This document shows, in pieces, positions 1 through 55,024 of a DNA stretch of 55,024 nt. This DNA comes from an uncultured Opitutaceae bacterium (GTDB lineage: Bacteria > Verrucomicrobiota > Verrucomicrobiia > Opitutales > Opitutaceae). The stretch's first letter is position 1. Every line of letters starts with the position of its first letter. A program made the translations under genes and the position numbers. Location of the stretch: NCBI GenBank assembly GCA_903862935.1, contig CAIOZY010000061.1:1-55024 (forward strand). The letters are read 5' to 3'. Below the pieces are notes generated by a model. The model made no database searches, had not been told where the DNA came from, and saw only the letters and a program-made list of their open reading frames with translations.

Positions 1-70
1 CGCCGGTTCCAACGCCGTCTCCACGCGCCACCACGATCCGGCGGCGCAGATCCTGACTCAAGGGTCTCAT
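1..70 (-). CDS. IS630-type transposase, 5' end only (runs off the window)
   Basis: Reading leftwards from the ATG at 70-68 gives MRPLSQDLRRRIVVARGDG and a few more residues before the window edge. The opening 'PLSxDLRxRIV' followed by a Gly-rich turn is the usual start of the helix-turn-helix domain of IS630/Tc1-type transposases. A purine-rich stretch (AGAGGGG) lies just upstream of the ATG as a possible ribosome site. The 70 bases between this ATG and the next gene's stop at 141 probably contain the IS end, but I could not delimit terminal repeats with only one end visible. Only 23 residues are seen, so the family call rests on the N-terminus alone. Confidence 0.6.
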   Translation of the reverse strand, partial: MRPLSQDLRRRIVVARGDGVGTG

Positions 71-140
71 GGACCCCTCTTATCGACGAGGAGCGTCCCC
101 CAGTCAACGTATACCGCTATCTAAATCGAAAATGCTCTAG

Positions 141-1328
141 TCAGGGCACGAGCTCGACGACCTTCAGGGCCTTGTCGGCCTCGCGCGTTCCGGTCAGGAG
201 GGTCACCGTGAGCGAATCCTGGGAGGAGACGACCTGCTCGTAGCGGCCGCCGCCCCACCGGGCGACCGGCTCCCCGTTGATCCGCGTGATCAGGTCGCCG
301 GTCTCGATCTCCGCCCGGTCGGCGGGCGAGCCTGGGACGACCCCGACGACCCGCCAGTACGCCGGGCCCTTGCGCACGCTCAGACCCGTCGTGCGGATCG
401 CCGGGATCGCGATCGGACCGTCCGGGTCGCGGAAGAAGGTGACCCGCTCGTGCTCCTGGTCGAAGGTGACGGTGAAGTGCTTAAGCAGGCCCCCGCCCAG
501 GACGGACATCTCGTTGGTCTCGACGACCACCGGCTGCGGCAGGGCGTAGTCCCCGACGTAGAGCGTCTCCGCGAGACGGCCGACCCGTTCGGTCTGGTCG
601 CCGGTCAGGGTGCCGACCGTAAGCCCGATCGTCGGGCCGAAGGCGAAACGCGGGGCGAGGCCCCGGAAGTTGAGGCTTGCGACGTCGTCGCTGCCCGAGT
701 CGATGAAGGCGCTGAAGCGCTGCTCGCCCAGGCTGACCGAGACGATCGGGACCTTGCCCGGCAGGGTGAAGGCGAGAGTGGAGCCCGGGATCGGGGGAGG
801 GTTCGAGCCCGGAGCGACCGCCCTGAGCACCACCCGGCCGTGCGGATAGTCGAGCGTGAGCAGCGTCTCGCGAAACAGCGGGAACCCGAGCACCCCGTCG
901 ATCCTGACCCCCAGCTGGTCGCTCAGGGACGTGCAGTCGTAGACGGCCGCCGGGACCGCGAGGAAGCGGGCTCCACCGAGCTCGATCCTCTCCAGGGTCG
1001 TCGCCGGCAGGACGGTCGTTCCGCCGTCGGACGAGCGCACGCGAACCTCCGGGATCTGCGGGGGCGGCGCGTTCTTTGCGGGGTAGCGGGCTGCCAATTC
1101 CGGGGTGACGAGCGTGACCGAGGAGCCCGTGTCGACCAGGAAGTGGTAGGGCCCGGACTTATCCCACTTGGCCTCGACGACCAGCATGTTGCCGATCAAT
1201 CGGGCCGGCAGGCTCACCTCGGCCGACCCCAGGCGCGTGCTCCCGGGCCGCACCGGCTCGCCCGGGAAGGGAAGGCAGCCTCCGAGGACAAGGCACAGGG
1301 CCGCCGCGGCTGGGCCCCAGAGCCTCAT
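141..1328 (-). CDS. Lipoprotein with doubled retropepsin-like domain and PDZ domain
   Basis: A 395-residue predicted envelope protease. The N-terminus has a lipoprotein signal with an LGGC lipobox (Cys18). There are two aspartyl-protease half-domains: an FLVDTGSS motif with Asp66 and a second motif, FIDSGSD, with Asp210. Together they resemble a single-chain, pepsin-like arrangement of retropepsin domains (gag-asp_proteas/aspartyl protease 2 families). The C-terminal ~90 residues form a PDZ domain (GSPADRAEIETGDLI, typical of substrate-binding PDZ). I chose the ATG at 1328 because it begins exactly at the signal sequence; the longer open frame upstream is out-of-frame MFS coding sequence. The start overlaps the MFS stop by 4 bp (ATGA), suggesting translational coupling. 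Substrate unknown. Confidence 0.85.
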   Translation of the reverse strand: MRLWGPAAAALCLVLGGCLPFPGEPVRPGSTRLGSAEVSLPARLIGNMLVVEAKWDKSGPYHFLVDTGSSVTLVTPELAARYPAKNAPPPQIPEVRVRSSDGGTTVLPATTLERIELGGARFLAVPAAVYDCTSLSDQLGVRIDGVLGFPLFRETLLTLDYPHGRVVLRAVAPGSNPPPIPGSTLAFTLPGKVPIVSVSLGEQRFSAFIDSGSDDVASLNFRGLAPRFAFGPTIGLTVGTLTGDQTERVGRLAETLYVGDYALPQPVVVETNEMSVLGGGLLKHFTVTFDQEHERVTFFRDPDGPIAIPAIRTTGLSVRKGPAYWRVVGVVPGSPADRAEIETGDLITRINGEPVARWGGGRYEQVVSSQDSLTVTLLTGTREADKALKVVELVP

Positions 1329-2653
1329 CGGTGGGGCTTGGGAAGCGGCAGCGCCATGATCCACGGCGCCGCGAGGACAAGGGCCGCCAGACCGTACGTC
1401 AGGCTCGGCCCCTGCCACCAGTACAGCAGGCAGGCTGACACCGGCCCGAACCCGCGGGCGAGGGAACCCAGGGAGCGGAACACCCCGAGCATGCGCCCCT
1501 GCTGCTCGGGGCGGCTGTAGAGGGAGACCAGCGCCGAGACCGACGGGTTGATCAGGCCCGACCCCAGCCCAATAGCGGCGAGCCCAACGTAGAGCCCGGG
1601 CTCGGAAGGGGACAGTCCCGTGATCAAGAGCCCCACCAGCTCGACAGCGAGCCCCCACATCAGCACCGCTTTTTCTCCGAAGCGCGGCACGGCCTGGCGG
1701 ACGATTCCGCCCTGGGTGAAGATCGCCACCAAGCCGAGGAAGGCGAACATCTTCCACATGTCGGTCGGCCGGTAGTGGAACCGGTCCGCTGCGAGGAAGG
1801 GCAGCGAGAACTCCATGCCGCTGAACGACAGGGTGAACACGAAGTAAAGCCAGTTGGTGCGCCGCGCGGGCCCGGCCTCGGCCGCGATCAGCTCGTGCAC
1901 CGGGTGCCGGATCCGCACGATCTCGGCCGCCTCCTGGTGGGCCGGGTCCAGGGTCTCGCGGAAGCGTGTCGTGATCCACACGAGGTTCACGATGCTAAAG
2001 CACGCCGAAAGGATCGCGGGAACGGAGAAGGGGTTGATCCCGAAGTGGGCCAGGCCGGGGTGGGAGGCCGTCAGGTCCTTGAAGGCGGCGATGCTGCCGA
2101 TCGCCGGCCCGAAGAGGAATCCCAGGCCGAAGGCGACGCCCACCAGGCCCATCCCCTTGGCGCGGTTCTCTCGGCTGGTCACGTCGGCGACGGCCGCGGT
2201 TGCCACCGACAGGTTCCCGGCGAAGGCCCCCCCGAGGAGCCGGGCCAGAACGAACAGGGCGAACGAGCCGCTGAACACCCACATCAGGTAGCTCGCCGCC
2301 GTCCCCGCCACCGTGACGAGCAGCACCTTCCGGCGGCCGATCCGGTCCGACAGGGCCCCCCACAAGGGGGCGCAGACAAACTGCAGGAACGAGTAGAGCG
2401 ACCCCAAAATCCCGCCGAAGAGCACCTCGCGGTAGTTGCCGCGGGCCCCAACCAGGTGCGCCAGCGACTCAATCTGGCCCAGGAGCCACCCGAGGACGCC
2501 GCCGGCCCCGTCGGCCTTCAGGTAGTAGGCGAGGATCGCCGGGAACAGCGGGAAGATGATCGTGAAGCCGAGCAGATCGATGAAGATCGTCAGGAAGATG
2601 ATCCCGAGACGGGACCTGCTTCCCGGCTGGCGTGGGGCGGCTTCAGGGGGCAT
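1325..2653 (-). CDS. MFS transporter, drug:H+ antiporter type (TetA-like)
   Basis: A 442-residue inner-membrane major facilitator with about 12 hydrophobic segments. The loop after TM2 carries the family signature GALSDRIGRRKVLL (motif A), and a TM5-like segment GLGFLFGPAIGS fits antiporter motif C. The first hydrophobic helix, IIFLTIFIDLLGFTIIFPLFP, is typical of TetA/multidrug exporters, though the substrate cannot be told from sequence. It starts 7 bp after glyA ends and overlaps the protease gene by 4 bp, so it probably belongs to the same transcript. An insertion of roughly 40 residues after TM1 (KADGAGGVLGWLLGQIES region) lengthens the first periplasmic loop compared with plain TetA. 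Confidence 0.85.
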   Translation of the reverse strand: MPPEAAPRQPGSRSRLGIIFLTIFIDLLGFTIIFPLFPAILAYYLKADGAGGVLGWLLGQIESLAHLVGARGNYREVLFGGILGSLYSFLQFVCAPLWGALSDRIGRRKVLLVTVAGTAASYLMWVFSGSFALFVLARLLGGAFAGNLSVATAAVADVTSRENRAKGMGLVGVAFGLGFLFGPAIGSIAAFKDLTASHPGLAHFGINPFSVPAILSACFSIVNLVWITTRFRETLDPAHQEAAEIVRIRHPVHELIAAEAGPARRTNWLYFVFTLSFSGMEFSLPFLAADRFHYRPTDMWKMFAFLGLVAIFTQGGIVRQAVPRFGEKAVLMWGLAVELVGLLITGLSPSEPGLYVGLAAIGLGSGLINPSVSALVSLYSRPEQQGRMLGVFRSLGSLARGFGPVSACLLYWWQGPSLTYGLAALVLAAPWIMALPLPKPHR

Positions 2654-2660
2654 GGCGGAT

Positions 2661-3926
2661 TCAGGCCCTGTAGGGCAGGGGGAAGCGGGACATGAGGGCG
2701 ACGGCCTTCTCCTTGGCGGCCGCTATCGCGGCTGCCTCCTCGGGCTTGCCGATCGCACGGGCGACCGAGTCGATCAGCTCGGCGATCTGGGCCATCTCGG
2801 GTTCCCTCAGCCCCCGGGTCGTGACGGCGGCCGTCCCCAGCCGGATCCCGGAGCCCTGGAACGGGGAGCGGGTCTCGAAAGGCACCGTGTTGCGGTTGCA
2901 CGTGATGTTCGCCAGATCGAGCTTCTCCTGGACGGTCTTTCCCGTGAGCTCGGGCAGGTTCGCCCGCAGGTCCACCAGGAACAGGTGGTTGTCGGTCCCG
3001 CCGGAGACGATCCTGTAGCCGCGGGAGGCCATGGCTGCAGCGAAGGCCTTGCTGTTGGCGATCACCTGGGCGGCGTAGAGCTTGAACTCGGGCTTGAGGC
3101 ACTCGCCGAAGCACACGGCCTTGGCCGCAATGACGTGCATCAGGGGCCCGCCCTGGATGCCCGGCAGCACGGTCGCGTCGATCGCCTTCGCGTGCTCGGC
3201 CTTGCACAGGATCAGGCCGCCGCGCGGCCCGCGCAGGGTCTTGTGGGTGGTCGTCGTGACGAAGTCGGCGTAGGGGACGGGCGAGGGGTGGAGCCCCGCG
3301 GCGACCAGGCCGGCGATGTGGGCGATGTCGGCGAACAGGTACGCCCCGCAGGCCTTGGCGATCTCGCCCATGCGGGCGAAGTCGATCGTGCGCGAGTAGG
3401 CGCTTGCGCCCACGGTGATCATCTTGGGCTTCTCGCGCATCGCCGTCTCGGCGAGCTGGTCGTAGTCGATCCGGTTGTCGTCCGGCCTCACTCCGTAGGC
3501 GACCACCTGGTAGAGCATCCCGGAGAAGTTCTTGGGGAAGCCGTGGGTTAGGTGCCCGCCGTGCTCGAGGCTCATGCACAGGATCTTGTCGCCCGGCTTC
3601 AGGACCGAGAAGTACACGGCCATATTGGCCTGCGAGCCGGAGTGCGGCTGGACGTTGGCGTGCTCGGCCCCGAAGAGCTTCTTCGCCCGGTCGATCGCCA
3701 GCTGCTCGGCGATGTCGACGAACTGGCAGCCGCCGTAGTAGCGCTTGCCCGGGTAGCCTTCTGCGTACTTGTTGGTGAGCACGCTGCCCTGGGCCTCGAG
3801 GACGGCCGGGTAGGTGAAGTTTTCCGATGCGATCAGCTCGATGTGGCTGTGCTGGCGGGCCAGTTCGGAGGCGATCGCCGCGTGCAGTTCCGGGTCGAGT
3901 TTCGAGAGCGGGGATGAGTTGAGCAT
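2661..3926 (-). CDS. glyA: Serine hydroxymethyltransferase
   Basis: A 421-residue PLP enzyme that interconverts serine + tetrahydrofolate with glycine + 5,10-methylene-THF, supplying one-carbon units. Hallmarks are the ELIASENF start, [13 protein letters not shown], the FADIAH aspartate (Asp200, PLP ring) and the [11 protein letters not shown] Schiff-base lysine (Lys229). Length and motif order match the bacterial family with no gaps. It shares a strand with purD upstream; both serve glycine/one-carbon/purine metabolism, so co-transcription makes sense. It ends 7 bp before the MFS gene. Confidence 0.97.
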
Positions 3927-3939
3927 GGGAGAAAGGAAG

Positions 3940-3963
3940 AGCCCTGCCGGGTTCGGCCGGGCT
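3940..3963 (-). terminator. GC hairpin in the glyA leader (weak terminator or leader stem)
   Basis: On the minus strand AGCCC...GGGCT arms enclose a second GC stem (GGCCG/CGGC). The stem is followed by the pyrimidine-rich tract CTTCCTTTCTCCC directly before the glyA ATG at 3926. It could terminate the upstream phosphatase transcript or tune glyA entry. There is no clean U-run, so the call is tentative. Confidence 0.3.
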
Positions 3964-4004
3964 AGCGAGTCTCTAGCGCAATGGCGCCGGACCGCGAGGA
4001 TTTT

Positions 4005-4481
4005 TCACGAGACGAGCCGGCGCAGGTACTCGACGATCGAGGGGATCGCCTCGACCATCTCGTCGCGGCTGGACTCGTAGACCGGCAGGGGGCTGCCGTA
4101 GGGGTCGGCGATCTCCCTCATCCTGTCGTCCAAGAGCTCCCGGAACAGGAGCAGGCGCTCCGGCGGCGGCTCGCCGGTCAGCTGGATCATCGTGCGGTGA
4201 GACTCGGTCATGCACAGGACGAGCAGGGACTTGTCGAGCAGCTCCTGGGTGACCGGCTGGCTCTGGTGGCTGGCCAGGGTGATGCCGACTTTCTTGAGCG
4301 CGATCGCCGAGTACTCGGTCGCCGGGTCCCCCCGGCGGGCCGCCACCCCGGCCGAGATCACCGGCACGGAGCGCAGCGGTTCGGGCTGGGCGGCCAGCGC
4401 GTGCCGGAGCAGCGCGGCGGCCATCGGGCTCCGGCAGATGTTTGCCGTGCACACAACAAGGACGTGTCCGGTCGCGGGCAT
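4005..4481 (-). CDS. Low-molecular-weight protein tyrosine phosphatase
   Basis: A 158-residue cytoplasmic phosphatase of the LMW-PTP/arsenate-reductase fold. The P-loop CTANICRS fits CX5R(S/T) near the N-terminus and the general-acid aspartate sits in IADPYGS near the C-terminus. Start ATG 4481 places the P-loop about 8 residues in, as is normal; the longer open frame to 4574 adds low-complexity sequence with no family match. Bacterial homologues often act on tyrosine kinases of exopolysaccharide export, but no such kinase is in the window. The gene begins 43 bp after the preceding gene's stop and is followed by glyA. Confidence 0.88.
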   Translation of the reverse strand: MPATGHVLVVCTANICRSPMAAALLRHALAAQPEPLRSVPVISAGVAARRGDPATEYSAIALKKVGITLASHQSQPVTQELLDKSLLVLCMTESHRTMIQLTGEPPPERLLLFRELLDDRMREIADPYGSPLPVYESSRDEMVEAIPSIVEYLRRLVS

Positions 4482-4524
4482 TAAAGGGAGCAAGGGGACA
4501 CGACTTTTCCGGAAATGCAACGCC

Positions 4525-5196
4525 TTACAACCTGGCTCGGGCCCCGGCGGGGACCGGCAGGCGCCGGAGGGCAACCAGGGTGCGGTGGAGCTGGACGGCC
4601 CGCCTGAGGACCTCGTCCAGGAGCGGGGCCGCCGGCGCGGGCGGCGCGGAGGCGGGGTCGACCGGGTCGGCTGAGAGCGCGCTGTCGCTCAGGTGCTCTC
4701 GGACCAGCAGGGCCTCGTCGTCGCGGGGCTTCTCCCGACGGTCGCTCAGCAGGGCCTCGATCGGGGTTCCGTGCTCGAAGGCCTCCCAGCACTTGCGGTC
4801 CGCATCGGCTTTCACGGCGAGCGGAATGTCGGGTTCGAAGCTGGGGGCCGCAGGCCCGAGGATGATCAACCCGCGGACCGCGTCGGGGGAGGCCAGCGGG
4901 GCGAGCAGCCGGCGGCTTGTGCCGGCGTTGGCGAGGAGGAAGACGGGGTTGTTCGGCCCGGCGTGAAACTTGAGCCAGCCTGCGAGGGCGAGCGCCCCAG
5001 CGGAGTCGCCCGTGGCGTAGCGCAGGTCCAAGACCACGGGACCGCCCCGGGCCGCCTCGGAGGTCGGCAGATCGGCCGGAACCGCGCGGGCCCGGAAGTA
5101 CTTGAGCCCGAGCCCGAGGTCGCGCTCAGCCGGTGCGCCCCGTGCGGCGCCCAGAGCCAGGACGGCGGCGATCAGGAGGGTCGGAACGGCCTTCAT
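4525..5196 (-). CDS. Secreted protein of unknown function, coupled to purD
   Basis: 223 residues. An N-terminal signal peptide is clear (KAVPTLLIAAVLALGAARG then APA). The body contains a VVLDLRYATGDSAGALALAGWL segment and an NNPVFLLANAGTSRRLLAPL segment. These faintly recall the 'LVLDLRGNGGG' and 'PLVVLVNGGTASASE' strands of S41/C-terminal processing peptidases, but the catalytic Ser-Lys pair is not evident. I do not assign a function. The C-terminal third is Ala/Pro-rich then Arg/Leu-rich. Its ATG (5196) overlaps the purD TGA by 4 bp, so it is translationally coupled to purD despite the unrelated job. Confidence 0.75.
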   Translation of the reverse strand: MKAVPTLLIAAVLALGAARGAPAERDLGLGLKYFRARAVPADLPTSEAARGGPVVLDLRYATGDSAGALALAGWLKFHAGPNNPVFLLANAGTSRRLLAPLASPDAVRGLIILGPAAPSFEPDIPLAVKADADRKCWEAFEHGTPIEALLSDRREKPRDDEALLVREHLSDSALSADPVDPASAPPAPAAPLLDEVLRRAVQLHRTLVALRRLPVPAGARARL

Positions 5197-6500
5197 GTCC
5201 GTCCCATCTGCCGGGCGCCGATGTCGCGCCGGTAGTACTTGGTCTCGCAAGCGATGGAATCGCAGGCCGCGTAGGCGCGGTCGGCGGCGGCCCTCAGGGT
5301 GGGCCCGACAGCGACGACCCCCAGGACCCGCCCGCCGCTGGTCACGAGGCGGCCGGCGGCGTCGCGGGCCGTGCCGGCGTGCAGGATCTGGGTTTGGGGC
5401 GGCAGGGCCGCCGCCGGGGGCAGGCCGATTGCGTCACCCCTCGGGTACGGCCCGGGGTAGCCGCGGGCCGCGACGACGACGCAGATCGCCGGCTCGGGCC
5501 GCACCACCAGGGGCGTGCCACCGAGATGCCCGTGGGCTGCTGCCCACAGCAGCCCCAGCAGGTCGCTCTCGACCCGCGGCAGGACCGCCTGGGTCTCGGG
5601 GTCCCCGAAGCGCGTGTTGAACTCCAGCACCTTCGGCCCGTCCGGCGTGAGCATGATCCCGATGAAGAGGGTTCCCCGAAAGTCGATCCCCTCGGAAGCG
5701 ATTCCCTCGACCGATGGCCGCACGATCGTCCGCTCGATCCGCCCGAGCAGCTCCGCCGTGACGACCGCCGCCGGGGAGCACGCGCCCATGCCGCCCGTGT
5801 TGGGCCCCGTGTCGCCGTCGCCGATGCGCTTGTGGTCCTGGGCGGTCGGCAGGATCACGTAGTCGCGGCCCGAGACGATGACCAATATCGAGGTCTCCTC
5901 CCCGGTCAGGCACTCCTCGATCAGGATCTTCGCGCCGCCGGCCGGGGGCCTGCCCGCCGCCCCGAGTGCGAGCAGGTCGCGCGCGGCGGCCTCGGCCTCG
6001 GCCCGGCCCGTCGCCACGACGACCCCCTTGCCCGCGGCCAACCCGTCGGCCTTGACGACGATCGGAACCGGACGCTGCCGCATCCAGGCGATTGCCGAGT
6101 CGGCATCGCCGAAGATTGCCGCCTCGGCCGTCGGGATCGCGTACTTAAGGAGGATTTCCTTGGTGTAGATTTTCGAGGCCTCCAGGCGGGCCCCGTCCGC
6201 CTTGGGCCCGTAGGCGGCGATCCCGGCAGCGCCGAGGGCGTCGACCAGCCCCAGGGAGAGCGGCACCTCGGGCCCGACGACGACGAAGTCGGCCCCCTCG
6301 TCCCGGGCGAGCGCGACCAGTCCGGGGACGTCGTCGGCCGGGACGGGCCGGCAGGTCACGTCCGAGGCGATCCCGGCGTTTCCGGGGGCGCACAGGACGC
6401 GGGGGCGCCCCGGGGAGGCGGCCAGGGCCCGGACGAGCGCATGCTCGCGGCCGCCGGAACCGACCACCAGGACGCACCGGGGAAGGGCGTGGGAACTCAT
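5193..6500 (-). CDS. purD: Phosphoribosylamine--glycine ligase
   Basis: 435 residues; the second step of purine synthesis (phosphoribosylamine + glycine + ATP to GAR). The N-terminal motif VLVVGSGGREHAL is diagnostic. The ATP-grasp core shows VVKADGLAAGKGVVVA, and the active-site segments GDGDTGPNTGGMGA and LEFNTRFGDPETQ are intact. Start ATG 6500 gives the normal family length; the open frame to 6749 upstream is inside the preceding gene. That gene's TGA overlaps this ATG by 4 bp. Confidence 0.97.
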   Translation of the reverse strand: MSSHALPRCVLVVGSGGREHALVRALAASPGRPRVLCAPGNAGIASDVTCRPVPADDVPGLVALARDEGADFVVVGPEVPLSLGLVDALGAAGIAAYGPKADGARLEASKIYTKEILLKYAIPTAEAAIFGDADSAIAWMRQRPVPIVVKADGLAAGKGVVVATGRAEAEAAARDLLALGAAGRPPAGGAKILIEECLTGEETSILVIVSGRDYVILPTAQDHKRIGDGDTGPNTGGMGACSPAAVVTAELLGRIERTIVRPSVEGIASEGIDFRGTLFIGIMLTPDGPKVLEFNTRFGDPETQAVLPRVESDLLGLLWAAAHGHLGGTPLVVRPEPAICVVVAARGYPGPYPRGDAIGLPPAAALPPQTQILHAGTARDAAGRLVTSGGRVLGVVAVGPTLRAAADRAYAACDSIACETKYYRRDIGARQMGRT

Positions 6501-8401
6501 AACACTTGGAGCTTCTTTCGGTAGTAGGCCACGACCTCGTCGGGGTCGTCGGTGAACAGGATGTAGTCGGCGATCCAGGCGGGGGCCCGCTTGGTGCGGA
6601 TCATCTCCCGGATCTGGCGGCGCAGGTGCGAGAAGAACCGGGCGTTGAAAAAGACAAAGGGCACCCGCGGGCGGATGCCCAGCTTCAGGTTGCACATCTC
6701 GATCCCGATCTCCTCCAGGGTCCCGACCCCCCCGACGTTGAAGATGCAAAAGTCGGCAACCTCAAACCACTTCTGCCGGAAGTGGCGGGAGGACTCCTGG
6801 AAGGTGTTGAAGAAGTCCACGCCCAGCTCCGGGGGCTGCGCCTCCAGCTCCAGGAAACAGGCGCCCGTCAGGGCCCCCTTGGTGCGGGCCTGCTCGGTCG
6901 CCAGGCGCATGACGCCGCCGCCGCCGCCTGTCAGAACGCCGACGTTCCCGCCGATGAAGGAGGCCAGGCGCTCCACCAGGACCGAGATGCGCTCGGTGTC
7001 GGCCTGCTCCAGGCCCAGGGCAGACCCGTAGAAGGCGAGGATCGTCGCCTGCTGGAACTTGCGGGCGTTCTCCTCGCGAACGAAGAAGCCGTGGTCCTTC
7101 TTGTAGACGTGTAGGTAAATGTCCTTGGTGAGTTCGTCGTACCAGTACGTCTGCAGGCCCATATGGTCGAAGGTGTCGAGGCGGGCGTGGGCGTTGGAGG
7201 ACAGGAAGTACCCATGGGTGCGCGAGGCCATGCGGAAGATGAGGCGCTTGAGCTTAAGGTCGGCGAACCGCGCCATCAGCTCCACGTGCTCGACCAGCCC
7301 CGGGAAGAACTCCACGGCCAGGGTGTCCGCCCCTTCCGGGGCCGCGTCCAGGGCCTGGATCATCGTGCGGTAGCCGCGGGGGCCGTCGCCGCCGAGGACC
7401 TTCTTCAGGTCGTCGCCCCCCTTGAAGCAGACGGAGCGGTTGTCCATGGTCGCCGTCTGGCCGCGCACCGAGATGCGGGCCCGCGGCCGGGACTCACCGA
7501 ACTCCTGCTGGGGGCCCTCGTCGAGCGCCGCAAACAGTCCGGAGGCCGACGCAAGCAGCCGCTGGCGGCGCTTGGCAAGGGTCTTGAACTCGGGGTCGCT
7601 GAAGGCCGGGGCGCGGAAGATCTCGAGGGACACCAGCGGGTTCACAACCGGCTGGTCGCCCGTGTTGTAGATCTCGAGCATGATGTTGGTGCCGAAGGTC
7701 TGGATCGGGTCGAGGAGCACCGCCCCGGTGTGGATCCCGAAGTTGCCCTCGCCCTGGTTGAGCACGACGTAGTGCTCCCTGAGGTACATGGAGCACGAGG
7801 TGAGGATGCCGGAGCGCGGGGGGATCGTCAGGGGGGAGATGTCGTGGCGCATCTGCACCTTGTCCAGGAACGCGCGGCCCGCCTCGCCGCCGACGATCAG
7901 CTCGAAGTTCAGCCGCTGCAGCCTCGGGTCGAGCGTGTAGCTCACCTGGTGGGGGGTGAGAAACACCCGGCCGCCCCGGTCGATGCTGATCGTGCTGGGC
8001 AGCTTCAGGCGGTTCTCCTTCACCGCCTCCCAGATCTCCTCGGTCGACAGCTTCGAGGCGGCCGGCGCGAAGAACAGGCGCCCGGCGGGCGCCCCGGGCC
8101 GCAGGAGCTTCTTCCAGTACGGGGCGTTGGGGAAGCTCAGGTCGTAGATGAACGCGTCGGCCTCCAACGTCAGGCGGTGGCCGTCCACGGCGGGGGAGCC
8201 GTGAATTGTCATCTCGATGCCGATGCGGGCCAGCGAGCTTCGCTCGCTGAACTTCAGCTCGCTTAAGTGCGCCTTGAGGAACTCGAACTCCGCGGGGTTT
8301 CGCGGCCAGAACGCCAGGGTCAGCGAGACCGTGCGCTCGTCCTGGTTTCGGATCGCCAGGATCTGGCCGTCCTCGCTGGTCCAGAATTGGTCGGGATTCA
8401 T
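6497..8401 (-). CDS. LOG-family nucleotide hydrolase with N-terminal dCTP-deaminase-like domain
   Basis: 634 residues, far longer than a plain LOG protein (~190-250). Residues ~455-634 form a LOG/TIGR00730 Rossmann domain: ILAFYGSALGLE, a Gly-rich loop GVLTGGGGGVM (~488-498) and FNVGGVGTLEEIGIEM (~554-569, the PGGxGTxxE-type catalytic motif with the first Pro replaced). LOG enzymes release the base from nucleoside 5'-monophosphates. Residues ~150-265 read like the dCTP deaminase/dUTPase barrel: LDPIQTFGTNIMLEIYNTGD lines up with the IDPGxxGxxxLExxNxGxxP block, with Glu243 at the deaminase glutamate position. The usual GRSS arginine loop is absent. Residues 1-150 and 270-450 are unassigned. 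Start ATG 8401; divergent from the FKBP gene across 144 bp; ATGA-coupled to purD. Confidence 0.8.
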   Translation of the reverse strand: MNPDQFWTSEDGQILAIRNQDERTVSLTLAFWPRNPAEFEFLKAHLSELKFSERSSLARIGIEMTIHGSPAVDGHRLTLEADAFIYDLSFPNAPYWKKLLRPGAPAGRLFFAPAASKLSTEEIWEAVKENRLKLPSTISIDRGGRVFLTPHQVSYTLDPRLQRLNFELIVGGEAGRAFLDKVQMRHDISPLTIPPRSGILTSCSMYLREHYVVLNQGEGNFGIHTGAVLLDPIQTFGTNIMLEIYNTGDQPVVNPLVSLEIFRAPAFSDPEFKTLAKRRQRLLASASGLFAALDEGPQQEFGESRPRARISVRGQTATMDNRSVCFKGGDDLKKVLGGDGPRGYRTMIQALDAAPEGADTLAVEFFPGLVEHVELMARFADLKLKRLIFRMASRTHGYFLSSNAHARLDTFDHMGLQTYWYDELTKDIYLHVYKKDHGFFVREENARKFQQATILAFYGSALGLEQADTERISVLVERLASFIGGNVGVLTGGGGGVMRLATEQARTKGALTGACFLELEAQPPELGVDFFNTFQESSRHFRQKWFEVADFCIFNVGGVGTLEEIGIEMCNLKLGIRPRVPFVFFNARFFSHLRRQIREMIRTKRAPAWIADYILFTDDPDEVVAYYRKKLQVL

Positions 8402-8545
8402 GTTGGGAAACCGGCGATTATGGGGACCGGTCCGGTCCCGACTCAAGCGGGGATTCGGGCCGCTTTTGGCGGGGCCAGACCCGGGGAGGAAGGGGTTGCA
8501 ATCGGACCGGCCCCGCCCATCCTCACCGCTCAACCTTAAATCCGC

Positions 8546-9289
8546 ATGAAACCCATCCACATTTTCCGCGCGGGGCTCCTGTCGATCCTCGCCACAGCGG
8601 CCGCAAGCGCGCAGGCCCCCAAGCCCGCCGCCGCCGCCCCCGCCCCGGCCGCTCCGGCCCCCGCGTTCACCCAGGTCCAGCTCGTCGAGGAGGTCGGCTG
8701 GCTCGTCGCCAAGCGCGGGAGCCTGACCGAGCTGCAGTTCACGCCGGCCGAGGTCGCCGCCCTGGTCAAGGGCTTCGACGCCGCGATGAACGGCAAGGAG
8801 TCGCCGTACGACATCCAGAAGATCGAGTCCGACCTGAACACCTTCATGCAGGCCAAGCAGGTCGCGTACATGGCGCGCATGAAGGAGCAGAGCCTGGCGC
8901 AGGCCCGCAACTTCTTCACCATCCTGAAGGCCAACAAGGCTGTCGTGGAGCTGCCGAGCGGGCTCCGCTACGAGGTCGTCAAGGCCGGCAACGGCACCTT
9001 CCCCAAGGCCACCGACACGGTCACCGTCCACTACACCGGCCGCCTGATCGACGGGACGGTCTTCGACAGCTCCGTCCAGCGCGGACAGCCCGCGGAGTTC
9101 CAGCTGGACCAGGTTATCCCGGGCTGGACCGAGGGGATCCAGAAGGTCGACAAGGGCGGCAGCATCAAGCTGTACATCCCGCCGCAGCTGGCCTACGGCG
9201 ACGAGGGCCGGCCGGGGATCCCGCCGTCGTCGACTTTGATCTTCGACGTCGAGCTGCTCGACATCAAGCCGGCCGCCCCCAAGGGCTGA
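8546..9289 (+). CDS. Secreted FKBP-type peptidyl-prolyl isomerase (Mip/FkpA-like)
   Basis: 247 residues. A signal peptide (IFRAGLLSILATAAASA) and an Ala/Pro linker are followed by a helical dimerisation domain (~residues 45-130). The C-terminal FKBP domain shows VTVHYTGRLIDGTVFDSS, the QVIPGWTEGI pocket, IPPQLAYGDEG and IFDVELLDI, all the ligand-pocket aromatics expected of an active isomerase. It should assist folding of exported proteins in the periplasm. A rho-independent terminator 36 bp after the stop makes it monocistronic. Confidence 0.93.
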   Translation: MKPIHIFRAGLLSILATAAASAQAPKPAAAAPAPAAPAPAFTQVQLVEEVGWLVAKRGSLTELQFTPAEVAALVKGFDAAMNGKESPYDIQKIESDLNTFMQAKQVAYMARMKEQSLAQARNFFTILKANKAVVELPSGLRYEVVKAGNGTFPKATDTVTVHYTGRLIDGTVFDSSVQRGQPAEFQLDQVIPGWTEGIQKVDKGGSIKLYIPPQLAYGDEGRPGIPPSSTLIFDVELLDIKPAAPKG

Positions 9290-9325
9290 GCCGGCGGGCG
9301 CCCCGCAGCCGATGATTCCTTGATT

Positions 9326-9351
9326 GGCACGGCGGGCCGCCGTGCCTTTTT
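9326..9351 (+). terminator. Rho-independent terminator of the FKBP gene
   Basis: A perfect 10-bp GC stem (9326-9335 with 9337-9346, inner pairs opening to form the loop) is followed by TTTTT. It sits 36 bp after the FKBP stop and ends only 15 bp before the shikimate kinase start, so the kinase promoter must lie in or before the hairpin, or the hairpin acts as an attenuator. Confidence 0.85.
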
Positions 9352-9366
9352 ATGGAGTCGCGCTCG

Positions 9367-9909
9367 ATGAACCCAGGCGACGTCAACCTCTACGTGGTGG
9401 GCTTCATGGGGACGGGCAAAAGCACCGTCGGCCGGGCCGTGGCGCACCACATGGGGTTTTCCTTCCTGGACAGCGACCACGAGATCGAGCGCCAGTGCGG
9501 CAAGACCGTTGCCGAGATCTTCGCCGAGCAGGGCGAACCCGAGTTCCGCCGCCTGGAGCGCGAGTTCATCGAGGGCGGCCACGCGCAGAGCCGGACCGTG
9601 GTCGCCTGTGGCGGGGGCCTGGTGATCCCGCCGGGGATGCTGGACTTGGTGCGGGCGCGCGGCGTCATCGTCTGCCTTCACGCCACGATCGAGACCATCC
9701 TTGAGCGGACCGAGCGGCATTCGCACCGGCCCCTGCTCAACGTGGGCGACCCCCAGCAGCGGGTGCGCGAGCTCTACGCGCAGCGGGCGCCGATCTACAG
9801 GGGCTCCGGCACGGTGATCCTCACCGACGCGAGGCCCCTGCGCGACGTGGTGGCCCACGTGATCCGGGTGTGGGAGCGCGACGCCCGGCCGTTCGCCCTG
9901 GCCCGCTGA
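9367..9909 (+). CDS. aroK: Shikimate kinase
   Basis: 180 residues; phosphorylates shikimate with ATP in chorismate synthesis. Walker A is GFMGTGKST, the shikimate-binding Asp lies in FLDSDHEIE, the GGG motif is VACGGGLV, and the LID arginine segment is ERTERHSHRPLLN. I prefer the second ATG (9367, MNPGDVNLYVVGF) because the earlier in-frame ATG at 9352 begins on the last T of the terminator and would add only MESRS. QueG starts 4 bp after its stop, so the two are co-transcribed. The aroK/aroL choice is nominal. Confidence 0.93.
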   Translation: MNPGDVNLYVVGFMGTGKSTVGRAVAHHMGFSFLDSDHEIERQCGKTVAEIFAEQGEPEFRRLEREFIEGGHAQSRTVVACGGGLVIPPGMLDLVRARGVIVCLHATIETILERTERHSHRPLLNVGDPQQRVRELYAQRAPIYRGSGTVILTDARPLRDVVAHVIRVWERDARPFALAR

Positions 9910-9913
9910 GGCG

Positions 9914-11056
9914 ATGGACCAGAGGGCAGAGCGGCTGAGGGCGGCGATCGCCGCCCTGGGATTTGACGAGGTGCGCTTCGCCTCCGCGGGAGAGCCCCCG
10001 CCGGACCGGCTGACCCCCTGGCTCAAGGCCGGGCGCCAGGCCGACATGGACTGGATGGAACGGACCGCCCCCCGGCGCCTGTCGCCGGAGGCGGTCCTGC
10101 CCGGCGTGAAGACGGTGGTGCTCCTGGGCGTCAGCTACTGGCGGGACGGGGGGGCGCCGCGGCCGGGCGGCCCGGCGCTCGCTCGCTACTCAATGTATTC
10201 GGATTATCATGACACGATAAAGCCGGCCCTCGAACGGGCCGGCCGGCTCCTCGAGGAGCACTGCGGGGCGGCGCCCAAGGACTACCGCTACTACGTCGAC
10301 ACGGGGCCCGTCCTCGAGCGGGGGTGGGCCGCCCGGGCCGGGGCGGGCTTCATCGGCAAGAACGCGATGCTCGTGTCGCGCCTCCACGGCAACTGGCTTT
10401 TCCTGGCGGCGATCCTGACGAGGGTGGAGCTGCCGGCCGACCCCGCGCTCCGCGGCCGGGCGGGGGACGGGCCGGGGCTTTTGTGCGGCAAATGCACCCG
10501 CTGCCTGGACGCCTGCCCGACCGGGGCCTTCCCGGAGCCCGGCGTCGTGGACGCAAGGCGGTGCGTCTCCTACCTGACGATCGAGAACCGGGGCGCGATA
10601 CCCCGGGAACTCAGGGCCCGGATCGGGGCCCGGGTCTACGGCTGCGACACGTGCCTGGAGGTCTGCCCGTGGAACCGCTTCGCCCGGGAGGGCCGGCAGA
10701 TGCTCCTGGCGTCCCGCGACGAACTGGCACAGCTCGGCTGGAGGGAACTGCTCGAGCTGTCGCCGGAGGGCTTCGCCGCGAGGTTCCGGGGCACCCCGGT
10801 CAAGCGCCTGAAGTACGCCGGGCTCCTGCGAAACGCCTGCATCGGGGCGGGCAATTCCGCTGAGGTGGGCCTGGTTGCGCCGCTGCTCAGGCTCGCTGTG
10901 TCGGCCCCGCCGCTAGTGCGGGCCCACGCGGTCTGGGCGGTGCGCCGCCTGGCTGGGGAGGGGGAGGCCCCGGCGCTTCTGGGCGCAGCGCGCGAGGCGG
11001 AAGCCGACCCGGCTGTCCTCTCCGAGTACGCGGGCCCTGTAGACGGGGCCCTCTAG
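9914..11056 (+). CDS. queG: Epoxyqueuosine reductase
   Basis: 380 residues; reduces epoxyqueuosine to queuosine in tRNA using cobalamin and two 4Fe-4S clusters. The N-terminal domain (DUF1730) has LPGVKTVVLLGVSYW. The ferredoxin-like part has the cluster motifs CGKCTRCLDACPTGAF and CDTCLEVCPWNRF, and the C-terminus has HEAT-like repeats (RNACIGAGNS... RAHAVWAVRRLAG). Length matches the family. Its TAG shares the palindromic tetramer CTAG (11053-11056) with the stop of the convergent thioesterase. Confidence 0.95.
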   Translation: MDQRAERLRAAIAALGFDEVRFASAGEPPPDRLTPWLKAGRQADMDWMERTAPRRLSPEAVLPGVKTVVLLGVSYWRDGGAPRPGGPALARYSMYSDYHDTIKPALERAGRLLEEHCGAAPKDYRYYVDTGPVLERGWAARAGAGFIGKNAMLVSRLHGNWLFLAAILTRVELPADPALRGRAGDGPGLLCGKCTRCLDACPTGAFPEPGVVDARRCVSYLTIENRGAIPRELRARIGARVYGCDTCLEVCPWNRFAREGRQMLLASRDELAQLGWRELLELSPEGFAARFRGTPVKRLKYAGLLRNACIGAGNSAEVGLVAPLLRLAVSAPPLVRAHAVWAVRRLAGEGEAPALLGAAREAEADPAVLSEYAGPVDGAL

Positions 11057-11463
11057 GCCCCTTCCTTGAAAAACTCCCGAAGCCGGGCTACCGCCCAGGC
11101 GGGGGGCCTCACGGGCCGGCCCTGGGTGTCGATGAAGGCGTGGGAGGATACGCCGGTCGCCAGGAGCTCCTCCCCGCGGCGGACCTCGTAGTCAAATCGG
11201 ATCCTCAGCAGCGGCCGCTCCCGCAGGGTCGTCAGGATCGTCAGCACGTCGTCGTAGACGGCCGGGCGCAGGAACTTGGCGGTGACCTCGAGGACCGGCA
11301 CCCGGTACCCCTCGGCCTCGAGCCGGCGGTAGGGCATCCCGATCTGCTTGAACATCTCGGTGCGGCCGATCTCGAACCACGTCAGGTAGTTGGCGTGGTA
11401 GACGATCCCCATCATGTCGGTCTCGGCGTAGCGGACCGTGACCTCGGTCTTGGAGTGGATCAT
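11053..11463 (-). CDS. Acyl-CoA thioesterase, YbgC/4-hydroxybenzoyl-CoA type
   Basis: 136 residues, a single hot-dog domain. The active-site segment RYAETDMMGIVYHANYL carries the catalytic Asp of the YbgC/4HBT class. Its ATG (11463) overlaps the glycosyltransferase stop (ATGA), placing it in a two-gene unit with that enzyme, and it lies opposite the ACP/ketosynthase cluster. In that setting it may release acyl chains made by the neighbouring synthase genes; this is inference. It is not next to tol-pal genes, where housekeeping ybgC usually sits. Confidence 0.88.
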   Translation of the reverse strand: MIHSKTEVTVRYAETDMMGIVYHANYLTWFEIGRTEMFKQIGMPYRRLEAEGYRVPVLEVTAKFLRPAVYDDVLTILTTLRERPLLRIRFDYEVRRGEELLATGVSSHAFIDTQGRPVRPPAWAVARLREFFKEGA

Positions 11464-12617
11464 GCCGCGGTCTGGGCCGAGCCGAATAGCGCGCTCGCAG
11501 ACTCCTCCCAGCGGGTGCGCCTGGCCCACTCGCGGCCGGCCGCCCCGAGGCTGCGGCGCAGGGCCTCGTCGTGGATCAATTTCTCGAAGGCGGCCGCAAG
11601 CTGCGCCGGCCGATGGGGCGGCACGAGCAGCCCCGTGCGACCGTCGAGGACCGCCTCGGAGACCCCGCCGACGTCGTGGGCGACGACCGGCAGGCCGTGG
11701 GCGGCGGCCTCGAGGTAGACCAGGCCGAACCCCTCGATCGAGTTGCCATGGTTGACGCTCGTCATCGCGAAGATGTCGGCCCGGGCGTAGACCTGCTCCA
11801 GCTCGTCGTCGGGGAGGTTTCCGAAGAAGCGCACCGAAAGCTCCGGATGCGCCGCCGCCGTGGCCTTCACGGTCTCCTCGTAGCCGCCCTTGCTCTGTCC
11901 GCTGACCATCCAGTACTCGATGCGGCTGCGCACGTCGAATGGGAGCATCTGCAGGGACTGGAGGGTGAGCAGCTGGCCCTTGCGGGGGTGGAGCCGGCCG
12001 ACCGTCAGGACAACGATCTTGTTGGCGGGCCGGGCGAGGGGGGGGGCCACAACCGCCAGGTCCGACCGCGGGGCCCCGGGAGTGAGGAAGGCCTTGTTCG
12101 CCGCCTCGGGAAAGTGCGCCAGAAGCAGCTCCTGGGTGTAGGTGCTCAGGGTGCTCACCCGAGTCGCCCTGCGGATGAGCTGCCGGCCGAGCCAGCGGCG
12201 GAAGGGGCTGCGGGCGAACTTGAGGATCTCGGAGCCGTGGAAGGTCAGGACCAGCCTCTTCGGCCGGAACGCTTTGAAGAACTGCAGGAGCATCATCGTC
12301 AGCATCGGCCCGGGCTCGGGCAGGTAGACGGTGGCCTGGCGCAGCTGCCGGCGGGCGGCCACGAGCTCGCGGGCGAGCCGCAACTGGCACATGAGTCCGT
12401 GGCTTCCCTTCAGGGGCAGCCGGCGCATCTTGAACGGCCAGGCTTTCTCCGCCCCCGGAGGCGCGGACTGGGCCCAGACCTCGACGTCGTAACCCAGGCT
12501 CGCGCTCGCCTTGGCGATCTCCTCGGTGAAGGTCGCGATCCCACCCCTCATGGGATAGAATTCGTGGGTGATTAGATATACGGGCCCAAAGGAGGCGGCT
12601 GAGGCTGGGCCATTCAT
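11460..12617 (-). CDS. GT4-family glycosyltransferase
   Basis: 385 residues, two Rossmann domains. The N-terminal part has the acceptor-side motif YPMRGGIATFTEEIAKA, and the C-terminal nucleotide-sugar domain has VVLTVGRLHPRKGQ and EGFGLVYLEAAAHGLPVVAHDVGG (the E-x7-E motif of GT4). The sugar and acceptor cannot be read from sequence; surface glycolipids or polysaccharides are usual. Start ATG 12617 is chosen because the protein then begins shortly before the conserved VYLITHEFYP strand. It is divergent from the ACP-dehydratase gene across 129 bp. Confidence 0.88.
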   Translation of the reverse strand: MNGPASAASFGPVYLITHEFYPMRGGIATFTEEIAKASASLGYDVEVWAQSAPPGAEKAWPFKMRRLPLKGSHGLMCQLRLARELVAARRQLRQATVYLPEPGPMLTMMLLQFFKAFRPKRLVLTFHGSEILKFARSPFRRWLGRQLIRRATRVSTLSTYTQELLLAHFPEAANKAFLTPGAPRSDLAVVAPPLARPANKIVVLTVGRLHPRKGQLLTLQSLQMLPFDVRSRIEYWMVSGQSKGGYEETVKATAAAHPELSVRFFGNLPDDELEQVYARADIFAMTSVNHGNSIEGFGLVYLEAAAHGLPVVAHDVGGVSEAVLDGRTGLLVPPHRPAQLAAAFEKLIHDEALRRSLGAAGREWARRTRWEESASALFGSAQTAA

Positions 12618-12746
12618 GATCAAGGGGCACGGATCTAGCCGCGCAGGCCGCCCAACGCAAGTGCAACCACATGACTGCTCTCGCGTAAGGCCGCGCCCAA
12701 GAATGGGATTTACTTTACCCGACGCCGTACGGTACAAGATTGTGAC

Positions 12747-13730
12747 ATGTCCGAAGCACTCGATCCCAATCCGGGCTCTAGCAAGTCCTTTGTGGCGCTG
12801 GCCAAGCCTTTCAGCCCCGAGGACGAGGCCGTGCTGCGCGAGTCTCTGAAGCGGTGCTCGCCGTCGACCTTCGAGGCGGCCGTCCAATACCGCAAGACCG
12901 GCAACCCCGAGCACGTCCCGGCCGTCGTCATCGGGATCATCGAGCGCTTCGTCGAGCCGGACCTGCGCACGAAGCTTAAGGATGCCGACGACGACCTGCG
13001 GGTGGTCGAGGACCTGGGGGTCGACTCCCTGACCATGATGGAGATCGTGATCCTGGTGGAGGAGGTTCTCCAGGTGTCGATCAACAACGACGAACTGCGC
13101 AACCTGCGCACCGTCGGAGATGTTAAGACCTTCATCGACTGCAAGATCCGCGGGCTTCCCCTGCCCAAGCCGACCAAGTTCCTGCCGATCGAACACATCG
13201 GGGCGATTATGCCGGTCCAGCCGCCGTTCCTGTTTCTGAACGAGGCCTCCGTCAGCTCCACGGCCGCGAACGGCAAGTACAAGATCACCGGCCAGGAGTT
13301 CTTCCTCCAGGGCCACTTCAAGGACAACCCGGTCATGCCGGCCTCGATCATGCTCGAGGCGCTGGGCCAGCTCGCCGTTCTGTACCTTCTAGAGGGCGCC
13401 CCGACGGAGCCGGGCAAGATCGTCGGCCCGAACACGATTTTCTTCACCGGATGCGAGGGCGTGAGGGCCCACCGGATCTGCCGGCCGGGCGACCTGCTGT
13501 CGCTGTCGATCAAGCCGAAGCGGATGAAGATGCCCCTGGCTACCTTCGAGGGCTCGATCCGCGTCGGACAGGAGAAGACGGTGATCGCCGAGGAGATCAC
13601 AATGACCTTCGGGTTTGTCGACGCCCCGGCCCCCGCCGCGGCCGCTCCAGCCCCCGCATCCCCGCCCATCCCCGCTCCGGCCCCCGCCGGAGGCTCCGGC
13701 CCGCTCAACGCCGCGCTGGGCGGCGCCTGA
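12747..13730 (+). CDS. Acyl carrier protein fused to FabA/FabZ-type dehydratase
   Basis: 327 residues. Residues ~20-60 are a short helical lead-in. An acyl-carrier domain follows, with the phosphopantetheine site LGVDSLTMME (Ser94). Residues ~145-290 are a hot-dog 3-hydroxyacyl-ACP dehydratase with FLQGHFKDNPVMPASIMLEALGQ (His190 and Glu204 at the FabA/Z catalytic positions). The last ~37 residues are an Ala/Pro linker-like tail. Carrying the substrate arm and dehydratase in one chain suggests dedicated chain-building rather than housekeeping FabZ. It is followed 56 bp later by a ketosynthase and then a reductase on the same strand. Confidence 0.9.
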   Translation: MSEALDPNPGSSKSFVALAKPFSPEDEAVLRESLKRCSPSTFEAAVQYRKTGNPEHVPAVVIGIIERFVEPDLRTKLKDADDDLRVVEDLGVDSLTMMEIVILVEEVLQVSINNDELRNLRTVGDVKTFIDCKIRGLPLPKPTKFLPIEHIGAIMPVQPPFLFLNEASVSSTAANGKYKITGQEFFLQGHFKDNPVMPASIMLEALGQLAVLYLLEGAPTEPGKIVGPNTIFFTGCEGVRAHRICRPGDLLSLSIKPKRMKMPLATFEGSIRVGQEKTVIAEEITMTFGFVDAPAPAAAAPAPASPPIPAPAPAGGSGPLNAALGGA

Positions 13731-13786
13731 CCGGGGCGGCAGTCCGGCAAGGCGCGCCGGCCCTAGCGCCCCGCCCGTTCGTCACC

Positions 13787-15046
13787 ATGCCCAGAGTCTT
13801 CATCACCGGCCTCGGTTTCGTGACTAGCATCGGAAACGATGCGGCCAGCGTGGCCTCGAGCCTGCGCGAGCTCCGGCACGGGTTCGAGTTGTACCCGCCC
13901 TTCCAGAAGCCGGACATCCCCTGCAAGGTGGTGGGCACGGTCAAGGGCTTCACGGCGAACTCCACCGACCCCGAGGACTGGACCTGGCCCAGCCGCTACG
14001 CGATCAAGCGGGAGACCCTGCGCTCAATGGCGCCCCACGGCCTGTATGCCCACTGCGCCTTCCTCCAGGCGGTCGAGGACGCCCGGCTTGGCCCCGGAGA
14101 GGTCTCCAACCCCGAGACGGGGCTCAACGCCGCATCGGGCGGCTCCCCCTTCCTGACCCACTACAACCACGAGCGCCTGCTCAAGCTCGGGGTCATGCGC
14201 TGCTCCCCGATGGGGATCGTCTCCTCGATCGTCGGCACCCTCAACTTCAACCTCGTGGCGGCCTTCCGGATCCAGGGCTCGTCCTGCGGCTTCTCCTCGG
14301 CGTGCGCCTCCTCGGCCCACGCGATCGGGTTTGCCTTCGACGACATCTCGCTCGGCCGCCAGAAGCGCATGTTCGTCGTCGGGGCCGAGGACGGCAACGT
14401 CGACGCGATCATGCCCTTTGCGGGAATGCGCACCCTCTCCCTGCAGACGGACCCGGCGCTCGCCTCCCGGCCGTTCGACGCCGCCCGCGACGGGTTCGTC
14501 GGGACGGGCGGGGCGACCGTGATGGTGCTCGAAAGCGAGGACGAGGTTGCCCGCCGCGGGGTGCGGCCCTATGCCGAGGTTCTCGGCTGGGGGCAGGCCT
14601 CCGACGGCTACAATGTCGCGATCTCACACCCCGACGGCGCCGGGCTCGCCCTGGCGATGCGCAACGCCCTGCGGGCGGCCCGGGTCGCCCCCGAGCAGGT
14701 CGATCACATCAACGCCCACGCGACCTCGACTTTGATCGGCGACATCGCCGAGGCCCGGGCGCTGCGGGCGGTTTTCCCGCAGGCGGCCGAGCGGCCCGGC
14801 ATCTCCAGCACCAAGGCCCTGACCGGCCACGGCCTGTCGCTTGCGGGGGTGATGGAGAGCGCCTTCTGCGCGCTCGCCATGCGGGAGGGTTTCACGCCGG
14901 GTTCGGCCCACATCAGCCGCGTCGACCCGCAGTGCGAGGGCCTGAAGATCCTGCGGGAGACCGTTCCTCAGGCCCCGGGAATTGTCATGAAGAACAGCAG
15001 CGGCTTCGGCGGCGCCAATGTCGCGCTGCTTTTCAGGAAGGTCTGA
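13787..15046 (+). CDS. Beta-ketoacyl-ACP synthase (KAS I/II family)
   Basis: 419 residues, a complete thiolase-fold ketosynthase with an intact Cys-His-His triad: Cys173 in SACASSAHAIG, His311 in NAHATSTLIGD and His348 in STKALTGHGLSLAG. The C-terminal Gly-rich stretch KNSSGFGGANVALLF is intact. It begins at ATG 13787 (MPRVFITGLGFVTSIG, the canonical start); the open frame upstream of this overlaps the previous gene out of phase. It sits between the ACP-dehydratase fusion and an SDR reductase 6 bp downstream, so it is probably the condensing enzyme of the cluster rather than the primary FabF. Confidence 0.93.
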   Translation: MPRVFITGLGFVTSIGNDAASVASSLRELRHGFELYPPFQKPDIPCKVVGTVKGFTANSTDPEDWTWPSRYAIKRETLRSMAPHGLYAHCAFLQAVEDARLGPGEVSNPETGLNAASGGSPFLTHYNHERLLKLGVMRCSPMGIVSSIVGTLNFNLVAAFRIQGSSCGFSSACASSAHAIGFAFDDISLGRQKRMFVVGAEDGNVDAIMPFAGMRTLSLQTDPALASRPFDAARDGFVGTGGATVMVLESEDEVARRGVRPYAEVLGWGQASDGYNVAISHPDGAGLALAMRNALRAARVAPEQVDHINAHATSTLIGDIAEARALRAVFPQAAERPGISSTKALTGHGLSLAGVMESAFCALAMREGFTPGSAHISRVDPQCEGLKILRETVPQAPGIVMKNSSGFGGANVALLFRKV

Positions 15047-15052
15047 ACCGGA

Positions 15053-15898
15053 ATGGCGCGCAGCCTGAGCGGCACGTACCGCACCGCCCTCGTCACCGGG
15101 GCGGGCTCCGGCCTGGGGGAGGCCTTCGCACGGATGCTTGCGGCCGAGGGGGTGCGCGTCTGGGGCAGCTCGCGGCCGAAGACCCTCGCCTCGGGGGCAG
15201 GCCGCATCCCTCCGGGGGTCGCCGCCGTCGCCCTGGACCTCGCCGACCCCAAGGGGGCCCAGGAGGCCTTCGCCCGGGCGCAGGCCGAGGCCGGGGGGTG
15301 CTTTGACCTGGTGGTCAACAACGCCGGCTACGGGGTCTTCGGGGAGTTCGCGGCGGCCGACTTCGGCTCGTGGGAGGCGGACCTGGCGGCAACCCTGCTG
15401 ACGGCGGCCGGGATCGCCCACTCGGCCTACCGGGCGATGCGCGCGCGAGACCGCGGCACACTGGTCAACGTGTCGTCGCTTGCTGCCGAGTTTCCGCTGC
15501 CCTACATGAGCGGCTACAACGTGGCCAAGGCCGGGCTGTCGGCCCTGAGCGCAAGTTTGGCCTTTGAATCCCGTCAGGGCGCTGTCAAGGTGATCGATTT
15601 CCGGCCCGGTGACTATCGGACCGCCTTCAACGAAACCATGAAGACCCGATCGACCTCGTTTTCCTCGACTTTGTCCGGGGAACTCGGGGCCGCGTGGCGG
15701 GTTCTCGAGCGCAACATGGCGGCGGCGCCGCACCCTTCGCGGGCGGCCTCCGACCTGCGCCGGGCCCTGCTGCGCGGCCGGAGCGGGGTCGTCCGCTCGG
15801 GCTCCCTCTTTCAGGCCCGCCTGGCCCCGGCCCTCGCCCGGATCGCCCCCGCCTGGCTCGTGCGGGCCGCGGCGGCGCGCTACTTCGGGGCCCGCTAG
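15053..15898 (+). CDS. Short-chain dehydrogenase/reductase, probable ketoreductase of the cluster
   Basis: 281 residues. The cofactor motif TGAGSGLG lies at residues 15-22, NNAG at ~89-92, the catalytic Ser in VNVSS (~141) and YNVAK (Tyr155, Lys159). The C-terminal ~70 residues (from about DYRTAFNETMKT onward) are longer and more Arg/Ala-rich than FabG. It starts 6 bp after the ketosynthase stop. In position it would supply the 3-ketoacyl reduction between condensation and dehydration; it could instead act on another lipid intermediate. Confidence 0.88.
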   Translation: MARSLSGTYRTALVTGAGSGLGEAFARMLAAEGVRVWGSSRPKTLASGAGRIPPGVAAVALDLADPKGAQEAFARAQAEAGGCFDLVVNNAGYGVFGEFAAADFGSWEADLAATLLTAAGIAHSAYRAMRARDRGTLVNVSSLAAEFPLPYMSGYNVAKAGLSALSASLAFESRQGAVKVIDFRPGDYRTAFNETMKTRSTSFSSTLSGELGAAWRVLERNMAAAPHPSRAASDLRRALLRGRSGVVRSGSLFQARLAPALARIAPAWLVRAAAARYFGAR

Positions 15899-15925
15899 GC
15901 GCCCCCTCCCAGGAGCGCACCCATC

Positions 15926-17182
15926 GTGTCGAAGATCCGCATCCTCGTCCTCACCTCAAGCACCGGCGGCGGCCACGACGCCCGCGCCGAGGCCTTCGCG
16001 GAATGGTGCTTCCAATTGTACCGCCACGACGTGGACGTGCGCATCGAGCAGATGCTCGAGAAGTCCTCGGTGGTGAACCGCGCCGGGGTCAACCTCTACA
16101 ACCGAATCCAGCGCGGGGCACCGTGGGTGCACAAGCTGTTCTACACGGTGGTCGAGGTCTTGAGCATCCTTAACCAGCGCACGGTGGCGATCGGCCGGCC
16201 GTACTACTTGAGGGTCCTGCGCGAGTACCGGCCCCACCTGATCTTCTCGGTGCACGACTGCCTCAACCGGGGCTACTTCCAGCTCGCGCGGAGGATCCTG
16301 GGGGAGGGGAACGTCCGCTGCGCCACCTACTGCGGGGAGTTCTCCGGGGGATGGGGCTACTCCCGCAACTGGATCGAGCCGACGGTGGATCTGTACGTCT
16401 CGCGCACCCCCACGGCGAGCGACTTTGCCGTCAAGCGGGGCATTCCCCGGGAGAAGTCGATCGTTCGGGGCTACCTGATGGCCCCCCGGGCGCACCTGGA
16501 GGTGATCTCGCCCGCGGAGCGCGGGACCTACCGGGAGAAGCGGCTGGGCCTGAGACCGGACCTGTTCACCGTGTTCCTGGCGACCGGCGGGAACGGGGCC
16601 AACAACCACTTCGAGCTCCTGCCCGAACTGCTGCGCCATGCCGAGCGGTGCCAGGCGATCATCATCTGCGGCCGCAACAAGCAGACCTACAACGACCTGG
16701 TCCACTGGCGGGCGAACCACCCCGAGTTCAACTGCTACATCGAGGGCTTCTCCGAGATTGTGCACCTGCTGCTGCAGGTCAGCGATGTCATCGTCACGCG
16801 GGGAGGGACCACCACCTGCGCCAAGGCCCTTCACTTCCGCTGTCCGATCATCTTCAACGCCTTCGGCGGCATCATGCCCCAGGAGCGCCTGACCTGGAAG
16901 TTCTTCCGGAACGGGGCGGCCGCCTCCAAGATCGAGCGCGCGGCCGAGTTCGGCGACCTGATCGACGAGTGGATGGCCCGGCCCGAGTCCTACACCCGGG
17001 CCCGCGACGCCCTGCTGCGCCTGCGCTACGAGGAGGACCCGACGATCCTGATCGACGAACTGGTGGGGCTTGCCAACTGGGTCGCCCGGGCGAAGATGCG
17101 CCGGGTCGCCTTCCCGCCGCCCGGGACCTCGAACGGCACACCCCGCGGGGCGCCCCCCGGGGGCGCGACAAATTCTGCGTAG
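15926..17182 (+). CDS. MGDG-synthase-like (GT28) lipid glycosyltransferase
   Basis: 418 residues. The N-terminal domain has SSTGGGHDARAEAF, the GGGH signature of monogalactosyldiacylglycerol synthases and UgtP-type diglyceride glucosyltransferases. The C-terminal GT28 domain has FLATGGNGANNHFEL and VIVTRGGTTTCAKALHFRCPIIFN. Members transfer hexose to membrane diglycerides at the cytoplasmic face. Last gene of the plus-strand run ACP-DH / KS / SDR / GT28, 27 bp after the SDR stop. The final ~25 residues are Pro/Gly-rich. Acceptor lipid unknown. Confidence 0.88.
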   Translation: MSKIRILVLTSSTGGGHDARAEAFAEWCFQLYRHDVDVRIEQMLEKSSVVNRAGVNLYNRIQRGAPWVHKLFYTVVEVLSILNQRTVAIGRPYYLRVLREYRPHLIFSVHDCLNRGYFQLARRILGEGNVRCATYCGEFSGGWGYSRNWIEPTVDLYVSRTPTASDFAVKRGIPREKSIVRGYLMAPRAHLEVISPAERGTYREKRLGLRPDLFTVFLATGGNGANNHFELLPELLRHAERCQAIIICGRNKQTYNDLVHWRANHPEFNCYIEGFSEIVHLLLQVSDVIVTRGGTTTCAKALHFRCPIIFNAFGGIMPQERLTWKFFRNGAAASKIERAAEFGDLIDEWMARPESYTRARDALLRLRYEEDPTILIDELVGLANWVARAKMRRVAFPPPGTSNGTPRGAPPGGATNSA

Positions 17183-17235
17183 AAAAATCCAAAGCATGCG
17201 CGGTAGCGCAGGCTCCTCCGTGGTACGCTTCGGGC

Positions 17236-17469
17236 ATGGCAACGCTATCAGACCGCCTCGCTGACAATGTCCCGGGCAAGTACTACGTCGACTCGAGCTG
17301 CATCGACTGCGACCAGTGCCGCACCGATGCCCCGGATCTGTTCTCCCGGAATGCCGATACCGGCATGTCCTTCGTGAAGCGCCAGCCGGCGAACGCCGAG
17401 GAGGCCGCGAAGATGGAGGAGATCAAGGACGCCTGCGCCTCCGAGTCGATCGGCAACGACGGAGCCTGA
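17236..17469 (+). CDS. Single-cluster 4Fe-4S ferredoxin
   Basis: 77 residues. CIDCDQC gives three cysteines spaced CxxCxxC, and a fourth Cys sits in DACASESIGNDG near the C-terminus, as in the Fer4_13 family. The usual CP pair around the fourth Cys is CA here. The start ATG 17236 (MATLSDRLADN) gives the family size. Ferredoxins of this sort carry single electrons; the nearby 2-oxoacid:ferredoxin oxidoreductase (20.4-23.2 kb) is an obvious possible partner, though it is on the other strand and not in the same operon. Confidence 0.85.
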   Translation: MATLSDRLADNVPGKYYVDSSCIDCDQCRTDAPDLFSRNADTGMSFVKRQPANAEEAAKMEEIKDACASESIGNDGA

Positions 17470-17531
17470 AGTGCCCTCCTAGGACGGCGGCCGGGCTAAC
17501 ATGCCGGGACGCGACCAGTCCGCGTGGCTTA

Positions 17532-17579
17532 GGGGTGGAGACACCCCCTGCAAGGGTCCTCCCCGCCCTGTCGGGCGGG
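17532..17579 (+). promoter_or_regulatory. Two-hairpin leader directly before adenylate kinase
   Basis: Stem 1 is GGGGTG-GAGA-CACCCC (17532-17547, a GNRA-type tetraloop). Stem 2 is CCCGCCC-TGTC-GGGCGGG (17562-17579). Eight bases later comes ATG 17588, with a GGAG only one base before it. If translation starts at 17588 this is a folded leader able to hide the start; if it starts at 17501 the stems are coding. No riboswitch class matched by eye. Confidence 0.4.
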
Positions 17580-17587
17580 CCTGGAGA

Positions 17588-18262
17588 ATGGTGCTTCTCG
17601 GTGCCCCCGGAGTAGGCAAGGGGACCCAGGCTGCGCTGCTCGCCGCCGAGCTGGGAGCCTGCCCCCTGTCGACCGGCGACGTATTCCGGGCCGCGAAGTC
17701 GTGCGACAGCTGCGGCCAGAGCGCGGTCATGCAGGCCGCCCTCGGGTTCATGCGCCGGGGCGAGCTCGTCCCGGACACGACCGTCCTCGAGATCGTCCGG
17801 GAGCGGGTCGCCTGCCTGCGTTGCCCGGGAGGGTTTCTGCTGGACGGGTTCCCGCGCACGGTCCCCCAGGCCCGGGCGCTGGCCTGGATCTTGGAGACCG
17901 AGAAACTCCGGCTCGACGCCGTGCTGAGCTATGAGCTGCCGATCGAGGAGATCGTGGCCCGGGCGGTCGGCCGGCGCAACTGCCCGAAGTGCCGCAAGGT
18001 CTATCACCTGACCGCCTTTCCCCCGAAGGTCGAGGGGATCTGCGACGTCTGCGGCACCGCTCTGGTCCTGCGCGAGGACGACAAGCCCGAAACGGTGCGC
18101 GTGCGCATGAAGGCCTACGAGAAGTGCACCGCTCCCCTGGCAAAGTACTACCGCCGCGCCCACCTTCTCGTCCCGATCGCCGCCCGGGGTAGCCCCGACG
18201 AGATCTTTCACGCAACGCTCGAGGCGCTCCGCAACCGGCCGCCCCCGGTCCACCACCACTGA
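17588..18262 (+). CDS. adk: Adenylate kinase with zinc-type LID
   Basis: 224 residues; ATP + AMP to 2 ADP. P-loop GAPGVGKGTQ, STGDVFRA, RRGELVPD, LLDGFPRT and the LID segment NCPKCRKVYH...GICDVCG are visible. The four LID cysteines (CxxC and CxxC) match the structural zinc site of many Gram-positive-type kinases. Odd: the AMP-binding helix has an extra CDSCGQS segment where most have an Ala/Gly-rich turn. Start ATG 17588 puts MVLLGAPG at the N-terminus as in the family; an in-frame ATG at 17501 would add 29 residues without family counterpart. It converges on the acyl-CoA synthetase gene 13 bp away. Confidence 0.9.
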   Translation: MVLLGAPGVGKGTQAALLAAELGACPLSTGDVFRAAKSCDSCGQSAVMQAALGFMRRGELVPDTTVLEIVRERVACLRCPGGFLLDGFPRTVPQARALAWILETEKLRLDAVLSYELPIEEIVARAVGRRNCPKCRKVYHLTAFPPKVEGICDVCGTALVLREDDKPETVRVRMKAYEKCTAPLAKYYRRAHLLVPIAARGSPDEIFHATLEALRNRPPPVHHH

Positions 18263-18275
18263 GTCCGAGGGGGCG

Positions 18276-20402
18276 CTACCCGGCGAGGGTCTGCAGCCCC
18301 AAGAGGGCCTCCTCGACACTCCGGAACACCGGCAGCCCGGCGTCGGCAAACGAGTCCCGATACGGCTCGTACCCCGCCCCGGCGTCGACGGCGATCCCGA
18401 TCGGCTTTCCGAGACAGCCCGACAACTCGGCGAGCATCCCCGCGAAGCCGCGCCCCACGGCGCCGTCGGTGTGGAGTCTGCGCGTGAAGGGGACCGCCCC
18501 CAGGATGAGGGAGCCGGCGTCGCGCCGCAGAAGGATCTCGGCCGCCCTCAGGTAGGCCGACTCGGAGGCCATCGGGGTAAGGTCCAGGGGGAGCCTCGGG
18601 GCGACCAGGCCGGCGAGGCCCTCTGCGGCGAGCATTTCCCTGAGGGCCTGGACCGTGTCCGGCTCGAGCCGTGCCGGCCCCGGGCGCGGACCGATCGCGT
18701 CGTTTCCGCTCACGCACTCGAACCCCGCGTTGCTCAGGATCGCCACCGGGCCGTGCGGAATCTTCGGGTAGGAGGCAAGCCAGGACAGGGCTGCGTCGAA
18801 GGCCGCGATCGAGTCGGAGAAACGCACGCCCGCCCGGGAAAGGACCGCCAGCTCCACATCGACCTCCCCGGCCATCGCCCCGGTGTGGCTCGCAGCCGCC
18901 GCCTGGCCCGCGGCCGTCCGGCCCGCCCGGTGCAGAAGGAACGGCACCCCTCGCTCGCGAAGGCGCATCGCCGCGTAGAGGGTCGCATCCAGGTTGCCGG
19001 GCCGGAACCCCTCCGCGTAGGCCGCGACCGCCCGGCACCGCGGGTCGGAGGCGAGACCCTCAAGGTAGTCGGGCAGCGCGACATCGAGCTCGTTGCCGAG
19101 GGCCGCCCCCAGGAGAAGCCTCAAGTGCCGGTGACGCGAGCGCCGGCACAGGAGGAAGGCGCCGCTCTGGCCGAGGAGCGCGAGCGATCCCCCTTCCGGG
19201 TGCATCGGGGGCAGCTTCTCCTGCGGGATAAACGAGGTATCTAGGTCGATCCCCGGAACCCAGTGCCCGAGGAAGTTCGGGCCCAGGATCGCCGGGGTCC
19301 AGCGCCCCGCGGCCCGGGTGGACCGGAGCTCGGCCGCGAGCGCCGCGCCAAGCCCCTCGGTGTCGGCGCCGTCGCCGAGTCCGCCGGGGACCAGGGCCAC
19401 GACCTGCGCCCCGCCCCCCTGGGCGATCAGCTCCGAGACGGCCTTCGCCGCCGCGGGCGCGGGGATTGCCAGGATCAGCAGGTCGACCGGCCGGTTCCGC
19501 AGCGCGGCGACCGACGCAACACACGGAAGCCCGAGCAGGATGTCCTGGCCCGGCTTGATCAGGGTGAGCCCGCCCTCGAGGGCCGCGCAGCGCCGCAGGT
19601 TCTCAAGGATGATCCGGCCGACCCCGTCCTCGCGGGACGAGATCCCCGCCAGGGCGACCCGGCGCGGAGCGCGCACCGCATCGAGGAACCCCGCCGGGGG
19701 CGGTATCCTCGCCGGCGGGCGCGGATCGCGCCTGCCCACCGCGTCGAGAGGCCGGGCGTCGCCTCGCAGGTCGAGGGCGACCGGGTTCATCTCCAGAAGC
19801 GTCAGGCCCTCCTCCTCGGCCAGGCCGGCCAGGCGCCACAGGCCCGTCAGGAATGCCCCGAGCCGGACCTCGTCGGTCAGGGCCTTCGCCCCGCGCAGCC
19901 GCCCGAGCCAGACCCGGCCGACCAGGTGCTCGCGCACCTCGGCAAGCGCCTGGGCCGGGGACATCAGGCCGATCGGCCAGCGCAGCACCCCCGCGTGCTG
20001 CGAGAGGGCTTCGGCCTGGAGCCCGCCGCAGCCGAAAAGCGCGATCCAGCCGGTCTCGTTGCGGGTGAGGGAGACAAAGGCCTCGGAGGGCAGGCCCTCG
20101 CTCCGGGCGAAGGCGATTTTTTCGCAGACCAGGGCCCCGATCCAGCGGTGCCCCGCGCCCTCAACCCGGCCCCTCATCGCCTCGGCCGAGCGGTCCACGG
20201 CCGCTTTCTCATAGCCGATAAAAGCTACGGCCCCGAGCTCCGACTTGTGCCACAGCCCCTCGCCCAGGCCCTTGAGGACCACAGGGTCGCCCGGGGAGAA
20301 GGGCGCCGGATCCGTGGCGAAGGCGTGCCGGGGCGGAAGGATCCCGGAGCGTTGGAGGATCCCGTAGGCCTCCGCCTCTCCGACAAATGCCCCCCCGCTC
20401 AT
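18276..20402 (-). CDS. ADP-forming acyl-CoA synthetase, fused subunits in beta-alpha order
   Basis: 708 residues. Residues ~1-230 are an ATP-grasp (beta) domain (EAYGILQRSGILPP, VVLKGLGEGLWHKSELGAV, LLEMNPVALD). Residues ~245-370 are a CoA-binding Rossmann domain (RRVALAGISSREDGVGR), and ~400-700 a succinyl-CoA-ligase-like domain (LLGQSGAFLL) with the phospho-histidine motif SHTGAMAG (His506). The enzyme converts acyl-CoA + ADP + Pi to acid + CoA + ATP. Fused homologues more often run alpha-beta. A Gcn5-containing protein acetyltransferase relative is excluded: no GNAT domain is present. The ATG (20402) overlaps the stop of the oxidoreductase beta-gamma gene, so acyl-CoA from that enzyme is the likely substrate. 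Confidence 0.87.
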   Translation of the reverse strand: MSGGAFVGEAEAYGILQRSGILPPRHAFATDPAPFSPGDPVVLKGLGEGLWHKSELGAVAFIGYEKAAVDRSAEAMRGRVEGAGHRWIGALVCEKIAFARSEGLPSEAFVSLTRNETGWIALFGCGGLQAEALSQHAGVLRWPIGLMSPAQALAEVREHLVGRVWLGRLRGAKALTDEVRLGAFLTGLWRLAGLAEEEGLTLLEMNPVALDLRGDARPLDAVGRRDPRPPARIPPPAGFLDAVRAPRRVALAGISSREDGVGRIILENLRRCAALEGGLTLIKPGQDILLGLPCVASVAALRNRPVDLLILAIPAPAAAKAVSELIAQGGGAQVVALVPGGLGDGADTEGLGAALAAELRSTRAAGRWTPAILGPNFLGHWVPGIDLDTSFIPQEKLPPMHPEGGSLALLGQSGAFLLCRRSRHRHLRLLLGAALGNELDVALPDYLEGLASDPRCRAVAAYAEGFRPGNLDATLYAAMRLRERGVPFLLHRAGRTAAGQAAAASHTGAMAGEVDVELAVLSRAGVRFSDSIAAFDAALSWLASYPKIPHGPVAILSNAGFECVSGNDAIGPRPGPARLEPDTVQALREMLAAEGLAGLVAPRLPLDLTPMASESAYLRAAEILLRRDAGSLILGAVPFTRRLHTDGAVGRGFAGMLAELSGCLGKPIGIAVDAGAGYEPYRDSFADAGLPVFRSVEEALLGLQTLAG

Positions 20403-21820
20403 CCGGCCGCGAGCTCGACGGCCCGCCGGCCGGCGGCGAAGGCCGCCTCGTTGACCGGCAGGACGGAGGGCTTGTCCTTGAACAAGTGGCGCAGGGTACC
20501 GAGGATCCGCTCGGCGGGCAGGGCATCGGTGGCGGCCTGCAGGGCGCCCAGGGCGACGACGTTCTTGACGACCGGGCGGTTGAGCCCGGCTGCAATCTCG
20601 GTGAACGGCACCGGGATCACCCGGCGGCCGGCCGGAAGCCCCTTGGGATCCTTGACCGTCGTGCTGTCGTAGAGGATGACGCCGCCCTCGGCGACCGTGG
20701 GCGCGAACCGCGCCAGGCTCGGCGCGTTGAAGGCGATCAGGACATCGGGGCGCGCGGCGGAGGGATTGAGGACCTCGCCCTCGGCGATGTGGACGTCGGC
20801 AAAGGAGGTTCCGCCGCGGCTCTCCGGGCCGTAGCTGGGGATGTGGGTCGAGTCGTACCCTTCCGCAATCGCCGCCCGGGTGAGGATCAGGGCCGCGGTC
20901 TGCGCCCCGTCCCCGCCGGCCCCGGCCAGCTTGAAGCTGCGGTCGCGGTTGCCTGAGGCGTGGCGCGCCGGTGCGGACGCCGACCCCGCCTCCGCCCGGT
21001 CTGCCCCGGCCAGCGCAAGGATGATGTCCGGATCGAAGCTCGGCGGCGGCCGGTGGAACCACGGCTCCACGATCGCGTCCTTCTTCACTCCGAGCGGGAA
21101 GACCGGCTCCATCTGCGTGCGGATCCACTCCTCGGCGGCCTCGGGGTTGACCTTCAGGTGGGTGGGGCACTCGGCCAGGACCTCGATGAAGGCGTAGCCA
21201 CGGCCCTCCATCTGGAGGCGGATCCCCTTGGCGATCGCCTTGCGGGCCTTGATCCGCTGCTTGGCGTTGTAGAGGGCCACCCGCTCGACGAAGACAGGCC
21301 CGTCCAGCTGCGCGATCAGCTCGGCCATCCGCAGCGGCTTGCCCATGCTGGCGTTGCGCCCCTCGGGGCTGGTCGCGGTCTTCTGGCCCATGAGGGATGT
21401 GGGCGCCAGCTGCCCGCCGGTCATGCCGTAGATGCCGTTGTTGATGAAGATGACCGTGATCGGCACCCCCATCTGCGCGATCGAGATCGTCTCGGCGAGA
21501 CCGATCGAGGCGAGGTCACCGTCGCCCTGGTAGCTGATGACGACGGCCTCGGGGTTGGCGAGCTTGTGGGCCAGGGCCACAGCCGGAGCCCTGCCGTGCG
21601 CGGCCTGGGTGTTGCCGACGTCGAAGTAATAATAGGCGAAGACCGAGCAGCCGACCGGGCTGATCAAGACCGTGCGGTCCTGGACCCCGAGTTCGTCGAT
21701 CGCGTCCGCCAGGTCCCGGTGGACCAGCCCGTGGCCGCAGCCCGGGCAATAGTGCGTGGAGTGGTCGGCCAGGCCCTGGCCGTGCGAGTGGCGGGCGAAG
21801 TGGTCGTAGAAGGCGCTCAT
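20399..21820 (-). CDS. 2-oxoacid:ferredoxin oxidoreductase, fused beta (TPP) and gamma subunits
   Basis: 473 residues. The beta part has HYCPGCGHGLVHR (Cys25, Cys28), PVGCSVFAYYYFDVG and the thiamine-diphosphate motif QGDGDLASIGLAE...INNGIYGMTGGQ (GDGD 99-102). A linker near residues 275-290 leads to the gamma domain (FKLAGAGGDGAQTAALIL, YGPESRGGTSFADVHIAE, NVVALGALQAAT). These catalyse CoA-dependent oxidative decarboxylation of 2-oxoacids with ferredoxin as acceptor. Sequence style is VOR/KOR-like (branched-chain or 2-oxoglutarate) rather than pyruvate-specific. Start ATG 21820 overlaps the alpha gene's TGA. Confidence 0.88.
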   Translation of the reverse strand: MSAFYDHFARHSHGQGLADHSTHYCPGCGHGLVHRDLADAIDELGVQDRTVLISPVGCSVFAYYYFDVGNTQAAHGRAPAVALAHKLANPEAVVISYQGDGDLASIGLAETISIAQMGVPITVIFINNGIYGMTGGQLAPTSLMGQKTATSPEGRNASMGKPLRMAELIAQLDGPVFVERVALYNAKQRIKARKAIAKGIRLQMEGRGYAFIEVLAECPTHLKVNPEAAEEWIRTQMEPVFPLGVKKDAIVEPWFHRPPPSFDPDIILALAGADRAEAGSASAPARHASGNRDRSFKLAGAGGDGAQTAALILTRAAIAEGYDSTHIPSYGPESRGGTSFADVHIAEGEVLNPSAARPDVLIAFNAPSLARFAPTVAEGGVILYDSTTVKDPKGLPAGRRVIPVPFTEIAAGLNRPVVKNVVALGALQAATDALPAERILGTLRHLFKDKPSVLPVNEAAFAAGRRAVELAAG

Positions 21821-23223
21821 GCGTGGACCTCCTGGGTCTCGCGGATGCAGGCGAGGATGTCGCCCTGCTGGGGCAGGTTGCCGCCGAGGCGGCGGACCGA
21901 GGCGATCGGCGGCGGCGCGATCCCGGCGTGGCTTAAGGCCAGGCGCAGCTCGTCCTCGAGCTGCCCGGGGCTCGCCTCGACGACGACGATCTGCTCGACG
22001 TGGGTTAGGGCGTCGCGCAGGGCGTCGATCGGGAAGGGCCACAGGGTCACGGGCCGGAACAGGCCCGCCGCGATCCCCATGCTGCGGGCCTCCTCGACCG
22101 CGCCCTTGGTCATCCGGGCCGGTGTGTTGCAGGCGATTGCTAGGACCCGCGCGTCCTCGCAGTGGTACAGCTCGGCCCGCTGCTCGTTGGAGCCGATCTC
22201 GGCGTACTTGGCGTTCAGGTGTTCGTTGTGCTTTTCCAGGTCCGCCTCGGACAGGTGGATCGAGCAGATGAGGTTCCGGCGGTGGGCCTTGTCGCCCCAG
22301 ACCGCCCAGGCGGGAAGCCCCGGGTTGAGCAGGTACGGGGGCAGGCGCACCGAGCCGGTCATCTGGCCCAGGTAGCCGTCGCCCAGGATCACGACGGGGT
22401 TGCGGTAGCGGAAGCTCAGGGCGAAGGCCTCCATCGTCAGGTCGAGCATCTCCTGCGGGGTGCTCGGGGCCAGGACGATCGCGTGCGTGTTGCCGTGGCC
22501 CAGGCCCCGGCAGGCGAGCTTGATGTCGGTCTGCTCCGGGGCGATGTTGCCCAGGCCCGGGCCCCCGCGCATCACGTTTATGAATACGCCGGGCACCTCG
22601 GCCCCGATCATGTAGCTGACCCCCTCGAGCATGAGGCTGAACCCGGGGCTGGAGGTGAAAGTCATCACGGGAACGCCGGCCGCGCCGGCCCCGTACATCA
22701 TGTTGACGGCGGCCACCTCGCTCACGGCCTGGACGAAGGCGCCGTTGAGTTTGGGCATGATCTTGGCCATCAGCTCCGCACCCTCCGTGCTCGGCGTGAT
22801 CGGGTAGCCGTAGACGTGGCGGCACCCGGCGAGGACCGCCCCGATCGCCGCCGCGTAGTTTCCCTTCAGGACCAGCGGCTCGCACTCGGGCAGCGGGATC
22901 TTCACGGGCGGCCGGTCGCGCGGCGGGGCCTGCTCGGAGGGCTTCTGTCCGAAGAGCTTTGCGGGGTCCTCCAGCTGGTAGTCCTGGGCGTGTCGGGTCA
23001 CCTCGGACTCGGGCCTCAGGCCGAACGGCTCCGGGCAGGCCTCGATGCACAGGCCGCAGCCCGAGCAGGTGTCCAGGTGGAGTTCGACGGCGATCAGGCC
23101 CGTCTCGGCGCAGATCGACTTGCCCGGGCTGATGCAGCCCTTGGCGCAGACTTCCACGCACCTCAGGCAGCCCTTGCAGTAGGCAGGTTCAAGAAACGGT
23201 CGGCCTCTGGCGATCGCGGGCAT
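21817..23223 (-). CDS. 2-oxoacid:ferredoxin oxidoreductase, ferredoxin domain fused to alpha subunit
   Basis: 468 residues. The N-terminal ~75 residues carry two 4Fe-4S motifs (CKGCLRCVEVC and CSGCGLCIEACP), replacing the separate delta subunit. The alpha (pyrimidine/transketolase-like) domain follows: GNYAAAIGAVLAGCRHVYGYPITPSTEGAE, FTSSPGFSLMLEGVSYMIGAEVPGVFINVMRGGPGLGN, and a C-terminal FRPVTLWPFP domain. First gene of the three-gene run alpha / beta-gamma / ADP-forming synthetase, each overlapping the next by 4 bp. It is divergent from a DMT transporter across about 247 bp, which must hold the operon promoter. Confidence 0.9.
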   Translation of the reverse strand: MPAIARGRPFLEPAYCKGCLRCVEVCAKGCISPGKSICAETGLIAVELHLDTCSGCGLCIEACPEPFGLRPESEVTRHAQDYQLEDPAKLFGQKPSEQAPPRDRPPVKIPLPECEPLVLKGNYAAAIGAVLAGCRHVYGYPITPSTEGAELMAKIMPKLNGAFVQAVSEVAAVNMMYGAGAAGVPVMTFTSSPGFSLMLEGVSYMIGAEVPGVFINVMRGGPGLGNIAPEQTDIKLACRGLGHGNTHAIVLAPSTPQEMLDLTMEAFALSFRYRNPVVILGDGYLGQMTGSVRLPPYLLNPGLPAWAVWGDKAHRRNLICSIHLSEADLEKHNEHLNAKYAEIGSNEQRAELYHCEDARVLAIACNTPARMTKGAVEEARSMGIAAGLFRPVTLWPFPIDALRDALTHVEQIVVVEASPGQLEDELRLALSHAGIAPPPIASVRRLGGNLPQQGDILACIRETQEVHA

Positions 23224-23470
23224 GGGGTTTTATGCGGGGTTTTCTGCCGGGAAGATAAGCCTGCGGCCGGGCCCGCGCTGCGCGTTTGTTGGCGTATGCT
23301 GCGCGCCACTTGCACACCCCGAAAATCCGGCCCCGCAACAGCTGTCCTGTCCGCCCCAAGTTCCCCAACTTATGCGCCCCGGCCGAGGGAAAAGTCCCCC
23401 GCACAGGGCGGCGCAATATCCTCGCCTCGGCCGCCGCGGCGAGTTCAGATCCCCGGCCTTCCCGAAACCC

Positions 23471-24403
23471 ATGTTCCCCGCGTTCTTGGCCGCCTTCTTC
23501 TTCGCGCTGAACGCCACCTGCGCCCAGCACAGCGTGGGGGTGGCCGGGCCGCTTCGCGCGAACCTGGGCCGCCTGGCCATCGCCGTCGTGATCCTGGGGC
23601 TTTTTGCCCACACGATCGGGCACGGGTTCGAGAGCCAAGGCACGAGCTGGTTCTTGCTGAGCGGGGTGATCGGGCTGGGCCTGGGGGACCTCGGGGTCTA
23701 CGGGGCCCTGCCGCTTCTGGGCTCGCGCCTGACGGTCCTGATGACGCAGTGCCTGGCGGCGCCGATCGCGGCCCTGGGGGAGTGGCTGTGGCTGGGCACC
23801 AAGCTAACGGCCGCCCAGCTCACCTGGGGCGGGGTCGTCCTTGCCGGGGTCGCCTATGCCCTGATGCCGAGCCAGGCCGACCCGCCGCGGGTCCGGGTGA
23901 GGCCGGCGGGTTTCGCCTTCGGGCTGGTCGCCGCGATCGGCCAGGGGATCGGGGCCGCCCTGATCAGCCGCAAGGGCGTGATGGTCGCCGCGGCTGCGGG
24001 CGAGTCGGTCGCCAACGCAAACTTCGGCCTGACGGTCGCCTACCAGAGGATCCTCGCCGGGATCATCTTCACGGCGCTCGCGATCGGGCTGCTCAAGGTG
24101 TTCGGGCTGATGCCGCCTGCGCCCCAGGCGAGCGCCAAGGCCCGCCGCGCGGGGCTGTGGTGGATGATGGCAAACGGCCTGGTCGGTCCCGTCGCCGGGG
24201 TGGGTTGCTACCAGTGGGCCCTGTCGACGACCCCCAGCGGCATCGTCCTGCCGATCGCGGCGACGACCCCGCTTCTTTCGATCCCGATCGCCTACTGGCT
24301 GGAGGGCGACCGGCCGACTCGCCGGTCGATCGTGGGCGGCCTGATCGCGGTGGCCGGCTGCATCGCGCTGACCTGGGTGAGCGCGGGCCAGGGGGCGCGA
24401 TGA
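23471..24403 (+). CDS. EamA/DMT-family transporter
   Basis: 310 residues with about 10 hydrophobic helices in two EamA repeats (first: FPAFLAAFFFALNATCAQ...; second: FAFGLVAAIGQGIGAALISRKGV...), ending IAVAGCIALTWVS. Metabolite or drug efflux is typical; substrate unknown. I chose ATG 23471, where the first membrane helix begins; the open frame back to 23222 covers the divergent promoter region. Its TGA overlaps the TerC start (ATGA at 24400-24403). Confidence 0.87.
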   Translation: MFPAFLAAFFFALNATCAQHSVGVAGPLRANLGRLAIAVVILGLFAHTIGHGFESQGTSWFLLSGVIGLGLGDLGVYGALPLLGSRLTVLMTQCLAAPIAALGEWLWLGTKLTAAQLTWGGVVLAGVAYALMPSQADPPRVRVRPAGFAFGLVAAIGQGIGAALISRKGVMVAAAAGESVANANFGLTVAYQRILAGIIFTALAIGLLKVFGLMPPAPQASAKARRAGLWWMMANGLVGPVAGVGCYQWALSTTPSGIVLPIAATTPLLSIPIAYWLEGDRPTRRSIVGGLIAVAGCIALTWVSAGQGAR

Positions 24404-25194
24404 GACCCCGGCGCGCGCTGGCGTGGACGGCTCTCTGGGCGGGGGCGGCCCTGGCTGCCTTCGCCGCGCTGCGCGCGGGGCGCGGGGCTGAGGTCTCCAA
24501 CCAGTTTCTGACGGGCTACCTCGTGGAGCTGAGCCTGAGCGTGGACAATGTCCTCGTCTTCGCGGTCATCTTCGAGCACTTCGCCGTCGAGCCCGCCCGG
24601 CAGGGGCGGCTCCTGCTGTGGGGGGTCCTTGGTTCGGCGCTCCTTCGCAGCGCCTTCCTCTTCGCCGGGGCCGCGGCCCTGCACCGCTTCCACTGGCTTT
24701 TGGACCTGTTCGGGGTCCTGCTCATTGCGATGGCGCTGCGGATGGCCCACTGCGGACTGGCTGGGCGCCCGGCCGGGTCCGGCCCGGTCCCCGGCCTGGG
24801 GCTCATCAACCGCCTCGGCGGCCCCGTGGAGCGCCTCGGCGGCCGGTTCCTCCTGGTTCTGCTCGTGGTCGAGGCGACCGATCTGGTCTTCGCCCTGGAC
24901 TCGCTCCCGGCGGTCCTCGCGGTCGCGCCCAACCCGGCAATCGCGCTGGCCTCGAACCTGTTCGCGGTGATGGGGCTTCGCTCGCTTTACTTTGCGGTCG
25001 TGGCGGTCCGCCGGCGCCTGCGTCTGATCGACGCCGGGCTCGCCGCGATCCTGCTGTTCATCGGGGCGCGGATCCTCGCGGCCCGCTGGGTCGAGATCCC
25101 GACCTGGGCCTCCCTGTCGTTTGTCGGGGCGGTCCTCGCCGCGGTGGTGGCCGATAGCCTCCTGCGGCCGGTCAGGACCCCGCCGGGGCCCTGA
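24400..25194 (+). CDS. TerC-family integral membrane protein
   Basis: 264 residues, 7-9 helices. The acidic-residue motifs that define TerC are present: LVELSLSVDNVLVFAVIF near residue 45 and VVEATDLVFALDSLPAVLAV near residue 160. Family members (TerC, Alx, MeeF/MeeY) are linked to tellurium resistance and to manganese export that metallates secreted proteins. No other ter genes are nearby. It is translationally coupled to the EamA gene and its last 23 bp overlap the convergent rarD gene. Confidence 0.9.
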   Translation: MRPRRALAWTALWAGAALAAFAALRAGRGAEVSNQFLTGYLVELSLSVDNVLVFAVIFEHFAVEPARQGRLLLWGVLGSALLRSAFLFAGAAALHRFHWLLDLFGVLLIAMALRMAHCGLAGRPAGSGPVPGLGLINRLGGPVERLGGRFLLVLLVVEATDLVFALDSLPAVLAVAPNPAIALASNLFAVMGLRSLYFAVVAVRRRLRLIDAGLAAILLFIGARILAARWVEIPTWASLSFVGAVLAAVVADSLLRPVRTPPGP

Positions 25195-26083
25195 ACCGCC
25201 CGCGCTGCTCCAGGAAGCTGTCCGCCGTGTACAGGGCCAGGCCCATCCAGATCAGGCAGCAGGCCCGCAGCCGCGGGGCGTCGAAGGGCTCCGAGTAGAC
25301 CAGCAGCCCGCACAGGAACTGCACCGACGGGGTCACGTACTGAAGGAGCCCCAGGGTCATCATCCGGATTCGGCGGGCCCCGTACGCAAAGAGGACGAGC
25401 GGCAGGGCCGTGATCCACCCGGCGCTCAGGATCAGGGCCGCGGTCTTCAGGTCGGCGTGCCCCAGGGCGCCCACGCCCGCGTGCTCCCGCCACACGAGGT
25501 ACCCGGCCGCGAGCGGCAGGTAGATCGCCGTCTCCACGGCGAGCCCGTCGAGGGCCCCCAGGCTCGAGCGCTTGCGCATCAGGCCGTACAGGCCCCAGGT
25601 GGCCGCCAGGGCGAGCGCGATCCAGGGCAGCCGCCCGACCCCGAAGACCAGGAGAGCGACACCCGCCGCGGCGCAGACGATCGCCACCCACGACAGCGGC
25701 CGGAGCCGCTCGTGCATCACGAGGGCGCCGATCGCGACGTTGACCAGGGGGACCAGGAAGTAGCCGAGGCTCGACTCGATGATGTAGCCGTGGTTGACGG
25801 CCCACACGTAGGTGAGCCAGTTCAGGCTCAGGGCCCCGCCGCTCACCGCGGACTGGGCGAGGATGCGGCGGCTGCGCAGGGCCGCGGCGACCGGGCCGAA
25901 TCCGTGCCGCAGGGCGAGGACGGCCGCCAGGAAGACAAGCGACCAGACCAGGCGGTGCGAGATCAGCTCCAGGGAGTCCAGCCCCTCCATCTGCTTCCAG
26001 TACAGGGGAAAGACCCCCCAGATCAGGAAGGCTGCGGCTGCGGCGAGGGCGCCGCGGGGCGATCGGGGCGCTCCGGTGCTCAT
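25172..26083 (-). CDS. rarD: RarD-type EamA transporter
   Basis: 303 residues, ten helices. The start AAFLIWGVFPLYWKQM and the LISHRLVWSL segment are RarD signatures, and SLNWLTYVWAVNHGYIIESSLGYFLVPLVNV matches the second conserved block. The family name comes from E. coli chloramphenicol-sensitive protein; the true substrate is unknown. ATG 26083 is used (MSTGAPRSPRG). The gene begins 48 bp after the DUF2339 stop, so the two may be co-transcribed. Confidence 0.9.
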   Translation of the reverse strand: MSTGAPRSPRGALAAAAAFLIWGVFPLYWKQMEGLDSLELISHRLVWSLVFLAAVLALRHGFGPVAAALRSRRILAQSAVSGGALSLNWLTYVWAVNHGYIIESSLGYFLVPLVNVAIGALVMHERLRPLSWVAIVCAAAGVALLVFGVGRLPWIALALAATWGLYGLMRKRSSLGALDGLAVETAIYLPLAAGYLVWREHAGVGALGHADLKTAALILSAGWITALPLVLFAYGARRIRMMTLGLLQYVTPSVQFLCGLLVYSEPFDAPRLRACCLIWMGLALYTADSFLEQRGRFRAPAGS

Positions 26084-26131
26084 GGACTCGGGCCCCAAGC
26101 AACGGGACGGCGCAGCCCCTGGCAACCTTTC

Positions 26132-27778
26132 TTACCGGGGGCCCTGACGGGAGCGCTGGCGGACCCGCAGGGTCGTGAAGACGAGCGAGACGACCAGGAG
26201 GACCACCCCGAGGACCAGCAGTGACAGGTTCCGGTGCACGGGCTCGAGCCGCCCGATCCCGGCGACCATCAGGTAGAGCGCCGTCAGCAGCAGCGTCCCG
26301 TGCCCCATCCAGCGGTACTTGCGGTTGCGCACGATCCCGTTCAGCCCGTAGTAGGCGAGCGCGATCCCGACCCAGGCGAGCGCGACGTAGGCGGCGGGCA
26401 CCAGGTGGTACAGGGCGTAGGGGAATACCAGGAAGGCGCTTCCCAGGTAGGCGTTGCGCATGAGCTCGGTCTTGAGCTCCAGGCGGTCGCGCTGCCAGTT
26501 GAGCAGCCGCGCCGTGACGAGCGCCACCAAGCCGAAGCCCAGGCTGATCCCGGACTCCGTCCTGGCGATCGCGAGATACCCGGCCACGATCCCGGCGAAG
26601 ATCAGGAAATTGGCGACCACGATGAAGCGCGAGCGGAAGTAGACGGCCGTCGCGGCGACGACGACACTCTGCAGCGACAGCCACACGAAAACGTCCGGGG
26701 CGGGAGCGGACCGGATGATCGCGACGCTGAGCGCCATGTAGCCGGTCATCGCGTAGAGGAAGGTCGCGACCCGGCTCTGCTCCCGGGCCCAGAAGAGAAC
26801 CGCCAGCCCCAGGAACACCGCGAAGGCCGCCGCGTGGGCCGCGATGAAGAAGCGGCTGTCGACCCAGGCCAGGGTCTGGACCAGGTACAGCCCGTAGCCC
26901 AGCCCGCAGTTGAGCAGGGCCGAAATGTTGTCGGAGCCCTGCTCGGGGCTGCCGTCCCGGCGAAAGGGCCTCAGGGCGAGGACGATTCCCATCGCCAGGA
27001 TGAAGCCCGTCGAGGCCCGAAACGTGGAGACGATCTCCACCGGCCTTCCGAGCACCGGGTCGTTCAGGGCCCAGGTGAGGAAGGCCGCGTAGCCCAGCGC
27101 GATCCCGAAGATCTTCAGGCCCGGCCAGCCGCGCCGGGCGGCGAGGAAGGAGGCCAGAGCGCAGCTGCCGGCGATCGCCGACAGGCAAAAGATGGGTGTT
27201 CCCACGGCGAGCGCGGTCGCCCATCCCATCACCAGGACCACCCCCCACAGGAGCGGGGAGCCCCGCCGCGCCGCCCAGGCCACATTGAGCCCCGCCGCTG
27301 CGGTGAGGACCGCGGCCCCGGGCACCGAGGCGGCCTCCAGGACGTGCCGGTCCCCGAAGTAGCACAGCCTGAGGGCCGAGAAGTACAAGAGGGCCATCGC
27401 CGCGCCGCGCAGGTACGCCGAGACCAGTTCGAAGGACTTCCTCCACAGCGCCGAGATCCCGAACAGGGCGGCCGACGCGGCGAACCCAGCGCCCGAGGGC
27501 AGGCCCGCGGGCAGGTCCGCGTAGGGCAGCGACAGGGTGAAGGCGACCCCGGTGGCCAGGACCACGATCCCCACCAGGGCAAACCAGTTCTGGCCGACCA
27601 CAAACTCCATCTCCTCCTCCGAGCGAACCGGGGCAGCGGCCGCCGCGGCCGCGGCCGGCTCCTCGACCAGGTTCAGGTACTGTTCCAGGCGCGCCAGGCG
27701 CGCCTCGCACGCGGCGAGCCGGGCCGAAACGGGGTCAGCCGGGAAGTCTGGGGGGGTGGGAGGAACGGGCGGGGGCAC
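26132..27778 (-). CDS. DUF2339 polytopic membrane protein
   Basis: 548 residues. A cytosolic N-terminus with a short coiled-coil-like stretch (ARLAACEARLARLEQYLNLV) and a poly-Ala run is followed by about 14 hydrophobic helices starting with GQNWFALVGIVVLATGVAFTLSLPY, the DUF2339 hallmark. Function of the family is unknown. The start is a GTG at 27778 (MPPPVPPTPPDFP); no better ATG precedes the first helix. The C-terminus ends in a basic tail (TTLRVRQRSRQGPR). Confidence 0.8.
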   Translation of the reverse strand: MPPPVPPTPPDFPADPVSARLAACEARLARLEQYLNLVEEPAAAAAAAAPVRSEEEMEFVVGQNWFALVGIVVLATGVAFTLSLPYADLPAGLPSGAGFAASAALFGISALWRKSFELVSAYLRGAAMALLYFSALRLCYFGDRHVLEAASVPGAAVLTAAAGLNVAWAARRGSPLLWGVVLVMGWATALAVGTPIFCLSAIAGSCALASFLAARRGWPGLKIFGIALGYAAFLTWALNDPVLGRPVEIVSTFRASTGFILAMGIVLALRPFRRDGSPEQGSDNISALLNCGLGYGLYLVQTLAWVDSRFFIAAHAAAFAVFLGLAVLFWAREQSRVATFLYAMTGYMALSVAIIRSAPAPDVFVWLSLQSVVVAATAVYFRSRFIVVANFLIFAGIVAGYLAIARTESGISLGFGLVALVTARLLNWQRDRLELKTELMRNAYLGSAFLVFPYALYHLVPAAYVALAWVGIALAYYGLNGIVRNRKYRWMGHGTLLLTALYLMVAGIGRLEPVHRNLSLLVLGVVLLVVSLVFTTLRVRQRSRQGPR

Positions 27779-27876
27779 CGGCTCTTGGGGGTTGGGAGAA
27801 GCTTCGCCGCAAAGGCACCGGGCCGCCTACCGGCCTTTTGCCCAAAGCTCCGCATTTCTTGACCGGTTGCGATACG

Positions 27877-29235
27877 CTAGGCCCACAGCCTGCGCTGCTG
27901 GTCGACAAACCGCCCGACGATTCCCCCCTGGTCGGCGTGGCGGCCCCCGGCGATCCGCTGGCGGCCCCCGACCCAGACGTCCCGGACGGCCCGGCGGGCC
28001 GGCGAGAAGACCAGGGTGTGGAGAAGCGCCGCGGGTTCGGCTCCGGCGAGGGCCGGGTCGAAGAGGTTCACCGTGAAGAAATCCGCAGGGCGGCCGACCT
28101 CGAGGGCGCCGCCCGGCCCGCCGAGGCTGCGGGCCCCGGCGACGGTGGCGGCGTGGAAGAGCGCCTGCGCAAGTTCGGGCCCGTGCGCCTTTCGGGCCGG
28201 GCTGGCGGGAGCGATCCGCGGGGCGGCGACCCGGGCGTCCTCCCAAAGGTCCGTGTGCGAGGCCCCGTCGGTGCCGAGCGCAAACGAGGCGCCCGCCGCC
28301 AGAAGCGCCCCGAGCGGGGTTTCCGCCTCGCCCCGCATGCGGGCCGACGCCGGGCACGCGCACACGAGCGCGTGGGCCGAGCCGAGGATGCGGACGTCCT
28401 CGTCGGACAGATGCGAGGCGTGGAGTGCGGTAAAGCGCTTGTCGAGGAGCCCACTTTGGGCGGCGAGGGCCGCGGGGCTCCGGCCGTGCGCGGCCGCGCA
28501 GGCGGCGTTGTCCTCCACCCTTGCGGAGACAGAGGCGTGCAGCCTCAGGCGCCCGGCGTGGGCGTAGGCGGCGACCGCCTTCAGGTACTCGGGCGGCATC
28601 CCGCCCAGGTCGGCGATGCCGACCCCGACCCAGGCCTCGTCCCCGGGGCGGATCCCCGCCGCGAACTCCCTCAGGGCCTCGGTTTCGGCTATGTAGGAGT
28701 CGGCCGAAGCGGTCGCCGCCCGAGCGGTGGCGCCGCCCGCCCTGGCGCACGCGGCCGGAAGCAGCGCCAGGCGCAGCCCCGCCGAGCGGGCCGCCCGGAT
28801 CAGCTCCCGGCCGACCAGCCCGCGCTCGGGCCACGGCTCCCCGTTGGACTGGTGGAGCAGGGTGTGAAACTCGCCGGCGCAGGTGACCCCGCACAGGAGC
28901 ATCTCCAGGAAGGCCATTCGGGCCGTGTCGAAGATCGACTCGGGGGTGAGCCGCTCGAGGGCCCGCCCGAGGTCGGCGGAGACCCGCCCGCGAAGCGAGC
29001 GCTCGAAGGAGCGGCCATGGGCGTTCACCAGTCCCGGCAGCGCCGCCTGGCCGGCCAGGCGGCGGGCTGCCGCGAGGTCCGCCGGCTCCCTCGAAAACCG
29101 GGTGATCCGGCCCAGGTCGTCGCAGAAGAAGGCCATGCCCTCCTCGAAGCGCTCCCCGGTGTAGACGCAGTCGGGGAGCCATCCGGTCTGGGCTGGCCCG
29201 GGTGCGCCGGGGGGGCGGTCTGGTGCCTGCGCCAT
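27877..29235 (-). CDS. HutF/cytosine-deaminase-like amidohydrolase with altered metal site
   Basis: 452 residues, amidohydrolase superfamily barrel closest in layout to N-formimino-glutamate deiminase (HutF): PGLVNAHGRSFERSL, LTPESIFDTARMAFLEMLLCGVTCAGEFHTLLHQ, ALHASHLSDEDV and LGTDGASHTD. HutF reads PGxxNLHSHAFQRAM at the first block; here the second metal-binding His of HxH is Arg75 (codon at 29011-29013). The His233 strand reads HASVSA rather than HxxEQ, so the catalytic Glu is also gone. His272/275 and Asp323 remain. It may be inactive or have a different chemistry. It follows the DapA-like gene by 4 bp and is the last gene of a three-gene unit. Confidence 0.78.
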   Translation of the reverse strand: MAQAPDRPPGAPGPAQTGWLPDCVYTGERFEEGMAFFCDDLGRITRFSREPADLAAARRLAGQAALPGLVNAHGRSFERSLRGRVSADLGRALERLTPESIFDTARMAFLEMLLCGVTCAGEFHTLLHQSNGEPWPERGLVGRELIRAARSAGLRLALLPAACARAGGATARAATASADSYIAETEALREFAAGIRPGDEAWVGVGIADLGGMPPEYLKAVAAYAHAGRLRLHASVSARVEDNAACAAAHGRSPAALAAQSGLLDKRFTALHASHLSDEDVRILGSAHALVCACPASARMRGEAETPLGALLAAGASFALGTDGASHTDLWEDARVAAPRIAPASPARKAHGPELAQALFHAATVAGARSLGGPGGALEVGRPADFFTVNLFDPALAGAEPAALLHTLVFSPARRAVRDVWVGGRQRIAGGRHADQGGIVGRFVDQQRRLWA

Positions 29236-29239
29236 GGTG

Positions 29240-30172
29240 TCAGGCCCCGATCCAGTGGGGAAAATTTGCCCGGAAGAATTCCCGGTAGCGCACGAACACC
29301 TCGTCGCTCGCCGACTCGTACGGGGGCAGCAGCCTCAAGGGGAACTCGGGAAGCGAGAGCTTCACCCCCAGCTTGTCGTAGACCCCGTCCATGGAGGCCG
29401 TCCCCACAAGCTCCATCACCTTGCGGCGGACGGCGGCGATCTCGGACTCGATCTGGAATAGAGTCGGAACATCGCGGTCCACACCGGCCTGGAAATACCT
29501 GCGGGCCAGGGCCAGATTGATCGCAGGCAGGGAGACCAGGTAGCTGCACTCCCCGACCAGGCTCCCGTAGGCGTACCCCAGGTCGCTCAGGTAGAACTGC
29601 ACCGGACAGGGGGTTCCGATCAGGTCCTGGATCACCGCGTTGTCCTTGCTGGTCACCTTCGCTGCGGCCAGGTTCGGGATCTCCCCGGCCAGCAGGGCGT
29701 ACTCGCGAATCCCCAGGATCCGGCCGCTGCGACCGAGGTTGTAGTGCATGAAGGCGCAGTCGGGGTGCGCGTCGCACACGGCGTGGAAGAAGGCCAATAG
29801 CTCCCGGTCGTTGAGGGCGCCCCAAGGGGGAAGCGAGATCTGAAACTCCCTGGCCCCCAGGCCGCGGGCGATCCCGATTCGCTCGAGAATCTCCGACTGG
29901 GCGGTGCCGATTACCCCGATCATCGCCCGCCTGCCCGGCCCGCGCATCTCGTCCAGGAAGGCCCGCACGATAGCCGTGAACTGGGCGTTCGTGAGGGCGT
30001 AGCCCTCGCCGGCCGTGCCGAAGAGGTACACGTGGCCGATCCCGCTTGCGAGGATGTGGCGAACCTCCTTGCGGAAGAGGGGTTCGTCGAAGGCGAACTC
30101 GGCCGTCCACGGGATGCAGGCCGTGGTGATGATGCCCCGGGTGAACCGCTTGGCCGGAAGTTTCGTGTCCAT
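29240..30172 (-). CDS. DapA/NanA-superfamily aldolase
   Basis: 310 residues, a class I (Schiff base) TIM barrel of the dihydrodipicolinate synthase family. The substrate carboxylate loop is YLFGTAGEGYAL (normal GTTGE replaced by GTAGEG), the tyrosine lies in FMHYNLGRSGR and the Schiff-base lysine in LAAAKVTSKDN. Divergence from true DapA and the company of an HpcH aldolase argue for a sugar-acid or pyruvate-releasing lyase, not lysine synthesis; substrate unknown. 25 bp after the HpcH gene. Confidence 0.82.
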   Translation of the reverse strand: MDTKLPAKRFTRGIITTACIPWTAEFAFDEPLFRKEVRHILASGIGHVYLFGTAGEGYALTNAQFTAIVRAFLDEMRGPGRRAMIGVIGTAQSEILERIGIARGLGAREFQISLPPWGALNDRELLAFFHAVCDAHPDCAFMHYNLGRSGRILGIREYALLAGEIPNLAAAKVTSKDNAVIQDLIGTPCPVQFYLSDLGYAYGSLVGECSYLVSLPAINLALARRYFQAGVDRDVPTLFQIESEIAAVRRKVMELVGTASMDGVYDKLGVKLSLPEFPLRLLPPYESASDEVFVRYREFFRANFPHWIGA

Positions 30173-30197
30173 AGGAAAGGCTGCGAAGGGGGGAGGG

Positions 30198-30959
30198 TTA
30201 TTTCGGGGCGGTCGTGGCGCGGATGTCGGCGGAGGCCTTGGCCGATCCCGCCGCGAGGAACCCGACCTCGCTTCCCGCGGCGATCAGGTGGTAGCCGGAC
30301 CGGGCGGCGTAGGCGGCAAGCTCCGGGTTCGAGGAGGCGGTCGCCGCCTTCTTCCCGTGTCTGCGGCAGGCGCTTGCGACCGCTTCCATGTCGGGCCCGA
30401 GCATCGCGATCGTGCGCGGCGCGTCAACGGTGATGCCGCGCCGCAGCGTGAGGTCGTCCGGGCCGAAGAACAGCCCGTCTACCCCGGGGACCGAGGCAAT
30501 CCTCTCAACATGGGTGATCGCCAGCGGGGTCTCGATCTGGACGAAGAGCTTGACCTCCTCGTTCGCCCGCCCGACGTAGGTGCGGCCCTGGCGGGCGCCG
30601 ATGCGGGCGCTGCCGAAGGAGCGGCCGCCGACCGGGGGAAACTTGGCCGCGAAGACGACCTGTGCGGCCTGCTCGGGCGTGTCGACGCAGGGGACGATCA
30701 GGCCGGCCGCCCCCGTGTCCAGGGCCCGCCCGATTTCCCCGTACTCGTGGGAGGCGACCCGGACCAGTGCGGGCCTGCGGATCAGGTCGCACATCCGGAC
30801 TAGCGCCAGGATGTCCGCGTAGCCGATCTGGCCGTGCTGGCCGTCGATCCAGATCCAGTCCCAGTCCGAGCCGATCCGCTCGAGCGGGCCGGGGTCGGGG
30901 AAGCAAATGTAAAGGCCGAACAGGGGCGAGGTTTCGGGGAGGGGATTGGGATGGGCCAT
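30198..30959 (-). CDS. HpcH/HpaI-family aldolase
   Basis: 253 residues; class II, divalent-metal pyruvate aldolase family. Motifs are WIWIDGQHGQIGY, LVRVASHEYGEIGRALDTGAAGLIVPCVDTPEQA (metal/catalytic segment), FVQIETPLAITHVERIASVPGVDGLFFGPDDL, and a C-terminal GYHLIAAGSEVGFL. Members cleave 2-keto-3-deoxy sugar acids or 4-hydroxy-2-oxo acids to pyruvate plus an aldehyde. First gene of a three-gene run (aldolase, DapA-like, amidohydrolase-like). Confidence 0.88.
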   Translation of the reverse strand: MAHPNPLPETSPLFGLYICFPDPGPLERIGSDWDWIWIDGQHGQIGYADILALVRMCDLIRRPALVRVASHEYGEIGRALDTGAAGLIVPCVDTPEQAAQVVFAAKFPPVGGRSFGSARIGARQGRTYVGRANEEVKLFVQIETPLAITHVERIASVPGVDGLFFGPDDLTLRRGITVDAPRTIAMLGPDMEAVASACRRHGKKAATASSNPELAAYAARSGYHLIAAGSEVGFLAAGSAKASADIRATTAPK

Positions 30960-31044
30960 GGGAAACGCCTTCCCGTGGACTAGAGGGGGCCGGCTGCGGC
31001 TACGAGCCGAATCTTATCCCGCGCCCGCCCCGGCTGGGGTCCTC

Positions 31045-31680
31045 CTAGGCCACGACCCCCGGGGTCAGGCTGAAGTGGGTCGCCAGCCGATCGAACCGCT
31101 CGCCTGCGGAAAACGAGCGGTCCCATCGGAACGCTCCCTGGGAGCGCGTCACCCTGACGATCTCCGGGGTGCGGATGGCGCTCGCCTCCCGGATCCCGAC
31201 TGAGGGGTCAACGTGGTGGAGAAACAGGGCGATCGCGTTTCCGTGGGAGCCCAGGGCGAGCGTCTCTCCCTCGTGCCGCCCGGCGATCGATTCGACCGTC
31301 GAGGCGATCCGGGCCTTGCAGGCAAGAGACGACTCGCCCCCCTCCAAGGCGTACGAGAGATCCTCCCAGGACCTCTGCCAGAGCTGGCGGAAGTCGCGCT
31401 GCCAGGTCGGCGCAATCCTGCGTTCCCTCAGCCCCGGCTCCAAAAGAATCTCAAGACCGGACTGGCTCGCGAAGGGCTCCAGGGTGTCCCGGCACCTGCG
31501 GTAGGGGCTGCAGTACACCGTTGCGATCCCGAGGCCCGCCAGGATCGGGGCGAGGCCCCGGGCCTGCTCCGTGCCGAGCGCGGAAAGCGGCCAGTCGGGC
31601 TCGGGGCCTTCGGGGCTCGGCTGGCTCTGCGCGTGGCGGACGAGGTACAGAGTTGTCAAATCGGCTCCGAATCTGGACAA
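31045..31680 (-). CDS. Histidine phosphatase (phosphoglycerate mutase-like)
   Basis: 211 residues. The RHG motif is LYLVRHAQSQ, the second conserved Arg lies in YCSPYRRCRDTL, a Glu in LRERRI and the second catalytic His in ALGSHGNAIALFL. Substrate unclear; small phosphomonoesters are usual. No ATG is available: the first usable codon is TTG 31680 (or an internal TTG, 7 codons later). Its start lies only 18 bp from the divergent GNAT start. Confidence 0.8.
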   Translation of the reverse strand: MSRFGADLTTLYLVRHAQSQPSPEGPEPDWPLSALGTEQARGLAPILAGLGIATVYCSPYRRCRDTLEPFASQSGLEILLEPGLRERRIAPTWQRDFRQLWQRSWEDLSYALEGGESSLACKARIASTVESIAGRHEGETLALGSHGNAIALFLHHVDPSVGIREASAIRTPEIVRVTRSQGAFRWDRSFSAGERFDRLATHFSLTPGVVA

Positions 31681-31698
31681 TCGGCCGCGATCCCGCCA

Positions 31699-32019
31699 GT
31701 GGAAACTCCCTCGTCACAGCCCTTGGTCAACCACGACCCCGCCTCTCAGCGCTTCGAGATCCGCGGCGGCGCCGCCCCGGCGGTCCTCGACTACGAATGG
31801 TCCGGAGCGGTTGCGGTCATTGTGCACACCGAGGTGCCACCGGAGCTGCGGGGCCGCGGCCTTGCCGAGGTGCTGGTGCGCGCCGCTCTCGCCTGGGCGC
31901 AGGCGGAGGGGCTCAAGGTCGAGCCGCGCTGCACCTATGCGGCCCACTTCATCGGCAAGCACCCGGAGTTTCAGGGGCTGCTCGCACCGGGGCGGGGCGG
32001 CCCCGCCGGTCACTCGTAG
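31699..32019 (+). CDS. Small GNAT-type N-acetyltransferase (Acetyltransf_CG family)
   Basis: 106 residues. FEIRGGAAPAVLDYEWSGAVAVIVHTEVPPELRGRGLAEVLVRAALAWAQAEGLKVEPRCTYAAHFIGKHPEF follows the YidJ/Acetyltransf_CG pattern almost end to end, including the acetyl-CoA loop ELRGRGLAE. The start is GTG 31699 (VETPSSQPLVNHD); no ATG lies in reach. Target unknown. The last 10 bp overlap the convergent Gre-factor gene. Confidence 0.78.
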   Translation: METPSSQPLVNHDPASQRFEIRGGAAPAVLDYEWSGAVAVIVHTEVPPELRGRGLAEVLVRAALAWAQAEGLKVEPRCTYAAHFIGKHPEFQGLLAPGRGGPAGHS

Positions 32020-32528
32020 GCGATCGAGACCACCTCGAGCCGGGTGTCCCCCTTCGGGAACTTGAACGGGACCTGCTCGCCGATCCGGGCGTTCATGAGG
32101 GCGCGGGCGACCGGGGACTGCCAGCTGACCCAGCCGCGCTCGGCGTCGGCCTCGTCCACGCCCACGATCCGGTAGCTCGACTGCTGGCCGGCCGGGTCCC
32201 GGACGGCCACGGTCGCCCCGAAGTGCACGCGATCGTCCGGCGGAACCGGCGGGCCGACGATCTCGGCTGCCTGGAGGCTTTGCTGGAGCTGGAAAATCTG
32301 CTGGTCGAGGATCTGGATCTGGCGCTTGGCGTCCTCCTCGTCCCCGGTTGCCGCTGAGGCGAGCCGGGCGCGCTTGGTGTCGACCAGGCGCGAAAGCTCC
32401 TCGCGCTGCAGGCGGGCCCCATCCGGGGTGAGGAAATTCTTGGTCCCGGACGGCAATAGCGAGCTCGGCCGAGGCGGAATCGGCAGGTCGGGCACGTCGT
32501 CGTTTTCCCGCACAAATGCTTTGCTCAT
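32010..32528 (-). CDS. GreA/GreB-family transcription elongation factor
   Basis: 172 residues. MSKAFVRENDDVPDLPIPPRPSSLLPSG is the usual start of GreB-like proteins. A coiled-coil follows (LQREELSRLVDTKRARLASA...RQIQILDQQIFQLQQSL), and then the C-terminal FKBP-like domain (HFGATVAVRDPAGQQSSYRIVGVDEADAERGWVSWQSPVARALMNARIGEQVPFKFPKG). Cleaves backtracked transcripts in RNA polymerase. Start ATG 32528. Could be GreB proper or a paralogue; the coiled-coil tip residues were not compared. Confidence 0.88.
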   Translation of the reverse strand: MSKAFVRENDDVPDLPIPPRPSSLLPSGTKNFLTPDGARLQREELSRLVDTKRARLASAATGDEEDAKRQIQILDQQIFQLQQSLQAAEIVGPPVPPDDRVHFGATVAVRDPAGQQSSYRIVGVDEADAERGWVSWQSPVARALMNARIGEQVPFKFPKGDTRLEVVSIAYE

Positions 32529-32622
32529 GGCAGGATGGGGTACATCCGAGCCTTTATGCTTCACGGCGGACGCGGCGTCAATGTTTGACCCGCCCGGGCC
32601 CGGCCGGGAAACTCCCCCCGCA

Positions 32623-35157
32623 ATGCCCCAAGACCCACAGCCGACCGGGTCCCGCCCCGGCCCCGCCGCTCGACCGGAGCTGCTCGCCCCGGCCGGCGAC
32701 TGGGAATGCGCACGGGCCGCGGTCGAGAACGGGGCGGATGCGATCTACTTCGGGCTCGAGCGGTTCAACGCGCGGATGCGGGCAAAAAACCTGACCCAGG
32801 CGGACCTGCCGGGCCTAATGGCGTACCTGCACGGCCGGGGGGTGAAGGGCTACGTTACCTTCAACACGCTGATCTTTACCGACGAGCTGGGCCAGGCCGA
32901 GGACTACGTGCGCACGATGGTGGCCTCGGGGGTAGACGCGGCGATTGTCCAGGATGCGGGGATCTGCCGGCTGATCCGGGCTGTCTCGCCGGACTTTCCC
33001 ATCCACTGCTCGACCCAGATGACGATCACCAGCGCCGCCGGGGTGCGCTTCGCCCGCGAGCTCGGGGCGCAGCTGGTCGTCCTGGCCCGCGAGAACTCGA
33101 TGTCCGACATCGCGAAAATCCAGGCCGCGGGGGCGTGCCTGCCCCTGGAGGTGTTTGTCCACGGGGCCCTGTGCGTTGCCTATTCGGGGCAGTGCCTGAC
33201 GAGCGAGGCGCTCGGGGGCCGGTCCGCCAACCGGGGCGAGTGCGCGCAGGCCTGCCGGATGCCCTACGAGCTGGTCTGCGACGGGAGGGCGGTCGATCTC
33301 GGCGACCGCAGGTATCTGCTCAGCCCCCGGGACCTCGCCGGGGTCGAGGTCCTTCCCGACCTGGTGCGGGCCGGGGTCGCCTCCCTCAAGATCGAGGGGA
33401 GGCTCAAGTCCCCCGAGTATGTGGCGAGCATTACCCGGGTGTACCGGCAGGCCCTGGACCGGGCGATGGCCGGGTTGGCCGGGCGCGACCCTGAGCCCTT
33501 CGACCCCGGGGCCGAGCGCTATGAGCTCGAGATGAGCTTCTCCCGCGGACTCCACACGGGCTGGTTCGGGGGCACCGACAACCAGGCGCTGGTCCACGCC
33601 CGGTTCGGCACCAAGCGGGGCGTCCTCCTCGGAGAGCTCGACCAGGTCTCGGGCGAATCCGTATCCCTCAAGCTGCAGTCCGCGCTCAAGCCCGGGGACG
33701 GGGTCGTCTTTGACGCCGGGTCTCCCGAGACCCGGGAGGAGGGCGGGCGGGTCTACCAGGTCGAACCGGGCCCCGGGGGCAGGGCGACCCTGCGCTTCGG
33801 GCGGGGCGACATCGACTGGCGCCGGGTGGCCCCGGGCCAGAAGCTGTGGAAGACGAACGACCCGGCGCTGGACCGGGCCGTTCGCCTGACGTTCGCCCCG
33901 GGAAAGGTCCACTTCCAAAGGCCCGTCGACCTCGAGGCCCACGGCCGGGCCGGGACGCCGCTGGCCGTCATCGCCAACGACCGCTGCGGCAACGTCGCCC
34001 GGGCCGAGTCGGCCGTGGCGCTGGAAGCCGCCCAGCGGCAGCCCCTGACGGCGGAGCGGCTGAAAGAGCAGCTGGGACGCCTGGGCGGAACCGCCTTCCG
34101 ACTGGGGAAGCTCGAGTCGCAGGTCGAGCCAGGCCTGATCCTCCCGGTGAGCGAACTGAACCGGATCCGCAGGGAGCTTGTCTCGGCGCTCGAGGGCCTG
34201 CGGGCGCGGCCGCCGCGGTGGAGCCTTTCGGAAGGCCCGGCGACGGGGCCGGCCCCGGGCCCCGCGGAACCCGCCGGCCCGGCCGAGCTGATCGCCGTCA
34301 TCCGGCTGCCGGAGCAGCTGCAGGCCGCCTGGTCGGCGGGGGCCCGGACCGTCTACTGCGAATTTGAGAATCCCAAGCACTACCGCGAGACGGTCGCCCG
34401 GTTCCGCCAGCTGCGCGAGGCCGCCGGCGAGACCGTGGCCACGATCTGGGTCGCACCGCCCCGGGTCTTCAAGCCGGGCGAGGAGTGGATCCTCTCCCAG
34501 GTGAAGTCCTGCGGGGCGGACGGGTACCTCGTCCGCAACTACGACCACCTCGAGGCCTTCGCCTCCGAGCGCATGCGGGGGGACTTTTCGCTGAACGTCG
34601 CCAACCCGTGGACGGCCGACTACCTCCTCAGCCGCTTCGGGCTCGAGCGGGTGACGGCGAGCTACGACCTGAACGCGGCGCAATTGGAGGCCCTCCTGGG
34701 CGCCTACCGCCCCGGCTCCTTCGACATCACGATCCACCAGCGGATGCCCCTGTTTCACATGGAGCACTGCGCCTTCTGCGCCTTCCTCACGAGCGGGCAC
34801 GACTACCGCGACTGCGGGCGGCCGTGCGAGACCCACCGCGTGGAGTTGAAGGACCGCACCGGGGCCCTGCTCCCGTTGAAAGCCGACGCCGGGTGCCGGA
34901 ACACCGTCTACAACAACCGCGCCCAGACCGGGGCCGAGTACGTCGGGCGACTGCGCGAACTGGGAGCGAGGCACTTCCGGGTTGAGTTTGTGAACGAGCC
35001 CGCCGACGAGGTCGCCCGCACGATCACAAGCTACCGGCAGCTGCTCGCCGGAGAGATGAGCGGGGCCCAGCTGTGGCGCGAGCTCAAGCTCTTGAACCAG
35101 CTCGGGGTCACCCGGGGCCAGATGGGCGGACCAACGCAGGCGACGAAGGCGCCCTAG
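32623..35157 (+). CDS. U32-family peptidase / RNA hydroxylation protein (RlhA/TrhP-like)
   Basis: 844 residues. U32 core: ELLAPAGDWECARAAVENGADAIYFGLERFNARMRAKN, IHCSTQMTITSAAGVRFA, LEVFVHGALCVAYSGQCLTSEALGGRSANRGECAQACRMPYEL, and SLKIEGRLKSPEYVASITRVYR. A DUF3656-like middle follows, and a second U32-like half from ~residue 560 ends with the cysteine set HCAFCAF...DCGRPC. The long two-part form is like RlhA (5-hydroxycytidine in 23S rRNA); TrhP (tRNA U34 hydroxylation) is shorter. Start ATG 32623; ATG 32581 is also possible. Its stop shares CTAG with the convergent phosphatase. Confidence 0.88.
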   Translation: MPQDPQPTGSRPGPAARPELLAPAGDWECARAAVENGADAIYFGLERFNARMRAKNLTQADLPGLMAYLHGRGVKGYVTFNTLIFTDELGQAEDYVRTMVASGVDAAIVQDAGICRLIRAVSPDFPIHCSTQMTITSAAGVRFARELGAQLVVLARENSMSDIAKIQAAGACLPLEVFVHGALCVAYSGQCLTSEALGGRSANRGECAQACRMPYELVCDGRAVDLGDRRYLLSPRDLAGVEVLPDLVRAGVASLKIEGRLKSPEYVASITRVYRQALDRAMAGLAGRDPEPFDPGAERYELEMSFSRGLHTGWFGGTDNQALVHARFGTKRGVLLGELDQVSGESVSLKLQSALKPGDGVVFDAGSPETREEGGRVYQVEPGPGGRATLRFGRGDIDWRRVAPGQKLWKTNDPALDRAVRLTFAPGKVHFQRPVDLEAHGRAGTPLAVIANDRCGNVARAESAVALEAAQRQPLTAERLKEQLGRLGGTAFRLGKLESQVEPGLILPVSELNRIRRELVSALEGLRARPPRWSLSEGPATGPAPGPAEPAGPAELIAVIRLPEQLQAAWSAGARTVYCEFENPKHYRETVARFRQLREAAGETVATIWVAPPRVFKPGEEWILSQVKSCGADGYLVRNYDHLEAFASERMRGDFSLNVANPWTADYLLSRFGLERVTASYDLNAAQLEALLGAYRPGSFDITIHQRMPLFHMEHCAFCAFLTSGHDYRDCGRPCETHRVELKDRTGALLPLKADAGCRNTVYNNRAQTGAEYVGRLRELGARHFRVEFVNEPADEVARTITSYRQLLAGEMSGAQLWRELKLLNQLGVTRGQMGGPTQATKAP

Positions 35158-36725
35158 GCCCGCTCGACCGCAAGGACGCAGAGGTCGTCCTCGAATCCGG
35201 CCCCGCCCCGGAAGGATACGACTTCGCCCACCAGCGACTCGACGAGGGCCGGGGCGCTCTTGCCGAGCCCCGACCCGACCCGGGAGCGGAGCCTGTCCTC
35301 GCCGAACTGGTCCCCGGCCGCGTCGGTTGCCTCGAAGAGACCGTCGGTGTAGCCGAGCAGGGTGTCGCCGGGGCCGAAGTGCGCCTGGTGGCGGGAGTAG
35401 GGGAACCCCTCGACCAGGCCCGCGGCGGGCTCGGGGTCGGCGAGGGCCAGGCGGTCCACCGACCCGGCCGCCCGGCGCAGGACAAACGGTGGGGGATGCC
35501 CGGCGTTGGCGTGGATGAGGAGGTTTTTCTTCAGGTCGATGATCCCGAAGAAAGCGGTCGCGAAAACGGGCTGGCCGGTCTGGCGCACGATCGGCATCAG
35601 GCTGCGGCTGATCTCGCCCAGGACCGCGGCGGGGTCGGCCGTGCGCATCGCGTACTCCTCGATCACGCCCCGGATGAGCGCCGTCAGGAGCCCCGCCCGC
35701 ACGCCGTGGCCCATCACGTCGCAGATGAGAACCCCGCAGCGGGACTCCGAGATCTGAATTACGTCGAAGAAGTCCCCGCCCAGGGTAGCCGCCGGGATGT
35801 AACGGTGCGCGAACCGGAGCAGACTCTGGCCCTCGGGTGCCCCGGCCGGGAACGACGGGTAGACCCTCGGGAAGAACGCCTCCTGGATCTGCCGGGCCAT
35901 CTTGAGATCGGCCTCCATCTCGGCCGACCGGCGCTGCAGCTCCTGCTCGGCCTGCTTCCTGCGGGTGATGTCGTGGCTGATCCCCACCAGCCCGGCGACC
36001 CGTCCCTCGGCGTCGTGGAAGGGGACCTTGGTCGTCAGGGCCCAGTGGGTGTGCCCCTCCGGGCTGAAGTCGCTCCTCTCCTGGTTGACGACCGGCGGCG
36101 AGCCGCCCAGGACCGCGCTGTCGTCTGCAACCGCCTGCTCGACCCGGCTTCCGGTGAAGAAGTCACGCGCGGTGCGCCCGCGCACGGCGTCCTGGCTGGC
36201 GACGCCGAGCCACTCCATGTGGGCGGCGTTGTTGATCATGTAGCGGCCCTGGGTGTCCTTGACGAAGACCCGGCTGGGGAGATGGTCGATGATCGTCCGC
36301 AGGAGGTTCTTCTCCTCGCTTAAGCTCTGCTCGGCCTGCTTCAGTTCGGTGATGTCCCGGGTGGACCCGAAGGTGCCGATGATTCGCCCGGCCTGGTCTC
36401 GCCAGGGCATCTTTGTCGTCGAGCCCCAGGCCGAGCTCCCGTCGTGCTTGACGATGTGCTGGACCCTGCCGATCACGGGTTCCCCGGTGGAAATGATCGC
36501 GCGCTCCTCCGCCAGGGCCGCCTCCGCGTGGACGGAGGCGAAGAAGTCGGCGTCTGTCTTGCCGACCGCCTCCTCGGGGGAGGCCACCCCCAGCCAGCGG
36601 GCGTGGGCCCGGTTCACGCGGACGAACCGGCTGTCCAGGTCCTTGAAGTAAATCCGGTCCGGCAAAGCCTCCATCAGAAGCTGCAGGAGCGCCGAGTCGG
36701 TCGGCTGGGGCCGGGTTTCAGCCAT
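35154..36725 (-). CDS. PAS-PAS-SpoIIE (PP2C-type) phosphatase, RsbU-like
   Basis: 523 residues, no membrane segments. Two PAS domains (~residues 15-133 and ~143-268) begin LMEALPDRIYFKDLDSRFVRVNRAHARWLGVAS and IIDHLPSRVFVKDTQGRYMINNAAHMEWLGVAS and are clearly paralogous. A helical linker (QAEQELQRRSAEMEADLKMARQIQEAFFP) leads to a SpoIIE catalytic domain with GGDFFDV, LICDVMGHGVRAGLLTA, GYTDGLFEA and FEDDLCVLAVE metal motifs. Probably dephosphorylates an anti-anti-sigma factor in a partner-switching stress pathway; no STAS or anti-sigma gene is nearby. Confidence 0.9.
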   Translation of the reverse strand: MAETRPQPTDSALLQLLMEALPDRIYFKDLDSRFVRVNRAHARWLGVASPEEAVGKTDADFFASVHAEAALAEERAIISTGEPVIGRVQHIVKHDGSSAWGSTTKMPWRDQAGRIIGTFGSTRDITELKQAEQSLSEEKNLLRTIIDHLPSRVFVKDTQGRYMINNAAHMEWLGVASQDAVRGRTARDFFTGSRVEQAVADDSAVLGGSPPVVNQERSDFSPEGHTHWALTTKVPFHDAEGRVAGLVGISHDITRRKQAEQELQRRSAEMEADLKMARQIQEAFFPRVYPSFPAGAPEGQSLLRFAHRYIPAATLGGDFFDVIQISESRCGVLICDVMGHGVRAGLLTALIRGVIEEYAMRTADPAAVLGEISRSLMPIVRQTGQPVFATAFFGIIDLKKNLLIHANAGHPPPFVLRRAAGSVDRLALADPEPAAGLVEGFPYSRHQAHFGPGDTLLGYTDGLFEATDAAGDQFGEDRLRSRVGSGLGKSAPALVESLVGEVVSFRGGAGFEDDLCVLAVERA

Positions 36726-36776
36726 GGCGGGGGGTCGGGCCTGGGCCGGGGCTAAAGCCGCGGGCTCTGCGGCGGG

Positions 36777-38564
<1,788 letters not shown>

Positions 38565-38618
38565 AGCCTTTCCGTCCGGTCCCATTCACTCCACCCAATC
38601 TCTAACTCAAAACTATCC

Positions 38619-39956
38619 ATGTCCCAGCAATTGACCCAATTTCTAGCCCAGCTTAAAGCGCGCTACCCGGCGGAGACCGAGTTCCACCAGGCCGTCACCG
38701 AGGTGACCAAGTCCGTGTGGCCCTTCGTCGAGAAGAACCCCAAGTTCCAGAAGGCGAAGATCCTCGAGCGCATCGTCGAGCCGGAGCGCGTGATCATGTT
38801 CCGCGTCACCTGGATGGACCGCAACGGCGAGGTCCAGGTCAACCGCGGCTACCGCATCCAGATGAACAGCGCCATCGGGCCGTACAAGGGGGGGCTCAGG
38901 CTCCACCCGTCGGTCACCCTCGGCACGCTGAAGTTCCTCGCCTTTGAGCAGGTCTTCAAGAACTCGCTCACGACGCTGCCGATGGGCGGCGGCAAGGGCG
39001 GCTCCGACTTTGACCCGAAGGGCAAGACGGACGAGGAGGTCATGCGCTTCTGCCAGGCCTTCATGAGCGAGCTGTTCCGCCACATCGGCCCCGACACGGA
39101 CGTGCCGGCGGGCGACATCGGCGTCGGCGGCCGCGAGATCGGCTACCTGTTCGGCTACTACAAGAAGCTGTGCAACGAGTTCACGGGGGTGCTGACCGGC
39201 AAGGGGCTCAACTGGAGCGGCAGCCGGATCCGCTCTGAGGCCACCGGCTACGGCCTGGTGTACTTCGTCGAGGAGATGCTTCGCACCCGCGGCAACAGCA
39301 TGAGCGGCAAGACGGTCGTCGTCTCCGGCTCGGGCAACGTCGCGCAATACGCGGCCGAGAAGGCGATGCTGATGGGCGGGAAGGTTGTTACCTTCTCCGA
39401 CTCAGACGGCTTCGTCTACGACCGCGAGGGCGTGAACGCCGAGAAGCTTCAGTTCGTCAAGGACCTCAAGAACGTCCGCCGCGGCCGCATCGCCGAGTAC
39501 GCCAAGCAGTTCAAGTGTGAGTACCACGCCGACAAGCGCCCGTGGGGCGTCAAGTGCGACGTCGCCCTGCCGAGCGCGACCCAGAACGAACTCGACGGCG
39601 AGGACGCGAAGGCGCTCGTCAAGAACGGCTGCATGTGCGTGGGCGAGGGGGCGAACATGCCCTCCACCCCGGAGGCGGTCGACGTGTTCATCGGAAACAA
39701 GATCCTGTTTGGCCCCGGCAAGGCGGCCAACGCGGGCGGCGTGTCCGTCAGCGGCCTTGAGATGAGCCAGAACAGCCTGCGGCTGCAGTGGACGAGCGAC
39801 GAGGTGGACAAGCGCCTGAGCGACATCATGAAGGCGATCCACAACCAGTGCGTCCGGTTCGGCGAACACAACGGCTTCATCAACTACGTCGATGGCGCCA
39901 ACATCGCCGGCTTCCGCAAGGTCGCCGAGGCTATGCTGGACCAGGGACTGACCTGA
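38619..39956 (+). CDS. gdhA: Glutamate dehydrogenase (NADP-type, hexameric)
   Basis: 445 residues, same size as the E. coli enzyme. Substrate block GPYKGGLRLHPSVTLGTLKFLAFEQVFKNSLTTLPMGGGKGGSDFDPKGK includes the catalytic lysines. The Rossmann domain reads VSGSGNVAQYAAEKAMLMGG. Aminates 2-oxoglutarate with ammonium. It sits directly after glnB, probably in the same transcript. Confidence 0.97.
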   Translation: MSQQLTQFLAQLKARYPAETEFHQAVTEVTKSVWPFVEKNPKFQKAKILERIVEPERVIMFRVTWMDRNGEVQVNRGYRIQMNSAIGPYKGGLRLHPSVTLGTLKFLAFEQVFKNSLTTLPMGGGKGGSDFDPKGKTDEEVMRFCQAFMSELFRHIGPDTDVPAGDIGVGGREIGYLFGYYKKLCNEFTGVLTGKGLNWSGSRIRSEATGYGLVYFVEEMLRTRGNSMSGKTVVVSGSGNVAQYAAEKAMLMGGKVVTFSDSDGFVYDREGVNAEKLQFVKDLKNVRRGRIAEYAKQFKCEYHADKRPWGVKCDVALPSATQNELDGEDAKALVKNGCMCVGEGANMPSTPEAVDVFIGNKILFGPGKAANAGGVSVSGLEMSQNSLRLQWTSDEVDKRLSDIMKAIHNQCVRFGEHNGFINYVDGANIAGFRKVAEAMLDQGLT

Positions 39957-40030
39957 GGGTTGGGGTTTGAAACAAGGGGGGTTGCGCCCCGGCGAGAAGG
40001 CAGCATGATCGCCGGGGTCGCGACCCGCCC

Positions 40031-41083
40031 ATGAATCACACCGACCCGATCGACCTGCGTTCGGACACGGTCACCCGCCCCTCACCCGGGATGCGGGAGG
40101 CCATGGCCAGGGCCCCCGTGGGGGACGACCAGTTCGGCGAGGACCCGACGGTCAACCGGCTCCAGGAGGTGGTCGCCGGGCTCCTGGGCAAGGAGGCGGC
40201 CCTGTGGGTTCCGACCGGCGTGATGGCCAACCAGGTAGCCCTGAGGGTCCTCACGCGCCCGGGTGACGATGTCGTCGTCAGCCGAGACTGCCACGCCGTC
40301 TGGCACGAGTCGGGTGCCGGGGCGGCCAACTCGGGCGTGCAATTCACGGAGATTGGCTCGGGCGGCTCCTTCACCCGCGAGGAGTTTCTCGCCGCCCTGA
40401 AGCCCGCCGGGCACGCGTTGTTTCCTCCGACGACCTTGGTCCAGATCGAGAACACGCACAACCGGTGCGGAGGGGTCGTCTTCCCGGCTGTGGAGGCGGC
40501 GCGCGTGTGCGCGGCGGCCCGGGAGCGCGGGGTTTCCAGCTATCTCGACGGGGCCCGGCTGTGGAACGCGTCCGTGGCATGCGGGTCCTCCCCGGCTGAG
40601 CTTGCCGGGCCTTTCGACCTGGTCTCGGTCGCCTTTTCCAAGGGCCTGGGCGCCCCGGGGGGGGCGATGCTCGCCGGCCGCAGCGAGGTGATTCACCGGG
40701 CCGTCCGCTACCGGCGAATGTTGGGTGGGGCCATGCGGCAGGTGGGTATATTCGCGGCGGCCGGGCTTTACGGACTCGAACACAACCTGCCGGGGCTCGC
40801 CGCCGACCACGACAAGGCCCGCCGGTTCGCGCGGCGACTCGCGGCGAGCCGCCGAATCACGGTCGACCCGTCCCGGGTGCAGACCAACATCGTCTTTTTC
40901 GATCTCGCCGCGGACGCCCCCGACGCGCCCGCGGTCGTCGCCAAGGCCCGCGAACAGGGGGTCCTCGCCGTTGCCTTCGGGTCCCGGACGATCCGCGCTG
41001 TGACCCACCTGGATGTCACCTCAGAGCAGTGCGAGCGGGCCGCCGAGGTGATCGTCCGGATAGCAGAAAGCCCGGCGGCCTGA
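40031..41083 (+). CDS. ltaE: Low-specificity L-threonine aldolase
   Basis: 350 residues, PLP fold type [40 protein letters not shown] start, [20 protein letters not shown] and the Schiff-base lysine in [17 protein letters not shown] are all present. Cleaves threonine to glycine and acetaldehyde. With glyA and the glyoxylate aminotransferase it is the third glycine-forming enzyme in the window. The stop codon lies inside the terminator hairpin at 41069-41100. Confidence 0.94.
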
Positions 41084-41100
41084 AACAGGCCTGCCGGGCT
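41069..41100. terminator. Bidirectional hairpin terminator spanning the ltaE stop
   Basis: AGCCCGGC-GGCCTG-AAA-CAGGCC-t-GCCGGGCT: 14 paired bases, one bulged T, triloop AAA. The ltaE TGA (41081-41083) is in the upper arm and loop. On the minus strand it is followed by TTTC, so it may also end the membrane-protein transcript from 41547. No long U-run on either side. Confidence 0.6.
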
Positions 41101-41127
41101 GCAAGACTGGGTTAGTTCAAGCGGCTC

Positions 41128-41547
41128 TCAGGCGGCCGTCTCGGACTTGTTGAGCATCAGGGCCCCCACGATGGCGCCGATGATCACATACCACACAACC
41201 CCGTAGATCGTGTTGATCCACGCGAGGTTATATGGGATGCCCTTGAACATGATCTGGATGAAGTGCCAGGTGGGGAACTCGACGATGATGCCGAGGTACA
41301 GGCCGGCGACGGCGCCGCCTTTGGCTCCGCTTGCGAAGGCTGAAGCAACGCGTTTGAGCACCCAGGCGAACACGAATACGGCGACGAAGTCACCGATGAT
41401 GTACCACTTGGGGCTCGCATCGTTCCTCATCGACTCGATCTTCGAATAGAAGGCGTGGGTCATGAGGCTCCCTTGGATATACAAGTCCAAGAGGTTGCCG
41501 ACGATTCCGGCCACGAGCACGGCGATCCAGAACTTAGCGTTTTTCAT
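41128..41547 (-). CDS. Small four-helix membrane protein, unknown
   Basis: 139 residues with about four membrane helices (FWIAVLVAGIVGNLLDLYIQG, WYIIGDFVAVFVFAWVLKRVA, GGAVAGLYLGIIVEFPTWHFI, INTIYGVVWYVIIGAIVGALML). The pattern GNLLDLYIQGSLMT plus an AGLYLGIIVEFPTWHF block is conserved-looking but I cannot name a family. A short basic/acidic C-terminus (NKSETAA) follows. It stands alone, convergent with ltaE, and has a lower GC than its neighbours. Confidence 0.7.
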   Translation of the reverse strand: MKNAKFWIAVLVAGIVGNLLDLYIQGSLMTHAFYSKIESMRNDASPKWYIIGDFVAVFVFAWVLKRVASAFASGAKGGAVAGLYLGIIVEFPTWHFIQIMFKGIPYNLAWINTIYGVVWYVIIGAIVGALMLNKSETAA

Positions 41548-41658
41548 TAACCTGACTCCTTGGGTTTGGGTTTGGGGCTAAACGGCTTGCCGGTGAGGCG
41601 CAGAATGGCGAAATGCATGGCAAAGTCAACCGGACGGGTGTAATTGACAGCCAACGTC

Positions 41659-42147
41659 ATGGATCCCGAGATCTCCGTTCACGAGCGGGTTTTGCGGCAC
41701 CTAAGGGAGGCCGGGGTGGCCTTCCGCGAGCTGCACCACGAGCCGACTCCGACTTCGGTCGACTCCGCGCGGGTCCGGGGGGAGCCCATCGGCAGCGGAG
41801 CCAAGGCGCTGCTGCTCAAGGCCGACGACCAATTCCGGCTGTTTGTCCTGCCGGGGGATCGCAGGCTCGACTCGGCCTCGATCAAGCGGCAGCTCGGGTT
41901 CAATCGGCTGCGCTTCGCATCAAAGGAGGAACTGTTCGCCCTGACCGGCCTCCTTCCGGGGGCCGTGCCCCCGTTCGGGGACCCGGTGCTGCCCTTTCCC
42001 CTAGCGGCCGACGTCTCGATCGGACAGACCTATCAGACGGTCGCCTTCAACGCCGGAACGGTGACCGACTCGATCATCATGGCGGCCGCCGACTGGGAGA
42101 GGGCCGCAAAGCCCGAGCGCCTTCCCCTCTGCGAGCCGGTTGCTTAG
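41659..42147 (+). CDS. YbaK/ProX-type aminoacyl-tRNA deacylase
   Basis: 162 residues, a single YbaK domain: VAFRELHHEPTPTSVDSARVRGEPIGSGAKALLLKADDQFRLFVLPGDRRLD, then SIKRQLGFNRLRFASKEELFALTGLLPGAVPPFG. The conserved lysine follows GSGAKALLLKA. Such free-standing proteins clear mis-aminoacylated tRNAs (Cys-tRNAPro, Ala-tRNAPro); which one is not decided by eye. Start ATG 41659; a TTG 15 bp earlier is an alternative. Confidence 0.85.
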   Translation: MDPEISVHERVLRHLREAGVAFRELHHEPTPTSVDSARVRGEPIGSGAKALLLKADDQFRLFVLPGDRRLDSASIKRQLGFNRLRFASKEELFALTGLLPGAVPPFGDPVLPFPLAADVSIGQTYQTVAFNAGTVTDSIIMAAADWERAAKPERLPLCEPVA

Positions 42148-42159
42148 GGGCGGCCGAGC

Positions 42160-42891
42160 CTAGGCCACGGTCCCCTGGGCCGCGAGCCCGTCCGGGCCCC
42201 AGATTCCGAAGCAGGTCTCGCCGGAGCGGCTCTCCAGGGACACGCCTACCGAGGCCGCCTCGGGGAAGACCTCCTTCACGAACTGCACCTTGACCCTCCG
42301 GGGCCGGGCGGGAAGCCCGCCCCGGGACAGCGCGGTCTGCAGGCAGTCGAGGTAGGCCGTGTTGTTCAGGTGCCCGTTGCCGTCCACATCCGAGTATCGG
42401 AGCGTGACCTCGGCCCGCGGGGCCCCGGCTGCAGGGGAGGGAAGGAAAAGCTTCTCCAGGTCGGGGCAGTGGACATCTCCGGGCCTGGAGGGAAAGCGGT
42501 CGGCCACCTCGCGGGGCACCCGGCAAAGGGCCTTTGCCCCGACAGTCAGGTACAACCACAGCGACGAGGCCGATGCGATCAACTCGTCGCCGCAGTACAC
42601 GCGGAAGTCCCGGAAACCCTTGAAGGCCCGCACCCCGCTCGACCAGGTGACGACCCTCACCGCCTCCTCGTAGCGCGGGTAGCGCAGAACCTCGGCCGCG
42701 ATCCGATACAGGACCCAGGTCTCCCCCCTGAGCTCCTTCGATCGGGAGCCTGACCCGGCCTGGTCGGCGTGCTTGATCGCGGCCTCCTGCAAAAACTCAA
42801 AGAAGCTGCGCAGAAGCAGCACTTGGTCCCGGTCGACGCTCCAGTACGACACGGGCCCGTTCAGCACGAACTCGCTGGCCGGCTTTTCCAT
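42160..42891 (-). CDS. Acyl-ACP thioesterase (FatA/FatB-like)
   Basis: 243 residues, two hot-dog halves. The N-terminal half has a LLLRSFFEFLQEAAIKHADQAG segment and VLRYPRYEEAVRVVTWSSGVRAFKGFRDFRVY. The C-terminal half has EVTLRYSDVDGNGHLNNTAYLDCLQTAL, the bacterial acyl-ACP thioesterase active-site block (Asp, Asn, His). Releases fatty acid from ACP. Start ATG 42891. Alone, divergent from the isomerase-like gene by 136 bp; not linked to the 11-17 kb lipid cluster, though it could work with it. Confidence 0.85.
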   Translation of the reverse strand: MEKPASEFVLNGPVSYWSVDRDQVLLLRSFFEFLQEAAIKHADQAGSGSRSKELRGETWVLYRIAAEVLRYPRYEEAVRVVTWSSGVRAFKGFRDFRVYCGDELIASASSLWLYLTVGAKALCRVPREVADRFPSRPGDVHCPDLEKLFLPSPAAGAPRAEVTLRYSDVDGNGHLNNTAYLDCLQTALSRGGLPARPRRVKVQFVKEVFPEAASVGVSLESRSGETCFGIWGPDGLAAQGTVA

Positions 42892-43027
42892 GGGATGCAC
42901 TTTGTCCCCACTTCGCGGCAAGCCGGACCTCTCGTCAATGCGAACCGGAGGAGCCGCCACTTCGGGCTCGCGGCCGCGGGCCGGCCCCCCGATAAGCGGG
43001 TGGTCTCAACCCCCCCCCTGGCGCACG

Positions 43028-44476
43028 ATGAAGACTAAGGCATCGGACGGAGTCGCAACGGGAAGGCCGGCCGGCAGGCCGCTTCTCCTCGGCGTTTGCC
43101 CCATCGGCAAGTTCGTCTTCTCCCACGAGGATGCCCTGCGGCAGAAGGCGGCGATCCTGCGCGAAATTTCCCGGGCCGGGGTTCCCCATTGCACTCTTGA
43201 GGGCGTTGTTCCCGACGGGATCGTGCGGGACCAAAGGCACGTCGAGGCCGTGGTCCGCTGCTTCCGCCAGAAGGGGGTCGACGCCCTGTTTGTGCCCCAT
43301 TGCAACTTCGGCACGGAGGGCGCAGTCGGGATGATCGGACGGGAACTCGGGGTCCCGGTGCTGCTGTGGGGGCCCCGGGACGGCCCGCCACTGGGCGACG
43401 GGTCGCGCCTTCGGGACTCCCTCTGCGGGATGTTTGCCTCGAGCAAGGTCCTGAGGAAACTCGGCGTTGCGTTCACCTACCTTGAGAATTGCGGGGTCAC
43501 CGACCCCGAGTTTCGCAAGGGGCTGTCGCTGTTTCTGCGCGCGGCCTCGGTTGCCAAGGCGATGCGCACGATGCGGATCGGACAGATCGGCGTGCGCGTG
43601 GACTTCTTCTGGACGACAATCTGCAACGAGAGCGAACTGTTGGAGAAGTTTGGGGTGCAGGTGGTTCCCTTCGACATGGCCGACTTCCTGCGAGGGGTGA
43701 ATCGGCGCGCGAAGGCGGATAGGATCCGATACACCAGGGAGCTCGCGCGGATGAAGAGGGGCTGGCTCGACACGAGTGCCCTTTCCACCGAGGAGGGGGT
43801 TCTGGCGGGGCTAGCGATGCGCGACGAGCTCTTCCGGCTGGGCGAGGAGCACAACCTGGACGCCTTTTCAATCAAGTCGTTCACCTCGATCCAGGAGGAA
43901 CTGGGGTCTGGAACGGGGCTCGGGGACGCCCTGGCCCAGGAGCGCTATCCGATCGGGGCCGAATCCGACATACACGGGGCCATCAGCTCGGTCCTGATCG
44001 CCGCCGCGGCGGACTCGGCCCACCCCAGCTTCTTCCCGGAGTTCACGGCTCGGCACCCGGAAAACGACAACGCAGTGCTCCTGTGGCACGCGACGGCTCC
44101 TCCCTCGCTGAGGAGACCGGGCCGGAGCCGGGTGGGCTTTGCACCGCCCTGGATCCTCAGGTCCCTGCCGACATCAAACCCCCAGTTCCGCCTCCGCGAC
44201 GGCCCGCTCACCGTGTGCCGGTTCGACGGGGACACCGGCGAATACCGGCTGGGCGTGGGGGAAGGTAGGACGGTGCCCGGGCCGCGAACCCGGGAGTTCT
44301 ATGCGTGGATGCAAGTCGACGACTGGCCTCGATGGGAGCGAGCGATCATGGAGGGGCCGTACATCCACCACTGCTCAGCTGTCTACGAGCACTGCGCCGA
44401 TGCCCTAGTGGAGGCCTGCCGGTACATTCCTCACCTTAAGGCGCAGCGGTGGGATCGGGTTCCCACGGGCGACTAA
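43028..44476 (+). CDS. L-fucose/L-arabinose-isomerase-like protein
   Basis: 482 residues. Layout follows the fucose isomerase superfamily: an N-terminal alpha/beta domain (GVCPIGKFVFSHEDALRQKA), a second Rossmann domain (IGQIGVRVDFFWTTICNESELLEKFGVQVVPFD), and a C-terminal domain with ESDIHGAISSVLI, HPENDNAVLLWHA and EGPYIHHCSAVYEH that supply possible metal ligands. True FucI is ~590 residues and hexameric; this shorter form is uncharacterised and its sugar is unknown. It lies between the thioesterase and a PEP-CTERM gene. Confidence 0.78.
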   Translation: MKTKASDGVATGRPAGRPLLLGVCPIGKFVFSHEDALRQKAAILREISRAGVPHCTLEGVVPDGIVRDQRHVEAVVRCFRQKGVDALFVPHCNFGTEGAVGMIGRELGVPVLLWGPRDGPPLGDGSRLRDSLCGMFASSKVLRKLGVAFTYLENCGVTDPEFRKGLSLFLRAASVAKAMRTMRIGQIGVRVDFFWTTICNESELLEKFGVQVVPFDMADFLRGVNRRAKADRIRYTRELARMKRGWLDTSALSTEEGVLAGLAMRDELFRLGEEHNLDAFSIKSFTSIQEELGSGTGLGDALAQERYPIGAESDIHGAISSVLIAAAADSAHPSFFPEFTARHPENDNAVLLWHATAPPSLRRPGRSRVGFAPPWILRSLPTSNPQFRLRDGPLTVCRFDGDTGEYRLGVGEGRTVPGPRTREFYAWMQVDDWPRWERAIMEGPYIHHCSAVYEHCADALVEACRYIPHLKAQRWDRVPTGD

Positions 44477-44486
44477 CGTCCGGAAT

Positions 44487-45473
44487 TCAGGCGGGGGGCA
44501 GGGCGGCCTTGCGGCGGCACCTCCAGGCGCGAAATGCGGGGAGCGCAGCGAGGCTCGCTGAGAGAAGCAGCCCGTAATCTGAGGCCTCCGGGACTGGAAC
44601 GGTGTGAAGGTATCCGCTCGAGTCCCAGGTGTTTGCCTGCCAGCTGGACCAGCCGGAGAAATTGATTTCTTTCTCAACGGTCGAGCCGACGGTGCCCAAT
44701 GTGGCACCTGTGAATGTGCTGGCGTAAAAGGCGGTGCTCGAGTTGGACCAGCCCAAGACCGTGAGGGAGTAACCCGCGAGGTTGAGGGTACCATTAACCT
44801 TGAGCACGGAGGCGGACGAGCTCCCAAAGTCGATCGTGCTATTGGCGGTCAACGTCAGGTTTCCGATCGTGTAAGTGTCTCCGGTCAACAACAGCGAGCC
44901 GCCGCCGAGGCTGACGTTCATGCTGGTGTCGGTGAAACCGTTGGCAATCGCCAACGAGGCGCCGGAGCCTACGGTTACTGTGCCGGAACCCGAAAATGCT
45001 CCCACCGTGACGGGGCCGCTGGAGATGGTTAGCGACTTGTTGTTCAGGGCTGTCGTTCCGCTCAGTGTCAGGGTCTTGCTCGAGCTGTTCTGATAGGTGA
45101 CGGAACTGCCTCCCAGGGTGATGGCGTTGCTTATCGATTCATTTGCCGTCGCGGTTGCGAGCTGGGTGATGCCCGAGTAGACGGTGAGCGTACTCCCGAT
45201 GATGCTGTAGGAGGTGCTGGTTCCGCCAAACTGAAGCGTGCCGAAGCTGAACGCGGCGTTGGCGTTTGGGGACGTACCGCTTGCGGATCCGGTGCCGAAC
45301 ACAAGGGTGTCAGTCGTGTTGCTTGCAGAAGGTGCGGACGACCAGTTGGCGGAGCTCCCCGAGCCGCTCCAGTTCGCGTTCGAGCCGCTTCCGCCGGTCC
45401 AGGTGTAGGTCGCTGCCGCGCAGAGAAGGGGCAGCCCGAGCAGCAGAGAGTAGGATAGCCGGAGAAATCTCAC
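44487..45473 (-). CDS. PEP-CTERM surface protein with beta-rich autotransporter-like repeats
   Basis: About 328 residues. A signal peptide (FLRLSYSLLLGLPLLCAA) is followed by Ser/Thr/Gly-rich beta-strand repeats starting TYTWTGGSGSNANWSGSGSSANWSS, the 'autotransporter-associated beta strand' style common in Verrucomicrobia. The C-terminus VPEASDYGLLLSASLAALPAFRAWRCRRKAA is a PEP-CTERM sorting tag (motif VPEAS rather than VPEPS), for exosortase processing; no exosortase is in the window. No ATG: GTG 45473 is chosen, with GAGG upstream; TTG 45500 is the alternative. Codon use is visibly more AT-rich than the isomerase gene next door. Confidence 0.82.
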   Translation of the reverse strand: MRFLRLSYSLLLGLPLLCAAATYTWTGGSGSNANWSGSGSSANWSSAPSASNTTDTLVFGTGSASGTSPNANAAFSFGTLQFGGTSTSYSIIGSTLTVYSGITQLATATANESISNAITLGGSSVTYQNSSSKTLTLSGTTALNNKSLTISSGPVTVGAFSGSGTVTVGSGASLAIANGFTDTSMNVSLGGGSLLLTGDTYTIGNLTLTANSTIDFGSSSASVLKVNGTLNLAGYSLTVLGWSNSSTAFYASTFTGATLGTVGSTVEKEINFSGWSSWQANTWDSSGYLHTVPVPEASDYGLLLSASLAALPAFRAWRCRRKAALPPA

Positions 45474-45924
45474 TGTCGCCTCGGTCCCAGAGCCCCTCAA
45501 AGGGCGCTGAGGACGACCGGGCGGGTCCGGACGCTGGGCAGCGGCGTGAGTAGTCCCTTGGAAATCGGCACGAGGGCCGGTGATGATTCCGAGGGCGGGT
45601 GTGAAAGATTGATATGCAAAGTGGTAGAAGTGCTGAACACACGTGAGAATTTGGAATACCAGATACGATGCAAGGTGTGTTATTACGTACGCAGTAACAA
45701 ATAGATATAAAACCCTACTTTGGAGATGGGGTGATAACCCTATTCCGACATGGATTTGGTCACTTCTGTGGCTTATTCACCTGCGTTCCTGCACATAAGA
45801 GGCTGTAAATAAGTTACGTGAAAACATAGCCGATCGCCGGCGATGAGAGCGCCGGCACAGAAGTGGCGGGGTTCCGGCCGTTAGGGCCGGATTCAAGCTG
45901 CAGGGGGCCTCCCCCGTTATAGTT
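45474..45924. other. 451-bp non-coding region with AT-rich core and three hairpins
   Basis: 45640-45830 is AT-rich with no ORF or recognised RNA. Three GC hairpins then follow: 45836-45856 (GCCGGCG/CGCCGGC), 45873-45891 (TCCGGCC/GGCCGGA) and 45903-45915 (GGGGG/CCCCC). They lie directly after the stop of the minus-strand gene at 45925 and probably form its 3' end. No U-run follows, so a structured 3' UTR or small RNA is also possible. Confidence 0.5.
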
Positions 45925-46641
45925 CTAACGCACCAGCCAGGCCGAGAAACCCGCCCAGAAGGGCGTTGCAGCCAGCATCAGCCGAAGAGGATGCGAGCCG
46001 ATCACGAACACGGCGCCAAGGGCGAAGGCCGGATGCAGCCGGCGGAATCTAGCCGTGTCGTAGATCAGGCACACCACAATGAACAAATCCGTGAGGCCAA
46101 AAAACACCGGTGGCCCGCCGTGCCGGATGAAATCCAGGGGGATTCGCGCGATCGCTGCCGCCAGGATGCTCAAGGTCGACAAAAGCATCAGGCGCTTGTG
46201 GCTGGATCCATGCTTGCGCAGGGCGATTCCGAACGCCACCAGCACGCCAAACACGAGCATGTCCCCGAGGGGGATGACGAGGAAGGGGAGCGGCGAAGTC
46301 CCGGGCGGCGATCGCCCCAGCTTTGCTGCCTCTATGGCAGTGATGGTGCCCACGACGAGCATCACGGCCGCCCAGAAGGTTCCGAGCACGCCCATCCTGC
46401 GGTGGAGCTGTACCCGCCGGGAATTCACCAGCCAGACCTGCAGGCCGAAGAGGACCAGCCAGAGAGTCATCACGAACCCGTGCAGGTGAACGAGAGCCGA
46501 CAGCGGCGGCGTCCCGTAGAATTCCTTGAGATAATAGGTGCGAGCGAACCCCAGGAATACGACCGCGGTAACGCCCGCGGATGCGATGGGATAAAACAAG
46601 CGGGAGATCGGATTCCCGAAAGATCTTGGGGCTGTGTCCAT
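45925..46641 (-). CDS. Seven-helix membrane protein, unknown (DUF2306-like layout)
   Basis: 238 residues, about seven hydrophobic helices. LVHLHGFVMTLWLVLFGLQVWLVNSRRVQLHRRMGVLGTFWAAVMLVVG has the His-rich first part and LHRRxG turn seen in DUF2306-type proteins; the match is by eye and weak. Remaining helices include LPFLVIPLGDMLVFGVLVAFGIAL and KRLMLLSTLSILAAAIARIPLDFI. ATG 46641 is preferred over the ATG 33 bp upstream. Stand-alone gene. Confidence 0.68.
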   Translation of the reverse strand: MDTAPRSFGNPISRLFYPIASAGVTAVVFLGFARTYYLKEFYGTPPLSALVHLHGFVMTLWLVLFGLQVWLVNSRRVQLHRRMGVLGTFWAAVMLVVGTITAIEAAKLGRSPPGTSPLPFLVIPLGDMLVFGVLVAFGIALRKHGSSHKRLMLLSTLSILAAAIARIPLDFIRHGGPPVFFGLTDLFIVVCLIYDTARFRRLHPAFALGAVFVIGSHPLRLMLAATPFWAGFSAWLVR

Positions 46642-47080
46642 GGTGGGGCTAATTGGGGTGCGACGACTCAACAATTCTGGATTGTGACCTGTTCCGCAGC
46701 AGCGCTCCGATCCTGGGGTAGTAGGAGATCGGTGCGATTATGGCTGATTTTAACTGGATCGATTTGGAACGCAAACGGCTCCGACATTTTGCGATGCTGG
46801 CTCAACGAGCAGGGGAATGATCGCGGGTGATATTTTGAATCTGATCCAAATCCTCAGCGGCTCTCAAAACCTGGATGAGCTTTTAATGGCTAATAGGTAA
46901 TGAGTTTCGAAATTCATGAAGACGGTTATGGGAAAAGTATGAGACAACGGAACCGATTGGGATAATGAGAATCACCTTGGCTAAGTTGACAGCGTCGGCA
47001 GGCGGCACCCCTTTGAACTCGGGTGACGTGGCATCCCGCCACTAAGCACCAGAGTCCAAAAACATAAGAAGAGTGACCCC
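46642..47080. other. 439-bp intergenic region, nothing recognised
   Basis: Divergent spacer between the seven-helix protein and a secreted-protein gene, AT-rich for this window, particularly 46740-46970. I see no credible ORF, RNA or repeat. A run AAGAAGAG 8-15 bp before ATG 47081 may be a ribosome-binding site. Confidence 0.5.
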
Positions 47081-47524
47081 ATGAAATATCCCCTGCTCGT
47101 GCTCCTGTTTGGCGCCTCGATGGTTTTGTCGGCAACAGTGGTGTCCGCTAAGGAAGACCGTCCCTACACGGACGGCCCCGTGACCGATTTTACCTACATC
47201 AGGACCAAGCCGGGCATGTTTGACGAGTACATGAAATGGCTCGCGACCGTGGCCAAGCAGCTTGTGGACGAGGAAAAGAAAACCGGCATCGTCCTTGACG
47301 CGAAGGTGTACACAGTCGAGCCCCGACGTCCTAGCGACCCCGATGTCATCCTTTCGATCACCTATCCCAATATGGCTGTGTTCGACGGCCTGGACGACCG
47401 CCTGGACGCGATCACCGAAAAGGTCGAGGGCTCGGTCAAGAAGGCAAATGATGCGATGATCGGACGGGAGAAACTGCGCGAAGTGCTGGGCAGCGAACTG
47501 GTCCGGGAGGTCGTGTTCAAGTAA
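47081..47524 (+). CDS. Secreted protein, possible dimeric alpha/beta-barrel fold
   Basis: 147 residues. Signal peptide KYPLLVLLFGASMVLSATVVSA, then a domain VTDFTYIRTKPGMFDEYMKWLATVAKQLVDEEKKTGIVLDAKVYTVEPRRPSDPDVILSITYPNMAVFDGL..., a conserved-hypothetical pattern in which a 'monooxygenase-like' ferredoxin fold (strand-helix-helix-strand) is plausible. No catalytic residues can be named. A strong terminator follows at 47581. Confidence 0.78.
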   Translation: MKYPLLVLLFGASMVLSATVVSAKEDRPYTDGPVTDFTYIRTKPGMFDEYMKWLATVAKQLVDEEKKTGIVLDAKVYTVEPRRPSDPDVILSITYPNMAVFDGLDDRLDAITEKVEGSVKKANDAMIGREKLREVLGSELVREVVFK

Positions 47525-47876
47525 GCGGGGTTTCCCGGTTTCCGGAGGCCGTGTCTGACGGCCGCAAGGGGCATGTTTCAACGGCCCGGGTCCAGCGTGG
47601 GGTCCGGGCCGTTTTTGTCGCTGCGGTCCCTGGCTCAGGGTGCCACGGTGCCCTCGGGAGCAGGCCCGGGCGGAGAGCCCTGGTGGGCGTACCGAGCCGG
47701 CAACGCTGCGGCACTGTGTCACTGGATTCTTAACCGGCCCCCCGAAGGGGCTCTAGCTAGTGGGCGATTCGCTGACCTAGGCCTCCTGACGAACAGGTTG
47801 ACCAGCAGACCGCAACGACTCGCTGTTGTGCCCCGGAGAGTTTCAACGTTGTCCGCTAACCGGACAGACCGAGGAG
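47525..47876. other. 352-bp spacer, terminator then nothing recognised
   Basis: Contains the terminator at 47581-47616. The remainder, up to the kinase stop at 47877, shows no ORF or RNA that I can support. Confidence 0.5.
47581..47616 (+). terminator. Rho-independent terminator of the secreted-protein gene
   Basis: Nine-bp stem ACGGCCCGG/CCGGGCCGT (47581-47589 with 47604-47612), 14-base loop, then TTTTT overlapping the final T of the stem. Confidence 0.85.
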
Positions 47877-50800
47877 TCAGCCCTTGTCTTGGGGGAGTGC
47901 GTCGAGCGCAAGGCGAACGGTCGATAGAAGTGCCCCGACATCAAACGGCTTGCTCAGGAAGGCCGTCGCAAACTTCACGTGCGTCTCGTGCCACCGGCTG
48001 TCCCCGCCGCTCATCACGACAATGGGCAGGTGGGGATTCAGACGGCGCAACGCAGTGGCAAGCGTCGGACCGTTCATCGTGGGCATATCCAGATCGGTGA
48101 GTAACAAGCGCACCTTGGCGGCTCGAGGAACGAAGGCCACAATCGCGTCCAGCCCGTTTTTCGCAGTCATTACAGTGTAGCCGAAGCGGGTGAGGGTCTC
48201 GCTGATGAGCTCGCACACCGGCGTCTCGTCATCCACCACAAGGACCAGTTCGCCTTTGCCCTGAGGTGTTTCCGAGACATGGGAGCTCGTCTCGCTTTCC
48301 CTCTCACTCTTCGCCGCCGGCAAATAGACTGTAAACGTCGTACCGTGCCCGCTCTTGCCCGCGGGGAAAGTCTGCACGGACACAAAGCCGTCATGCTGGC
48401 GCACGATGTTGCGCACGGTCGAGAGCCCGAGGCCGGTGCCCTTTCCGTCCCCCTTGGTGGTGAAGAACGGGTCCCAAATCTTCTCCAGCACCTCAGGCGG
48501 GATGCCCGTCCCCGTATCGCGCACCTCGACCGCGACAAAATCACCCGGGCGCGCATCGGGAGAAACCTTCGCCGCCTCGGCAGCATCGAGCGCTCGATTT
48601 GCCGCGCTGAGCGTGAGCTTGCCTCCGTCGCACATCGCGTCGCGCGAGTTGACGCAGAGGTTCACGAAGACTTGGTGGATTCTCGTTGGGTCGCTCAGGA
48701 CAGGCCACAGATCTGGAGGGAGATCCGACTCAATCTCTATAGATTTTGGGAAGGCGCTCTGCGCAAAATCAAGCACTTCCCGCAAGAGATGGTTGACCTG
48801 TACCGGCTGCTTTTCCGCAGCGGCCCCTCGGGCGAAGGAGAGCATCTGGCGGACGAGGGAGGCGCCGCGCGCTGAGGATCGCTCAACCATGTTGAGGAGG
48901 CCGAGTGCGCCAGGATCGCTCACTTGCCTACGCAACATAGGGATCGCCATGATGATTGGCGCAAGCGCGTTGTTCAAATCGTGGGCAATGCCGCCAGCGA
49001 GCATCCCGATGTTGTCAAGTCGCTGTGCCCGCAACGCCTGTTCCTCAAGTTGCTTCTTTTCGGTGATGTCAGTGCCGATCAGGAGCCGTCCCTTCAGTTG
49101 CCCGGCCTCATCTCGTACCGGGCTTATGATTGCATCGATGAAGATTGAGCGGCCATCGATCGTCCGGACCGGCAGCTCCCCCTTCCAGAATCCGGTGGCC
49201 AAGGCAACATCGACCGCGGGGAGCGAGTGCCGAAGTGTCTCGGGCGAGAAAATCTCGTCCACATTCTTGCCCACCATCAGCTCCCTCTTGATACCGTAGA
49301 GGTTAGAGGCCCCCTGGTTGCAGTAGAGTATCTGGCCGGTCGGACCTGCTATCGTTATGGCCACCGGCGATTGGTCGATCATCTCGGACTGCTCTCTGAT
49401 ACGCGTTTCGGCCTGCTTACGGGCCGTGATGTCAGTGCCGATTACGAGCCGCGCCTTTGGCAGCCCGGCCTCATCATGAATGATGCTGATGATTGCCTCG
49501 ACTTTGATCGAGCGCCCATCGACGGTCTGGATCGGCACCTCGCCCTCCCAAAACCCATTGGTGAGACCCGCACTTTGCGCTGCGCCGATGTGTCGCATCG
49601 TCTCTGGCGGGAAAATATCGGCCACCTTTCTGCCTAGGGTCTGATCCTTCCTAAACCCATAAATCCGCAGAGCGCCTTGGTTGCAGTAAATCACCCGATC
49701 GGACAGATCTGCGATCGTTATGGCCACGGGAGTGTTGTCGATCACCTCCGACAATTCCCGGATCCGCGCATCGGCTTGCTTGCGCGCCGTGATATCCTCC
49801 TTGATGGCTATGAAGTGCTCGATCTCATTGTGATCGTTCCGCACCGGCGTGATAGTGAGGAATTCATGGTAAAGGGTGCCGTCCTTGCGCCGGTTGACCA
49901 TTTCGCCCCGCCAGATGTGTCCGGCGAGAATCGTGGTCCACAGGTCCCTGTAAAATGCGGGGCTATGTTGGCCCGACTTCACCAACTCCCCGGGATTGTG
50001 CCCGATGGCTTCTGCCTTGCTGTATCCGGTGAGGGATGACAAGGCCGGGTTGACCCACTCGATCACGCCAGTGCGGTCGGTGATGACGATGGCGTTGGCG
50101 GTGGATTCCAGGGCGGAACTCAGAAGGCGCAGGCGCTCTTCCGCCTTTTTTGGGATACTGACGTCCTGCAGCGTGCCAACGGCATCAATTACTCTTCCGC
50201 CCGGGTCACGGTTGATGGTGCCGAGCAGGTTCACCACCATGACAGTGCCGTCGGCCCGCAGCATCCTGAATACCAACCCATCATCCATTGCGCCCGATTT
50301 CTCAGCGCGCGTAAACGAATTGATGCATCCATGCCGGTCGTCGGGATGAATTCGCGCAATCATCGCGCCGGGGGTCACAGGCTCGTCGGGCGGAAGCTGT
50401 AGCAAATCATGCAGCTCGTCCGAGCAGTTGAGCGAATCGGGCGGCACGTAATGCCAACTGCCGATGCGGGCGTTGCGTTGGGCATCTCTCAGGCGGGCTT
50501 CACTCTCGCGCAATGAGCGAGTGCGGATGCGAATCCGTTCCTCGAGAAGATCGTTAGCGGAGCGTACGGAGGCCAAGGCTTCGCTCGCAAGTTGTCTTGA
50601 TTGCCGGAGGCGTCTGTGGAGAAAGCTGATGAGGAAACCCATAACCGCGAACATCGCGATCGTTGCGACGATATTTGGATTCCCTAACGCGAATGAAAAT
50701 GTCGGCGGGATGAAGAAATAGTCGACAAGGGCGATTGATACAAATGTCGCCAAAACGCCACCGGACATGCCGCCGATCCAAGAGCTAAAAAATATGGCCG

Positions 50801-50945
50801 GATAAAAGAAAAACCAAATAAATGGCTGAACATAGGCCCAGAGCATTGTCTGGAGGATCGCGGCCCCCAAGGGGGGCAGCATCGCCAGCGCGATGCGCAG
50901 CGTGCTGACTCGGAAGCTCTTTCGAGTAGTTCCTGAATCCGGCAT
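47877..50945 (-). CDS. Hybrid histidine kinase: DUF4118-type membrane domain, four PAS, HisKA, HATPase, receiver
   Basis: 1022 residues. Residues ~15-112 are a KdpD-like four-helix domain (PFIWFFFYPAIFFSSWIGGM...VALVDYFFIPPTFSF region). A coiled coil leads to PAS domains at ~150-268, ~275-390, ~393-512 and ~514-634. HisKA holds His655 in MLAGGIAHDLNNALAPI; the ATPase shows NLCVNSRDAM and KIWDPFFTTKGDGKGTGLGLSTV. The C-terminal receiver has VVDDE, Asp in LLLTDLDMPTMNG and FLSKPFD. It should autophosphorylate and pass phosphate to its own receiver; no output gene is adjacent. PAS3 and PAS4 are very alike (CNQGA, FPPETM/FSPETL, GTDITxxKQ), suggesting tandem duplication. Confidence 0.93.
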   Translation of the reverse strand: MPDSGTTRKSFRVSTLRIALAMLPPLGAAILQTMLWAYVQPFIWFFFYPAIFFSSWIGGMSGGVLATFVSIALVDYFFIPPTFSFALGNPNIVATIAMFAVMGFLISFLHRRLRQSRQLASEALASVRSANDLLEERIRIRTRSLRESEARLRDAQRNARIGSWHYVPPDSLNCSDELHDLLQLPPDEPVTPGAMIARIHPDDRHGCINSFTRAEKSGAMDDGLVFRMLRADGTVMVVNLLGTINRDPGGRVIDAVGTLQDVSIPKKAEERLRLLSSALESTANAIVITDRTGVIEWVNPALSSLTGYSKAEAIGHNPGELVKSGQHSPAFYRDLWTTILAGHIWRGEMVNRRKDGTLYHEFLTITPVRNDHNEIEHFIAIKEDITARKQADARIRELSEVIDNTPVAITIADLSDRVIYCNQGALRIYGFRKDQTLGRKVADIFPPETMRHIGAAQSAGLTNGFWEGEVPIQTVDGRSIKVEAIISIIHDEAGLPKARLVIGTDITARKQAETRIREQSEMIDQSPVAITIAGPTGQILYCNQGASNLYGIKRELMVGKNVDEIFSPETLRHSLPAVDVALATGFWKGELPVRTIDGRSIFIDAIISPVRDEAGQLKGRLLIGTDITEKKQLEEQALRAQRLDNIGMLAGGIAHDLNNALAPIIMAIPMLRRQVSDPGALGLLNMVERSSARGASLVRQMLSFARGAAAEKQPVQVNHLLREVLDFAQSAFPKSIEIESDLPPDLWPVLSDPTRIHQVFVNLCVNSRDAMCDGGKLTLSAANRALDAAEAAKVSPDARPGDFVAVEVRDTGTGIPPEVLEKIWDPFFTTKGDGKGTGLGLSTVRNIVRQHDGFVSVQTFPAGKSGHGTTFTVYLPAAKSERESETSSHVSETPQGKGELVLVVDDETPVCELISETLTRFGYTVMTAKNGLDAIVAFVPRAAKVRLLLTDLDMPTMNGPTLATALRRLNPHLPIVVMSGGDSRWHETHVKFATAFLSKPFDVGALLSTVRLALDALPQDKG

Positions 50946-51445
50946 GTGTGTGGAGGCCTTCTCTACTAGTAACAGCGCGCGGGGTTCAACGGTCGCATTA
51001 ACCTAAAATGGAGTAATAATGGTCATCTCTAAGAGCGGATAGCCGTCAGGCTCCAACTAGGTATAAATCGCAGCATCCTATATAGCAAGAAGCTCCGCAG
51101 CCGTTGACTGCGGGCGGCTATGCAAGGGGTTGTTACCTAGGTCACAAAGGTGGCCGGCCCGTCAAAGCAGTTCCGCACGATCGATGCCAGCCCCACTGCC
51201 AGCCCTAAACGGCTCACCCGCATGCACAAAGCGGTGTTGGCGGAGCGGCAGATGACGACAAGACCCGCGCAGCTATGTCTTGAACTTTGCGCCGACTAGA
51301 CGGGGTGGTACCGGGTTCTCTCAGGCGATCGGTCGCAACTGCTTGCTATTGGCCAAAATCGTCATCTGTTCCCGGTAAACACGCTCAGCGGCTATTCGAA
51401 GTTCGTGGTCGCTAGCAATCAAACAAAAATAGGGGATTTATCACC
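50946..51445. other. 500-bp non-coding region, unrecognised
   Basis: Mixed composition, more AT-rich than the left part. Short open stretches exist (for example about 50 codons near 51130-51300) but none has a convincing start, ribosome site or family match. It may be decayed coding sequence. The promoter of the DUF4242 gene should lie near its right end. Confidence 0.45.
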
Positions 51446-51721
51446 ATGCCGAAGTATGTCATTGAACGCGAAATCCCGGCTGCGGGAAGACTCAGTTCCG
51501 CCGACCTGCAGGCGATCTCCCAAAAGTCTTGCGGTGTCCTACAGAAGCTTGGGCCGAGCATTCAGTGGGTAGAAAGCTATGTTACGGACGACAAGATCTA
51601 CTGCGTCTATATTGCCCCGAACGAGCAACTAGTGCGCGACCATGCCAAGCAGGGCGGATTTCCGGCCAATCGCATTTCCGAAGTCAAGCGAGTCATAAAT
51701 CCAACCACGGCCGAAGCGTAG
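51446..51721 (+). CDS. DUF4242 protein (SCO4226-type nickel-binding fold)
   Basis: 91 residues. KYVIEREIPAAGRLSSADLQAISQKSCGVLQKLGPSIQWVESYVTDDKIYCVYIAPNEQLVRDHAKQGGFPANRISEVKRVINPTTAEA matches the DUF4242 pattern throughout (VER start, WxxSYVTxDKxYCVY, HAxxxGFP, VxRxIxPTTA). The one characterised relative, Streptomyces SCO4226, binds nickel; function is otherwise open. Monocistronic. Confidence 0.85.
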   Translation: MPKYVIEREIPAAGRLSSADLQAISQKSCGVLQKLGPSIQWVESYVTDDKIYCVYIAPNEQLVRDHAKQGGFPANRISEVKRVINPTTAEA

Positions 51722-51798
51722 ATAGCCGCCGGACTTGCGGCGCGGAACCTTATGTCGGGCGGACCTACAGGCAGAGCGGCCTAGGTGAGCTGAGCATC

Positions 51799-51825
51799 CC
51801 TGACCCTTTAACAGAAAGGGTCAGG
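51799..51825. repeat. Perfect 11-bp inverted repeat
   Basis: CCTGACCCTTT - AACAG - AAAGGGTCAGG. It lies 77 bp after the DUF4242 stop. There is no U-run, so it may be a bidirectional or factor-dependent terminator, or a protein-binding dyad. Confidence 0.6.
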
Positions 51826-51960
51826 CTATTGCAGACGACCCTCTCTTCCTCGTCCAGGAGGTACTTGTAACTGGGTTCCTCTGCGATCCGATGCATTGCC
51901 TATCCTCGCCATTGGCTTTGGGCGCAGAGTAATTACCTCGGTTCTGTCCTCAATAACGAG

Positions 51961-52000
51961 GGCGCGGTAGCCAAGTGGGAAGGCCGAGATCTGCAAAATC
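51961..52000 (+). pseudogene. Truncated 5' half of tRNA-Cys
   Basis: These ~40 bases match the first 40 of the intact tRNA-Cys at 54796 (acceptor 5' arm, D-arm, anticodon arm with GCA) except for three differences, then diverge. The D-arm has G for T. In the anticodon stem one G-C pair has become A-T (GAGAT...ATC), a compensated change. The T-arm and 3' acceptor arm are missing. Upstream bases (TTCT-TCCT pattern ~20 bp before) also resemble those before the intact gene, so the copied segment includes promoter sequence. Confidence 0.75.
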
Positions 52001-52082
52001 GAGAAGACTTTTCATCCCATATCCTCCAGATTCTTCCTCGGTTATCACTTTTCGAATAGGCAGCGTGTTGTGTGGGATTCGC

Positions 52083-52088
52083 TATAAT
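52083..52088 (+). promoter_or_regulatory. Perfect -10 hexamer
   Basis: TATAAT at 52083-52088 with no good -35. A GGAGG at 52124-52128 lies 9 bp before GTG 52138, so transcription and translation signals both point to the small ORF there. Confidence 0.4.
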
Positions 52089-52137
52089 CCTGAGTCATCC
52101 AGGATCGGCCCATTTTTAACATCGGAGGATAACAAAG

Positions 52138-52428
52138 GTGACAACGACCGTGAATTGGGGCGATCGCGAACGGGATGACGGATGGAAGGGCGTCATGCCA
52201 GACAGGACAGGACTCTCTGCACATGATCTTCTTCCAATCTCCATGAAGGAATCCACATCCGATGTGATTGGGTGCAGCGATAGGTCGGGCCGAATTTTTT
52301 TGATCAGTCGCCTTCGACAAGAATGCTCTCGATATGGGCGAGGATGTCGGCTCGCCCGGCTCGGGACTTCACCGAACTTGCGAAGACTTCAGGTCGAGCG
52401 GCCCGCCACATGCCCATGGCCTGCGTGA
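52138..52428 (+). CDS. Possible small ORF, unknown, antisense to the engB 3' end
   Basis: 96 codons from GTG (MTTTVNWGDRERDDGWKG...), preceded by GGAGG and a TATAAT. No family recognised. Its last ~125 bp overlap engB on the other strand, and that part (Arg/Pro/Cys-rich) looks like antisense shadow, so only the first ~55 codons could be meaningful. It may be a decayed gene or a chance ORF with good signals. Confidence 0.25.
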   Translation: MTTTVNWGDRERDDGWKGVMPDRTGLSAHDLLPISMKESTSDVIGCSDRSGRIFLISRLRQECSRYGRGCRLARLGTSPNLRRLQVERPATCPWPA

Positions 52429-52903
52429 GAGTCTTGAGGGTAGCGCTTCCGTTCGCCGCCGACCGCCTGTCGGTCTTCGTGAGGATAAGCGCGAAGGGCA
52501 CATCCTGACCCTCGAGCCACTGCAAAAACTCAATATCGATCGATTGCGGCGGCAGGCACGAATCGATAAGGACGAAAACGCATTGAAGATTTTTGCGCCC
52601 CGAAAGATAGCCTGCGACAGCGTCGTTGAATTGGAGGCGGCGATCTTCCGCCACAGCTGCGTAGCCGTAGCCGGGGAGATCGACAAGGCACCAGTTTCCA
52701 TTGACGACGAAAAAATTAATCAGCTGGGTCTTGCCCGGAGTATCGGAGACCTTGGCCAGTTTGCCGCGCTCGGTTAGCAGATTTAGCAGCGAGGATTTCC
52801 CTACGTTGGAACGGCCGACCAGCGCGAATTCGGGCAAGGCCCAATCGGGGCACGAGCGCAAGTCCGGGGCGCTGACTTCGAATTCAGCGGATTTAATCTT
52901 CAC
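52304..52903 (-). CDS. engB: Ribosome-biogenesis GTP-binding protein EngB/YsxC
   Basis: 199 residues. G1 GRSNVGKSSLLN, G2/G3 KVSDTPGKTQLINFF and VDLPGYGYA, G4 TKTDR, and a final SSVKSRAG G5. Needed for 50S assembly. Start GTG 52903; the preceding YkgJ-type gene's TGA overlaps it by 4 bp (GTGA). Confidence 0.95.
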   Translation of the reverse strand: MKIKSAEFEVSAPDLRSCPDWALPEFALVGRSNVGKSSLLNLLTERGKLAKVSDTPGKTQLINFFVVNGNWCLVDLPGYGYAAVAEDRRLQFNDAVAGYLSGRKNLQCVFVLIDSCLPPQSIDIEFLQWLEGQDVPFALILTKTDRRSAANGSATLKTLTQAMGMWRAARPEVFASSVKSRAGRADILAHIESILVEGD

Positions 52904-53208
52904 GAGACTGGGCAGCGTTTCTCAGCCAGAGCTCTGACCGCCATGGTGACCGCCTTCCGACACAAAGGGGATGCCCGTTCAAAAACGCGGCAGGCGGTCG
53001 GCCGACGCTCGTAGATTGAGCAAAACCGGGTGAAGGGATCCAGGGCCATGCACGTGCCGTCGCCGCGCTGTTCCATGCAACGCGTTCCATCGTGCTCGAC
53101 GACCAAGTCCTCCGGCACATTGTCGACGCCCGGCAGGAGCTCGACCACAAGGCGGCAACAACTACCGCAGCCGGGACAGGCGGGAAGATCATCGAAGAGT
53201 TTTAACAT
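52900..53208 (-). CDS. YkgJ-family cysteine cluster protein
   Basis: 102 residues. Cysteines: CPGCGSCC near the N-terminus, then CMEQRGDGTCMALDPFTRFCSIYERRPTACRVF and a further CRK and CPVS; this is the CxxCxxCC...C...C...C pattern of YkgJ/UPF0153 proteins, presumed Zn or Fe-S binders. Start ATG 53208 (MLKLFDDLPACPGCG); the open frame to 53286 adds no family sequence. Coupled to engB. Confidence 0.85.
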   Translation of the reverse strand: MLKLFDDLPACPGCGSCCRLVVELLPGVDNVPEDLVVEHDGTRCMEQRGDGTCMALDPFTRFCSIYERRPTACRVFERASPLCRKAVTMAVRALAEKRCPVS

Positions 53209-53599
53209 CGGTAATTGGACGATCATGCACAGATGGACACCCGCGGCGATCTTTCGTCGTCGGCCACCGACGCGCCAGCCCTGCATTTCCTATGGGTCAA
53301 GAGGGGGTCGTGTAGCGTCGGGGTTGGACCAACGAGTAGCGGGTTGAAATGATTCAACGCCCGTGTTCGCGACAACCTGGACCTGCTTTGCCTAGAGAAC
53401 GGAGCGCGTGCACCGAAGCGCCAGCTGTCTCAAATATTCGCCGGAGTTCGGGCGGGCGCCTTGGAAAGCTCTATGATGCGTATCCGTGCGTTTTCCGCCA
53501 AGAAATTCTAACAAATTTCACCGGATGACTCATTTCCTGTGAATCCGCTCGCAACCAATTGTTCTGAGGCCTACTAGCCTTAGTTGTTTCACTCTCCCT
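53209..53599. other. 391-bp intergenic region, no gene recognised
   Basis: Between the engB unit's start and the sigma-like remnant. It must hold the promoter of the YkgJ/engB pair. No ORF, RNA or repeat that I can support; short Cys/Arg-rich frames opposite the YkgJ gene are shadows. Confidence 0.45.
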
Positions 53600-53703
53600 G
53601 TGTCACCCCAAGACCCAGAAGAAGCACTCTGGTTTGTGACTGAACTCCAGCCTCAAGAACCACTGTTGCGCGCCTGGTTACGGGGAAGAGGAGCGGCCGG
53701 CGC
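53600..53703 (+). pseudogene. N-terminal fragment of an ECF-type sigma factor
   Basis: From GTG 53600: PEEALWFVTELQPQEPLLRAWLRGRGAA. This looks like the start of Opitutaceae ECF sigma factors, which open RWFxEEVQPHEPALRAWLRGRFP before region 2 (recalled, not searched). After about 33 residues the match stops and the frame runs into unrelated sequence (LTLHTMAGVGRRLCARV). No region 2 or region 4 follows in any frame. Only ~25 residues support this call. Confidence 0.45.
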
Positions 53704-53748
53704 GGATATCTTGACGTTGCATACTATGGCGGGGGTGGGGAGGAGACT

Positions 53749-54189
53749 GTGCGCGCGGGTATATCCGGAGCGATCGTGCCGCACAAGCTCCTGGCTTCGG
53801 TTGCGTTGCTCTTCAACGACTATGGCGGCAATGTAAGAAACGTCTTTTTTAACAGGACAGTAAATAGCCACCAAATCGAGGGCGGTCGCGCGAAGTTTGT
53901 CCTGACGCCGTCAACGAGCTTCAAGGCGACCGTTATCGCATACTGCGTGAACACACGTTCCACCCCTACGCAGGACGGGCCTGTCACAATCGCGTCCACT
54001 ACAGCTTTCCCCTCGGGCGTCGTTACGCCGCTGAATCCAGTCGTTGCGAACGCAATCCTGCCCGTTGTGGCTAACCATGGCTTCATTGGGAGGACACCCG
54101 AACAGACGCGCGACGCTAGTCTGAAGGCGCTTGCGGCGATATTTCAGTTCATCGACGAGACGATTGGCACGGGTCCCGACTCGAGGTGA
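53749..54189 (+). CDS. Hypothetical protein, no family recognised
   Basis: 146 codons from GTG 53749 (MRAGISGAIVPHKLLASVALLFNDYGGNVRNVFFNRTVNS...); the frame is open from 53644 but has no earlier start. Composition is balanced and amino-acid use looks coding, with hydrophobic strands (IVPHKLLASVALLF, KATVIAYC, VVANAILPVVANHGF) but no signal peptide or named motif. It may be the remainder of a longer gene cut by the same event that truncated the sigma-like gene. Confidence 0.4.
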   Translation: MRAGISGAIVPHKLLASVALLFNDYGGNVRNVFFNRTVNSHQIEGGRAKFVLTPSTSFKATVIAYCVNTRSTPTQDGPVTIASTTAFPSGVVTPLNPVVANAILPVVANHGFIGRTPEQTRDASLKALAAIFQFIDETIGTGPDSR

Positions 54190-54211
54190 TAGAGCGACCG
54201 TGGAACAGGGC

Positions 54212-54652
54212 ATGCCACATGCTGTAGAAGCTAAGCCCGGAGATTGTCGCGCTACCACGTTTGGCGACAGGGAAGATGAGCAACAGGAGCGGCCACCATG
54301 GCCGTGCGTGAATCGCTCCTGCGTCTGCTACGGGCAAATGGTGATCTTGGCCGGGCACCGTTCCCCTGGTTCCGATACATGGCGCTTTCGGTGCCCGACC
54401 TGCTTGGTCGCTTACAGGAGACCAAATCCGCTCCGTCGGCATCGGGACGACACTTTCGATTTCAGGATCTCTGGTCTCACAGCCGAGCAGCAGGAGGAAT
54501 TTAAGACAGTTTGGTGGAATCCTAGCCTGCGATGGGGTGATTTACAGAGGCGTTTCGGCATGGATAGGACGCACCTCCGAAAAGTAGCAACTCGATTGGG
54601 CCTGCCCGGTATGCCGGGCCGCTCTATCTGCAATCAGGTCAGAGTCAGATGA
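54212..54652 (+). CDS. TnsD/TniQ C-terminus-like protein (zinc ribbon + HTH), probably a fragment
   Basis: 146 residues. RPPWPCVNRSCVCYGQMVI (Cys32, Cys37) and FRCPTCLVAYRRP (Cys61, Cys64) resemble the zinc ribbon of the TnsD C-terminal region (GPWPCxNxxCxHYGxxVI...FxCxxCGFxYRR). LTAEQQEEFKTVWWNPSLRWGDLQRRFGMDRTHLRKVATRLGLP then resembles its HTH tail. The N-terminal TniQ domain is missing upstream, so it is either a truncated target-selector of a Tn7-like element or a stand-alone derivative. ATG 54212 is chosen; 54131 is possible. It lies 143 bp before tRNA-Cys. Confidence 0.5.
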   Translation: MPHAVEAKPGDCRATTFGDREDEQQERPPWPCVNRSCVCYGQMVILAGHRSPGSDTWRFRCPTCLVAYRRPNPLRRHRDDTFDFRISGLTAEQQEEFKTVWWNPSLRWGDLQRRFGMDRTHLRKVATRLGLPGMPGRSICNQVRVR

Positions 54653-54746
54653 TTTGCCCACCTGAAACGGGACTAACTCCGGTGTTCCTCGTTATTCCGC
54701 AGGCTGTGCGCTGCGATCGGGATAGGTTTTCGAATTTTCCTTGCTG

Positions 54747-54780
54747 TTGACTTCCGGCGGACGCTATTAAGTTAAGTTCT
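54747..54780 (+). promoter_or_regulatory. Probable tRNA-Cys promoter
   Basis: TTGACT at 54747-54752 is a good -35. About 17 bp downstream lies the AT-rich AGTTAA/TTAAGT stretch as a weak -10. It lies ~45 bp before the tRNA start. Confidence 0.35.
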
Positions 54781-54795
54781 CTCCTAGGAATATAG

Positions 54796-55024
<229 letters not shown>

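Follow-up and report, generated by a model that had tools for sequence, protein, structure and literature searches.

Origin and Gene Content of the Block

What kind of lipid would be served by a compact set of acyl-chain genes flanked by glycosyltransferase genes in an uncultured Opitutaceae bacterium? The window (the whole stretch of DNA that was analyzed, 55,024 nucleotides) carries six intact genes within 11053-17182, with coordinates and strands as an earlier note on this DNA had described them:

11053..11463, minus strand: thioesterase (TE), 4HBT fold, YbgC/FadM type (Pfam 4HBT_2, 6e-19; NCBIfam TIGR00051, above cut-off)
11460..12617, minus strand: GT4 glycosyltransferase, divergent from ACP-DH (Pfam Glycos_transf_1, 4e-34)
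12747..13730, plus strand: ACP-DH, a helical N-terminal stretch, ACP and FabZ-type dehydratase (Pfam FabA, 1e-14; PP-binding, 1.5e-6)
13787..15046, plus strand: FabB-type beta-ketoacyl-ACP synthase (KS) (Pfam ketoacyl-synt; Cys-His-Lys-His intact; tree)
15053..15898, plus strand: SDR (Pfam adh_short, 2e-31)
15926..17182, plus strand: GT28-type glycosyltransferase, resembling diglucosyl-DAG and MGDG synthases (Pfam Glyco_tran_28_C, above cut-off)

The earlier note had also reported intact catalytic residues, and those of ACP, dehydratase, KS and SDR were all found in the translations. ACP Ser94 (base 13026) and dehydratase His190/Glu204 (bases 13314 and 13356) are invariant in 16 aligned sequences. 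In an alignment with E. coli FabA and FabZ the dehydratase site is His/Glu, as in FabZ, and the FabA-type His/Asp site is absent from ACP-DH. The AlphaFold model of this protein is poor (mean pLDDT 55.7), with a helical N-terminal stretch and ACP and an unreliable remainder. KS residues Cys173, His311, Lys343 and His348 align to C163, H298, K328 and H333 of E. coli FabB, and the SDR Tyr-x3-Lys motif at 155 is intact. The thioesterase is a conserved neighbor that possibly edits or releases the acyl chain. As for GT28, previously assigned to the MGDG-synthase type, the broader family held (Glyco_tran_28_C, 23.1 bits against a Pfam cut-off of 22), but MGDG_synth itself scored 21.7 bits, below its cut-off of 25, and NCBIfam PRK13609 scored 79 bits, far below its cut-off of 500.

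Identity alone does not separate KS from the two E. coli references used in its trees, since it matches FabB and FabF alike (152 and 150 of 419, respectively). In trees of 23 and 32 rows, which sample part of the fetched loci, leave some forks unresolved and are rooted for drawing only, the core KS clade adjoins E. coli FabB while the genome's own FabF falls apart from it. KS paralogues reach 50-57% identity, and the 32-row tree splits those of G022, G039, G056 and G203 from the core.

Conservation of the Block Among Relatives

A search for synteny found the arrangement again in 80 other loci, at approximately 47-89% protein identity (two of these loci, L078 and L079, are near-identical), and the arrangement is therefore far beyond chance. 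Where the homologous loci had room, GT4 and the thioesterase were present in 74 of 74, KS in 73 of 75 and GT28 in 59 of 61, while SDR was often missing from this place (41 of 61). The next gene in the window, adenylate kinase, followed the block in none of 52 loci with room, and the neighboring ferredoxin had no match across the 80 loci; the genes downstream of the block in the window do not belong to the set. The ordered set is kept family-wide, with ACP-DH in 24 of the 26 family genomes in a draw of 288 Verrucomicrobiota genomes, 254 of which lack an ACP-DH match.

An Alpha-Oxoamine Synthase Completes the Set

In relatives, GT28 is followed by two more glycosyltransferases (GTa and GTb) and an alpha-oxoamine synthase (AOS). 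In 16 family genomes a single contig carries the order ACP-DH, KS, (SDR), GT28, GTa, GTb, AOS, with some single-gene insertions; gene calls in relatives came from a simple codon-usage script. Thus the six genes stand, but the set goes further than the earlier note had drawn it. That note missed AOS and the further glycosyltransferases because in this genome they lie outside the window, on another contig (AOS at G000:C57:71545-72735).

Across the 288 genomes, 30 have both ACP-DH and AOS, four only ACP-DH, one only AOS and 253 neither (Fisher p 3e-35 over the phylum and 1e-6 within the order, values that ignore relatedness). AOS matches of 1e-86 to 1e-100 in G106, G172, G211, G257 and G326 were left out of the core in this count; four fall outside the core clade in the AOS tree, and that of G172, which has no gene call, is not in the tree. 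The family members with ACP-DH and those with AOS form two identical lists of 24. Both genes are also present in three outliers that belong to other orders of the class, where they are 12 kb, 14 kb and 71 kb apart. When 57 genomes including the window's own were counted, with core hits split from weaker paralogues by E-value (1e-80 for AOS, 1e-30 for ACP-DH) and split ACP and DH parts scored as ACP-DH present, both genes were found in 42 and lay within 10 kb of each other in 20 of these. ACP-DH, or ACP with DH and KS, occurs without AOS in G004, G007, G022, G051, G055, G056, G209 and G274, and G203 has the order AOS-GTa-SDR-KS-ACP without a recognized dehydratase domain.

The best solved-structure match of AOS by sequence is Sphingobacterium SPT (310 bits). 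SPT is also its best NCBIfam model, at 373 bits far below the equivalog cut-off of 640, so that the AOS substrate is putative. In a 36-row tree of part of the fetched loci, again with some unresolved forks and a root for drawing only, the 21-row core clade (100/100) groups with E. coli Spt (98/94), and the SPT group (99/95) excludes Kbl and BioF. The catalytic residues, located by motif, are present in 43 of 43 core sequences, all of which have Ala where both SPTs have Ala, Kbl has Asn and BioF has Thr. By these comparisons the set appears to include the SPT-type AOS that marks bacterial sphingolipid synthesis. Bacteroidota SPT and the sulfonolipid enzyme SulA (cysteate acyl-ACP transferase) belong to the same enzyme family. 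SulA uses acyl-ACP and is marked by an active-site Lys281 in place of the SPT Ala, according to the available text of PMC9304779; this Lys is not found in core AOS, which has Ala in 43 of 43 sequences at the column taken as equivalent.

SDR would be either a ketoacyl-ACP reductase or a 3-keto reductase of the AOS product. NCBIfam models all scored below cut-off: PRK06179 at 117 bits, 3-ketodihydrosphingosine reductase at 99, and 3-ketoacyl-ACP reductase models at 91 and 78. Among eight genomes checked in which KS is not beside ACP-DH, seven carry a core-clade KS elsewhere according to the tree, and SDR adjoins it in four (G022, G047, G177 and G255), which favors the ketoacyl-ACP reductase. Conversely, G020, G024 and G269 keep SDR-GT28-GTa-GTb-AOS together and away from ACP-DH, which favors the 3-keto reductase.

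A Predicted Sphingoid Glycolipid Pathway

From the gene comparisons, we lean toward a reading in which a conserved Opitutales pathway makes a predicted sphingoid-type glycolipid, with the block as the half that serves carrier, elongation and glycosylation functions. The acyl chain would sit on the dedicated ACP, which is fused to the dehydratase, and would be lengthened there in at least one cycle by the FabB-type KS, a reductase (either SDR or FabG) and that dehydratase. The SPT-like AOS would condense the acyl-ACP with an amino acid, most likely serine; CO2 would be lost, and SDR may then reduce the resulting 2-amino-3-keto lipid. GT28, GT4, GTa and GTb would add sugars to the lipid; the reaction order, chain type and sugars are likewise putative. 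Because the acyl-chain module is linked to glycosyltransferases, the product is probably a glycolipid, and the earlier note's idea of a dedicated acyl module for a sugar lipid gains support as probable.

In Proteobacteria, SPT is known to have an ACP of its own (PMC9386255). The proteobacterial sphingolipid pathway of Caulobacter and E. coli BL21 (AcpR, AasR, Spt, bCerS/Aca, CerR/Epi), as set out in the available part of that source, likewise links a dedicated ACP genetically to an SPT-type AOS, and direct inspection of the E. coli BL21 cluster confirmed this linkage. The Opitutales set differs in that its ACP is fused to a dehydratase, its own FabB-type KS replaces the fatty-acid-activating AasR, several glycosyltransferases are included, and bCerS is rare. 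bCerS (YghO) was found only in G010 and G021 among the 57 genomes, adjoining a different SPT-like gene and not core AOS, and was not found in the window's genome; with bCerS in only two of 57 genomes, the pathway is treated as a variant and not filed as a ceramide pathway. CerR (Epi) is a member of a large epimerase superfamily; in its stead the block has SDR, with the 99-bit, below-cut-off match to 3-ketodihydrosphingosine reductase. AasR had no match at 1e-40 in the window's genome. Matches occurred in nine of 38 genomes, and the single strong one (41% identity, 1.6e-132) is that of G021, where it adjoins that genome's own SPT-like gene.

Spt-like proteins were reported in 22 Verrucomicrobiota MAGs from the Black Sea, and across phyla bCerS and CerR were often not near Spt-like genes (PMC11334938). 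The available text of that survey does not contain the ACP-DH, KS and glycosyltransferase cluster. A search of the main text of open-access papers did not find a description of the cluster. In the accessible part of PMC13274419, the two other Opitutales columns with intact polar lipid data list only PE, PG and DPG, and UHPLC-HRMS of its own species gave only phospholipids. Nothing like the predicted lipid appears in these data, which would count against the pathway if the organisms carry the gene set.

An AOS that unloads a carrier-bound chain from a dedicated synthase has parallels in fungal Fum8 and prodigiosin PigH. Those are multidomain or secondary-metabolite systems, whereas the Opitutales set is a type II module at a family-conserved locus.

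A more specific version, which we put forward only tentatively and rate as improbable, is that sphingosine-type (4,5-trans) long-chain bases are made by a route that needs no oxygen. In eukaryotes, a desaturase makes the 4,5 double bond of the sphingoid base. Here, KS, ketoreductase and ACP-fused dehydratase, working without an enoyl reductase, could leave a trans-2-enoyl chain on ACP, and condensation with serine by AOS could place the acyl 2,3 double bond at position 4,5 of the base with no desaturase. Such a route would account for the fusion of ACP to the dehydratase as well as for the lack of an enoyl reductase. That it is general is made less likely by G203, which has AOS and no recognized dehydratase domain.

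Alternative Readings

Of the alternatives to a sphingoid glycolipid, the one with the best claim, though still unlikely, is an unsaturated-fatty-acid module in which the dehydratase would isomerize in the manner of FabA/FabN and the FabB-type KS would extend the cis-enoyl chain to membrane C16:1 w5c, with AOS and the glycosyltransferases as long-standing neighbors. The position of the KS clade beside FabB fits this, as does the retention of ACP, DH and KS without AOS in G055, G209 and G274. E. coli FabA/FabB likewise pairs a FabB-type KS with a FabA/FabZ-fold dehydratase, but the Opitutales protein has the FabZ-like His/Glu site rather than FabA's Asp, is fused to ACP and is linked to AOS and glycosyltransferases. 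In the available parts of published tables, C16:1 w5c makes up 8.4% in Lacunisphaera parvula (PMC5303756) and 16.9% in Rariglobus (PMC12193912), and C16:1 w5 appears in two columns of PMC13274419. Yet PMC12193912, as available, lists no C16:1 among the major fatty acids of Horticoccus, Oleiharenicola and Nibricoccus, while ACP-DH is in 24 of 26 family genomes (genera not given). Nor is the module needed for unsaturation, since desaturase-family genes occur in 47 of the 57 genomes, the window's included, and it leaves the co-occurrence with AOS unexplained.

Somewhat less probable again is a special acyl chain for an ordinary fatty acyl or diacylglycerol glycolipid made by GT28 and GT4, with AOS making something else. 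GT28 resembles diglucosyl-diacylglycerol synthase (79 bits), and GT28 and GTa adjoin ACP-DH-KS both in G056, where a core AOS is missing, and in G180, where AOS is on another contig. This reading is at odds with the almost one-to-one co-occurrence of AOS and ACP-DH and with the block in G020, G024 and G269 that unites SDR, GT28, GTa, GTb and AOS apart from ACP-DH. Moreover, no acyltransferase was recognized by eye in the gene families common to at least four genomes, only part of which were searched against family libraries.

An aryl-polyene or PUFA-like secondary metabolite is very unlikely. The cluster does have KS, DH and ACP and, as the earlier note observed, no enoyl reductase, and for the related strain ASA1 an arylpolyene cluster, which may or may not be the present locus, was predicted by antiSMASH (available text of PMC12193912). 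But FabV-type (C53) and FabI (C19) reductases are present elsewhere in the genome, and the polyene that the note had considered is opposed by a conserved set with a single KS and no chain-length-factor partner (KS/CLF pair), by KS scores of 306 and 305 bits with FabF and FabB models against 68 with PfaA, and by a syntenic, family-wide distribution. Finally, a primary fatty-acid locus with unrelated neighbors, which sole copies of FabF and FabZ would have indicated and which the FAS-type KS and DH might suggest, is scarcely credible, because KS groups with FabB, the genome has a separate FabG-AcpP-FabF locus (C13), a second FabZ in fusion with an LpxC-like protein (C25) and the two reductases (FabG, AcpP, LpxC, FabD and LepA in these loci were named by eye from translations), and 254 of the 288 Verrucomicrobiota genomes have no match.

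Implications for Opitutaceae

The surveys consulted infer bacterial sphingolipid capacity from Spt, bCerS and CerR. In the family-conserved set described here, an SPT-type enzyme comes with a carrier, a dehydratase and a KS of its own, usually without bCerS. If the sphingoid glycolipid reading is true, it would represent a second logic for loading SPT, in which the chain is built instead of a free fatty acid being activated. At least four glycosyltransferases would gain a probable acceptor, and the pathway gives lipid analyses of cultivated Opitutaceae a concrete target.

The conserved gene set and its break in this genome

The six genes placed at 11053-17182 by the earlier note are all present at those coordinates with catalytic residues intact: a thioesterase (TE) and the glycosyltransferase GT4 on the minus strand, followed on the plus strand by an ACP-dehydratase fusion (ACP-DH), a ketosynthase (KS), an SDR and the glycosyltransferase GT28. 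GT28 does resemble MGDG synthase, but its Pfam MGDG-synthase match falls below the cut-off, so that "MGDG-synthase-type" denotes resemblance only. The host genome totals 3.35 Mb over 62 contigs, and the window corresponds to bases 1-55024 of contig C61; G+C is ~0.70 over its first 38 kb and drops to 0.56-0.62 toward 44001-54000. Window 6497-8401 encodes a 634-aa protein with a long N-terminal part and a C-terminal part that we take, by motif, to resemble a LOG-type domain.

Of 153 confirmed relatives of ACP-DH, the best 80 share 74-89% identity with it and come mostly from Opitutaceae, Opitutae, Opitutus or Verrucomicrobia, which puts the organism within or very close to Opitutaceae. The conserved order across Verrucomicrobiota that the earlier note proposed to look for was found in 80 loci from other genomes, each gene being counted only where there was enough sequence: GT4 and TE each occur in 74/74 loci, KS in 73/75, GT28 in 59/61 and SDR in 41/61. 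Two further glycosyltransferases, GTa and GTb, each occur in 39/52, and an alpha-oxoamine synthase (AOS) lies inside the 8-kb flank in 28/52. Because GTa, GTb and AOS follow elsewhere, while adenylate kinase, the next gene in the window, follows the block in 0/52 loci with enough sequence, the window carries a rearranged end, with unrelated genes after GT28. The second half of the set (GTa, GTb, an aminotransferase-like gene, AOS and a GTb-like gene) is on contig C57, downstream of fabD-like and lepA-like genes, as it is in the congener G001. Sixteen family genomes have the complete order ACP-DH, KS, (SDR), GT28, GTa, GTb, AOS on a single contig. The break falls between GT28 and GTa in our genome, G010 and G033, and in G020 and G024 it separates KS from SDR; in G269, ACP-DH and the block running from SDR to AOS lie 1.8 Mb apart.

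Where KS does not adjoin ACP-DH (eight genomes tested), a core-clade KS is carried elsewhere in seven (G022, G038, G039, G047, G053, G177, G255; the exception is G037), adjoined by SDR in 4/7 and also by GT28 in G022. Outside the core, four related KS copies (L241, L245, L249 and L250, paralogues in G022, G039, G056 and G203) group in a separate clade (100/98). Each lies directly next to a small ACP-like gene, making up a second, related ACP-KS module.

An SPT-like AOS apart from the canonical sphingolipid genes

The best solved-structure match of AOS is Sphingobacterium serine palmitoyltransferase (SPT; 310 bits), and its best NCBIfam model is likewise SPT (373 bits, against a cut-off of 640). 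In a 36-row tree, core AOS form a clade of 21 rows (100/100) on a long stem. At 98/94 this clade joins an SPT-like gene of G021 and the Spt of E. coli. Sphingobacterium SPT belongs to a neighboring group at an unresolved fork, and Kbl-type genes and BioF, the latter a long branch, fall outside the SPT group (99/95). All 43 aligned core AOS retain the catalytic Asn, His, Asp, His, Lys and Arg; E. coli Spt has Glu at the Asp position. At a further position all 43 core AOS, like both SPTs, have Ala, while Kbl has Asn and BioF Thr; we took this position as equivalent to Lys281 in the active site of SulA (PMC9304779).

Only 2/57 genomes (relatives plus our own) yielded a bacterial ceramide synthase (bCerS) of the kind known from Caulobacter and E. 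coli: G010 and G021, whose bCerS contigs (L218, G010:C130; L219, G021:C13) carry a second SPT-like gene outside the core AOS clade. The acyl-ACP synthetase AasR had no match at 1e-40 in our genome and any match in 9/38 genomes, strong only in G021. Canonical bacterial sphingolipid genes are thus rare extras here, perhaps acquired separately by G010 and G021, and the conserved set is separate from them.

Co-occurrence of ACP-DH and AOS

Both genes were sought in the same 288 Verrucomicrobiota genomes (E<=1e-20 for ACP-DH, E<=1e-130 for core AOS). ACP-DH is in 34 and AOS in 31: both in 30, ACP-DH only in four (G055, G056, G209, G274), AOS only in G203, where a short ACP stands beside KS, SDR, GTa and AOS; the remaining 253 lack both. 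Within the family, the same 24 members carry ACP-DH and AOS, and two more, G137 and G306, have neither. The two genes also occur together in three outliers belonging to other orders, at start-to-start distances of 12 kb (G303) and 14 kb (G131), and 71 kb apart in G063. Among the 57 genomes, 42 have both, six ACP-DH only (G004, G007, G022, G051, G055, G056; ACP and DH are separate parts in G051 and G055), one AOS only (G052, 50% complete) and eight neither, with AOS <=10 kb from ACP-DH in 20 of the 42. Fisher tests, uncorrected for relatedness, gave 3e-35 for the phylum, 1e-6 for the order only and 1.5e-5 for the relatives. Several lineages retain ACP, DH and KS without AOS, which counts against a sphingoid product.

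Alternative roles and other lipid-type loci

In two trees the window KS groups with its orthologues in a single clade adjoining E. coli FabB (100/100 in the first; 29 rows at 100/99 in the second), with E. coli FabF and the genome's own FabF outside. This grouping rests on the trees, whose FabB/FabF references were two, both from E. coli, since raw identity (FabB 152/419, FabF 150/419) and curated models (FabF 305.9, FabB 305.2 bits) tie. The fused dehydratase has His/Glu as in FabZ, in contrast to the Asp of E. coli FabA. A module for unsaturated fatty acids would account for the C16:1 w5c that occurs in some Opitutaceae beside iso/anteiso-C15:0, iso-C14:0 and C16:0, according to the fatty-acid data drawn from PMC5303756 and PMC12193912, but desaturase-family genes are already in 47/57 genomes. 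That the block is simply the primary fatty-acid locus is contradicted by four other ketosynthase matches in the genome and by housekeeping genes encoded elsewhere.

Fatty-acid and other lipid-type loci of the host genome
C13: locus read as FabG-AcpP-FabF; its KS groups with E. coli FabF in the tree
C25: FabZ fused to an LpxC-like protein
C53: FabV-type reductase (PF07055)
C19: FabI, the sole match in the genome
C19, 16000-35000, genes 3934-11548 (L119): another KS cluster, KS and ACP among its members
C39, 8000-22000, genes 3186-7620 (L118): KS and ACP, class III aminotransferase, HAD-type phosphatase, alpha/beta hydrolase
C41, 7819-8232 (L116): free-standing ACP paralogue (49% identity) that shares the N-terminal extension

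L119 also holds that FabI, two FAD oxidoreductases (Pfam Amino_oxidase), a FabZ-like gene, a KAS III-like enzyme and an alpha/beta hydrolase, a content reminiscent of olefin or ladderane gene sets, and L118 is possibly a second amino lipid locus. The L116 paralogue adjoins a methyltransferase-like gene, and several relatives have comparable ACP-only copies. Loci L154, L156 and L203, from the outliers G303 and G131 and from G203, encode two proteins after GT28: one that had no Pfam match in the single copy scanned (L203), and a class III aminotransferase that resembled glutamate-1-semialdehyde aminotransferase in the single copy scanned (L154).

A proposed route to a sphingoid-type glycolipid

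Spt-like proteins of Verrucomicrobiota have been published as counts (22 MAGs, PMC11334938). The open-access literature searched yielded no paper linking serine palmitoyltransferase to Opitut- taxa, none combining it with bacterial ceramide and Verrucomicrobia, and none uniting it with ketosynthase, dehydratase, glycosyltransferase, sphingolipid and gene cluster. Reported lipids count against a sphingoid glycolipid: the tabulated section of PMC13274419 gives PE, PG and DPG as intact polar lipids in two other Opitutales columns, and its description of its own species lists phospholipids only, with no mention there of sphingolipid.

In Proteobacteria, the preferred substrate of SPT is an acyl chain carried by a dedicated ACP that AasR loads (PMC9386255). 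Our genome differs in having no AasR match at 1e-40 and in the KS that accompanies its ACP-dehydratase fusion; an ACP fused to a dehydratase and provided with its own KS suggests that the acyl chain is elongated on this dedicated ACP. In the sphingoid-base route that we favor, KS would condense on the ACP, SDR or FabG would reduce the ketoacyl group, the fused domain would dehydrate it and FabV/FabI could optionally reduce the enoyl group. AOS would then unload the chain with serine, after which the keto group would be reduced and GT28, GT4, GTa and GTb would add sugars. If the last enoyl reduction were skipped, the product would be a 4,5-unsaturated base.
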